Shown here piece by piece: positions 1-36,592 of a stretch of 36,592 bases of DNA (position 1 is the first letter of the stretch; each line of letters begins with the position of its first letter). The translations under genes and the position numbers were made by a program. Origin of the DNA: Lachnospiraceae bacterium (GTDB lineage Bacteria; Bacillota; Clostridia; Lachnospirales; Lachnospiraceae); assembly GCA_017461775.1 (NCBI GenBank), contig JAFTXD010000075.1, positions 1 to 36,592 on the forward strand, given 5' to 3'. A model generated the notes under the pieces. That model saw only the letters and a list, made by a program, of their open reading frames with translations. It did not search any database and was not told where the DNA came from.

Positions 1-489
1 AGTTTGCGCGCCATGGGCGCGCTCTAACGGGTGAAAGTCCCGAATACGCCTAGGTAACAAGGAAGTATATAGCTGAACAGCAAGGGTGTTCATCGTGAGG
101 TGGAATCTGAAGGAAGCTGTAGGCAAACCTCTGGCTCGACGAACAGAAATCACATATAAGGCTAGGTTCTGTTTGGTAAGTCCGCTGTAAAGGATGAAGC
201 CGTAAAGTTACCATTTGTAGGAGCAGAGTAAATGTGGCGAGTAGATGGAGGGAAAGAGCGTGCACCTTAAGCGTGGAGGTCTCACAGAGGTCTCATTTGC
301 CTAGTAACAACGAACTGTGAGAAGTCAGCAGAGCCCATAGTAGTGAAGAAGTCTCTGTAATGGAGATGGAGCGAAGGGGCGAACGATCAATAAGTTTGAG
401 TAGGTCTCGTATTGCAGAGAGGACAACATCTGCCGTAACCAATCGGGAAAAGGGTGGTCAGATTTAGCGAGACGGAAAGGAAAGAACGC

Positions 490-1767
490 ATGGACACAAG
501 TAGTCTAATGGAGCAGATACTGTCAGGCGATAACCTCAACAGAGCATATCTGCAAGTCGTACGAAATAAAGGTGCAGAGGGAGTGGATGGAATGAAATAC
601 ACAGAACTCAAGGAACACCTTGCAAAGAACGGCGAAATCATCAAGGAACAGTTGAGGGCAAGAAAATATAAACCTCAACCAGTACGAAGAGTAGAGATAC
701 CAAAGCCTGATGGCGGTGTCAGAAACCTAGGGGTACCAACAGTAACAGACAGATTTGTACAACAAGCCATTGCGCAGGTACTAACACCAATCTATGAGGA
801 ACAGTTTCATGACCATAGTTATGGATTTAGACCGAATAGATGCGCACAGCAAGCAATCCTAACAGCACTAGACATGATAAATGATGGAAATGACTGGATT
901 GTAGACATTGACTTGGAAAAGTTTTTCGACACAGTAAACCATGATAAGCTGATGACCATTATTGGGAGAACAATTAAAGATGGAGATGTTATTTCCATCA
1001 TAAGAAAGTATCTTGTCAGCGGAATTATGATTGATGACGAATATGAGGATTCTATTGTGGGAACACCACAGGGTGGAAATCTTTCACCATTATTGGCAAA
1101 CATCATGTTAAACGAACTTGATAAGGAAATGGAAAAGCGAGGGCTTAATTTTGTACGATATGCAGACGACTGTATCATCATGGTCGGCAGTGAAATGTCG
1201 GCAAATCGAGTAATGAGAAACCTCTCTCGATTTATTGAAGAGAAACTAGGGCTAAAAGTCAACATAACTAAAAGTAAAGTGGATAAACCTAAAGGAATCA
1301 AATACCTTGGATTTTATTTTGATACAAGAGCACACCAATACAAGGCAAAACCACATACAAAGTCGATAGCGAAGTTCAAGAAAAGAATGAAGGAGCTCAC
1401 TTGTCGTAGCTGGGGTGTCAGTAACAGTTACAAGGTTGCAAAACTCAATCAGCTAATTAGAGGATGGATAAACTACTTCAAAATAGGAAGTATGAAAACG
1501 CTTTGTAAACAATTAGATTCCAACATTCGTTACAGACTTCGTATGTGCATATGGAAACAATGGAAAACACCACAAAATCGTGCAAAGAACTTGATAAAAC
1601 TTGGAATCAATAAATATACAGCATGGAGTGTTGCATACACAGGCAGAAGAATCGCTTATGTGTGTAACAAGGGTGCTGTTAATGTTGCTATAAGCAATGA
1701 GAGACTAACCCGATTTGGATTAGTTTCAATGTTAGATTACTACACCGAAAGGTGTGTCATTTGTTAA
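490..1767 (+). CDS. ltrA: Group II intron reverse transcriptase/maturase (LtrA family)
   Basis: Intron-encoded protein that binds the intron RNA, helps it fold and splice, and reverse transcribes it at a new DNA site. Reading from ATG 490 (425 aa), the RT core is intact: YGFRPNR near 111-117, the DIDLEKFFD block near 139-147, GTPQGGNLSP near 191-200 and the catalytic YADD at 224-227. A maturase (GIIM) region follows with RLRMCIWKQWKTP and a GWINYF motif. No C-terminal HNH endonuclease zinc motif is visible, so this is an endonuclease-minus type. A GTG 36 bp upstream is in frame, but ATG 490 sits behind GGAAAGGAAAG and fits family N-termini better. No frameshift is seen, so the intron may still be mobile. 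Confidence 0.93.
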   Translation: MDTSSLMEQILSGDNLNRAYLQVVRNKGAEGVDGMKYTELKEHLAKNGEIIKEQLRARKYKPQPVRRVEIPKPDGGVRNLGVPTVTDRFVQQAIAQVLTPIYEEQFHDHSYGFRPNRCAQQAILTALDMINDGNDWIVDIDLEKFFDTVNHDKLMTIIGRTIKDGDVISIIRKYLVSGIMIDDEYEDSIVGTPQGGNLSPLLANIMLNELDKEMEKRGLNFVRYADDCIIMVGSEMSANRVMRNLSRFIEEKLGLKVNITKSKVDKPKGIKYLGFYFDTRAHQYKAKPHTKSIAKFKKRMKELTCRSWGVSNSYKVAKLNQLIRGWINYFKIGSMKTLCKQLDSNIRYRLRMCIWKQWKTPQNRAKNLIKLGINKYTAWSVAYTGRRIAYVCNKGAVNVAISNERLTRFGLVSMLDYYTERCVIC

Positions 1768-1773
1768 GTTGAT

Positions 1774-1850
1774 TGAACCGCCGTGTACGGAACCGTACGC
1801 ACGGTGGTGTGAGAGGTCGGGGAATCATTAAATTCCCCTCCTACTCGATT
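1774..1850 (+). ncRNA. Group II intron domains V and VI
   Basis: Domain V: ACCGCCGTG (about 1777-1785) pairs with CACGGTGGT (about 1800-1808), capped by a TACG/CGTA stem with a short loop, and a two-base bulge (CG) sits on the 3' strand as in known domain V helices. Domain VI: GGGGAAT (1819-1825) pairs with ATTCCCC (1832-1838). It is followed by CTCCTACTCGATT, which should carry the bulged branch-point A about 7-8 nt before the 3' splice site. The fold was worked out by eye; which A is the branch point is inference. Confidence 0.75.
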
Positions 1851-1862
1851 GTGGTCGTGCTA

Positions 1863-2837
1863 TTATTCTCCTAAGATGAAATAAAGCTTCAGTTTCCTAA
1901 CAGTAATTGTCATAATATAGGCCAATATTCCAAACAATATGAAATTAATTAGTATAATAATGAGTGGATGAGCATTTGGCATTGTAGCAAAAGTAATATA
2001 GATTAGTGGTGAGTGGAATAAATATATGCCAAAACTGTTTCTATCTATATTGCTTGTGAGATTATTACTGATACATGGCATAAGCAAATATGCAATAAAT
2101 ACCAAACAACCGGAAATCAAGTATTCAGATAGGAAAGATGCGTAGAAGATTTCCAGGGTGATGCCAAGCATTAGTGATAAGAAAGCGCTTGTAGATAAAA
2201 TCTTTTTGTATATCGTTAGTTCTTTTTCATATCGGTTAATGACAAAGCCAACATAAAACCAAATCAGATACCTCATTACATTGTTTGCGTATGAATGTAT
2301 ATATATTTTTTTGGAGGCAAGAGAAATTATCAATAAAAAAATACCGCTGATGATGTAAAAGAGGGGTAAATCTTTTTTGTACAATATTTTGCAGATAAAA
2401 TACATGATAGAAAAAATGAGAAATAAGGTGGGAAGGAACCATAAATGCCCATTATCTTTTCCATAAATGACCTTCGAAAAATATATTTCGAAAAATGTCA
2501 TATTTGAATATCCGGAATAACCTACCAACATGCGTATGGGAATCATCCATAGTGCTGAAATGGCGCAAAAAGGTATAAGTAATCTCTTTGTTTTTTCAAA
2601 TAAGAAAGTAGATACTTTTCGCTCTTTTCTTTGTGAAAAGAAGAACAAATAACCGGAAAGCGAAAAGAATAATTGCATTTGAAAAAAATCAATAATCTTT
2701 TTCATGAAATCGAGTATAGGGCATTGTACATTGGTTTGATACAGATTCCAATCAGAGGAATAGATTATGATGCTATGACCGAATACGACGATGAGAATGG
2801 CTAATGCTCTTAGGTTTACTATTTTCTGATTTTTCAT
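1863..2837 (-). CDS. Acyltransferase family 3 membrane protein
   Basis: A 324-aa polytopic membrane protein of the acyltransferase-3 (OafA/WecH-like) family, which moves acetyl or other acyl groups onto surface sugars. The N-terminus has the family signature: a first membrane helix with LRALAILIVVFGHS, whose His is the expected catalytic residue, then an FFSLSGYLFFF segment. About ten hydrophobic segments follow. The start at 2837 is preferred over an ATG nine bases upstream because AAAGGA lies about eight bases before it, while it abuts the upstream ATG directly. It follows the pyruvyl transferase gene on the same strand, separated by a hairpin. Its 3' end is 13 bp from the intron edge. A role in decorating the exopolysaccharide is plausible but not shown. 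Confidence 0.85.
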   Translation of the reverse strand: MKNQKIVNLRALAILIVVFGHSIIIYSSDWNLYQTNVQCPILDFMKKIIDFFQMQLFFSLSGYLFFFSQRKERKVSTFLFEKTKRLLIPFCAISALWMIPIRMLVGYSGYSNMTFFEIYFSKVIYGKDNGHLWFLPTLFLIFSIMYFICKILYKKDLPLFYIISGIFLLIISLASKKIYIHSYANNVMRYLIWFYVGFVINRYEKELTIYKKILSTSAFLSLMLGITLEIFYASFLSEYLISGCLVFIAYLLMPCISNNLTSNIDRNSFGIYLFHSPLIYITFATMPNAHPLIIILINFILFGILAYIMTITVRKLKLYFILGE

Positions 2838-2873
2838 ACCAATCATTCCTTTTATATTAATCTACAGAATAAC

Positions 2874-2900
2874 AATGGAGGCCACGGATGTGCCTCCATT
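2874..2900 (-). terminator. Hairpin between pyruvyl transferase and acyltransferase genes
   Basis: AATGGAGGC (2874-2882) is a perfect complement of GCCTCCATT (2892-2900), a 9-bp stem with a 9-nt loop. It lies between two minus-strand genes. The T-run after it on the minus strand is weak, so it may only partly stop transcription. Confidence 0.5.
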
Positions 2901-2918
2901 ATAAAAGTTAATTCTGAC

Positions 2919-3995
2919 TTAGTTTGTTATATGAGTATTCTCTTTTAGTATTAATCTCATATTTTCATATTTTCTCTTCATTTTATCCAGCGGATATGAT
3001 GTATTTTCACAGGATAAAACTGCGTCTAAAGCGGTGTCAAATTCGTCGATGCTACCGATAAAGCGGATAAAAGGAAGCTCCTTAATCCATTCATAAACGG
3101 CCTTCACCTTTCCGTTGGCGTTATTTAAAACTACGCAAGGGGTAGCTGTTATGGCAGCGAAAATCATCCCATGCAACCTATCAGTTACCACGAATTTCGC
3201 AGAGGCGAATTCGTCCAACTTTAAGAGGACTTCCTCTTCACGCCTCTTTTTCTTGATGTTGTAATTTACTACGGTGTCGGTTTCCTGTATCTTGATATCC
3301 TTTGATTTCGCTTCGATTTTTGCCTTTATGGAAAGCATGGTATCCTTATCAACAGACTTTTCCACATCACTTCTCATGCACAAAAGGCAATGGGAATCCC
3401 GGGAAGAAATCTTTGATGTATAAGGTAAATAACCAATAGCCATATCGGGGGCATAAATCGCACGTTTGGCACCGACAAAGCAAGTGGCATCGTTTAGTGA
3501 CCTCTGGTCTCTGAGAAAAATGTAAATGTCATCACATTTGCTGTAATATTCTTTGGAAACATTCTTTTCCTGCTGGCCATTAGCGTCATTCGAATAGGTA
3601 ATGGTTTGAGGAAGAATGATGATACGGTTGCTCCTAAAAATGGAAAGTATCTTCCGGACGGCGCGCTCCTCGTTCATCCAGATAGTGCCCAAATAGCCGC
3701 CGGCGTGTAAAAATACGGTATTGTCTTTTACGATGCTTTTGAGACGTTTGTCAGAATAATTCTTGATAAAGAAATTAGGTATCTCGACGATTTTATGTTC
3801 CGGCAGAATTTCTGCAAACATATTGTATTCTGCAAGCGCAAGTGCGTGGTCTCCAAGATTACCATGTTCAGGGGTATTTAGTATAAAGATAACATCATCC
3901 CTTGAAGCAGCTGACGCATATTTTCGGAAATGGAAAAGCCATCGATATTCCAGGTAAAGATACATATATATCTTTTTGGCAAATTTATTAATCAT
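2919..3995 (-). CDS. Polysaccharide pyruvyl transferase family protein
   Basis: A 358-aa protein of the polysaccharide pyruvyl transferase family (CsaB/EpsO-like fold). Members move a pyruvyl ketal from PEP to sugars, although many relatives have diverged. Visible family marks are GNLGDHALA near residue 46, FLHAGGYLG near residue 95, an APDMAIGY segment in the middle and VVTDRLHGMIFA towards the C-terminus, the conserved DRLHG block. The start is supported by GTGAGG five to six bases upstream. It is likely cytosolic and acts on a lipid-linked or nucleotide sugar. It lies away from the main polysaccharide operon, next to an acyltransferase, so the pair could decorate the same polymer; that link is inference. 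Confidence 0.87.
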   Translation of the reverse strand: MINKFAKKIYMYLYLEYRWLFHFRKYASAASRDDVIFILNTPEHGNLGDHALALAEYNMFAEILPEHKIVEIPNFFIKNYSDKRLKSIVKDNTVFLHAGGYLGTIWMNEERAVRKILSIFRSNRIIILPQTITYSNDANGQQEKNVSKEYYSKCDDIYIFLRDQRSLNDATCFVGAKRAIYAPDMAIGYLPYTSKISSRDSHCLLCMRSDVEKSVDKDTMLSIKAKIEAKSKDIKIQETDTVVNYNIKKKRREEEVLLKLDEFASAKFVVTDRLHGMIFAAITATPCVVLNNANGKVKAVYEWIKELPFIRFIGSIDEFDTALDAVLSCENTSYPLDKMKRKYENMRLILKENTHITN

Positions 3996-4129
3996 AGAAC
4001 CTCACGTTAGGTATAAGTATTTTAAATATAGACAAATTGACAGATACAAAAGAGTAATTACATTATGCCACAAAATTTGCGCTTTGTCATCTGCCTGAAT
4101 AATCATAATATGTGCAATAAAGCACAAAC

Positions 4130-4155
4130 AAAAAAGCCACGGGAAAACCCATGGC
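4130..4155 (-). terminator. Intrinsic terminator of precursor 3
   Basis: On the minus strand GCCATGGG pairs with CCCGTGGC (one G-U pair) around a TTTT loop and is followed by six T (4130-4135 complement). It begins eight bases after the stop of the small precursor gene, which supports that gene being a real transcription unit. Confidence 0.85.
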
Positions 4156-4162
4156 CTTCTTA

Positions 4163-4342
4163 TTAATCAATTTTCTCTACGTATCCGTCAGAACCGTTAT
4201 CAACTGATTCTCCGCTGTAAGAATACCATTTCTTTCCGTTCTGGTCTACACGAACCTCATCATACTTGGTGCTATAGCTATCACCATATTCAGTACAAGC
4301 GATTTCAACAGTCTCAATTGCAGGTGCAATCCAATTCTTCAT
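4163..4342 (-). CDS. RiPP precursor peptide 3 (short, acidic, Tyr/Ser-rich core)
   Basis: A 59-aa peptide gene that is easy to miss because of its size. Its first 20 residues match precursor 2 position for position: Trp4, Ala6, Pro7, Val12, Ile14, Thr17 and Gly20 (MKNWIAPAIETVEIACTEYG). This is the W-x-x-P...T leader expected for PqqD-guided lasso-type peptides. The remaining 39 residues are rich in Asp, Ser, Tyr and Gly, lack Cys and end in Asp. If Gly20 becomes residue 1, Asp28 is position 9, suitable for a nine-residue Gly-Asp ring. AAGGGAG lies ten bases before the ATG; a promoter candidate and a strong terminator bracket the gene. It lies downstream of the kinase at 4441-5358 and the cyclase at 5355-7286 on the same strand. 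The product structure is unknown. Confidence 0.82.
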   Translation of the reverse strand: MKNWIAPAIETVEIACTEYGDSYSTKYDEVRVDQNGKKWYSYSGESVDNGSDGYVEKID

Positions 4343-4388
4343 AACAACATAACTCCCTTCAAAATAAGTAATCCTTGTTTACAATCAG

Positions 4389-4417
4389 ATGATATCATTG
4401 AAAGGAGGGTGGTGCAA
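4389..4417 (-). promoter_or_regulatory. Candidate promoter of precursor 3
   Basis: On the minus strand TTGCAC (4412-4417) and TATCAT (4389-4394) are spaced by 17 bp, about 40 bp before the start codon. The -35 is weak, but it shares TTGC with the candidate promoters of the other two precursors. Confidence 0.4.
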
Positions 4418-4440
4418 TATATCTAACAAAAATGAAAGAT

Positions 4441-5358
4441 TTACGAAAGCAGAGTTTCGTTTATGAGCCGGGCAACGGCTGTGGTGGAGTCTCCCAAAGC
4501 CGGTCTGGTGATAACATACATATTTATATGGGATATGATATCCAGAAATAACTGCTTTCTCTGTGGGGAAAGTCCGAAGCGGTGGTATATTTCGCCGCGA
4601 TAGAGATTGTTGGTCAAAAAATGCAGCTTTTCAATCCCCTCAAGCTTCCGGAGACTGGGAGCACTGGTGGTGCCCACCGTGATAATAAACATATGGAGCA
4701 GCCGGTAGGTATTGCAGGAGTAATCATTATCCAGCTTTCGCGCATATTTTCCTCTGTGTTCATCAATGTATATGTATTTTTCGGGATGCGCATCTGCTTC
4801 GACGATATTGCGGCACAGCTTTTGCCAAGGAGGGCCGGGATGTAGAAATGCTTGTCCATCCTGATAGGAGACGGCAGAAATATCATCGGATAGAAAATCG
4901 TATCCCATATTCATCATATTAAAGGTAGTGGTAGATTTCCCGCTACCACTGCCACCGGATATAATAAATGCGCTGTCGTTACACCTTAGAGAACTGCCGT
5001 GGATAGGTAAAATGCCGCGCTGCATAAGGATTAAGGAAAATGCGGAGCCCAGCAAATAGGCAGTAATACTTTTGGCAGGAAGCGTAGGGTCTTCAATCCA
5101 GACATGGATAAGATTTCCTTTTTCGGTATAAAACAAAACCATGTCCTTTAGATAAAACCACATGACCTCCTCTGTAAGATAATCCACCTGTCCCCCATGA
5201 GCACTTTCCAGTACGGAGGCGGGGGGAGGGGTTAGCCGGATGGTAACATCAATATCCTGGGGAGAAAATGTCTCGCACAGCTCATTCGCTTCCTGCAGGG
5301 GAAGCTCTGAGGATACCGTCAGACCGTATAGTTTGTAATAGTAATTTGGGGTTGTCAT
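4441..5358 (-). CDS. HPr kinase-like serine kinase 1 of RiPP locus
   Basis: A 305-aa protein of the HPr kinase-like family found in lasso peptide clusters, where the characterised relatives phosphorylate a Ser of the precursor. The N-terminus (YYYKLYGLTVSSE) matches the small N-domain of its two paralogs in this locus. The Walker A loop GGSGSGKST is near residues 134-142, followed by FLSDD, the HPr kinase acidic motif, and by PPWQKLCRN. Its ATG overlaps the stop of the upstream cyclase (ATGA), so the two are translationally coupled. Precursor 3 follows. All visible catalytic residues are intact. The exact target Ser/Thr is unknown. Confidence 0.85.
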   Translation of the reverse strand: MTTPNYYYKLYGLTVSSELPLQEANELCETFSPQDIDVTIRLTPPPASVLESAHGGQVDYLTEEVMWFYLKDMVLFYTEKGNLIHVWIEDPTLPAKSITAYLLGSAFSLILMQRGILPIHGSSLRCNDSAFIISGGSGSGKSTTTFNMMNMGYDFLSDDISAVSYQDGQAFLHPGPPWQKLCRNIVEADAHPEKYIYIDEHRGKYARKLDNDYSCNTYRLLHMFIITVGTTSAPSLRKLEGIEKLHFLTNNLYRGEIYHRFGLSPQRKQLFLDIISHINMYVITRPALGDSTTAVARLINETLLS

Positions 5359-7286
5359 GGCTTATCACCAATCCTTTCCTGAGCATATTCCAAATAAACT
5401 GCAGCAGTATACAGAGTATAAACCTTCTGGAGCAGCTCCTCGGTGAGTGTCTCGGAGGTGGTTTCTCTGACTGCATTTATAATTTCATCGTAGACTTTGG
5501 TATTAACCAGTTCTTTTAAGGCAGGGGACTGTACCGTGCTGAGCAATAGTGGCTTTACCCTGTCCCAGTTCATCTGGACACGCAGCAGCGCATCGGCACT
5601 CTGCAGGCCACGCTGGTGGACATTAAGGCGGATGGTGTCCGGGATGATGTCCTTCATATAAGTGCGTACCATGGCGCGCTCTATATGGCCTGCAACATAG
5701 CATTCGATAGGTAAACGGCAACAAAGCTCGATAAGACGCTTGTCCTTCAGAGGGTCGCGGATGAGCAGACCATACTGTAGTCCGAAGACTGTATCATACA
5801 TGCCCAGCTGTGCCAGACCCTGCGGAAAGAAGAGAAAATTCTTGCGTTCCTGCCAGGAATCCATATTTGCACCGCCGGAATGTCGGATGTTACCTTTGAT
5901 AAGAGCCAGGGTTTTGTATCCTTTCTGCAGCTCCGGCCGCGCAACGCCTTGGTTCTCCATTTTTGGGGGCCGCAGACGGTCAAGGTAATATGCTGAGAAT
6001 GTTTTTGCGGCCAGCTTCTTGGAGACCCGATTCTTATGGCAAAAATCCGCCAAGGTGGAATAGGCCTTGAGGGGATGAAGGTCAGCAAGCTGCTGGTATA
6101 CAACGGACATAACATTTCCGTAGGATATGGTTGCATTTCCGTATTGCCCCTTTAACAGTAATTTACAATTGTCAGTGGCCGCAGTTTTGTATATTTCATC
6201 CAGCCATACAAGATTTTGCATGGATTTGGAAGGTATTCCAAGAGAAAAGGTAATGCGTCTTAACTCCTCGATGGAGTTTTTGCCATCACAATCTATATAG
6301 GTTGGAAGAATATTCGTATGTAGCTTACAGATTTCCTCTACACCCGGTTTTTCATTGGTGATATAAAAGCTACCCAAATCATTTTTGTATTCCTTTAAAG
6401 GAATGGAGGTGTAGCTACGCAAGGAGCATTGTTTGTCCTTTAGCATGTCTGCGGCAATGCAAGCGACCGTAGAGGAATCCAGACCGCTGCTGAGTGTACA
6501 TCCCACTGTGGCACTTGGGCGCAGCAGGGAGCGAATGCTGGTTTTTACGGTATCAACCAAAAGCCTTTGATACTCGTCCTCCGTAGTATATATCTGCTCA
6601 TAGTCCGTTACTCTGGGGTCCCAATACTTGTGAAGTGTTACGCCGCTTGGGGTGAAGGAAAGATATTCACCGGCGCCCAATTGGAAAATGTCCTTGTACG
6701 GGGTGGCATGCTCCGCCACATTCATGTCCGCAGAATAGGTGCTTAAAAAGCCGGTCATCCATGCTTCACTGGTTGTGGTGGGCGCGATGGAAACCAAGGA
6801 ATCCATAATGGTGCTGAAGTATAAGGTGTCATTCACCAGCCGGTAAAAGATGCTACGGTTGGCCAGGTGGTCAGCATAGATATAACTGGATTTTGAAATG
6901 GTATCCGTCACTGCAAATGCAAAGGCACCACATACATGCTGGTGAAAGGAATTGCCCCATGTTCTATAGGCATGGTACAAAAGTTCGTGGTCGGATAAGC
7001 GGTCTATGTCAGGACACTGCAAGGTCAGTTCAGAACTGTTCGCCAGTTCGTCCGTATTGTCGATGAAAGCATCCGAAGCAAACAGGAGAGAGTCCTGTCC
7101 GATAGGGGCTGTGTCAGCAGTGTCTGAAAACAGATTTTGGCTACACATACCCATAATGGAGTAAGGCGTAGTGGCAACGGAATAATGATCAATTTTAAAA
7201 CGATGGTATGGTGTTTCCATGAGAGCCTTGACGCTTTGCATGGAGGGTAAAGCCTGATAGCTGATGCATCCCCAAATGGCTGACAT
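5355..7286 (-). CDS. Asparagine synthetase-like cyclase 1 (lasso C-type)
   Basis: A 643-aa AsnB-family protein. In lasso pathways such enzymes adenylate an Asp/Glu side chain and let the new N-terminal amine attack it. The protein starts MSAIWGC, so the glutaminase nucleophile Cys2 of true asparagine synthetase is missing and the N-terminal domain cannot release ammonia in the usual way. The synthetase domain keeps the ATP-binding loop SSGLDSS at about 265-271, and the KGQYGNATISYGN stretch near residue 380 resembles lasso cyclases. AAGGAGG lies before the ATG. It is only about 29% of a long minus-strand unit with kinase 1 and precursor 3, and is divergent from the PqqD gene. Its substrate among the three precursors is not known; precursor 3 is the closest on the same strand. 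Confidence 0.88.
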   Translation of the reverse strand: MSAIWGCISYQALPSMQSVKALMETPYHRFKIDHYSVATTPYSIMGMCSQNLFSDTADTAPIGQDSLLFASDAFIDNTDELANSSELTLQCPDIDRLSDHELLYHAYRTWGNSFHQHVCGAFAFAVTDTISKSSYIYADHLANRSIFYRLVNDTLYFSTIMDSLVSIAPTTTSEAWMTGFLSTYSADMNVAEHATPYKDIFQLGAGEYLSFTPSGVTLHKYWDPRVTDYEQIYTTEDEYQRLLVDTVKTSIRSLLRPSATVGCTLSSGLDSSTVACIAADMLKDKQCSLRSYTSIPLKEYKNDLGSFYITNEKPGVEEICKLHTNILPTYIDCDGKNSIEELRRITFSLGIPSKSMQNLVWLDEIYKTAATDNCKLLLKGQYGNATISYGNVMSVVYQQLADLHPLKAYSTLADFCHKNRVSKKLAAKTFSAYYLDRLRPPKMENQGVARPELQKGYKTLALIKGNIRHSGGANMDSWQERKNFLFFPQGLAQLGMYDTVFGLQYGLLIRDPLKDKRLIELCCRLPIECYVAGHIERAMVRTYMKDIIPDTIRLNVHQRGLQSADALLRVQMNWDRVKPLLLSTVQSPALKELVNTKVYDEIINAVRETTSETLTEELLQKVYTLYTAAVYLEYAQERIGDKP

Positions 7287-7316
7287 ATCCTTCCTCCTTA
7301 GATATAAACTGACCTT

Positions 7317-7322
7317 ATTATA
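7317..7322 (-). promoter_or_regulatory. Extended -10 promoter for cyclase 1
   Basis: On the minus strand TGCTATAAT gives a perfect -10 (7317-7322 complement) with the extended TGn motif; the -35 region (about 7340-7345, TTTCCC) is poor. It lies 31 bp before the cyclase start and is divergent from the PqqD promoter. Confidence 0.6.
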
Positions 7323-7365
7323 GCAAGGAAAATGAAAAAGGGAAATAAAAACGTACTATATGGAG

Positions 7366-7394
7366 TTGTTTTTTTGGGGTGTTTGATGTATTAT
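7366..7394 (+). promoter_or_regulatory. Candidate promoter of PqqD-like gene
   Basis: TTGTTT (7366-7371) and TATTAT (7389-7394) with a 17-bp spacer, 35 bp before the PqqD start. Divergent from the cyclase 1 promoter about 45 bp away, so the two may be co-regulated. Confidence 0.55.
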
Positions 7395-7429
7395 ATCGTT
7401 AGTACTATTTTTATGGGTGGAGGCTTACA

Positions 7430-7696
7430 ATGGATAGAAACACAGTTATTAAGATGACAAAGCAGTTAAATGTAACAGATCTTGCCGGCGAGAAAGTAAT
7501 GGTTGATTTCGCATCCGGTAAGTACTTTTTGATTAAGGGTGTAGGTAACGATATCTGGGATTTGATTCAGGAAGAAATTACAGTAGGTGGTATCATAGAT
7601 AAGCTTTTGGCAGAATACGAGGTCGCAGAGGAAGAATGTGAGAAGGCCGTATTGGAATTTCTTGGTAAGCTGAAGGAGTTGGATTTTATCGGCTAG
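7430..7696 (+). CDS. PqqD-like leader recognition protein (lasso B1 type)
   Basis: An 88-aa PqqD-family protein, the RiPP recognition element that binds precursor leaders and brings them to the processing enzymes. The sequence shows the family pattern: an N-terminal beta region, VMVDFASGKYFLIKGVGNDIWDLI (described here in parts: strand, turn, then helix near residues 23-46), then ITVGGIIDKLLAEY and a C-terminal helix ending in LKELDFIG. GGAGG is seven to eight bases before the ATG. It is the only such protein visible in the locus, so it probably serves all three precursors, which share the W-x-A-P leader. The peptidase (B2) that normally pairs with it is not next to it. Confidence 0.9.
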   Translation: MDRNTVIKMTKQLNVTDLAGEKVMVDFASGKYFLIKGVGNDIWDLIQEEITVGGIIDKLLAEYEVAEEECEKAVLEFLGKLKELDFIG

Positions 7697-7733
7697 AAAT
7701 GTGAGTGAAAATCTAACACTTATGATATATTTC

Positions 7734-7762
7734 TTGCAGTGGATACCGGAATAGGATATGCT
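7734..7762 (+). promoter_or_regulatory. Candidate promoter of precursor 1
   Basis: TTGCAG (7734-7739), 17-bp spacer, TATGCT (7757-7762), about 50 bp before the precursor ATG. The same arrangement (TTGCTG-17-TATGCT) precedes precursor 2, and the eight bases after the -10 are also similar. Confidence 0.5.
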
Positions 7763-7811
7763 GGTATCGTAAGTTTGTATAGTATTGTTTTTGTTATAGA
7801 GGAGAAATATT

Positions 7812-8045
7812 ATGAAGAAAGTGTGGAATGCACCTGAGGTTCAGGAGTTGACAATTCAGGCTACGGCAGGTCATGGCGGTAGTCATGGTGGCAGTCACGG
7901 CGGAAGCCATGGTGGCAGTCATGGCGGACAGCATGGCGGTGGGGCTACAGGCTCTGGTGATAGTAATGTATGTCGTTGTCAGGGGGGAACCAGTCCCTGC
8001 TCCAGACACCATAAGATGGGCGCTTTAGAGGATGAGCTTTCATAG
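7812..8045 (+). CDS. RiPP precursor peptide 1 (His-Gly repeat core)
   Basis: A 77-aa peptide with the shared leader: Trp5, Ala7, Pro8, Leu13, Ile15, Thr18, Ala19, Gly20. Thr18 is at -2 relative to Gly20, the usual place for the conserved lasso leader Thr. From His21 to Gly44 the core is six four-residue units: HGGS four times, then HGGQ and HGGG. A tail follows with CRC at 54-56, Cys63, HH at 66-67 and a final ELS. No Asp or Glu occurs before Asp50 (core position 31), so a normal lasso ring at core position 7-9 cannot form. Six regularly spaced His plus Cys/His in the tail suggest metal binding, an inference. GAGGAG is about eight bases upstream and a strong hairpin follows. It lies directly after the PqqD gene. 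Confidence 0.85.
   Translation: MKKVWNAPEVQELTIQATAGHGGSHGGSHGGSHGGSHGGQHGGGATGSGDSNVCRCQGGTSPCSRHHKMGALEDELS
7872..7943 (+). repeat. Six 12-bp in-frame repeats coding HGG(S/Q/G)
   Basis: Six tandem 12-bp units of the form CAYGGYGGNAGY code the repeat core of precursor 1. Third positions vary between units while the amino acids stay the same, which argues for selection on the peptide and not only recent slippage. Copy number could vary between strains. Confidence 0.9.
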
Positions 8046-8057
8046 TAGATTAAATTA

Positions 8058-8086
8058 ACCCGTGTGCGTAGAGTACGTACACGGGT
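8058..8086. terminator. Bidirectional hairpin terminator between convergent genes
   Basis: ACCCGTGTGCGT (8058-8069) pairs with ACGTACACGGGT (8075-8086), a 12-bp stem with one G-U pair and a five-base loop. It lies 12 bp after precursor 1 and 10 bp from the end of the convergent kinase-nucleotidyltransferase gene. T-rich sequence is modest on both sides. Confidence 0.75.
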
Positions 8087-8096
8087 ATTTGTATGT

Positions 8097-10142
8097 CTAG
8101 ATAAGCTGTAGCTGCCGTAGCAATCGGATGCGGTTTTGCAGTTTTTTATTGCTTTGGTATTTTAAGGGGACTCTCTTTTCCGGAACAGTGGTGCCATCGA
8201 AGGTGATGGTCTCTAAGGGGGTCCCGGTTTTATGTTCCAATTTCTGGATATAAGTCTCAAAGAAATAAAAGTTATCCCCCAGCGTTTCTTCGAAAGAACC
8301 GGCACCAAAGGTAAGGATATCCTGCAGGAGTGCTTCAATATCCTGTAGGGGGCAGAGTTCCCAGTCCCTCATAATTTCCCGTGGTAGCCCGAAGTAGTGC
8401 ACCAAACCGGTGAAAAGCTGTCTGCAAAAGCAAGCATATCCCAGCTCCGTCATGGCTTTGTGGAAGACTTCCCAATCGATTTCGTCATGGTATTTGCGGA
8501 TAAAGAGAGCGGTATCCGGCAGATATCTTGCAGGTAGCCCATAGTAGCAGATGTGCTTTACCATGTGGAATATCTGGTAAATAAGGTGCTGCGTGTGCCC
8601 CAGCGTACAGAGATTCATATTGCAGCAGTGTAGCGGGAGGAGTGTTTCTTTTGCAGATAGTTGCAGAGCTTTTAGCACCTCAAGCTCATGGCCGGCAGCA
8701 TCCTCAAAGAGGGAGGTATGCAGTTCGATTTTATGTATCATACCACCGTCTTTTTCGTAAATATAGGTGTATACATCCTCTGTATCCAAATCCGAAGCAT
8801 GGGAGTATTGCAGCTCTTTCAGCAAAGCGGTAAAGGCTTGCAGCTCTCTTGGACTTATCAAAATATCTGTGTCTGAGCTGCTGCGGAAGGTGAAGTCCTT
8901 GTACAGATCAGCAAGTACATATCCCTTAAAAAGGATGGGAGTAAGGCCCTGCGTTGCAGCTTTTTGGAGGAGCTTATTTATCAGCCCTTGCTTTTTGTAT
9001 TCTAAGATGACCCTGGCAGTGGCATCGCCTCTCCAGTCCCTTACCAGAAGGATATCCTCAGGAGTGTATATTTTCCAAGCTTCCAAGATGGGCAGCAGGA
9101 GTGTATCCAGCTTATTTAAGGTGGCGAAGAGGTATAAATCCTCTACAGTGATGGCAGAAACTACCTCTTTGGGTGGCATGGTAGTTTCTGCGATACACTT
9201 TAGTAGTGTCATATAGTGCTTAGTATTAAGGACGGTGTCGCAGCCCAAGGTAAGGTAGATGTATTTCTTGATTTGTGCCAGTGTATTTCTCTCATCAGGT
9301 CTGTTGATGCAGTGTACAGGACAGTCCTTGATGAAGTCCACGCAAAGCTGGAATGCTTCAGCGGACAGTCCGGTATTGGGTAGGAGGCAACCCAGGTAAA
9401 GGTTATCCACGATAAAGGAGACCTTGGCAAAGCCCTCCAAAGAGGAGAAGCGCAGAAGATCCTTTTCGTTTGTTTTAAGATAGTAGGCGGCATGGAGCTT
9501 TTGAGGCTCCGGAGAGAAGTGTTCATTATGCAGTACTGCAAACTTGTCCTTTTCCGGGTCTACATAAAGAAGCTCATCCAGATTGTAGCCCTGCTTCGTT
9601 GCAGCATCCCGGCAAAGCTTTTGTTGAGGGAATGCAGGATAGATGCAGGGCACATGATTTTCATCATATCCGATGGCAATTACATCATCGCTGAGCATCA
9701 GGGAACCATCCAAAATCAGTTCATTGGTGAGGGTGGATTTTCCGGCACCGCTGTCTCCGGCGATGATGATGCATTTGCCATCAATGCATACACTGCTGCA
9801 ATGGATAGTAAGGCGGTTGTGTAAGTGGGCATACATGGCGATGCCATAACCCAGCACATACTGAAGAAGATAAAAGGTGTCCTTGTCTGAAATGCTCTTG
9901 GCATAGATGGTACCGCTCTTATATACGGCCAGAATACCATAGGCATTGTTCATCCAGAAGCGCTCTTCGTTCCATGCGATGCAGGGGAAGATATCCGTAT
10001 TATGCACACACTCTGTTACCTCCTGTGGCATTTCATCAAGGATGATGTCCACATCAAAGGCAGCTGTTGCCGGGACTTTATAGAGCTGTTTGATTTCATA
10101 AGCACAACGGAAGGTGTAGCCAAAGACTTTGTAATAATACAT
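8097..10142 (-). CDS. HPr kinase-like / nucleotidyltransferase fusion protein
   Basis: A 681-aa protein with two parts. Residues 1 to about 300 are an HPr kinase-like domain with the MYYYKVFGYTF N-terminus, Walker A GDSGAGKST near 129-137, LMLSDD and PQQKLCRD. Residues about 315-681 match the uncharacterised nucleotidyltransferase family often found in lasso clusters: ILFKGYVLADLY, then FRSSSDTDILI, whose DxD should bind metal, then IELHTSLF. In other clusters kinase and nucleotidyltransferase are separate genes; here they are one chain, suggesting that a phosphate is added to a precursor Ser and then carries a second group. That sequence of steps is inference. AAGGAGG precedes the ATG. It is divergent from the ABC gene and convergent with precursor 1. 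Confidence 0.87.
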   Translation of the reverse strand: MYYYKVFGYTFRCAYEIKQLYKVPATAAFDVDIILDEMPQEVTECVHNTDIFPCIAWNEERFWMNNAYGILAVYKSGTIYAKSISDKDTFYLLQYVLGYGIAMYAHLHNRLTIHCSSVCIDGKCIIIAGDSGAGKSTLTNELILDGSLMLSDDVIAIGYDENHVPCIYPAFPQQKLCRDAATKQGYNLDELLYVDPEKDKFAVLHNEHFSPEPQKLHAAYYLKTNEKDLLRFSSLEGFAKVSFIVDNLYLGCLLPNTGLSAEAFQLCVDFIKDCPVHCINRPDERNTLAQIKKYIYLTLGCDTVLNTKHYMTLLKCIAETTMPPKEVVSAITVEDLYLFATLNKLDTLLLPILEAWKIYTPEDILLVRDWRGDATARVILEYKKQGLINKLLQKAATQGLTPILFKGYVLADLYKDFTFRSSSDTDILISPRELQAFTALLKELQYSHASDLDTEDVYTYIYEKDGGMIHKIELHTSLFEDAAGHELEVLKALQLSAKETLLPLHCCNMNLCTLGHTQHLIYQIFHMVKHICYYGLPARYLPDTALFIRKYHDEIDWEVFHKAMTELGYACFCRQLFTGLVHYFGLPREIMRDWELCPLQDIEALLQDILTFGAGSFEETLGDNFYFFETYIQKLEHKTGTPLETITFDGTTVPEKRVPLKYQSNKKLQNRIRLLRQLQLI

Positions 10143-10212
10143 AGGTATCCTCCTTAACTTTTCTTATGAATATAATACTAAAATATTTGCACCGTGATGT
10201 AAAGTAGTTACA

Positions 10213-10241
10213 TTGCAATATGTGGGTAAATATTGTATGAT
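10213..10241 (+). promoter_or_regulatory. Promoter of ABC transporter unit
   Basis: TTGCAA (10213-10218) and TATGAT (10236-10241) with a 17-bp spacer. The expected transcript start (about 10248) lies after a possible upstream TTG start at 10213, which therefore cannot be the translation start; ATG 10273 is used instead. Confidence 0.6.
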
Positions 10242-10272
10242 AATACAAATAATTACTATTGAGAGGCCGAGA

Positions 10273-11952
10273 ATGAATAAGCTAAAGAAATTGTGGAATG
10301 ACAGAGAAAATCAGATGCAATACGCGAAATGGCTGGTGGGTTATACAAAGCCTTATGTGAGCAGAATTATCGGCATTATGCTTTTGGGCATTCTGGTTTC
10401 TATGATTAGTGTGGGAATGTCGCTTCTGATGAAGCAGATTATCGACCGTGCACAGGCAGGGCAGCGAAGTGTACTTTATATTATAGTGCTCTACTTTGGG
10501 CTGGTTGTAGTTATGCAGGCAGTGGACATTGTACTTGTACTGGCCAGTACGATGCTCACGGAGCGATTTTCCTTCGGTATCAGAAAGCAGCTGTATGATA
10601 AAATTATCCGTTCCCACTGGATGGATGTAAAGCGCTACCATACGGGGGATTTGATGACCCGTATGACCAGTGACGCCGGAGCGATTGCGGATGGAATTAT
10701 CGGTACCATGCCGAATATTATTTCGCTTGCTGTGGAGCTCGTTGCGGTATTTGCCGTATTGTTTTATTACTCCCCGATGCTGGCTGTTTTTGCGCTGGTC
10801 ATTGCTCCGATTGCGGCTCTGATGGCGTGGTGGCTTGGACGTAAATTAAAGACATTGCAGGTGAAGGTGCAGGAGACGGAGTCTGCATATCGTTCCTTTA
10901 TGCAGGAGAGTCTGGCAAATCTTCTCATTGTGAAGGCGTTTGCCAATGAGAATTATTCTATGGAAAGGCTGACAGAGCTTCGCGAGCAAAGATTTTTCTG
11001 GGTATTTAAGAAGACAAAGTATGGTTTGGTTTCTTCTACCGTGATGGCTATGTCCTTTCAGCTTGGCTACATAGTGGCACTGACCTATGGTGCTATGCAG
11101 ATTGCGAACGGGCAGATTACCTATGGTACGATGTCTCTGTTTTTGACACTTGTGGGAAGGATACAGTCCCCCATCATGCAGCTGGCGCGGCAGATTCCCA
11201 AGGTAGTGGCAATATTAGCCTCTGCGGGACGAGTGATGGAGTTGCAGGATATTCCGAAGGAGGAATGTCTGCCGGAGCGGATGAATGCAGAGAGGGTAGG
11301 TGTAAAGGTTCAGAATCTCAGCTTTGGCTATACGGACGAGCTGGTGCTGCAGGATATAAATCTGGACATAAAGCCTGGCGAGTTTGTGGCCATTGTGGGT
11401 GAGTCGGGTATAGGAAAAACTACCTTGATACGACTGATGATGTCCTTTATGAAGTCGGCGCAGGGGACCATTACCTTTGTAAATCAGGATGGGGAAGAGG
11501 AGGCTGCCAATGCAGGCACCAGAGAATTTTTATCCTATGTTCCCCAAGGAAACACGCTGTTTAGCGGTACCATCCGGGAGAATATCCGTCAGGGTAACTT
11601 AAACGCTACGGAAGAAGAGATGATAGAGGCACTGAAGATGGCCTCTGCCTTTGATTTTGTCATGGAGCTGCCACAGGGGATTGATACCAGGATCGGTGAG
11701 CGGGGGCACGGTATTTCTGAGGGACAGGCCCAGCGTATCGCCATCGCCAGAGCTTTTGTGAGAAAGGCGCCGTTCCTTATTCTTGATGAGGCAACGTCTG
11801 CGCTGGATGAGAAGACGGAGATTAAGGTATTGCAGGGACTGCAGAGTCTGGAACCCAAGCCCACCTGTCTCATTATTACGCACAGGAAGAGTATCCTTGA
11901 GTATTGTGACAGGGAGATTAAGATAGAAAACAAGGGAACCATGGAAATTTAA
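10273..11952 (+). CDS. ABC exporter (lasso D type), transmembrane plus ATPase
   Basis: A 559-aa half-transporter that probably exports the mature peptides. The N-terminal half holds about six membrane helices starting at YVSRIIGIMLLGILVSMI. The ATPase half has Walker A GESGIGKTT near 376-384, a Q-loop YVPQGNTLFSG, the signature ISEGQ near 481-485 (in place of LSGGQ) and Walker B FLILDEATSALD, then a switch His in IITHR. No C39 peptidase domain sits in front of the membrane part, so it is not itself a leader protease. It begins a plus-strand unit with precursor 2, cyclase 2 and kinase 3. It is the only pump seen in the RiPP locus and so probably serves all products and gives self-protection. 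Confidence 0.9.
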   Translation: MNKLKKLWNDRENQMQYAKWLVGYTKPYVSRIIGIMLLGILVSMISVGMSLLMKQIIDRAQAGQRSVLYIIVLYFGLVVVMQAVDIVLVLASTMLTERFSFGIRKQLYDKIIRSHWMDVKRYHTGDLMTRMTSDAGAIADGIIGTMPNIISLAVELVAVFAVLFYYSPMLAVFALVIAPIAALMAWWLGRKLKTLQVKVQETESAYRSFMQESLANLLIVKAFANENYSMERLTELREQRFFWVFKKTKYGLVSSTVMAMSFQLGYIVALTYGAMQIANGQITYGTMSLFLTLVGRIQSPIMQLARQIPKVVAILASAGRVMELQDIPKEECLPERMNAERVGVKVQNLSFGYTDELVLQDINLDIKPGEFVAIVGESGIGKTTLIRLMMSFMKSAQGTITFVNQDGEEEAANAGTREFLSYVPQGNTLFSGTIRENIRQGNLNATEEEMIEALKMASAFDFVMELPQGIDTRIGERGHGISEGQAQRIAIARAFVRKAPFLILDEATSALDEKTEIKVLQGLQSLEPKPTCLIITHRKSILEYCDREIKIENKGTMEI

Positions 11953-12009
11953 TATAGTGGCAAGGGTGCGAGGCATTTTGATAGAATTCTTTCAAATGTG
12001 TTAGAAATG

Positions 12010-12038
12010 TTGCTGGAAAGGTAAAGCAGGTGTATGCT
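12010..12038 (+). promoter_or_regulatory. Candidate promoter of precursor 2
   Basis: TTGCTG (12010-12015), 17-bp spacer, TATGCT (12033-12038), 45 bp before the precursor start. Near-twin of the element before precursor 1, including a similar stretch after the -10. Confidence 0.5.
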
Positions 12039-12082
12039 TGCATCATCAACGAAAGCACAAACATTTAATGGAGGATATTAAA

Positions 12083-12244
12083 ATGAAGACTTGGAACGCA
12101 CCAGAAATGGTTGAACTTGACATTACTGAAACTGCTGACGGTTTATTCCCAGCTATGTACGAAGGTATCTTCGGTGATTGCCTTTGCGGTAACGATGCAA
12201 ACCATGGTCCTTTAACCGGACATCATACCTGCAAGCAGAGCTAA
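12083..12244 (+). CDS. RiPP precursor peptide 2 (likely lasso-type core with CxC/HH tail)
   Basis: A 53-aa peptide. The leader has Trp4, Ala6, Pro7, Leu12, Ile14, Thr17 and Gly20, in the same places as precursor 3. If Gly20 becomes residue 1, the core starts GLFPAMYE and Glu27 is position 8, which fits an eight-residue lasso ring. If cleavage follows the strict Thr(-2) rule, Asp19 would be residue 1 and Glu27 position 9. The tail has CLC at 33-35, HH at 47-48, Cys50 and a C-terminal Ser. The start is ATG 12083, nine bases after TGGAGGA; an upstream in-frame ATG at 12038 lacks a ribosome site and falls inside the candidate promoter. A terminator follows before cyclase 2, so the precursor can be made in excess. 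Confidence 0.85.
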   Translation: MKTWNAPEMVELDITETADGLFPAMYEGIFGDCLCGNDANHGPLTGHHTCKQS

Positions 12245-12263
12245 TTGATGTGAGGAAGCTAAG

Positions 12264-12302
12264 AACCTTTGCCTAATATTATATTGGGCAAGGGTTTTTT
12301 TT
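12264..12302 (+). terminator. Intrinsic terminator after precursor 2
   Basis: AACCTTTGCCT (12264-12274) pairs with GGGCAAGGGTT (12286-12296), an 11-bp stem with G-U pairs, followed by an eight-base T run. It lies between the precursor and its cyclase on the same strand. Leaky termination here would give more precursor than enzyme mRNA. Confidence 0.8.
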
Positions 12303-12434
12303 GTTATGACGATGAGGAAAATGGGCATCGTGCTTGCACGAATGAACATTTGCCGACCGCTAATCAGAGCGAGATTCGCAAAGCATATCTCGTCTCTGTT
12401 TTGGAAAATAAGGTTGAGTAGGGAAGGATATAAA

Positions 12435-14369
12435 ATGAGCGGAATATGTGGTATGTGGGCTCCGTTTGAGGAAAGGGTGCGGCGAGAGCAGGACATTAAC
12501 AGACTTATGCGTTGGAATAAGGCATATGGAAATGGGGCGGAGGAAGTATACGCAGATGGAAATATCTGCCTCGGCTTTTGCCGTGAGAGTTTTGCGGAAA
12601 CGAATAGTAGGAGTGCTCTCATTCTGAAAAAGAATAAAAAGTATGCGGTGATAGATGCATTAATCTATAATAGAGAAGAATTGCTGGACAAAGGGCAGTT
12701 TGAGGAAAAATTATCGGATGAAGAGTTACTATTTGATTATATCGAGAAATTCGGATTTGGAGAGCTTGAGAACGTTAATGGCGATTTTTGTGGCGCCATT
12801 TATGATGAGCAGGAGAAGGTACTAACACTTTTTCGTGATCACATGGGGGTCAGACCATTGTTTTATTATGCGAGGGATGGCATCGTTATGTTCTCCACCG
12901 ATATTCGCGGGATTGCCGGCATGGAGCAGGCAGAGATTTCTGTGAATGAGCAGTGGTTATGGGCAAGCACAAGCGGTTACGGTAATATGGGGCTGGAGAA
13001 CACAGAATTTGCTAATATTTTTTGTGTAAAGCCTGCGTCATATATGACATTTTCCCTACATGGTAGTGCAGTGCAGACAGAGAAGGTATCCTACTGGCAG
13101 CTTGGGAAGAAAAAAATACGCTTGTCTTCCGAAAAGGCGTATATTGAGAAAATGCGAGAGCTTATTACGGATTCTGTAAGGAGAAGGCTTGCTGCTGTAC
13201 CCGGTCTTGTGGGGGCGGAACTGTCCGGAGGGCTTGATTCCGGAGTGATAGATATATTAATCCATCGTTTGGGGCGTGAATGTGTTTACTATTCCTGGTC
13301 AGCTTCACCGGAGGAGATTCCTTTTGCGGAGAATGATGAAAGATTGGTTATTCAGGATATATGTGAGCAGGAAGGAATCGTTTGTAATTATGGAAAAAGC
13401 ACGGTGGAATTTAATGAAGAGAGTAATATTACCCAAAATATGCGGAAAATAGGAGCGGAGGGAGATATATCCGAGAGTGCGGCGAAAGTACTTGTATTGC
13501 CACCGTATATTAATACGCTACAGATATCTGCAACCTCTGAATTTGTAAACCGAAGCGGCGCGAGGGTGGTGTTCACGGGACATGGCGGAGATGAGGGTGT
13601 CAGTCATCGGTGCAATGCGTATGAGTTATTTTATCACAGGGAGTATTTACCGTATTTCAAACATATGTGGTCGACTACCGAGGGGGCTAAGAACAGGCTC
13701 AAGCGTATGCTTTCGGTATGCTACAGGAATTTGTCCGTTACGGCAAAGGAGCTGAAGGGGTATTATCAAAGCGGATTTGGCGTAAAGGATTTGCTGAGGA
13801 AGGACTTTTATCATAAATTTGATAATGTGGAGCGCATGTCGCTGAAATTTGCATATGATGCCAGAACATATGTTGAAGATGGCGGAAGTCGTAACCGTCT
13901 AGATGTGGCAGCACTATTGGGAGCTTATTCAGGGGCAAGATATATAATGCCCTATCTGGATTACAGAGTGATTGATTATGCAGTGTCCATCCCCAGACAT
14001 ATGTATCTGAAAAATAAGAAAAATCGATATATCTTCAGAGAGGCTTTTAAAGATATTATGCCGGAGTCACTTTATGTGCTGGACCGAAAATCGAGCCCCA
14101 GCTGGAGTAATCTTGTAAGAGAAGCCAAAAGCGAGGAGGAGCTGCTTGAGCAGAAGAGAAAGGTGCTGAACATGCTGGATAGAGAGCTCTGGGCAGAATA
14201 CTTGGATTGGGATGTAATGGAGAGGTGGGCGCAGCAAAAGAGTTCTGAAGAAGATGAGATGCGTAATCAGGGCGTATTTATGTGCATATCCAATTGCTTC
14301 CGATTCCAAAATATGGTAAGAGAAGCCAGACGTATGGGAAGAGACGTTTCCTGTGAGAAAGACGGTTAA
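12435..14369 (+). CDS. Asparagine synthetase-like cyclase 2 (lasso C-type)
   Basis: A 644-aa AsnB-family protein, nearly the same length as cyclase 1 but clearly diverged from it. It starts MSGICGMW, so residue 2 is Ser and the glutaminase nucleophile is absent, as in lasso cyclases and beta-lactam synthetase. The ATP loop is SGGLDSG at about 264-270, and FTGHGGDEG in the later part resembles the GxGGDE loop of the family. The start at 12435 follows AGGGAAGGA. A longer in-frame start at 12306 would lie directly behind the terminator and lacks family similarity. It is followed by kinase 3 and preceded by precursor 2, the most likely substrate by position. Confidence 0.88.
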   Translation: MSGICGMWAPFEERVRREQDINRLMRWNKAYGNGAEEVYADGNICLGFCRESFAETNSRSALILKKNKKYAVIDALIYNREELLDKGQFEEKLSDEELLFDYIEKFGFGELENVNGDFCGAIYDEQEKVLTLFRDHMGVRPLFYYARDGIVMFSTDIRGIAGMEQAEISVNEQWLWASTSGYGNMGLENTEFANIFCVKPASYMTFSLHGSAVQTEKVSYWQLGKKKIRLSSEKAYIEKMRELITDSVRRRLAAVPGLVGAELSGGLDSGVIDILIHRLGRECVYYSWSASPEEIPFAENDERLVIQDICEQEGIVCNYGKSTVEFNEESNITQNMRKIGAEGDISESAAKVLVLPPYINTLQISATSEFVNRSGARVVFTGHGGDEGVSHRCNAYELFYHREYLPYFKHMWSTTEGAKNRLKRMLSVCYRNLSVTAKELKGYYQSGFGVKDLLRKDFYHKFDNVERMSLKFAYDARTYVEDGGSRNRLDVAALLGAYSGARYIMPYLDYRVIDYAVSIPRHMYLKNKKNRYIFREAFKDIMPESLYVLDRKSSPSWSNLVREAKSEEELLEQKRKVLNMLDRELWAEYLDWDVMERWAQQKSSEEDEMRNQGVFMCISNCFRFQNMVREARRMGRDVSCEKDG

Positions 14370-14414
14370 AGCATGCTTTAATGAAGATATTTGTGTGAAG
14401 AGTAAGGAGTATCT

Positions 14415-15302
14415 ATGTATTATTATAGATTGTACGGCATGAAAATTGAAAGTGATTTGGAATTTCCCCAACTGGTGGTGTGTGAGGATGCACTGCCTGT
14501 GGATGTATGGATTGAGAAAACAGATTATTCTAAGGAAATGGATAACGAGCTGGAGGGCAGATTGTTTGATTTCGGCAGGGAATACAGCAGATTAATCAAC
14601 AGAACCTGTCAGTTACAGGTATTTCAGGGCAAAAAGCTCACCTATGCCCTTACCGGGGAAGGGTGGCCACAGTATCTTCAGACATACATTTTGGGATGGG
14701 GATTTTCTATGGTTGCTTTGCAGAGAGATTTATTGCCCATGCATTGCAGTGCTCTTGCGGATGATGATGGAGCAATCCTCATCGCAGGAGAGAGTGGTTC
14801 GGGAAAATCCACCATTACTACTCATTTCCTTAGTAATGGCTATCGTCTGCTTGCAGATGATATGGCGCTGGTGGATGGCGAGAAGGTGTATCCGGCATTT
14901 CCTTATCAAAAGCTGTGTAGGAATGTAGCATTGGATGAGGGATATAAGCTGGAGGAATTGATTTATATAGACGAGGATAAGGACAAGTTTTTGGCACCCT
15001 ACAGAGGTGAGTTTAAAACTTGTGGGGAGAGAATAAAGGGCTTTATTCTGCTTCGTGTGATAAATGGAGAGGAAGTGGTCGATACAGAGGTGCAGGGACT
15101 GGGGCGCTTTCACATTTTTGCAAGCAACCTGTTTGTAAGGCATCTTATCGGCAAGGACAAATACGAGCCTCACATCGGTCAGAAATGCCTGGAAATGGCT
15201 TCTAAGGTACCTGTTTACGTCATTGGCAGACCGGATGGGCTGGACACTACAGAAGAGGTGGTAAAAAAGGCTACCAAGTGGGTGGAGAGTATGAATACAT
15301 AA
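14415..15302 (+). CDS. HPr kinase-like serine kinase 3 of RiPP locus
   Basis: A 295-aa HPr kinase-like protein. N-terminus MYYYRLYGMKIESD, then PMHCSALADDDG, Walker A GESGSGKST at 125-133, RLLADD and PYQKLCRN followed by LIYIDEDKDKF, closely parallel to the two other kinases here. AAGGAGT lies six bases before the ATG. It ends the plus-strand unit with precursor 2 and cyclase 2, so precursor 2, with its C-terminal Ser, is the likely target. All visible nucleotide-binding residues are intact. A general HPr kinase for sugar regulation is unlikely because the N-domain and context differ. Confidence 0.87.
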   Translation: MYYYRLYGMKIESDLEFPQLVVCEDALPVDVWIEKTDYSKEMDNELEGRLFDFGREYSRLINRTCQLQVFQGKKLTYALTGEGWPQYLQTYILGWGFSMVALQRDLLPMHCSALADDDGAILIAGESGSGKSTITTHFLSNGYRLLADDMALVDGEKVYPAFPYQKLCRNVALDEGYKLEELIYIDEDKDKFLAPYRGEFKTCGERIKGFILLRVINGEEVVDTEVQGLGRFHIFASNLFVRHLIGKDKYEPHIGQKCLEMASKVPVYVIGRPDGLDTTEEVVKKATKWVESMNT

Positions 15303-15328
15303 ATTCTAATATACTTTCACTTTTTCTA

Positions 15329-15357
15329 TTGATTTATTTATTGATTGCTGCTAAACT
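15329..15357 (+). promoter_or_regulatory. Candidate promoter of small toxin mRNA
   Basis: TTGATT (15329-15334) and TAAACT (15352-15357), spacer 17 bp. It would give a 5' untranslated region of about 90 nt before the toxin ATG, long as in type I toxin mRNAs. Confidence 0.5.
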
Positions 15358-15452
15358 ACTCTCATGGGGTACTGTCGAAAACGGTAAGCGGTTCGCCTTT
15401 TGCCAGAGTGAGTCCATTCTGAGAACTTCCAGTATACTTGGAGGTGATACTA

Positions 15453-15614
15453 ATGGAAAATAAAGTGAAAGGTACGAAAGAGATGTTAGAGCTATTAGTG
15501 GGAATTGTAGGTATTGTAGTGACGATGATCAGTATTATCGTTACGATAATCAGTATTTTGCAATCTACTGAGAAAAATGAGCATCAAAAAAGCAACCGCT
15601 CCGACCAAAGTTAG
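15453..15614 (+). CDS. Small hydrophobic peptide, probable type I toxin
   Basis: A 53-aa peptide with a charged N-terminus (MENKVKGTKEM), one long membrane helix at about 13-36 (Leu/Ile/Val rich, two TIISI-like stretches) and a polar tail ending SNRSDQS. Size and layout fit holin-like or TxpA/BsrG-type toxins. GGAGGTGATA gives a very strong ribosome site. The last codons form the left arm of the terminator, a feature common in these modules. An antisense promoter points at it from downstream. A longer overlapping frame at 15278-15463 was rejected because it has no ribosome site. The family match is by pattern only; it might also be a plain small membrane protein. Confidence 0.7.
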   Translation: MENKVKGTKEMLELLVGIVGIVVTMISIIVTIISILQSTEKNEHQKSNRSDQS

Positions 15615-15625
15615 GTTGCTTTTTT
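15586..15625. terminator. Shared bidirectional terminator of toxin and antisense RNA
   Basis: AAAAAAGCAACC (15586-15597) pairs with GGTTGCTTTTTT (15614-15625), with a 16-base loop. A T-run follows on each strand, so it can end both the toxin mRNA and the antisense RNA. Confidence 0.85.
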
Positions 15626-15678
15626 AATATTGCAATTTAATTAAGGCGAACCGTTTGCTATCGGCAGTGCCTCTTTAC
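15586..15678 (-). ncRNA. Candidate antisense antitoxin RNA
   Basis: A near-ideal minus-strand promoter (15685-15713) predicts a start near 15678, and the shared hairpin at 15586-15625 would end the RNA, giving about 90-95 nt. The RNA would be complementary to the 3' end of the toxin mRNA including the last codons. This matches cis-encoded type I antitoxins. Predicted from promoter, terminator and position only. Confidence 0.6.
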
Positions 15679-15684
15679 GTTTTT

Positions 15685-15713
15685 ATTGTACGGTTATAGT
15701 GCTGTTTTGTCAA
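15685..15713 (-). promoter_or_regulatory. Promoter of antisense RNA
   Basis: On the minus strand TTGACA (15708-15713, perfect) and TACAAT (15685-15690) are 17 bp apart. It lies 11 bp after the histidine kinase stop codon on the same strand, with no terminator between, so readthrough from the two-component genes could also make the RNA. Confidence 0.8.
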
Positions 15714-15723
15714 TAGGATAGAA

Positions 15724-16512
15724 TTAAAAAGTGGGTAACGTAACAGTGAAGGTGCTTCCGGCACCTTCTTTGCTTTTGCAGGAAACGCTTCCCCCATGTC
15801 TTTCCACAATGGCTTTCACGATGGCCAGCCCCAGTCCACTACCGGTAGCACCGCCCGGGGTGCGGGCTTTTGAGGCAGTGTAGGTGCGCTGGAACAGCTT
15901 TTCCAGAGCTTCCGGTGAGATTCCCTCTCCGGTATCTATCACGGAGATGACCAGCTGTTTTCCTTCCTCATGGGCCTTTAAGGTGATGCTGGAGCCTTCC
16001 GGAGTATATTTTGCTGCGTTGGTAAAGAGGTTGTCCAGTACGCGAATCAGCTTCTGGATATCCACCCGGATATTGCAGGAGAGGTCCTCCGGCAAATCCA
16101 GCAGCATGTCATGCTTGTCGTATCTGGTGTCCACAATGGCATCGTAGAAATATTCTTCCAGAAAGGGGGCAGCAGGCAGGGTGGTAAATTCCAGCTCTCT
16201 GCTGGTGTCCTCCACGCAGAATAGATAGTACATGTCCTGAATCATATTTTCCAGGGTTTTGGTACGTCTGTCGATAATCTGCAGGGTGGAATCCAAATCC
16301 TCCTTAGGCATTTTCTGTGAAGACAACAGCACATCCACGGCGCTGCGGATGGCAGTGATGGGCGCCCGCAAATCGTGGGAGATATTAGCCAGCATTTCAC
16401 TGCGCTCTTTTTGCATTTTCTGCAGCTCCGTATTGGCAATAAGGAGCTGGGCGGTCAGCTTTTCTATGGTCTCGCTCTCAATGGAGGGCGTCTGAAATTG
16501 ATTCTTTTCCAT
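15724..16512 (-). CDS. Soluble sensor histidine kinase
   Basis: A 262-aa histidine kinase. Residues about 10-40 look like a coiled coil, followed by the dimerisation box ISHDLRAP with His46 as the phosphorylation site. The ATPase part has the N-box DNLFTNAAKYTPEG, the G1 box VIDTGEGIS, and GSGLGLAIVKAIVERHGG. There is no membrane helix and no recognisable sensor domain, so it is cytosolic and its signal probably comes from a partner. The start at 16512 is eleven bases after the regulator stop with AAGGAAAAACC between; an in-frame upstream start would overlap the regulator and lacks a site. Its position between the RiPP and polysaccharide loci leaves the target open. Confidence 0.88.
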   Translation of the reverse strand: MEKNQFQTPSIESETIEKLTAQLLIANTELQKMQKERSEMLANISHDLRAPITAIRSAVDVLLSSQKMPKEDLDSTLQIIDRRTKTLENMIQDMYYLFCVEDTSRELEFTTLPAAPFLEEYFYDAIVDTRYDKHDMLLDLPEDLSCNIRVDIQKLIRVLDNLFTNAAKYTPEGSSITLKAHEEGKQLVISVIDTGEGISPEALEKLFQRTYTASKARTPGGATGSGLGLAIVKAIVERHGGSVSCKSKEGAGSTFTVTLPTF

Positions 16513-16522
16513 TGGTTTTTCC

Positions 16523-17209
16523 TTAATGGGCAATGAATTTGTAGCCCTTGGACCATACGGTCTCAATCATATTTTCCAGTTCATAGTTTCCTTCAAATTT
16601 CTTTCGCAGGCGGCTCACGTTCACCATGACGGAACGACGGTCCGCTTCCTGATAGGAGCCAAAAAGAGCGGTACCCAGTTCTTCGAAGGTGATTTCTTTA
16701 CCGGGATTGGAGGCCATGTACAAAAGCACCTCGTATTCACGGTTGGCAAGACCTAAATCCTCACCCTTAAAGAAAGCTTTGTGGGCCAGTTTATCAATGG
16801 TCAGGTTCTGGAAAGTAAGTACATTAGTGTTTTCCACAGGTGCTTCTTTCTTAAAACGGCGCAAAAGTACGTCAATACGTACCTTTACCTCTCGGATGCT
16901 GTAGGGCTTTACGATGTAATCGTCCGCCCCGGTCATCAGACCGTTTATTTTATCGTCCTCCGTATCCTTTCCGGTCAGGAAGATAATGGGAGCGGAGGTA
17001 AATTTGCGTAGCTCCTGGCAGACCTGGAAGCCATCCATGCCGGGCATCATTACATCCAACAAAATGCAGTCCGGGTTTACCTTTTTCGCCCCGGCAATCC
17101 CTTTCCCCGGGTCTGAGGAAATGTATACGGTGAAGCCTTCCTGGGTCAGGTATTTTTGGTTTAATTTTAACACTTCAATATCATCGTCAATCAGTAAAAG
17201 TGTAGCCAT
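16523..17209 (-). CDS. OmpR/PhoB-family response regulator
   Basis: A 228-aa two-domain regulator. The receiver has the acidic pair IDDD at 7-10, the phospho-acceptor Asp52 in LLDVMMPGMDG, a Thr in FLTGKD and the Lys in YIVKPYS. The C-terminal half is a winged helix ending VWSKGYKFIAH, typical of OmpR-type DNA binding. AAAGGAGG lies before the ATG. It forms a unit with the histidine kinase. Its strong promoter overlaps the divergent ugd promoter, so autoregulation by this protein could also change ugd expression. Confidence 0.92.
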   Translation of the reverse strand: MATLLLIDDDIEVLKLNQKYLTQEGFTVYISSDPGKGIAGAKKVNPDCILLDVMMPGMDGFQVCQELRKFTSAPIIFLTGKDTEDDKINGLMTGADDYIVKPYSIREVKVRIDVLLRRFKKEAPVENTNVLTFQNLTIDKLAHKAFFKGEDLGLANREYEVLLYMASNPGKEITFEELGTALFGSYQEADRRSVMVNVSRLRKKFEGNYELENMIETVWSKGYKFIAH

Positions 17210-17234
17210 GGGAAACCTCCTTTTCTATATTTTC

Positions 17235-17263
17235 ATGATAAATTCCCCCCTTTTAATTGTCAA
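17235..17263 (-). promoter_or_regulatory. Promoter of two-component unit
   Basis: On the minus strand TTGACA (17258-17263) and TATCAT (17235-17240) are 17 bp apart, 26 bp before the regulator start. Confidence 0.8.
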
Positions 17264-17285
17264 TTGAAAAAGTTTGGAGTATAGT
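17257..17285 (+). promoter_or_regulatory. Promoter of ugd, overlapping the divergent promoter
   Basis: TTGTCA (17257-17262) and TATAGT (17280-17285) are 17 bp apart. The -35 box shares five bases with the -35 of the divergent two-component promoter, so one polymerase should exclude the other. Confidence 0.7.
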
Positions 17286-17348
17286 AAGGTTATGGTGTGC
17301 TTATGCATATCGTCGAAATAGACAAGAGATGATGGGAGAGAGTTTATT

Positions 17349-18581
17349 ATGAAAATTGCAGTAGCCGGTACCGGTTATGTAGGCTTATCGCTGGCGGTGT
17401 TATTATCGCAGAATAATGAAGTGACGGCAGTGGATATTGTGGAGGAGAAGGTTGCACTGATTAACAATCGGAAATCCCCCATTGTAGATAAAGAAATTTC
17501 GGACTTTTTGGAGAGCCGGGAGCTGAATTTAAAGGCTACCACTGATGGGGCAGCAGCTTATAAGGATGCAGAAATCGTGGTGATTTCCACTCCCACCAAT
17601 TATGACCCGGTGAAAAATTACTTCGATACCTCTTCGGTGGAGGCGGTGATTAAGCTGGTGAAGGAGGTAAATCCTCAGGCGGTAATGATTATCAAGTCCA
17701 CCATTCCGGTAGGCTATACCCAGTCTGTGAAGGAAAAGTTTGGAACAGAGAACATCCTTTTCTCACCGGAGTTTCTGCGTGAGGGCCGGGCGCTTTACGA
17801 CAATCTGTACCCTTCCCGTATCATCGTGGGAAGACCCGTCGGAAATGAGAAGCTTTGTAAGGTGGCGGAAACCTTTGCTTCCCTTCTGGTAGAAGGTGCA
17901 GAGAAGAAGGATGTACCGGTGCTTTTCATGGAGACCACAGAGGCTGAGGCAGTGAAGCTGTTTGCCAATACCTATTTGGCACTGCGTGTATCCTATTTTA
18001 ATGAGCTGGATACCTATGCAGAAACAAGAGGCTTAAATACCAAGAATATCATTGACGGAGTGTGCTTAGACCCCAGAATCGGCGGTCATTACAACAATCC
18101 ATCCTTTGGCTACGGTGGATACTGTCTGCCCAAGGATACGAAGCAGCTTCTGGCAAACTATATGGATGTGCCACAGAATCTGATTCAGGCCATTGTGGAT
18201 TCTAACAGCACCCGTAAGGATTTCGTGGCGGAGCAGGTACTTCGTAAGGCGGGATATTTTGATGAGTACAATATCGGCGCCGGCGGTATCCCGGGAAATG
18301 ACTGTGTGGTAGGAATTTATCGTCTGACCATGAAGGCCAATTCGGACAACTTCCGTCAGAGCTCCATCCAGGGCGTTATGAAGCGTGTGAAGGCAAAGGG
18401 GGCTACGGTGGTGATTTATGAGCCTACCCTGAAGGAAAAGACCTTCTTTGGCAGTGAAGTGATTACGGATTTGGAAGAGTTTAAGAAGCGTGTGGATGTG
18501 ATTATTGCCAACCGATATGCAGCAGAGCTGGAGGATGTGGCTGAGAAGGTTTATACAAGAGATTTATACGGACGGGATTAA
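17349..18581 (+). CDS. ugd: UDP-glucose 6-dehydrogenase
   Basis: A 410-aa NAD-dependent enzyme that oxidises UDP-glucose twice to UDP-glucuronate, a sugar donor for acidic polysaccharides. The N-terminus has the Rossmann motif GTGYVGLS near residue 7, STPTNYD near residue 80, KSTIPVGYT near residue 117, FSPEFLREG near residue 138 and the catalytic Cys259 in [10 protein letters not shown]. The C-terminal UDP-binding part is complete. GGGAGAG precedes the ATG. It stands first in the polysaccharide region, 26 bp before the first phosphoglycosyltransferase. A related sugar-nucleotide dehydrogenase with another hexose is possible, but the length and motifs match the short Ugd type. Confidence 0.92.
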
Positions 18582-18607
18582 TTACGAAAGAATTAGGGGG
18601 AAGGCAC

Positions 18608-20011
18608 ATGAACAAATCCAATTCGGGTGCAAATACCAATACCTTACAGCTATTGATGGATATTATTGTTCTGGTATTTGCCTATGGGGTTGATGTTCTG
18701 TTTGTCGGGAAGCAGCTCGGCAAAGAATTGCAGATTGGTTTTCTTGTTCTTTTTGCAGTTTTTATTTTGATATATGTTTTGTCAAATAAAGAGCAGTACT
18801 TGTATAATGTAACTATGTTTTATTATCTGGACCGTGTGTATCGGAAAATTACCAAGTCCTTTTTGCTGGCTACCATAGCAACTGCGGCGATGATGGGATT
18901 TATGCCTATGTCACAGGCAGGAAGAAAATTCTATCTGGTTTTCCTGGTGGTAGCGTATGTATTGGTTTGCGCAAAGATGCTTCTGGTGCACCCGTTAATC
19001 AACAGGGTGGGCAGTAAGAACGCTCCCAGAACGGCCTTTGTGGGAAAGGTAGGACAGTTTAATAAGTTCCGATATTTCCTGGAAAAGACCAGTATCCGCG
19101 TCAATCAGATTGGCTATATTGCCATGACGAAGGAGGATATGGAGCAGGCGGAGGAAGGAACCTACCTGGGCTGTCTGGATGAATTGGAGGAGCTGGTGCG
19201 GGAGCATCATATTGACCAGGTGTATATCATTCAGAAGCAGGGTGTGGAATTGCCCTTTACCCAGAGATATGTGGATCTGTGTATCGATATGGGCGTGACG
19301 GTGCGGCTGGTAGTGGATTTTTACAAGAGGCGCCGTGCCAACAGCTATGTGAGTACGGTGGGTACCTATCCGGTGATTACATACCACACCATTACATTAA
19401 ACACTTACGAGCAGGTTCTTAAGAGATTGATGGACATTTTGGCAGGATTGGTGGGATGTATCGTATTTTCTCCCATTATGCTGGTGACAGCCATAGCTAT
19501 CAAACTGGACTCGCCGGGGCCCATTCTTTTTAAGCAGACCCGTGTGGGGCAGAATGGAAGACATTTTAAGATATACAAGTTCCGAAGTATGTACATCGAT
19601 GCGGAGGAGCGCAAGAAGGAGCTGATGGCTCAGAATGAAATTGAGGGCGGAGTCATGTTTAAGATGAAGGACGACCCGCGTATTACCAAGGTGGGTAAGG
19701 TCATTCGTAAGCTGAGCATTGATGAGCTGCCACAGTTTTTCAATATTTTGTTTGGAAGCATGAGCCTTGTAGGAACCAGACCACCCACCATCGATGAGGT
19801 GGAGAAGTATGAGCGCAGCCATTGGAGGCGTATCAGCATCAAGCCGGGCCTTACCGGTATGTGGCAGGTCAGCGGCCGAAGCAATATCACAAGCTTTGAG
19901 GAGATTGTGGAGCTGGATGTGGAATACATTGATAACTGGTCCTTGTGGCTGGATATCAAGATTATATTAAAGACGGTGCTGGTGCTGGTGAAGCATCAAG
20001 ATGCCTATTAG
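18608..20011 (+). CDS. Polyprenyl-phosphate sugar phosphotransferase, copy 1
   Basis: A 467-aa initiating transferase of the WbaP/EPS polyprenyl glycosylphosphotransferase type. It puts a sugar-1-phosphate on undecaprenyl phosphate, the first step of the repeat unit. The N-terminal half has several membrane helices and a Rossmann-like middle (IGYIAMTKEDM, then VYIIQKQGVE). The C-terminal catalytic domain starts after KRLMDILAGLVG and has KFRSMYIDAEERK, DDPRITKVG and DELPQFFNILFGSMSLVGTRPP. It is nearly identical to the gene at 33703-35106 except for residues about 13-50. A strong terminator lies 30 bp downstream. Confidence 0.92.
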   Translation: MNKSNSGANTNTLQLLMDIIVLVFAYGVDVLFVGKQLGKELQIGFLVLFAVFILIYVLSNKEQYLYNVTMFYYLDRVYRKITKSFLLATIATAAMMGFMPMSQAGRKFYLVFLVVAYVLVCAKMLLVHPLINRVGSKNAPRTAFVGKVGQFNKFRYFLEKTSIRVNQIGYIAMTKEDMEQAEEGTYLGCLDELEELVREHHIDQVYIIQKQGVELPFTQRYVDLCIDMGVTVRLVVDFYKRRRANSYVSTVGTYPVITYHTITLNTYEQVLKRLMDILAGLVGCIVFSPIMLVTAIAIKLDSPGPILFKQTRVGQNGRHFKIYKFRSMYIDAEERKKELMAQNEIEGGVMFKMKDDPRITKVGKVIRKLSIDELPQFFNILFGSMSLVGTRPPTIDEVEKYERSHWRRISIKPGLTGMWQVSGRSNITSFEEIVELDVEYIDNWSLWLDIKIILKTVLVLVKHQDAY

Positions 20012-20038
20012 AAGAGCTGATTTATATTGTTTTGTTGT

Positions 20039-20072
20039 AAATATCCACTGTGAAAGCAGTGGATATTTTTTT
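20039..20072 (+). terminator. Intrinsic terminator after ugd-transferase unit
   Basis: ATATCCACTG (20041-20050) pairs perfectly with CAGTGGATAT (20057-20066) with a six-base loop, followed by seven T. It separates ugd and the first transferase from the glycosyltransferase operon. Confidence 0.92.
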
Positions 20073-20108
20073 GTGTGGTGGTCAAAACAGAGAAGATTTT
20101 GTAAGTTA

Positions 20109-20137
20109 TTGAAAAGTATGGGCAGATTTGATAATAT
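20109..20137 (+). promoter_or_regulatory. Candidate promoter of glycosyltransferase operon
   Basis: TTGAAA (20109-20114) and TAATAT (20132-20137) are 17 bp apart, 37 bp before the next start and just after the terminator, so a new transcription unit starts here. Confidence 0.6.
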
Positions 20138-20173
20138 GAAATATGGGAAAAAAGTCCTAAAAAGGAGGGTGAA

Positions 20174-21148
20174 ATGGAACAAAAGCTGGTCAGTGTAATC
20201 GTACCAATTTATAATCTGGAGAATTATTTAGAGAAGTGCATTGAAAGTCTTTTGAAGCAGACCTATACCAATTTGGAGATTTTCCTGGTGGATGATGGTT
20301 CTAAGGATTCCTCCGGTGAAATTTGTGACAGGTATGGTGCCCTGGATGTAAGAATCAGGACCATTCATCAGAAGAATGCAGGTGCGGCAGCAGCGAGGAA
20401 TGCAGCCTTGGATATTTGCAGGGGTGAGTACATTACCTTTGTGGATGGTGATGATTATATAGATGCAGATTATGTGCAGACCTTAGTAAGCTGCATGGAG
20501 AAAAATAAGTCGCAGATAGCCATCTGTGGCTGGCAGGATGTATATGAGACCACGGTAGTGGAGGAAAGACCCTTGGTAGGCCGGGAAGAACTATACAGCA
20601 CGGAGCAGGCATTGGAGAATTTGATGTATCAGCGCAAATTTGATACAGCAATGTGGTCTAAGCTTTACAGAAGGGAATTGTTCGATGGAATTCGTTTCCC
20701 GATAGGTAATGTCTATGAGGATATTGCCATTATCTATAAAGTATTTTGCCGGGCGGAAAGAGTTTCTTATGTAGACTACAAGGGGTATTTTTATTTGCTG
20801 AGAGAGCAGGGAACTACATTACAGGCCTTTAAGCCGAAGAAGATGGATTTGATAGATGTGGTGGATGAGATGGCAGCGTTCTTACTTCCCAGATATCCAC
20901 GGATAAGAAGTGCCGTTCTTTGCAAATATATGCGTGCAAATTTCCACATTTATTTGCAGATACCCGGGGAAAAAGATGTGTATGCTGTAGAGAAGAGGCG
21001 GATTGAAAAGAATATCAAGACATACCGGAAGGAAGTTCTTTGTGACAAAAATGCCCAGAGAGGAACCAAGGTGGCTATTTTGTGTTCGTACATAAGTCTT
21101 CCCCTGCTTGTGAAATTCAAGAGCTTAAAACAGTATGGAAAGAAGTAG
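20174..21148 (+). CDS. Family 2 glycosyltransferase
   Basis: A 324-aa GT-A fold transferase that adds a sugar to the lipid-linked repeat. The N-terminus has VSVIVPIYNLENYLEKCIES, VDDGSKDSSGEICDRY and the metal-binding motif FVDGDDYIDADYV (DGDD). WSKLYRRELFDGIRFP and NVYEDIAIIYKVF in the second half are typical of Eps/Wca family members. AAAAGGAGGG lies six bases before the ATG. The donor sugar cannot be read from the sequence. Confidence 0.9.
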   Translation: MEQKLVSVIVPIYNLENYLEKCIESLLKQTYTNLEIFLVDDGSKDSSGEICDRYGALDVRIRTIHQKNAGAAAARNAALDICRGEYITFVDGDDYIDADYVQTLVSCMEKNKSQIAICGWQDVYETTVVEERPLVGREELYSTEQALENLMYQRKFDTAMWSKLYRRELFDGIRFPIGNVYEDIAIIYKVFCRAERVSYVDYKGYFYLLREQGTTLQAFKPKKMDLIDVVDEMAAFLLPRYPRIRSAVLCKYMRANFHIYLQIPGEKDVYAVEKRRIEKNIKTYRKEVLCDKNAQRGTKVAILCSYISLPLLVKFKSLKQYGKK

Positions 21149-21154
21149 GTGACC

Positions 21155-22279
21155 ATGAAGAAGAAGATAATCGCCCATGTGGCAGGGGGCCTTACCACCG
21201 GTGGGGTGGAGGCTGTAATCTATAATTATTTTTCGCATATGCCTCTGGAGGAATATGAGCTTCATTATTTAACATATACGGACCCAAATGAAGTGGAGAA
21301 GAAGCGGTTTGAGGATTTGGGCTTCATCGTACATACCCTGCCCAGAAAGAAGGAACATTTTTGGAAAGCCTTTTGGGCGGTGTACCGGATTTTTAAGGAG
21401 AATAAGGTGAATATCGTTCATTCCCATATGACGCTGATGTCCTTCCTGACTTCCTTTATCGGTATACTGACAGGAGTGAAGGTGCGTATTGCCCATTCCC
21501 ATCTGGCACAGTATCCTACAGGAATTAAGAAGTACATATATGCATTGTTCAAGATCTTTAGCAGGGTTACTTCCACGGACTGGTTTGCCTGCGGAGTGGA
21601 GGCTGCAAATTATCTGTATGGGGAAAAGAATGTGAAGGCCGGAAGGGTAACCATCCTGAACAATGCCATCGATTTAACCCGGTTTACCGTGGAGAAAGAG
21701 GTCAGGGAACGGATACGGCAGAAGTACGGCCTGCAGGATTCCTATTGCGTGGGACATGTGGGACGTTATACCGAGCAGAAGAATCATATGTTTCTGATAG
21801 ATATTTTTGAAGAGATTGCGGGGGCGAGAGAGGATGCAAAGCTGCTTCTGGTGGGGGAAGGACCCTTAATGGAGCAGGTTCGCGAGAAAATTGCATCAAA
21901 GAATTTACAGGACAGGGTGATTATCGCCGGCTCCTGTACCAATATGCAGGAGATGTACCAGGCGATGGATGTTATGGTATTCCCGTCCTTGTATGAGGGA
22001 CTTTCCGTAGCATTATTGGAGGCACAGGCAGTGGGATTAAACATCTTTGTATCCGATACGGTAACCCCAGAGCTGAATCTTACGGAAGGGATTCATTATT
22101 TGTCCTTAAAGGATAGCCCGAAGAAGTGGTGTGAAGCGGTGCTTGAGAAGGCCGGTAGTTATGTCGCTTACGACAATAAGCAGGTGCTGGCAGAAAAGAA
22201 TTATGACATTTATAGAGAAGCAAAAAAACTCGATGATTTTTACAATGCAAAAATTGCAGGAAAGCAGGAGGTAAAATGA
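21155..22279 (+). CDS. Family 4 glycosyltransferase (EpsF-like)
   Basis: A 374-aa GT-B fold transferase. The N-terminal domain starts KIIAHVAGGLTTGGVEAVIYNY and contains HSHMTLMSF; the C-terminal domain has VGHVGRYTEQKNH, LLLVGEGPLMEQV and VFPSLYEGLSVALLEAQAVGL, the family 4 nucleotide-sugar site with its E-x7-E spacing. ATG 21155 is preferred to the GTG six bases earlier because GTAGGTG precedes it. Its 3' end overlaps the next start by four bases (ATGA). Confidence 0.9.
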   Translation: MKKKIIAHVAGGLTTGGVEAVIYNYFSHMPLEEYELHYLTYTDPNEVEKKRFEDLGFIVHTLPRKKEHFWKAFWAVYRIFKENKVNIVHSHMTLMSFLTSFIGILTGVKVRIAHSHLAQYPTGIKKYIYALFKIFSRVTSTDWFACGVEAANYLYGEKNVKAGRVTILNNAIDLTRFTVEKEVRERIRQKYGLQDSYCVGHVGRYTEQKNHMFLIDIFEEIAGAREDAKLLLVGEGPLMEQVREKIASKNLQDRVIIAGSCTNMQEMYQAMDVMVFPSLYEGLSVALLEAQAVGLNIFVSDTVTPELNLTEGIHYLSLKDSPKKWCEAVLEKAGSYVAYDNKQVLAEKNYDIYREAKKLDDFYNAKIAGKQEVK

Positions 22280-22989
22280 AAATAGTAGAGTTATATCGTT
22301 GCAAGGACGAAATTATCAATGATGCATATGACAGGGCAGTGGTAAATATTTTTCTGCAAAAGGAGAAAAAGGGGAATCGCTCTTTTCTTTTATGTGGAAG
22401 TGATGCAGGAGTAGGAACCACTTCCATTTCCGTGGAGTTGGCAATCTCCTTGTCCGTAGCAGGCTGGAAGACCATTTTGCTGGACGGGGATTTGAGAAAG
22501 GGAAATACCTATAAGCGCCTCAACGAGGTGGCGAGAATCGGATTATCCGATTACATCTGTGAGGATGCATCCGCTCATGAAATCATTTACGAAACAAACT
22601 GGGATTTATTACATTATATCCCCTGCGGCGTGGGTGGGGAAGAGAGTCCTGTCCGTCAGCTTTGCTCCTCCAAGCTGGAGGGACTGATGCAGACACTTCA
22701 GCAGGAGTATGACTTTATCATCATTGATGCTCCTTCCATCAATTCTTCCGTGGATGCCCAGCTCTTTGCAGTGAAGGCGGATGCTTCCATTATTGTGACA
22801 GCCATGAATGATTCCAAGCAGAAAAGTCTGGAAGAGGCCAAGAAGCAGCTGGAGAAGGCCGGCGGAAATGTAATCGGTGTCATTGAGAATAAGGTGGCAA
22901 TGGATGAATACAAGAAATATATTCGTGATTTCGATTATTTTAAGAGAAAAAGGTTTTTAAAAGGCTCTCAGAAAAAGGAGGCAAAATAA
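22276..22989 (+). CDS. CpsD/CapB-like ATPase with altered Walker A
   Basis: A 237-aa protein of the bacterial tyrosine kinase (BY-kinase) and MinD-like fold. These cytosolic partners of Wzz-type proteins control chain length. The P-loop reads GSDAGVGTTS, with Thr where the Lys of GxGKS/T is expected. Walker A' (ILLDGDLRKG) and Walker B (FIIIDAPS) are present. The C-terminus has few Tyr and no clear Tyr cluster. So it may bind nucleotide weakly or act as a non-catalytic partner. The neighbours are a glycosyltransferase (4-base overlap) and a secreted protein (1-base overlap), and the Wzz-like protein is two genes on. Confidence 0.82.
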   Translation: MKIVELYRCKDEIINDAYDRAVVNIFLQKEKKGNRSFLLCGSDAGVGTTSISVELAISLSVAGWKTILLDGDLRKGNTYKRLNEVARIGLSDYICEDASAHEIIYETNWDLLHYIPCGVGGEESPVRQLCSSKLEGLMQTLQQEYDFIIIDAPSINSSVDAQLFAVKADASIIVTAMNDSKQKSLEEAKKQLEKAGGNVIGVIENKVAMDEYKKYIRDFDYFKRKRFLKGSQKKEAK

Positions 22990-23945
22990 TGGGAAACAAA
23001 TGGTTGAAAAAGATGACCTGCGTGCTTGGCGCCATGCTTCTTATGGCATTTCCGATGACGGTAAGTGCTACGGAGACGGTGGTGGAGCTTTCCGCACAGG
23101 ATATTTTAAAGGCTACGGAGCCGCGCCTTTTGGTGACCGGCTATGAAGTAACGGCGGGTAAGATTGCTCAGGAAGAGGGCTTTACCTTAAAGGTAGATGT
23201 GACCAATATGAATAAATATGCAGATGCGTATAATGTATTGGTTACCTATAATTCCCAGACCGATAATGTACGTCTTGCAGATGGGGAAACCAATCAGGCG
23301 TTTTGGGAAGAGGTTCCGGCGGGTGAGACGGTGTCCTTCTCCATGGACTATGAGGTTTTAAGTGCCTATGTATCGGATACCATGGTTATGGAGTATACCT
23401 TTGGATATGTGGACCGGCAGGGTGTGGGATATACCAATGTTTCCACCATTTCTCCCCAAATTGATAAGAGCTGTGAAATGCAGATTAATTCATTAACCGT
23501 TGCAGAGAATGCCGTTTTGGGTTCTAAAACATTGATTAATGTAAGATATTCCGGCACCGGCGCTCTGGAAATGAAAACTGCGAAAATGCTTATCGAAGGT
23601 AATATTGCCGGCGGAAGCAAGGAAGTGGAGTTGGAGGTTTCCTCAAACGGCTTGCAGAAATCCCTGGACTATTATGTGAATTTTGAGGAAGAGGGAACGC
23701 AGGATTTAGCAATCTCCTTTATTTACACCGACGAGAATGGCAATGAATATGAAGTGGAAAGCGAAAGCTTTTCGGTAGAGGTCAGCAAGTATCAGACGGC
23801 AATTACCAATGTGACCCAGGAAAAGACATATGCATTTGTAACAGAGGCAAATAAGTATTATATCGTTGCCGGATGTGCCTGTGCATTAATGGTAGTGCTG
23901 TTGTGTGTAGTAATCGGTGTTCTGAAGAATAAGAAAAGAGGCTAA
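22989..23945 (+). CDS. Exported protein with C-terminal membrane anchor
   Basis: A 318-aa protein of unknown function. A signal peptide (KKMTCVLGAMLLMAFPM) is probably cut after VSA near residue 27. The outer part has two beta-rich halves with patterns like LKVDVTNMNKY and AGETVSFSMDYEV, similar to immunoglobulin-like or CARDB-type domains. One membrane helix near 290-312 (VAGCACALMVVLLCVVIGVL) and a KNKKRG end anchor it. Its start overlaps the CpsD stop by one base and the Wzz gene follows two bases after, so the three are probably co-translated and may form an outer chain-length or export complex; that is inference. Confidence 0.75.
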   Translation: MGNKWLKKMTCVLGAMLLMAFPMTVSATETVVELSAQDILKATEPRLLVTGYEVTAGKIAQEEGFTLKVDVTNMNKYADAYNVLVTYNSQTDNVRLADGETNQAFWEEVPAGETVSFSMDYEVLSAYVSDTMVMEYTFGYVDRQGVGYTNVSTISPQIDKSCEMQINSLTVAENAVLGSKTLINVRYSGTGALEMKTAKMLIEGNIAGGSKEVELEVSSNGLQKSLDYYVNFEEEGTQDLAISFIYTDENGNEYEVESESFSVEVSKYQTAITNVTQEKTYAFVTEANKYYIVAGCACALMVVLLCVVIGVLKNKKRG

Positions 23946-23947
23946 AA

Positions 23948-24655
23948 ATGGATTTTGGAAGAATTATTGAAATAGATTTTTTGAGATGTTTTAAAGCAAT
24001 CTTTAGAAATATCAAGTGGGTTATTCTGTCTACCTTCGCATTCTTGTTTATCGGAGTTTTGGTTGCAGTATTGTATCTGGATACAGAGAATGTATACGAT
24101 GCCAAGGCCAGCGTATACAGTATTGCCTATGGTTCTTATTCGGATTCTGCGGACGGAATCCAGGCCATCAGAGCCTACAGAGACATTGTAAAGAGCGTGA
24201 GAGTTGCAGAGCGCGCCGCAGTTCTTCTGGGAGATTCTTCTCTGGATAAGTATGCGATTTATGACATGATTGAAGTAGAGGAAGGCGAGGTGAATGCCTA
24301 TGGTGTGGAATCGGAATCCTCGATCATCAACATCCATGCAAAATCCACCAATCCGGAGGATGCTATCCGCGTGGCAAATGCAGTAGCATCCGCTTATGCC
24401 ATGGAAGTGACCAGCATCACCAATTCCGACAATGTACAGGTACTGGATGAGGCATACTATTGTGAAGTGACCTATAATGCACTGAAGCAGCAGATCATCT
24501 ATACTGCTGTCATTGCAGTGGCAGGTATGCTTCTGGCAATCGTTGCCATTGTACTTAGGGAAATCTTCTCTACCAAAATTGTTACCGTGGAGCAGGGAAG
24601 CCTGTATGGCGAGCTGGATATTATCGGAGTGATTCCCCAGCAGTCTTTAAAGTAA
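23948..24655 (+). CDS. Wzz/CpsC-like chain-length protein
   Basis: A 235-aa polysaccharide co-polymerase. Two membrane helices bracket an outer domain: one near 24-45 (WVILSTFAFLFIGVLVAVL), one near 178-202 (YTAVIAVAGMLLAIVAIVL). The outer part is helix-rich with AYRDIVKSVRVAERAAVLL. The usual Pro-rich segment before helix 2 is weak and the protein is on the short side. Its last 35 bases overlap the convergent phosphoesterase gene. It should set chain length together with Wzy and the CpsD-like protein. Confidence 0.8.
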   Translation: MDFGRIIEIDFLRCFKAIFRNIKWVILSTFAFLFIGVLVAVLYLDTENVYDAKASVYSIAYGSYSDSADGIQAIRAYRDIVKSVRVAERAAVLLGDSSLDKYAIYDMIEVEEGEVNAYGVESESSIINIHAKSTNPEDAIRVANAVASAYAMEVTSITNSDNVQVLDEAYYCEVTYNALKQQIIYTAVIAVAGMLLAIVAIVLREIFSTKIVTVEQGSLYGELDIIGVIPQQSLK

Positions 24656-25451
24656 TACATACCAGCTCCGGTCTGTTGTAAAAGCGGGGCAGTACGGCGT
24701 CGCCCAGACCGCGGCTGACAATCATAGTGCTGGTTCCAAACGTATTCTGGTAGATGCCGGCAGTGTATTTGGGAAACAGGGTGCCGGTATTACTGAAAAC
24801 ACCCACATCAAGAAGAGGGATACGTATCAGTCCCCCATGGATGTGACCGGTTAATACCAGGTCATAGTTATAATCGGACACTAAATCATAGAAATCCGCA
24901 CCATGGTACAGGAGGATGTTGAATCCCTCCGGAATGGTAGGTTCTAAGAAGTTAACGAGATATTTGGAGTACCACTTACAACCGGTGATGGAGATGGAAT
25001 CGTTGCCTTTTTTCAGGAGGATGGAGTTGTCATCTAAATGGGTAACACCATATTCTGTAAAGTAGGAGAGCAAGGTATTGTATTGCTCGGAAGCACCCGG
25101 CTCCAACTCATGGTTGCCGGTGATGTAATAACCGGGGATGTCCATTTGCTGTAGTCCGGCCAAAAGGGCTTCCACGGAGGAAAGGTCTGTGTGGCTTTCA
25201 TCCACAATATCGCCGGTGAATACCACGATGTCCGGAGCCATTTCCCGGATTTTATTTAGAAGGGTTTTATTATCCTTGCCAAAGGATTTGCAATGCAAAT
25301 CCGAGATATGGCATATTTTGAAATTATCAAAGGCAGCAGGGATTTCACTGCTTTGATAAGTATAGTTTGTAACTTGAAGAAAAGGATTCAGTCCCAGAAT
25401 GGTAAAGAGGGCAAGCAATATTACCAGGGAGAGCAGAAATTTCTTTTTCAT
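24621..25451 (-). CDS. Membrane-anchored metallophosphoesterase (YkuE-like)
   Basis: A 276-aa calcineurin-type phosphoesterase with an N-terminal membrane helix (KKKFLLSLVILLALFTILGL). All metal motifs are seen: ISDLH, FTGDIVDE, TGNHELE, LYHGADF and LTGHIHGG. Relatives act outside the membrane on lipid or cell-wall phosphates. ATG 25451 follows AAAGGA by seven bases; an ATG 30 bp upstream has no such site. It is the only minus-strand gene inside the polysaccharide operon and is antisense to any transcript crossing it. A link to lipid carrier recycling is plausible but unproven. Confidence 0.87.
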   Translation of the reverse strand: MKKKFLLSLVILLALFTILGLNPFLQVTNYTYQSSEIPAAFDNFKICHISDLHCKSFGKDNKTLLNKIREMAPDIVVFTGDIVDESHTDLSSVEALLAGLQQMDIPGYYITGNHELEPGASEQYNTLLSYFTEYGVTHLDDNSILLKKGNDSISITGCKWYSKYLVNFLEPTIPEGFNILLYHGADFYDLVSDYNYDLVLTGHIHGGLIRIPLLDVGVFSNTGTLFPKYTAGIYQNTFGTSTMIVSRGLGDAVLPRFYNRPELVCITLKTAGESLR

Positions 25452-25507
25452 GGTTTTTCCTTTCTGTGTGTTTTTGCTCATTTTATCATATGGAGGAGTT
25501 GTTCACA

Positions 25508-26581
25508 ATGAAGAAAAAAGTCTTACATATTGTTGAGGCATTTGGGGGAGGGGTATTTACCTACCTGACAGCGCTGGCTAACAGTACCTGTGAGGAGTTT
25601 GATGTTACCATTGCATGTACCGTGCGTCCCCAGACCCCGGAGAACTTTCAGCGCTTTTTAGACCCAAGAGTTCATGTTATTGAAATGCAGCACCAGCAGA
25701 GGTCTATCAGCTTAAAGAAGGATTTAAGAGGCGCCGGGGAGATTCGGGAAATCGTAAAGGAGGTTTCCCCGGATATCATTCACCTGCATTCCTCCAAGGC
25801 GGGTATTTTGGGAAGGATTGCAATTAATTGCAGGAAGAATAAGGTTTTTTATACGCCTCACGGCTTTGCCTTTTTGAAGAAGGATGACCCCATTTTTGTA
25901 AGGATGATTTACTGGCTGGTGGAGTTTGCCGCAGCCAGATTCGGTGGAGAGATTATTGCGGTTTCAGAAGGTGAGTACAAAGAGGCCCGGAAATTGACAA
26001 GACGTGCCTCTTATATTAATAATGGTATAGAGTTAACGCCCCAGCTGGTGGAGGCCTCCGGACAATCGGTGGTAAAAAGTAGTACAAAGCCGGTAATTGG
26101 AACGCTGGGAAGGGTATGTTATCAGAAGAACCCGGAGCTGTTTAATCAAGTGGCGGAGCATTTGCCGGAGGATACCTTTATCTGGATTGGCATGGGAGAG
26201 ATGGAAGATTTCCTCAAGGCATCCAATGTAGAAATTACCGGCTGGTGTGAGCATGAGGAAGCGATTCGCCGTCTGGAGCAGGTGGATATTTTTCTGCTGA
26301 CGTCCTTGTGGGAGGGGCTTCCCATTTCGCTTTTGGAGGCTATGTATTTGAAAAAGGTCTGCATTGTAACGGATGTTATCGGTAACAGAGATGTGATTGT
26401 GCACGGCGTGAATGGCTTTATCGGTGATACTGCAGAAGATATTGTTGCATTAATTAAAGAAATTAAGAACGGTAAGTGGGATTTGCAGAAGATTACCGAA
26501 AGGGCAAAGGCAGACGTGGAGGAGAAATACAGTATTCCCGTAATGTGTGGAGAATACAGTAAGCGTTACCGAGAAGGGTAG
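25508..26581 (+). CDS. Family 4 glycosyltransferase (EpsD-like)
   Basis: A 357-aa GT-B fold transferase. VLHIVEAFGGGVFTYL starts the N-domain, HLHSSKAGILGRI follows, and the C-domain has GTLGRVCYQKNPELF, then FLLTSLWEGLPISLLEAMYL, the sugar-nucleotide site. The start is ATG 25508 with GGAGG upstream; the longer in-frame start at 25466 overlaps the phosphoesterase leader. No clear promoter is seen in the 56 bp before it, so readthrough from upstream is likely. Confidence 0.9.
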   Translation: MKKKVLHIVEAFGGGVFTYLTALANSTCEEFDVTIACTVRPQTPENFQRFLDPRVHVIEMQHQQRSISLKKDLRGAGEIREIVKEVSPDIIHLHSSKAGILGRIAINCRKNKVFYTPHGFAFLKKDDPIFVRMIYWLVEFAAARFGGEIIAVSEGEYKEARKLTRRASYINNGIELTPQLVEASGQSVVKSSTKPVIGTLGRVCYQKNPELFNQVAEHLPEDTFIWIGMGEMEDFLKASNVEITGWCEHEEAIRRLEQVDIFLLTSLWEGLPISLLEAMYLKKVCIVTDVIGNRDVIVHGVNGFIGDTAEDIVALIKEIKNGKWDLQKITERAKADVEEKYSIPVMCGEYSKRYREG

Positions 26582-26586
26582 AATAT

Positions 26587-27678
26587 ATGATGTATTATGT
26601 AGTTGCAGTATTATTATCGATGATATGTGCATCTTATGCGGCAAATGTAAAGAAGGTAAAAAGCCTGCAGGGAACCTATAGAACCTTATGTGTGCTGGCG
26701 TTTTTGCCCATGACCTTTGTATCGGTATTTCGGTATGAGGTGGGAACGGACTGGCCGATTTATGATGAGTATTTTCATAAAATTGACGCAGGCATAGATA
26801 AGTTTACGGAACCCGGATTCAATTTACTCAATAAAGTGATTTCTGTATTTACAAAAGATTCCTGGTGGTTGTTTGCTGCCTGTGCTTTGATTATCGGCGT
26901 ATTTATGTTCAAGGCAATTATGGACCAGAGCGTAAATCCGGCATTCTCCATTTTGGTGTATGTGTTGGCGGGAGATTATTTTAATTCCCAGAATCAGCTT
27001 CGTCAGGCCATTGCCATGTCTATTTTTCTTTATGCGTTTAAGTACGTAAAGGCAAGGGACTGGAAACGGTACTTTTTCTGGATGCTGATTGCAAGTACCA
27101 TACATCTGAGTGCGGTTTTGTATTTCCCTGTATACTTTTTATACGGGGTAAAGGTCTGTGTACCGGTGATTTGTTATTCCTTTGCCGGTTTGTGTGTACT
27201 TTTACCCGTGCTGAAAAAATTATTGGTATTCGTTGTTTCCAAAACCAAGTATAGTTGGTACTTTGATTCCGCGTATTATGCAAGTAACTTTAATTTGGTG
27301 GGCTTTTTGGTGAGTTTGGGCTTTTTGGTGCTATTATTGTTCTATTATGCCTACTATGACAAGCATTCCAAGCTTTCCGGTGAGAACGGGGAGGGTGTGC
27401 AGGATAAGGAATACAATCTGCTTCTGTACATTTACTTCGCAGCAACAATCAGTACCTTATTTTCTTCGGCGATACCACAGATGTCCCGAATTACCATACT
27501 GTTTTCCTTTGTTACCTCCCTTCTCTTCCCGAGAATGGTGATGCGGGAGCATCGCAGAAACAGGCGGATTGTGTTATATATGATAGTGGTGGGCGTATTG
27601 GCTGTGAAATTTCTTTACGAAGTGTGTTATGTGGGCTGGTATGATGCGGTACCATTTAAGTGGGTGTTTTTTAGATAG
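26587..27678 (+). CDS. EpsG/Wzy-type polysaccharide polymerase
   Basis: A 363-aa membrane protein with about ten helices. The EpsG family marks are FRYEVGTDWPIYDEYF near residue 49 and NQLRQAIAMSIFLYAF near residue 137, then STIHLSAVLYFPVYFL. It polymerises repeat units on the outer face of the membrane. It starts five bases after the upstream stop. Confidence 0.87.
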   Translation: MMYYVVAVLLSMICASYAANVKKVKSLQGTYRTLCVLAFLPMTFVSVFRYEVGTDWPIYDEYFHKIDAGIDKFTEPGFNLLNKVISVFTKDSWWLFAACALIIGVFMFKAIMDQSVNPAFSILVYVLAGDYFNSQNQLRQAIAMSIFLYAFKYVKARDWKRYFFWMLIASTIHLSAVLYFPVYFLYGVKVCVPVICYSFAGLCVLLPVLKKLLVFVVSKTKYSWYFDSAYYASNFNLVGFLVSLGFLVLLLFYYAYYDKHSKLSGENGEGVQDKEYNLLLYIYFAATISTLFSSAIPQMSRITILFSFVTSLLFPRMVMREHRRNRRIVLYMIVVGVLAVKFLYEVCYVGWYDAVPFKWVFFR

Positions 27679-27702
27679 TTTGTAGGTGAATTGGTGACAA
27701 GA

Positions 27703-29124
27703 ATGAATGGAAAATTTAAGAAGTTTCTAAAGGGCTTTCTTCATGCTCTTTCTGCGAATATAATACGTTTGCTGATTTCCATCGTATTAACGCTGCTTCT
27801 GCCCAAGCTTTTGGGGGTAGAAGAGTATAGCTACTGGCAGTTGTATTTGTTTTATGTGACTTATACCGCCTATTCTTCTTTAGGCTTTTGCGAGGGAATT
27901 TATTTAAAGCACGGCGGTAAGGAGTATGACGAATTAGAGCCTAAGCTAATCGGTTCCCAGTTTTGGGCGCTGGCGATATATGAAATTGTATTTTGTCTGG
28001 TTGGCGCCGGTTGTGCCTGTCTGTTCTTAAGTGGAGAATATAAGAGCTTAATTCTCTCACTGGCGCTGGTATCTTCCCTGTTTGATATTTTGCGCTACTT
28101 TTTGCAGAGCGTTTTGCAGGCAACCAATCGTATACAGGAATATGCGAAAATCGTAACCTCGGAAAGAATGTTATTCTTTGGCTTCACCATTGTATTTTTA
28201 CTACTGGGGGTACGTGATTTCCGGGTGTTGATAGCAGCGGAAATCGGTGCGCGTATCATCTCCATGATATATGCTATGGTGGTCTGCAGGGATGTGGTAT
28301 TTTGTAAAGCCGGATATGGGAAAGCGGAGTTTGGAGAAACCAGGGAGATTATCAGTATTGGCTTCAAGCTCTTATTGGCGAATCTGGCCAGCCAGCTGAT
28401 TATCGGTGTTGTCCGGTTTATGATTGAACAGAACTGGGGAACGGTGGTGTTTGGAAAGGTATCCCTGACATTGAGCCTGTCCAATATGCTGGTTACCTGT
28501 ATCAGTGCAGTGAGCATTGTGCTTTTTCCGGTACTGAAAAATTTGGAGAAGAATAAGCTCAATGAGCTGTACGAGACCATGCGTGCAGTTCTGACCGTGC
28601 CCATTTTGTTTGTTCTCCTTTTCTTTGTTCCAATGAAAGTAATATTATCTGCATGGCTCCCACAGTATGCAGATAGTTTGAAATATCTGGCGATTTTGCT
28701 TCCCATATGCTTATATGAAACCAGATACTATGCTTTGATTAATACTTACCAGAAAGCATACAGAAAAGAAAATGAAATCCTTCTGGTAAACGGAATATCC
28801 GTTGCGGTAAGTGTTTTATTGTCTTTGGTAACCGTTTATGCGTGGAATAATCTGGATTTGGCAGTTGTTGCCATTGTAATACTTATGGTATTTAAGAGCG
28901 TTTTGTCAGAGATTCTCCTGGGACGCTATGTGGGAGTGAATACTTTTTCTGCAAATGTGATGGAGAGTGTGGTGGTTGCGATTTTCATCATCAGCAGCAT
29001 GTTCTTCCCCTATCATTATGCAATATTGACTTACTTAATCACATATCTGATATACTTGTGGATTACCAGAAAGAGTCTGAAAAAACATGTGATGTTGGCA
29101 AAAGAACTGGTAACGAAAAGATAA
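27703..29124 (+). CDS. Wzx-type flippase (polysaccharide transport family)
   Basis: A 473-aa MOP-superfamily membrane protein with 12 or more helices, starting KGFLHALSANIIRLLISIVLTLLLPKLLG (positions about 10-38), with EYSYWQLYLFYVTY after it. It flips lipid-linked repeat units. Three possible starts lie within 12 bases (TTG 27691, GTG 27694, ATG 27703); ATG is chosen with GGTGA six bases before it, but GTG 27694 cannot be excluded. Confidence 0.88.
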   Translation: MNGKFKKFLKGFLHALSANIIRLLISIVLTLLLPKLLGVEEYSYWQLYLFYVTYTAYSSLGFCEGIYLKHGGKEYDELEPKLIGSQFWALAIYEIVFCLVGAGCACLFLSGEYKSLILSLALVSSLFDILRYFLQSVLQATNRIQEYAKIVTSERMLFFGFTIVFLLLGVRDFRVLIAAEIGARIISMIYAMVVCRDVVFCKAGYGKAEFGETREIISIGFKLLLANLASQLIIGVVRFMIEQNWGTVVFGKVSLTLSLSNMLVTCISAVSIVLFPVLKNLEKNKLNELYETMRAVLTVPILFVLLFFVPMKVILSAWLPQYADSLKYLAILLPICLYETRYYALINTYQKAYRKENEILLVNGISVAVSVLLSLVTVYAWNNLDLAVVAIVILMVFKSVLSEILLGRYVGVNTFSANVMESVVVAIFIISSMFFPYHYAILTYLITYLIYLWITRKSLKKHVMLAKELVTKR

Positions 29125-29134
29125 AGAGGTGTAT

Positions 29135-30157
29135 ATGAAGCAAAGAAATTATTCCTTAGACGTGATGCGTTTGTTGGCAGCATTGGCGGTGGTTATTTGC
29201 CACACATATATTTTTAGAGAATATGGCGGGGTGTTGTATATGGTTGTATCCCGTTATGCGCCCAGAGTCAGTGTATCATTCTTTTTTGCGATATCGGGTT
29301 ATTATTACATAAAGTCTATTGATAAGAAAGATATTTTCAAAAAGCAGATGAAATCCCTTCTTATGGTGTATGCAGTGTGGACGGTGGTATACTATGCGGC
29401 AAGCTTTGTGGATAACATTATTCTGGGGGATGCTGATATTGGTACTTTTTTGGTGGAAAGAGTAATTTTCTTCTTTACAGAGGGAAGTTATCCTCATTTT
29501 TGGTTCCTGGTAGCCTTGATTTATTCGGTGGTTTTTGTTACGATATGTAATCGTTTGGGAGGAAAGAAGGGTGTGTTTGTTTTAACAATCCTTTCTATGA
29601 TTCTGTTTGTAATCGGTAATCTGGGTTCTTCCTATTACGTGGTGGGAGCAAAAATTCCTGTGTTAAATGTACTGTATGGGGAGTATCAGGAGGTATTTTT
29701 TATCATCCGAGGTATTTTTTGTATGGGGCTTCCTTATTTTATGCTGGGGTACTGGCTGAATGTAATGGAAGAGAAAATCATCGCTATGGATGGAAAGAAA
29801 TTTGGATGGCTCTATGGTATTGCATCCGTGCTGTATGTTGTAGAGATTTTGTTTTTGGCCATGACAATCGGAGATCCGGACAGGCCGGAGGTATTTGTTA
29901 TGCTTTATCCCATGGCTTTTATGTTGATGGCTCTTTTGCTGAGAAATCCCATGCCGCAGTGGAGTAAGGCAGCACCATTTTGTAAGAGGATGTCGGGGTA
30001 TATTTATTATGTACATCCCTTGTTAGTTATAATATTTGAATTTTTAAATCCACCATCCGGTGTTTTATATATTCTTGTAATTGGAACTGCAATGATAAGT
30101 GGTGTGATTTTGATGAAATTAAGTGAGAAAATAAAGTTTTTAAATTATTTTGTTTGA
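29135..30157 (+). CDS. Acyltransferase family 3 membrane protein 2
   Basis: A 340-aa polytopic membrane protein of the acyltransferase-3 family. The start region has LDVMRLLAALAVVICHTYIF with the expected His, then VSFFFAISGYYYIKS. About ten membrane helices follow. AAAGAGG lies five bases before ATG 29135. It probably O-acetylates the repeat unit or polymer. It differs clearly from the acyltransferase at 1863-2837. Confidence 0.86.
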   Translation: MKQRNYSLDVMRLLAALAVVICHTYIFREYGGVLYMVVSRYAPRVSVSFFFAISGYYYIKSIDKKDIFKKQMKSLLMVYAVWTVVYYAASFVDNIILGDADIGTFLVERVIFFFTEGSYPHFWFLVALIYSVVFVTICNRLGGKKGVFVLTILSMILFVIGNLGSSYYVVGAKIPVLNVLYGEYQEVFFIIRGIFCMGLPYFMLGYWLNVMEEKIIAMDGKKFGWLYGIASVLYVVEILFLAMTIGDPDRPEVFVMLYPMAFMLMALLLRNPMPQWSKAAPFCKRMSGYIYYVHPLLVIIFEFLNPPSGVLYILVIGTAMISGVILMKLSEKIKFLNYFV

Positions 30158-30185
30158 TGTACAAGGTTATTTTGGGAGAAAACAA

Positions 30186-31163
30186 ATGAAGAGAGATAAA
30201 AGAATTGGTTTGTTATCTGTATTTGCAATTGTGTTTGCACTGCTCGCTGTTTTTCTGTTTGGAAAGGCTTATTTCTGCATTGGTGAGGATGCTTTTTCCA
30301 AGGGAATGCAGGAGGAAAGTTCCCCAATTGCAAATTCTGAGGAAGTTAGTCAGGATGTAGATTACCGGGAGCAGTCGATTTCTGTAGAGGAATTTAATGG
30401 CTTGTTTCGCGGAGAAGGGGAATTAAAGGCGGAAAGAGTTGTTATCGAAGGGGTACCGGTGAATGTTGTATTCTGCGATAATCAGACAAGGATGCCGCTT
30501 GTTGTCATGCAGCATGGTCTTACTACAGATAAGGACAGTGTGATAGAGCTGGCGAAATCTTTCGCTGCACAGGGATATATAGTAATCACACCGGACGCTG
30601 TGGGTTACGGTGAGCTTGCGGATGGAAAATCCCGCATCGTAGCGGAGATTTTGCAGGGAACCGTAGAAAATATGGGTAAAATCATCGATTTTGGCTGTCA
30701 GTCAGAGTATGTGGATGAAAGCAGGGTAGGACTTTGCGGTGTATCCCTTGGAGCGTTGGCTTCTCTTTACTATTCTGCATATGGTGAGCACGAAATCAAG
30801 GCAGCAGTGTCTTTCTGCGGAACCCCGGATTTTACTTCCTTTGAAGGTGTGGATGTAATTCATAGGTATCATACAAATGAAGGTTCGGTGCTGGAAGCGG
30901 ATAGTGATAAGTGGAAAGAAATGGAAGCTGCAATGATGTCTTTATCTCCATATGATAAGCTGCTAAATGAAAAGGAGACCGCTTTATTTTTGATGTGTGG
31001 AACGGCAGATACTGTGGTGCCGCCCGCGGGGAATGCAACCTTCTACCAGGAGGCGTTGGCCGCCGGGAAGAAGGTAAGTCTGGTTGTGAAGGAAAACCAG
31101 GGACATACTTTGGAGCTGGACGAAATGTATGCGGCATTAGCTTTTATGGTGGAGAATCTTTAA
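30186..31163 (+). CDS. Membrane-anchored alpha/beta hydrolase (esterase-like)
   Basis: A 325-aa protein with an N-terminal membrane helix (GLLSVFAIVFALLAVFLFG) and an outer alpha/beta hydrolase domain of the dienelactone hydrolase type. The triad is visible: Ser187 in GVSLG, Asp275 in GTADTVVPP and His307 in NQGHTLEL. The oxyanion region is MQHGLTT. GGGAG lies before ATG 30186. Next to an acyltransferase it may remove or trim acyl groups on the polymer; substrate unknown. Confidence 0.82.
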   Translation: MKRDKRIGLLSVFAIVFALLAVFLFGKAYFCIGEDAFSKGMQEESSPIANSEEVSQDVDYREQSISVEEFNGLFRGEGELKAERVVIEGVPVNVVFCDNQTRMPLVVMQHGLTTDKDSVIELAKSFAAQGYIVITPDAVGYGELADGKSRIVAEILQGTVENMGKIIDFGCQSEYVDESRVGLCGVSLGALASLYYSAYGEHEIKAAVSFCGTPDFTSFEGVDVIHRYHTNEGSVLEADSDKWKEMEAAMMSLSPYDKLLNEKETALFLMCGTADTVVPPAGNATFYQEALAAGKKVSLVVKENQGHTLELDEMYAALAFMVENL

Positions 31164-31212
31164 AAGAACATGTATAATAGTAAGGGAAGTATGAAGAGGT
31201 ACTGGAGGGCTT

Positions 31213-33693
31213 ATGGAAAACAGATTTGATAAATGGAAAATACTCTTCCGTGGAGTTGCCACGGTTTTGTGTATGTACCTTCTGGTATTTACTATAGGGG
31301 GAACTGTAGAGGATTCTGTTATTATTGAGGATGGAGAGGTTCCCTTAAGCAGCTGGTCAGCGGAGGATGTTTATTATCGATACGATGGAGATGGTTATTG
31401 TTATGTAATAACCACCGATGGACGGGAGAGCTTTTCCTTTGTAAATGAGGATGGCACAATTCTGGAGGCATTATCCGGCGGTGGTACCTACATGATGATT
31501 GATGGGGTGTCCTGGCAGTACACCTGTGCAAGCTTTGTGAATGGTTTTGTGGATAATGGAGATGGAAGTGTTACGGTTTCTTATATGATGTCCGATGGTT
31601 CTTCTGCCTATAATGTGTATCGTTTTCATGAGGATTCTGTGGAGGTACAGGCATCTGTCAGTGGAATCACTAACAGCACAACCGTCGCGGGGGCAGTTCT
31701 TGCCAGAAATTGTCCGGCGGGCTATTCTTCCGTGGAAAAGAAGATTGCTTCTCACTGGGTGTATCCGGAAAATGGGGATTTCCCCTATTTAGAGCAGGAG
31801 GGAATTGTTACGGCTCTTACCGTGGGAGACCATCATAAGGTGTATACCTTCGTCCGCGGAACAGATGGGGAAAAGATGGTTCTTTTTGAGGAATATCCGG
31901 ATGTACATATTCCGATAACCATTTCCGGTGGCGCATTGAGTGAATATACCATTACCTACGATTTGGTATTTGAAAATCTTAACCAGACATCAAATGCAGA
32001 TGGTGATGCCTTATTTAAGAGTCGTGGATACGAATTCTCCGCATGTGTTTCTGAGCAGACATCCAGACAGAGTGCGGCAACCATTTATTTCGGAGATGTT
32101 GTGGATTTAGGAATTGATGTGGCATGCTTGGGCGGAAAGGAAGCCGCGGTACAGGTGAGCTATCAGCTGTATGATTATGATGGCAATGTGGTGCTTTCAG
32201 CGGACCGGGAAGTGGCAATACAGGCAGGAAAGCCCGCGACAGTGCCCGTTCATTTGGAGACCTCCCGGAGAGGAATCTTTTTCCTGGATTATACAGTGAA
32301 GGGAGAAAATGATTCTCATCGTGAGCTGTATACCTTTGCTCTTTTGGATGATTATGCGTATAGCTCGGGTGGTTCCTTCGGTGTCAGTGGTGTGCGTTTT
32401 GGACAGTACGAGGCCAACGATACTACCGCATGGATTCTTAAGAATATCGGTGCCGGAAATGTGCGTGTGTGCTTGTCTGAGCCGGATTATTTATCCAATG
32501 ATTACTCGCTCTTATCTACCTATTTGGAGCGTTTGACATCCAATGGAATCCGGGTGAATGGACAGTATCTGTTGATGGATGGCTGGGTGGCACCTACTGC
32601 AGGTACGGCAGCAGCTTATGAGAATGAGATAAATAATGCCATGGCCCAGATAGGAAAGTATTTAAGTGACTGCCAGATTGGCAATGAATATAACCTGTCT
32701 TATAGTGGCGGCAGTGTGGCAAATGGTGTAAGCGAATACGTGGCCAATTATTTTGACGCCGGATATCGCAGTGTGAAAAATACCTTTGGAATCAATGTGG
32801 GAGGCGCCGGAATTGGCCTCAGCCACGTAAACTGGATGGAGCAGTCCGTGGAAGCCGGTTTGTTTGACAAGCAGGATGTGTTTGTAACCCATGCGTATGG
32901 ATTCCCACATTCTCCGGACTATACACAGGACCCGGGAGTGGAGCTTGTAGTAGAGAGCTCCTATATCCGTACAAAAGCATTTTTAGAGCAATCTGGCGAC
33001 AAAACCTGGTACGTGGGGGAAGTCGGCTATCCTACCACGGCTCTGGAAACAGCAGGGGTATCCAGTGGTGTGGATTTACGCAGTCAGGCAGACTATACCA
33101 TTCGTGAATGTGTTCTGGCACTGAATTATGGAGCGGAGGTTGTAGAGGTATATAATCTATACGACCAGCAGAATCTTTTTAAGGGAATTTCAGCAAAAGA
33201 TCAGGAGGACAATTTTGGTCTGTTCTATGACCAGGATTACTACGGACGCATCATGCCGAAGCCTTCGGCAATCGCCTTTGCGAACATGACCCGTGCATTG
33301 GATGGAACTGTTGCATGTCAGGAGATTTCTACAGACTCCGATACGGCCAGAGTATTTACGGCGGAGAGTTCCCAGGAAGGGAAAACCGTGTATGTGGCGT
33401 GGTCAAATGTGGCGCGGCTTTCTAATGATATCGGTTATGATTTTGTGAGAACACCAAATCTTCCATGGAATGATCAGTGGAAGGCGGAGGAACAGGTTGT
33501 GTTTTCCGTAAACGGAAGCCAGGCGACAGTGATTGATTCCATGGGAAATCGCACTGCGCTTTTGGTGGAGAATGGGCAAATAACGGTGGGCTTAACCGGA
33601 AGTCCGGTTTATATCGAAGTAACAGGAGAAGCCGGTGCAGAAACGGTCAGTGCCGGGGATACCGTGAGTAGTGGGGAGAGTTTACATCCATAA
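31213..33693 (+). CDS. Membrane-anchored clan GH-A-like glycosidase
   Basis: An 826-aa protein with an N-terminal membrane helix at about 13-30 and no C-terminal anchor. Residues about 35-395 are beta-rich. Residues about 395-700 look like a TIM barrel of clan GH-A: QIGNEYNLS with Glu492 as likely acid/base and WYVGEVGYPT with Glu603 as likely nucleophile, 111 residues apart. NVRVCLSEPDY and VFVTHAYGFPHSP fit other barrel strands. The tail after 700 is a beta domain. It resembles in layout the hydrolases found in exopolysaccharide loci (PslG type), which cut stalled polymer. CTGGAGGGC precedes the ATG. The family number within the clan cannot be fixed by eye. Confidence 0.75.
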   Translation: MENRFDKWKILFRGVATVLCMYLLVFTIGGTVEDSVIIEDGEVPLSSWSAEDVYYRYDGDGYCYVITTDGRESFSFVNEDGTILEALSGGGTYMMIDGVSWQYTCASFVNGFVDNGDGSVTVSYMMSDGSSAYNVYRFHEDSVEVQASVSGITNSTTVAGAVLARNCPAGYSSVEKKIASHWVYPENGDFPYLEQEGIVTALTVGDHHKVYTFVRGTDGEKMVLFEEYPDVHIPITISGGALSEYTITYDLVFENLNQTSNADGDALFKSRGYEFSACVSEQTSRQSAATIYFGDVVDLGIDVACLGGKEAAVQVSYQLYDYDGNVVLSADREVAIQAGKPATVPVHLETSRRGIFFLDYTVKGENDSHRELYTFALLDDYAYSSGGSFGVSGVRFGQYEANDTTAWILKNIGAGNVRVCLSEPDYLSNDYSLLSTYLERLTSNGIRVNGQYLLMDGWVAPTAGTAAAYENEINNAMAQIGKYLSDCQIGNEYNLSYSGGSVANGVSEYVANYFDAGYRSVKNTFGINVGGAGIGLSHVNWMEQSVEAGLFDKQDVFVTHAYGFPHSPDYTQDPGVELVVESSYIRTKAFLEQSGDKTWYVGEVGYPTTALETAGVSSGVDLRSQADYTIRECVLALNYGAEVVEVYNLYDQQNLFKGISAKDQEDNFGLFYDQDYYGRIMPKPSAIAFANMTRALDGTVACQEISTDSDTARVFTAESSQEGKTVYVAWSNVARLSNDIGYDFVRTPNLPWNDQWKAEEQVVFSVNGSQATVIDSMGNRTALLVENGQITVGLTGSPVYIEVTGEAGAETVSAGDTVSSGESLHP

Positions 33694-33702
33694 GGAGTAC
33701 GA

Positions 33703-35106
33703 ATGAATAAATCAAATTCAGGTGCAAATACCAATACTTTTCAGTTATTAATTGATATTTTGCTTGTGATGGCAGCATTTGTGGTGACCTTGCTGTTACA
33801 GGGGAATTCTGTTGATAAAAGCTTGTTTTTGCAGTTTAGTATTCTGGCAGCAGTTTTTATCTTAATATATGTATTGTCTAATAAGGAACAATACTTATAT
33901 AATGTGACCATGTTTTATTATCTGGACAGGGTACATAGGAAGATTACCAAGTCCTTCCTGCTGGCTACCGTGGCTACGGCTGCGATGATGGGTTTTATGC
34001 CCATAACGGCTTCTGGTAGAAAATTTTATTTCTACTTCCTGATAGTTGCTTATGTGCTGGTATGTATTAAGATGTTTCTGGTACGTCCCTTCATGAATAA
34101 GCTGGGAAGTAAGAATGCACCCAGAACCGTGTTTGTGGGAAGAGTGGGGCAGTTTAATAAGTTCCGTTATTTCCTGGAAAAGACAAGCATCCGCATCAAT
34201 CATATCGGATATATCGCTATGACAAAAGAGGATATGGAGCAGGCGGAGGAGGGCATATATCTGGGATGTCTGGATGACTTGGAAGAACTGGTGCGTGAGC
34301 ATCATATTGACCAGGTGTATATTATCCAGAAGCAGGGTGTGGAAGTGCCTTTTACTCAGAGATATGTGGATCTCTGCATTGACATGGGAGTAACGGTGCG
34401 TCTGGTGGTAGATTTTTATAAGCGTCGACGGGCCAACAGCTACGTGAGCACAGTGGGTACCTATCCGGTGATTACCTACCATACCATCAGTTTAAATACT
34501 TACGAGCAGGTAATTAAGAGGATGATGGATATTGTAGCCGGTCTGGTGGGATGTATTGTATTTTCGCCCATTATGCTGGTGACAGCCATTGCAATTAAGC
34601 TGGATTCGCCGGGACCGGTTCTTTTTAAACAGACCCGTGTGGGGCAGAACGGAAGACACTTTAAGATTTATAAGTTCCGTAGTATGTATATTGATGCAGA
34701 AGAACGTAAGAAAGAACTGATGGCTCAGAATGAAATCGAAGGCGGAGTCATGTTTAAGATGAAGGACGACCCACGTATCACTAAGGTGGGGAAGGTTATC
34801 CGTAAGCTCAGTATCGATGAGTTGCCGCAGTTTTTCAATATCTTGTTTGGAAGCATGAGTCTGGTGGGAACCAGACCACCCACCGTGGACGAAGTGGAGA
34901 AGTATGAGCGTAACCACTGGAGGCGAATTAGTATTAAGCCGGGACTTACCGGTATGTGGCAGGTCAGTGGTCGCAGTAATATTACCAACTTTGATGAAAT
35001 CGTAGAGTTGGATGTGGAGTATATTGATAATTGGTCTATTGGCTTAGATATACGTCTTATTTTTAAAACTGTTTTAGTATTATTGAAGCATGATGATGCT
35101 TATTAG
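33703..35106 (+). CDS. Polyprenyl-phosphate sugar phosphotransferase, copy 2
   Basis: A 467-aa paralog of the gene at 18608-20011, of exactly the same length. The first 12 residues are identical and residues about 13-50 differ widely. From about residue 52 on the two are almost the same, including KFRSMYIDAEERK, DELPQFFNILFGSMSLVGTRPP and the DAY end. At DNA level many third positions differ, so the copy is not fresh. AAGGAG lies before the ATG, nine bases after the glycosidase stop. Why one locus holds two initiating enzymes is unclear; they may act in two polymers or on different membrane partners. Confidence 0.92.
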   Translation: MNKSNSGANTNTFQLLIDILLVMAAFVVTLLLQGNSVDKSLFLQFSILAAVFILIYVLSNKEQYLYNVTMFYYLDRVHRKITKSFLLATVATAAMMGFMPITASGRKFYFYFLIVAYVLVCIKMFLVRPFMNKLGSKNAPRTVFVGRVGQFNKFRYFLEKTSIRINHIGYIAMTKEDMEQAEEGIYLGCLDDLEELVREHHIDQVYIIQKQGVEVPFTQRYVDLCIDMGVTVRLVVDFYKRRRANSYVSTVGTYPVITYHTISLNTYEQVIKRMMDIVAGLVGCIVFSPIMLVTAIAIKLDSPGPVLFKQTRVGQNGRHFKIYKFRSMYIDAEERKKELMAQNEIEGGVMFKMKDDPRITKVGKVIRKLSIDELPQFFNILFGSMSLVGTRPPTVDEVEKYERNHWRRISIKPGLTGMWQVSGRSNITNFDEIVELDVEYIDNWSIGLDIRLIFKTVLVLLKHDDAY

Positions 35107-35114
35107 GAGGGTGT

Positions 35115-36002
35115 ATGAAAGTATTAGTAACCGGTGTGAAGGGACAGCTTGGTTTCGATGTGGTAAACGAGCTGGAAAAAAGGGGACATGTAGCAGTTGG
35201 AGTGGATATTGAAGAGATGGATATCACAGACAGCGTCTCCGTGGATAAGGTAATAAAGGAGAGTGCTCCCGATGCAGTGATTCACTGTGCGGCATGGACT
35301 GCCGTGGATTTGGCAGAGGATGAGGATAAGCAGGAAAAGGTGCATCAGGTAAATGGTGTGGGTACGGAGAATATTGCCAAGGTTTGTAAAGAATTGGACA
35401 TTAAGATGATGTATATTTCCACCGACTATGTATTTGATGGCCAGGGTGAGACACCCTGGCATCCGGATTGCACAGATTATGCCCCTTTAAGTGTGTATGG
35501 TAAGACCAAGCTGGAGGGAGAGCTGGCAGTTTCGGAGAATCTGGAAAAGTATTTCATCGTGCGTATTGCCTGGGTATTTGGTAAGAATGGTAAGAATTTT
35601 ATCAAGACTATGTTAAATGTAGGAAAGACCCATGATAAGCTTACGGTAGTTTGTGACCAGATTGGTACTCCTACTTATACCTATGATCTGGCAAGACTTC
35701 TGGTGGACATGATTGAGACAGAGAAGTATGGCTATTATCATGCTACCAACGAAGGCGGTTATATCAGCTGGTACGACTTTACTGTGGAGATTTTCCGGCA
35801 GGCAGTGGAAAAGGGACATACAGAGTATTCCACGGACCGTTTGACAGTGGCGCCGGTAACAACGGCGGAGTATGGTGTATCCAAGGCGGCAAGACCATTT
35901 AACAGTCGTCTGGATAAATCGAAGCTGGTAGAAAATGGCTTTGAGCCTCTTCCTACCTGGCAGGATGCGCTGTCCAGATATCTGGATGAGCTGGAGTGGT
36001 AG
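35115..36002 (+). CDS. rfbD: dTDP-4-dehydrorhamnose reductase
   Basis: A 295-aa RmlD-type reductase, the last step to dTDP-L-rhamnose. It shows VLVTGVKGQLG at the NAD(P) site, HCAAWTAVDLAEDE near residue 58, MMYISTDYVFDG near residue 98 and Y128-x3-K132 (VYGKTK). TTAGGAGGG lies before the ATG, eight bases after copy 2 of the transferase. The other three rhamnose genes (rmlA, rmlB, rmlC) are not in the window. It suggests rhamnose in the polymer. Confidence 0.92.
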   Translation: MKVLVTGVKGQLGFDVVNELEKRGHVAVGVDIEEMDITDSVSVDKVIKESAPDAVIHCAAWTAVDLAEDEDKQEKVHQVNGVGTENIAKVCKELDIKMMYISTDYVFDGQGETPWHPDCTDYAPLSVYGKTKLEGELAVSENLEKYFIVRIAWVFGKNGKNFIKTMLNVGKTHDKLTVVCDQIGTPTYTYDLARLLVDMIETEKYGYYHATNEGGYISWYDFTVEIFRQAVEKGHTEYSTDRLTVAPVTTAEYGVSKAARPFNSRLDKSKLVENGFEPLPTWQDALSRYLDELEW

Positions 36003-36019
36003 AAATTTTATTTGTCCCA

Positions 36020-36048
36020 TTTACATCAGAAGCAAAAAGTTCTATAAT
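36020..36048 (+). promoter_or_regulatory. Promoter of small membrane protein gene
   Basis: TTTACA (36020-36025) and TATAAT (36043-36048) are 17 bp apart, 48 bp before the ATG. Strong match to the sigma-A consensus. Confidence 0.8.
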
Positions 36049-36095
36049 GAACATAGGACATAAGTACCAAAGGTGCGTGTTTTGGAGGTGGGATT

Positions 36096-36326
36096 ATGAA
36101 GAAAAATAACAGTGACAACAGCTGGTTAATATATTTTATCGCGGTGATTCTGATTCTGGCAGGAGTTTTCGTGGAACCTCTTGCAGCAGTGCTGGGAATT
36201 CTCATTGTAGTTGCCAGTTTGATTTCCAAACTGGTGGAAGGTAATGCTCATCATAAGCTTGTGAAAAAGGCCGAGGAGGAAGCGTTGAAGGCACAGCAGC
36301 AGGTTTCTCAGGAGAAAACCGTGTAA
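36096..36326 (+). CDS. Small membrane protein of unknown function
   Basis: A 76-aa protein with one or two hydrophobic segments at about 10-45 (WLIYFIAVILILAGVFV and AAVLGILIVVASLIS), then a charged, helix-forming tail (KKAEEEALKAQQQ). TTGGAGGTGGG precedes the ATG. It has its own promoter and is not part of the rhamnose operon. No function is recognised. Confidence 0.75.
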   Translation: MKKNNSDNSWLIYFIAVILILAGVFVEPLAAVLGILIVVASLISKLVEGNAHHKLVKKAEEEALKAQQQVSQEKTV

Positions 36327-36364
36327 ATTTCAAGGAAAACCTTTAAAAATCGAATAAAATTTAG

Positions 36365-36393
36365 TTGACAATGCATTCGCGAACAAGTATACT
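36365..36393 (+). promoter_or_regulatory. Promoter of rpsL operon
   Basis: TTGACA (36365-36370, perfect) and TATACT (36388-36393) are 17 bp apart, about 95 bp before the rpsL start. A 12-bp dyad surrounds its -10 box. Confidence 0.85.
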
Positions 36394-36418
36394 ATCCTAG
36401 TGTGCACGCGAATGCATT
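36370..36418. repeat. 12-bp inverted repeat around the rpsL -10 box
   Basis: AATGCATTCGCG (36370-36381) and CGCGAATGCATT (36407-36418) are perfect reverse complements with a 25-bp gap. The left arm lies between -35 and -10 and the right arm just after the expected transcript start near 36400, so the pair can act only in DNA. Confidence 0.85.
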
Positions 36419-36420
36419 TT

Positions 36421-36438
36421 TATTTTTGCGCAAAAATA
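36421..36438. repeat. 18-bp perfect palindrome in the rpsL leader
   Basis: TATTTTTGCGCAAAAATA is a perfect palindrome in the transcribed leader of rpsL, three bases after the dyad. It could bind a dimeric regulator or form a small AU-rich hairpin in RNA. Confidence 0.8.
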
Positions 36439-36488
36439 CATCGTGGGCAGAAACAAAAATTTGTAGAAAGAGAAAGAGGTGAAACAGA

Positions 36489-36592
36489 ATGCCAACATTT
36501 AACCAGTTAGTAAGAAAAGGTCGCCAGACTGCAGTTAAGAAGTCAACTGCTCCTGCTTTACAGAAAGGATACAATTCCCTTCACAAGAAGGC
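36489..36592 (+). CDS. rpsL: 30S ribosomal protein S12 (partial, cut by window end)
   Basis: The first 34-35 residues ([18 protein letters not shown], then [16 protein letters not shown]) match the very conserved S12 N-terminus. S12 sits at the decoding centre of the small subunit. AGAGGTGA lies eight bases before the ATG. The rest of the gene, and presumably rpsG, fusA and tuf, lie beyond the window. It marks the right edge as core genome next to the polysaccharide region. Confidence 0.97.

Follow-up and report, generated by a model that had tools for sequence, protein, structure and literature searches.

The window analysed here (36,592 nt, forward strand, of contig JAFTXD010000075.1 from the Lachnospiraceae bacterium assembly GCA_017461775.1) contains at 4163–15302 a cluster of three precursors with WxxP leaders, two AsnB-like cyclases, three HPrK-like kinases, one PqqD-type RRE and one exporter. 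The cluster is a variant within the phosphorylated, paeninodin-type lasso clusters, a kind already known; the variant is new. We lean towards reading it as a composite paeninodin-like phosphopeptide cluster with a single RRE and a single exporter for three precursors and with a transferable AsnB2 unit. All ten cluster genes are open and are arranged in blocks on both strands, with capsule genes in the neighbourhood. The features are as follows.

4127..4164, minus strand: terminator-like stem-loop of 17 pairs, 3' of precursor A (stem-loop scan)
4163..4342, minus strand: precursor A, 59 aa, with WxxP leader, Gly20...Asp28 and Asp end
4441..5358, minus strand: HPrK-like kinase 1 (profile match and kinase motif)
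5355..7286, minus strand: AsnB1, putative lasso-type cyclase, 643 aa (NF033535, 181 bits; tree)
7430..7696, plus strand: PqqD-type RRE (B1), predicted Trp-leader type by pocket residues (PF05402, NF033536)
7812..8045, plus strand: precursor B, 77 aa, with WxxP leader, GGSH repeats, CRCxGGTSPCxxHH tail and C-terminal Ser
8058..8086, plus strand: terminator-like stem-loop of 13 pairs, 3' of precursor B (stem-loop scan)
8097..10142, minus strand: HPrK-like kinase 2 fused to NTP_transf_5 (PF14907; Hpr_kinase_C below cut-off)
10273..11952, plus strand: ABC exporter, 559 aa, MsbA-like (profile searches)
12083..12244, plus strand: precursor C, 53 aa, with WxxP leader, Gly20...Glu27 and C-terminal Ser
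12261..12299, plus strand: terminator-like stem-loop of 18 pairs, between precursor C and AsnB2 (stem-loop scan)
12435..14369, plus strand: AsnB2, putative lasso-type cyclase of a separate lineage, 644 aa (NF033535, 190 bits; clade 100/100)
14415..15302, plus strand: HPrK-like kinase 3 (profile match, motif, kinase tree)
15724..17209, minus strand: histidine kinase and response regulator, adjoining the cluster (Pfam)

This gene content agrees with the initial annotation, which had described three short genes with a common leader, two AsnB-like proteins near equal in length, three HPrK-like proteins, one PqqD-like protein and one ABC exporter; it had missed the fusion in kinase 2, the lack of a ring acceptor in precursor B and the absence of the leader peptidase B2 from the window. 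Stem-loops of 13–18 pairs lie 3' of all three precursor genes and are the three longest among the nine in the scan, the total being at chance level (8.4 expected). The promoter scan gave 18 candidates against 23.3 expected. The histidine kinase has no sensor domain predicted in Pfam, and 11 of 23 relative loci carry a homologue of it and/or of the response regulator; the pair is a possible regulator of the cluster.

The leader pattern M-x2-4-W-x-A-P-x4-[LV]-x-I-x2-T matches exactly precursors A, B and C among the 287 open frames of the window (at least 35 aa), and has no match across 60 order-2 Markov windows. Since the pattern was drawn up after the precursors had been seen, these counts show its rarity and are no blind prediction. 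The NCBIfam paeninodin precursor model NF033524 did not reach its cut-off, its sole match being precursor B (16/27 bits), and a match of precursor A to ribosomal L31 (15.6/27 bits) was judged to be chance. If the core Gly is residue 1, at putative cleavage sites, precursors A (D9) and C (E8) have an acid 7–9 residues on, and the G1...D9 spacing of precursor A is that seen beside AsnB1-type cyclases in relatives. The same numbering places the leader Thr at -3, not -2, which counts against the composite model. Precursor B has no Asp or Glu among the first 30 residues after Thr-Ala, so that a ring acceptor is absent here, and it is probably not a lasso peptide in this organism. The initial annotation had envisaged two or three pathways and three differently shaped peptides; with two cyclases and this precursor B, a set of three cyclised pathways is not borne out. 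A full-length precursor B homologue was found only in the genome G096, from another genus (2/397 genomes; nine weak partial matches, E 6e-4 to 0.008, were excluded), where the ninth position after Thr-Ala is Asp and this homologue may be a lasso peptide, a point against the composite model.

Among the eight readable AsnB2-linked precursors, Gly1 and Glu8 are the sole invariant residues at core positions 1–21, and the last residue is Ser in every one. C-terminal Ser is also found in three precursors beside AsnB1-side cyclases and is not special to AsnB2, a point against the composite model. The precursor C core is identical to that of G096 at 27 of 28 residues with 14 silent codon changes, and the leader and tail of precursor B likewise keep their protein sequence while the codons change silently.

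The motif H...GxSGxGKS...DD, with its His-Lys-Asp-Asp residues, is intact in all three HPrK-like kinases. Precursors B and C end in Ser; precursor A ends in Asp, which counts against the composite model with regard to the target of kinase 1. Kinase 2 consists of an N-terminal HPrK-like part (Hpr_kinase_C, E 9.6e-7, below cut-off) and an NTP_transf_5 domain at residues 383–584, about 8391–8996 (PF14907, E 2e-29), and G096 carries a fused homologue with 55% identity. One kinase lies close to each precursor, consistent with the earlier suggestion that each has its own. In the kinase tree, the partners of Ser-tail precursors cluster (4 of 500 shuffles as low), yet 5 changes are needed; the idea that each tail type strictly has one kinase was therefore rejected, and the relation of kinase group to tail type appears as a tendency. 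Some of the pairings were guessed by nearness, as in G285, where the kinase is about 6 kb away, and in G066, which has two precursors, two kinases and one cyclase.

Both cyclases have Ser at position 2; AsnB1 lacks the glutaminase Cys and keeps SSGLDSS, and AsnB2 keeps SGGLDSG. Both score far below the 525-bit cut-off of the lasso cyclase model NF033535, which counts against the composite model; that cut-off was reached in none of the 12 genomes searched. AsnB1 groups with paeninodin-type lasso cyclases, and AsnB2 forms its own clade with 100/100 support in two trees. G087 (29% identity to AsnB2), the outgroup in one cyclase tree, was left out of the AsnB2 group because its large neighbouring genes are unlike RiPP loci. 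Two Moranbacteria loci (25–27% identity) from the AsnB2 contig scan were not used. Searches of plasmids yielded nothing closer than distant AsnBs (294 and 197 records, none reaching 60% identity); three plasmid AsnB loci were taken as references. The AsnB2 clade sits on a long branch outside the sampled AsnB1 and Bacilli lasso cyclases, which would suit the alternative that AsnB2 is not a lasso cyclase and forms an unthreaded Gly1–Glu8 amide ring, or another amide, without B2. In two genomes with the AsnB2 unit (G358, G285), searches found neither PqqD nor B2, a result that also suits this alternative and counts against the composite model. We regard it as unlikely, given the same leader type, the Gly1 and acid at position 8, the accompanying kinase and the RRE in seven of nine AsnB2-holding genomes.

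The PqqD protein matches PF05402 (E 1.5e-17) and scores 79.7 bits against the NCBIfam model lasso_PqqD_Bac (NF033536; cut-off 80). Its nearest solved chain is the Trp-reading PbaB1 (E 5e-15), and in place of the Asn and Asp that serve LppB for Tyr it has K36 and A73; these pocket residues fit a binder of Trp leaders. No peptidase domain was found in the ABC exporter. B2, named in the initial annotation as normal for such clusters, was not found in the window, where 13 B2 queries gave only short matches at E 0.018 or worse, and nothing exceeded the cut-off in the source genome (82% complete, 172 contigs), a result counted against the composite model; the sub-cut-off matches there (PF13471, 22.3/26 bits; NF033537, 14–18/33 bits) were put down to chance or to other transglutaminase-like proteins. 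Alternatively, this might be a lasso cluster in decay, with B2 lost and no product made. A group II intron maturase gene near the contig end and the finding of AsnB2 in none of the nine other genomes examined of the source's genus would suit such decay. We consider it improbable, since all ten reading frames are open, precursor C and the leader and tail of precursor B have been kept under silent codon change, the kinase and synthetase motifs are intact and the genome is incomplete.

The whole gene set is present, reordered, in G096, and partly together in G115; kinases and cyclases are therefore not always separate from these precursors in relatives, as the initial annotation had considered, although the precursor C–AsnB2 unit stands alone elsewhere. 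PqqD was found in 10 of 14 genomes searched, exactly one in each, and six of these have at least two cyclases; conversely, of seven searched genomes with at least two such cyclases, six have one PqqD and none was found in G285. These counts favour the earlier proposal of pathways with leader recognition and export apparently in common. In three genomes of another, Butyrivibrio-like genus (G650, G699, G681), precursor C–AsnB2 occurs with no PqqD, B2 or exporter within 18–20 kb, their B2 and PqqD being on other contigs, so that the unit resembles a satellite cassette that is served in trans. The several gene blocks on both strands, and the occurrence of the unit alone in some relatives, could also mean a chance juxtaposition of three independent pathways, each of which has a recognition protein and exporter of its own elsewhere. 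The single PqqD per PqqD-bearing genome and the recurrence of the set in a second genus make this more improbable still than decay. A recent origin of the second cyclase and the extra kinases by duplication within one pathway, as the near-equal AsnB lengths and similar leaders might suggest, is barely credible, because AsnBs and kinases alike fall into groups common to other genera. Of the initial annotation's alternatives, fused or duplicated pathways, the association of separate pathways stands, with the set conserved in G096; duplication of one cluster was rejected on the cyclase and kinase trees, AsnB1 and AsnB2 being two deep lineages.

In the composite model, one Trp-leader-reading PqqD RRE and one exporter would serve precursors A, B and C. 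AsnB1 would close precursor A to a Gly1–Asp9 lasso, and AsnB2 would close precursor C to a Gly1–Glu8 lasso, with kinase 3 phosphorylating its C-terminal Ser. The fused kinase–NTP_transf_5 would phosphorylate the C-terminal Ser of precursor B, itself probably uncyclised, and then decorate the phosphate. The precursor C–AsnB2 unit would be a transferable satellite cassette that depends on the RRE, leader peptidase and exporter already resident; B2 is assumed to be encoded off the contig. We count in favour of the model the three WxxP leaders together with a PqqD nearest PbaB1, the G096 gene set, the AsnB2 clade, the Gly1/Glu8/Ser conservation, the silent changes in precursor C, the one PqqD per positive genome, the lone precursor C–AsnB2 units and the intact kinase motifs. 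Tentatively, AsnB2-clade cyclases may more generally be plug-in modules (a precursor with Gly1, Glu8 and C-terminal Ser plus cyclase, often a kinase, and no recognition, peptidase or export genes) that use a resident paeninodin-type pathway, here condensed with an Asp9 pathway and a non-cyclised kinase/NTP_transf peptide under a single RRE. If so, one cell with one recognition code would give three phosphopeptide shapes.

The cluster resembles the paeninodin/pseudomycoidin-type clusters of Bacillota in its WxxP leaders, PqqD-type RRE, AsnB-like cyclase, HPrK-like kinase, NTP_transf protein, ABC exporter and capsule-gene neighbourhood, and differs in having two cyclase lineages and three kinases per RRE, a fused kinase–NTP_transf and no B2 found. 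According to the sections of PMC9266682 cited here, phosphorylation of the C-terminal Ser and the addition of hexose in an NTP_transf-dependent manner have precedents in paeninodin and pseudomycoidin. The lasso clusters predicted in rumen Lachnospiraceae, in the portion of PMC7533575 describing them, have precursor A-type leaders, G...D8-9 spacing and nearby HPr kinase, nucleotidyltransferase and two-component genes; unlike those clusters as described there, Glu8 precursors with AsnB2 and a composite arrangement are found here. The lassopeptide mining rule listed in PMC13289728 is an example that requires B2 beside the cyclase. Lone precursor–AsnB2 units probably escape rules of the kind listed there, and counts of the Glu8, C-terminal-Ser type in gut and rumen bacteria may therefore be too low. 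Precursor B is paralleled by the linear polyphosphorylated peptides (LPPs), which, in the extracts of PMC13381572 used here, are cyclase-free, employ an RRE, HprK kinase, NTP transferase and MsbA-like exporter, and lie beside paeninodin clusters in capsule loci. A kinase–NTP fusion and exporter are present here as well, yet two cyclases share the locus. LPPs as characterised in those extracts pair YxxP leaders with an RRE of their own and a SipW-like peptidase; precursor B has WNAP, the RRE differs from LppB at the two pocket positions given above, and a scan of the ten cluster genes and of most window frames of at least 150 aa found no signal peptidase, SipW-like or other. The same 2026 study, in those extracts, reports co-resident RiPP pathways with similar leaders held apart by separate, discriminating RREs. 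The present locus suggests the opposite of the arrangement they describe, with three core types under one RRE, and thus offers a direct test of whether RiPP pathways can combine by sharing.

Ten open genes occupy 4163-15302, bearing out the parts reported in the initial annotation (precursors, cyclases, kinases, PqqD and exporter). The cluster and its neighbours are arranged as follows:

454-1767: group II intron reverse transcriptase/maturase
1863-3995 and 17349-36002: capsule/exopolysaccharide-type genes (UDP-glucose dehydrogenase, two Bac_transf sugar transferases, glycosyltransferases, Wzz, EpsG, RmlD, pyruvyl transferase, acyltransferases)
Cluster, (-) block: predicted cyclase AsnB1, HPrK-like kinase 1, precursor A
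Cluster, (+) block: recognition protein (RRE) PqqD, precursor B
Cluster, (-): kinase 2 fused to NTP_transf_5
Cluster, (+) block: exporter, precursor C, predicted cyclase AsnB2, kinase 3
15724-17209: histidine kinase and response regulator

The leader pattern common to the precursors, composed after inspecting the three, occurs in 3 of the 287 open frames of the window and in none of 60 randomised windows. A terminator-like stem-loop lies 3' of each precursor. The window has nine such sites, a total at chance level, and the three beside the precursors exceed the rest in length. Homologues of one or both two-component genes adjoining the cluster were present in 11/23 relative loci, and a Pfam scan of the histidine kinase found no sensor domain.

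Mining of relatives recovered the cluster's genes, in changed order, in G096, a genome of another genus. Identity to the window was 66% for the exporter, 61% for PqqD, 59% for AsnB2, 55% for the kinase 2-NTP_transf fusion, 53% for precursor B, 48% for kinase 3, and 76% over the aligned part of precursor C. An AsnB1 homologue (29% identity) occurs with a kinase, and the locus additionally holds a G1...D9 precursor and a B2 leader peptidase. Judged by these sequence matches, the grouping of these genes did not come about by chance on this contig alone. Of the 28 residues in the precursor C core, one is changed between the two genomes, against 14 silent codon differences, a pattern pointing to selection for the product. 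Full-length precursor B was found only in these two among 397 genomes, with weak partial matches in nine more.

PqqD matches were detected in 10/14 genomes searched, exactly one apiece. Seven of the 14 carry at least two cyclases of our trees; the window's genome, G096, G115, G203, G681 and G699 have one PqqD, and the search of G285 gave no match. The window PqqD is closest to PbaB1, a Trp-reading RRE (9x90, E 5e-15), and has residues of the same kind in the first pocket (V38, L59, Y63, V65, E69, F77); K36 and A73 stand where the Tyr-reading LppB has Asn and Asp. All three leaders contain the Trp.

AsnB2 searches gave matches in 7/397 genomes of the family (E 1e-30; six, counting the window, after G087 was dropped), 4/373 of the order (E 1e-60; three new) and 2/116 relatives of G096, both found before. 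The nine AsnB2 proteins form a single clade (100/100) in both the 26-row and 28-row trees, and Priestia and Paenibacillus cyclases, from clusters with PqqD and B2 genes, group inside the AsnB1 side; the window's two AsnB proteins are thus not a recent pair. The locus had been read as composite, with fused or duplicated pathways sharing leader binding and export. That reading is partly borne out and can be sharpened: retention of the set in G096 and the single PqqD fit apparent sharing, and the trees contradict duplication of the cyclases. In the order search (E 1e-60), none of the nine further genomes it covered from the genus of the window gave AsnB2, and the AsnB2 unit is therefore patchy. 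One genome, G066, has one cyclase versus two precursors and two kinases.

In G650, G699 and G681 the precursor C-AsnB2 unit is isolated: the 18-20 kb read per locus contained a kinase in G650 alone, and PqqD, B2 and a same-kind exporter were not found at any of the three. B2 and PqqD of these genomes lie on other contigs; searches of G358 and G285 found neither B2 nor, in G358 as in G285, PqqD. The G699 precursor (locus L064) is identical to one from Butyrivibrio sp. MC2021 in PMC7533575, so by sequence all three genomes are probably Butyrivibrio, and the family is probably Lachnospiraceae. A second G650 locus (L062 4045-4242, 9375-14750) combines PqqD and B2 with a kinase, an exporter and two Cys- and Pro-rich WxxP precursors; no cyclase was found in the 20 kb read, and a cyclase-like match lies ~33 kb away. 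In G699, a methyltransferase-like gene (L059 10724-11491) overlapping the end of a stand-alone AsnB2 is a possible additional tailoring enzyme.

Eight AsnB2-linked precursors were readable, the G045 contig beginning within AsnB2. Across core positions 1-21 only Gly1 and Glu8 are invariant. C-terminal Ser is present in 8/8, versus 1 of 19 further precursors, the majority of them Asp-type and adjacent to AsnB1 homologues (Fisher p 4e-6, for sequences related to one another). Outside this count were five B-like or unclassified precursors (3/5 with terminal Ser), the reference precursors (terminal Ser in Priestia and Paenibacillus, Arg in B. fibrisolvens) and three of a third type. A Ser tail thus marks the whole AsnB2 group without being peculiar to it. 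The third type, W-x-G-x-[YF]-x-D-GGYIGDG-x-ISGH, adjoins AsnB1-side cyclases in three genomes and is Ser-terminated in 3/3:

L028 9645-9845: third-type precursor
L040 11732-11980: third-type precursor
L041 8422-8625: third-type precursor

The spacing in precursor A is G1...D9. If numbering starts at the Gly, Thr of the leader falls at -3, not -2; the TAx-G layout likewise occurs in predicted rumen Lachnospiraceae precursors (PMC7533575). Precursor B is free of Asp and Glu over the first 30 residues past Thr-Ala, and the homologue in G096 carries Asp at position 9; both keep CRCxGGTSPCxxHH and the final Ser.

The strict pattern H...GxSGxGKS...DD is present in 24/25 kinases, the remaining one having Ala for the loop Ser. 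In the kinase tree, kinase 2 of the window and G096 form a 100/100 branch, and kinase 3 falls within a 99/97 group of ten, eight carrying Ser-tailed-partner labels. According to PMC9266682, such kinases phosphorylate the C-terminal Ser of paeninodin and pseudomycoidin, and hexose addition requires the NTP_transf protein. By analogy, kinase 3 would phosphorylate the C-terminal Ser of precursor C, and the kinase 2 fusion would phosphorylate that of precursor B and add hexose.

Searching the window with 13 B2 proteins gave just short matches (E 0.018 or worse); the G096 B2, serving as control, was detected by 13/13 queries. The B2 model scored above cut-off in 10/16 and 4/13 genomes, with the window's genome below, and the G096 B2 as query matched in 7/10 genomes and not in the window's. 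The assembly of that genome comprises 172 contigs and reaches 82% completeness. The cluster lies 4 kb from the contig end carrying the maturase gene, whose group II intron may have caused the assembly break. The simplest account is that B2 is encoded off the contig. A B2-free route or decay of the cluster is the alternative; a title cited in PMC9266682 describes in vivo production of pseudomycoidin that needs neither leader nor leader peptidase. Encoding off the contig remains the simplest account.

Searches of open-licence papers gave no title or abstract opening on an AsnB2 family with Glu8 and C-terminal Ser, or on precursor-cyclase units standing alone, which is weak evidence of absence. 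The cluster has the same parts as paeninodin-type phosphorylated lasso clusters, but its cyclases and precursors miss the curated model cut-offs. PMC13381572 describes cyclase-free LPP clusters adjoining paeninodin clusters, the two being insulated from each other by separate RREs and YxxP versus WxxP codes. Those pairs thus use two codes with separate RREs, whereas the window cluster has one code, one RRE and differing cores.
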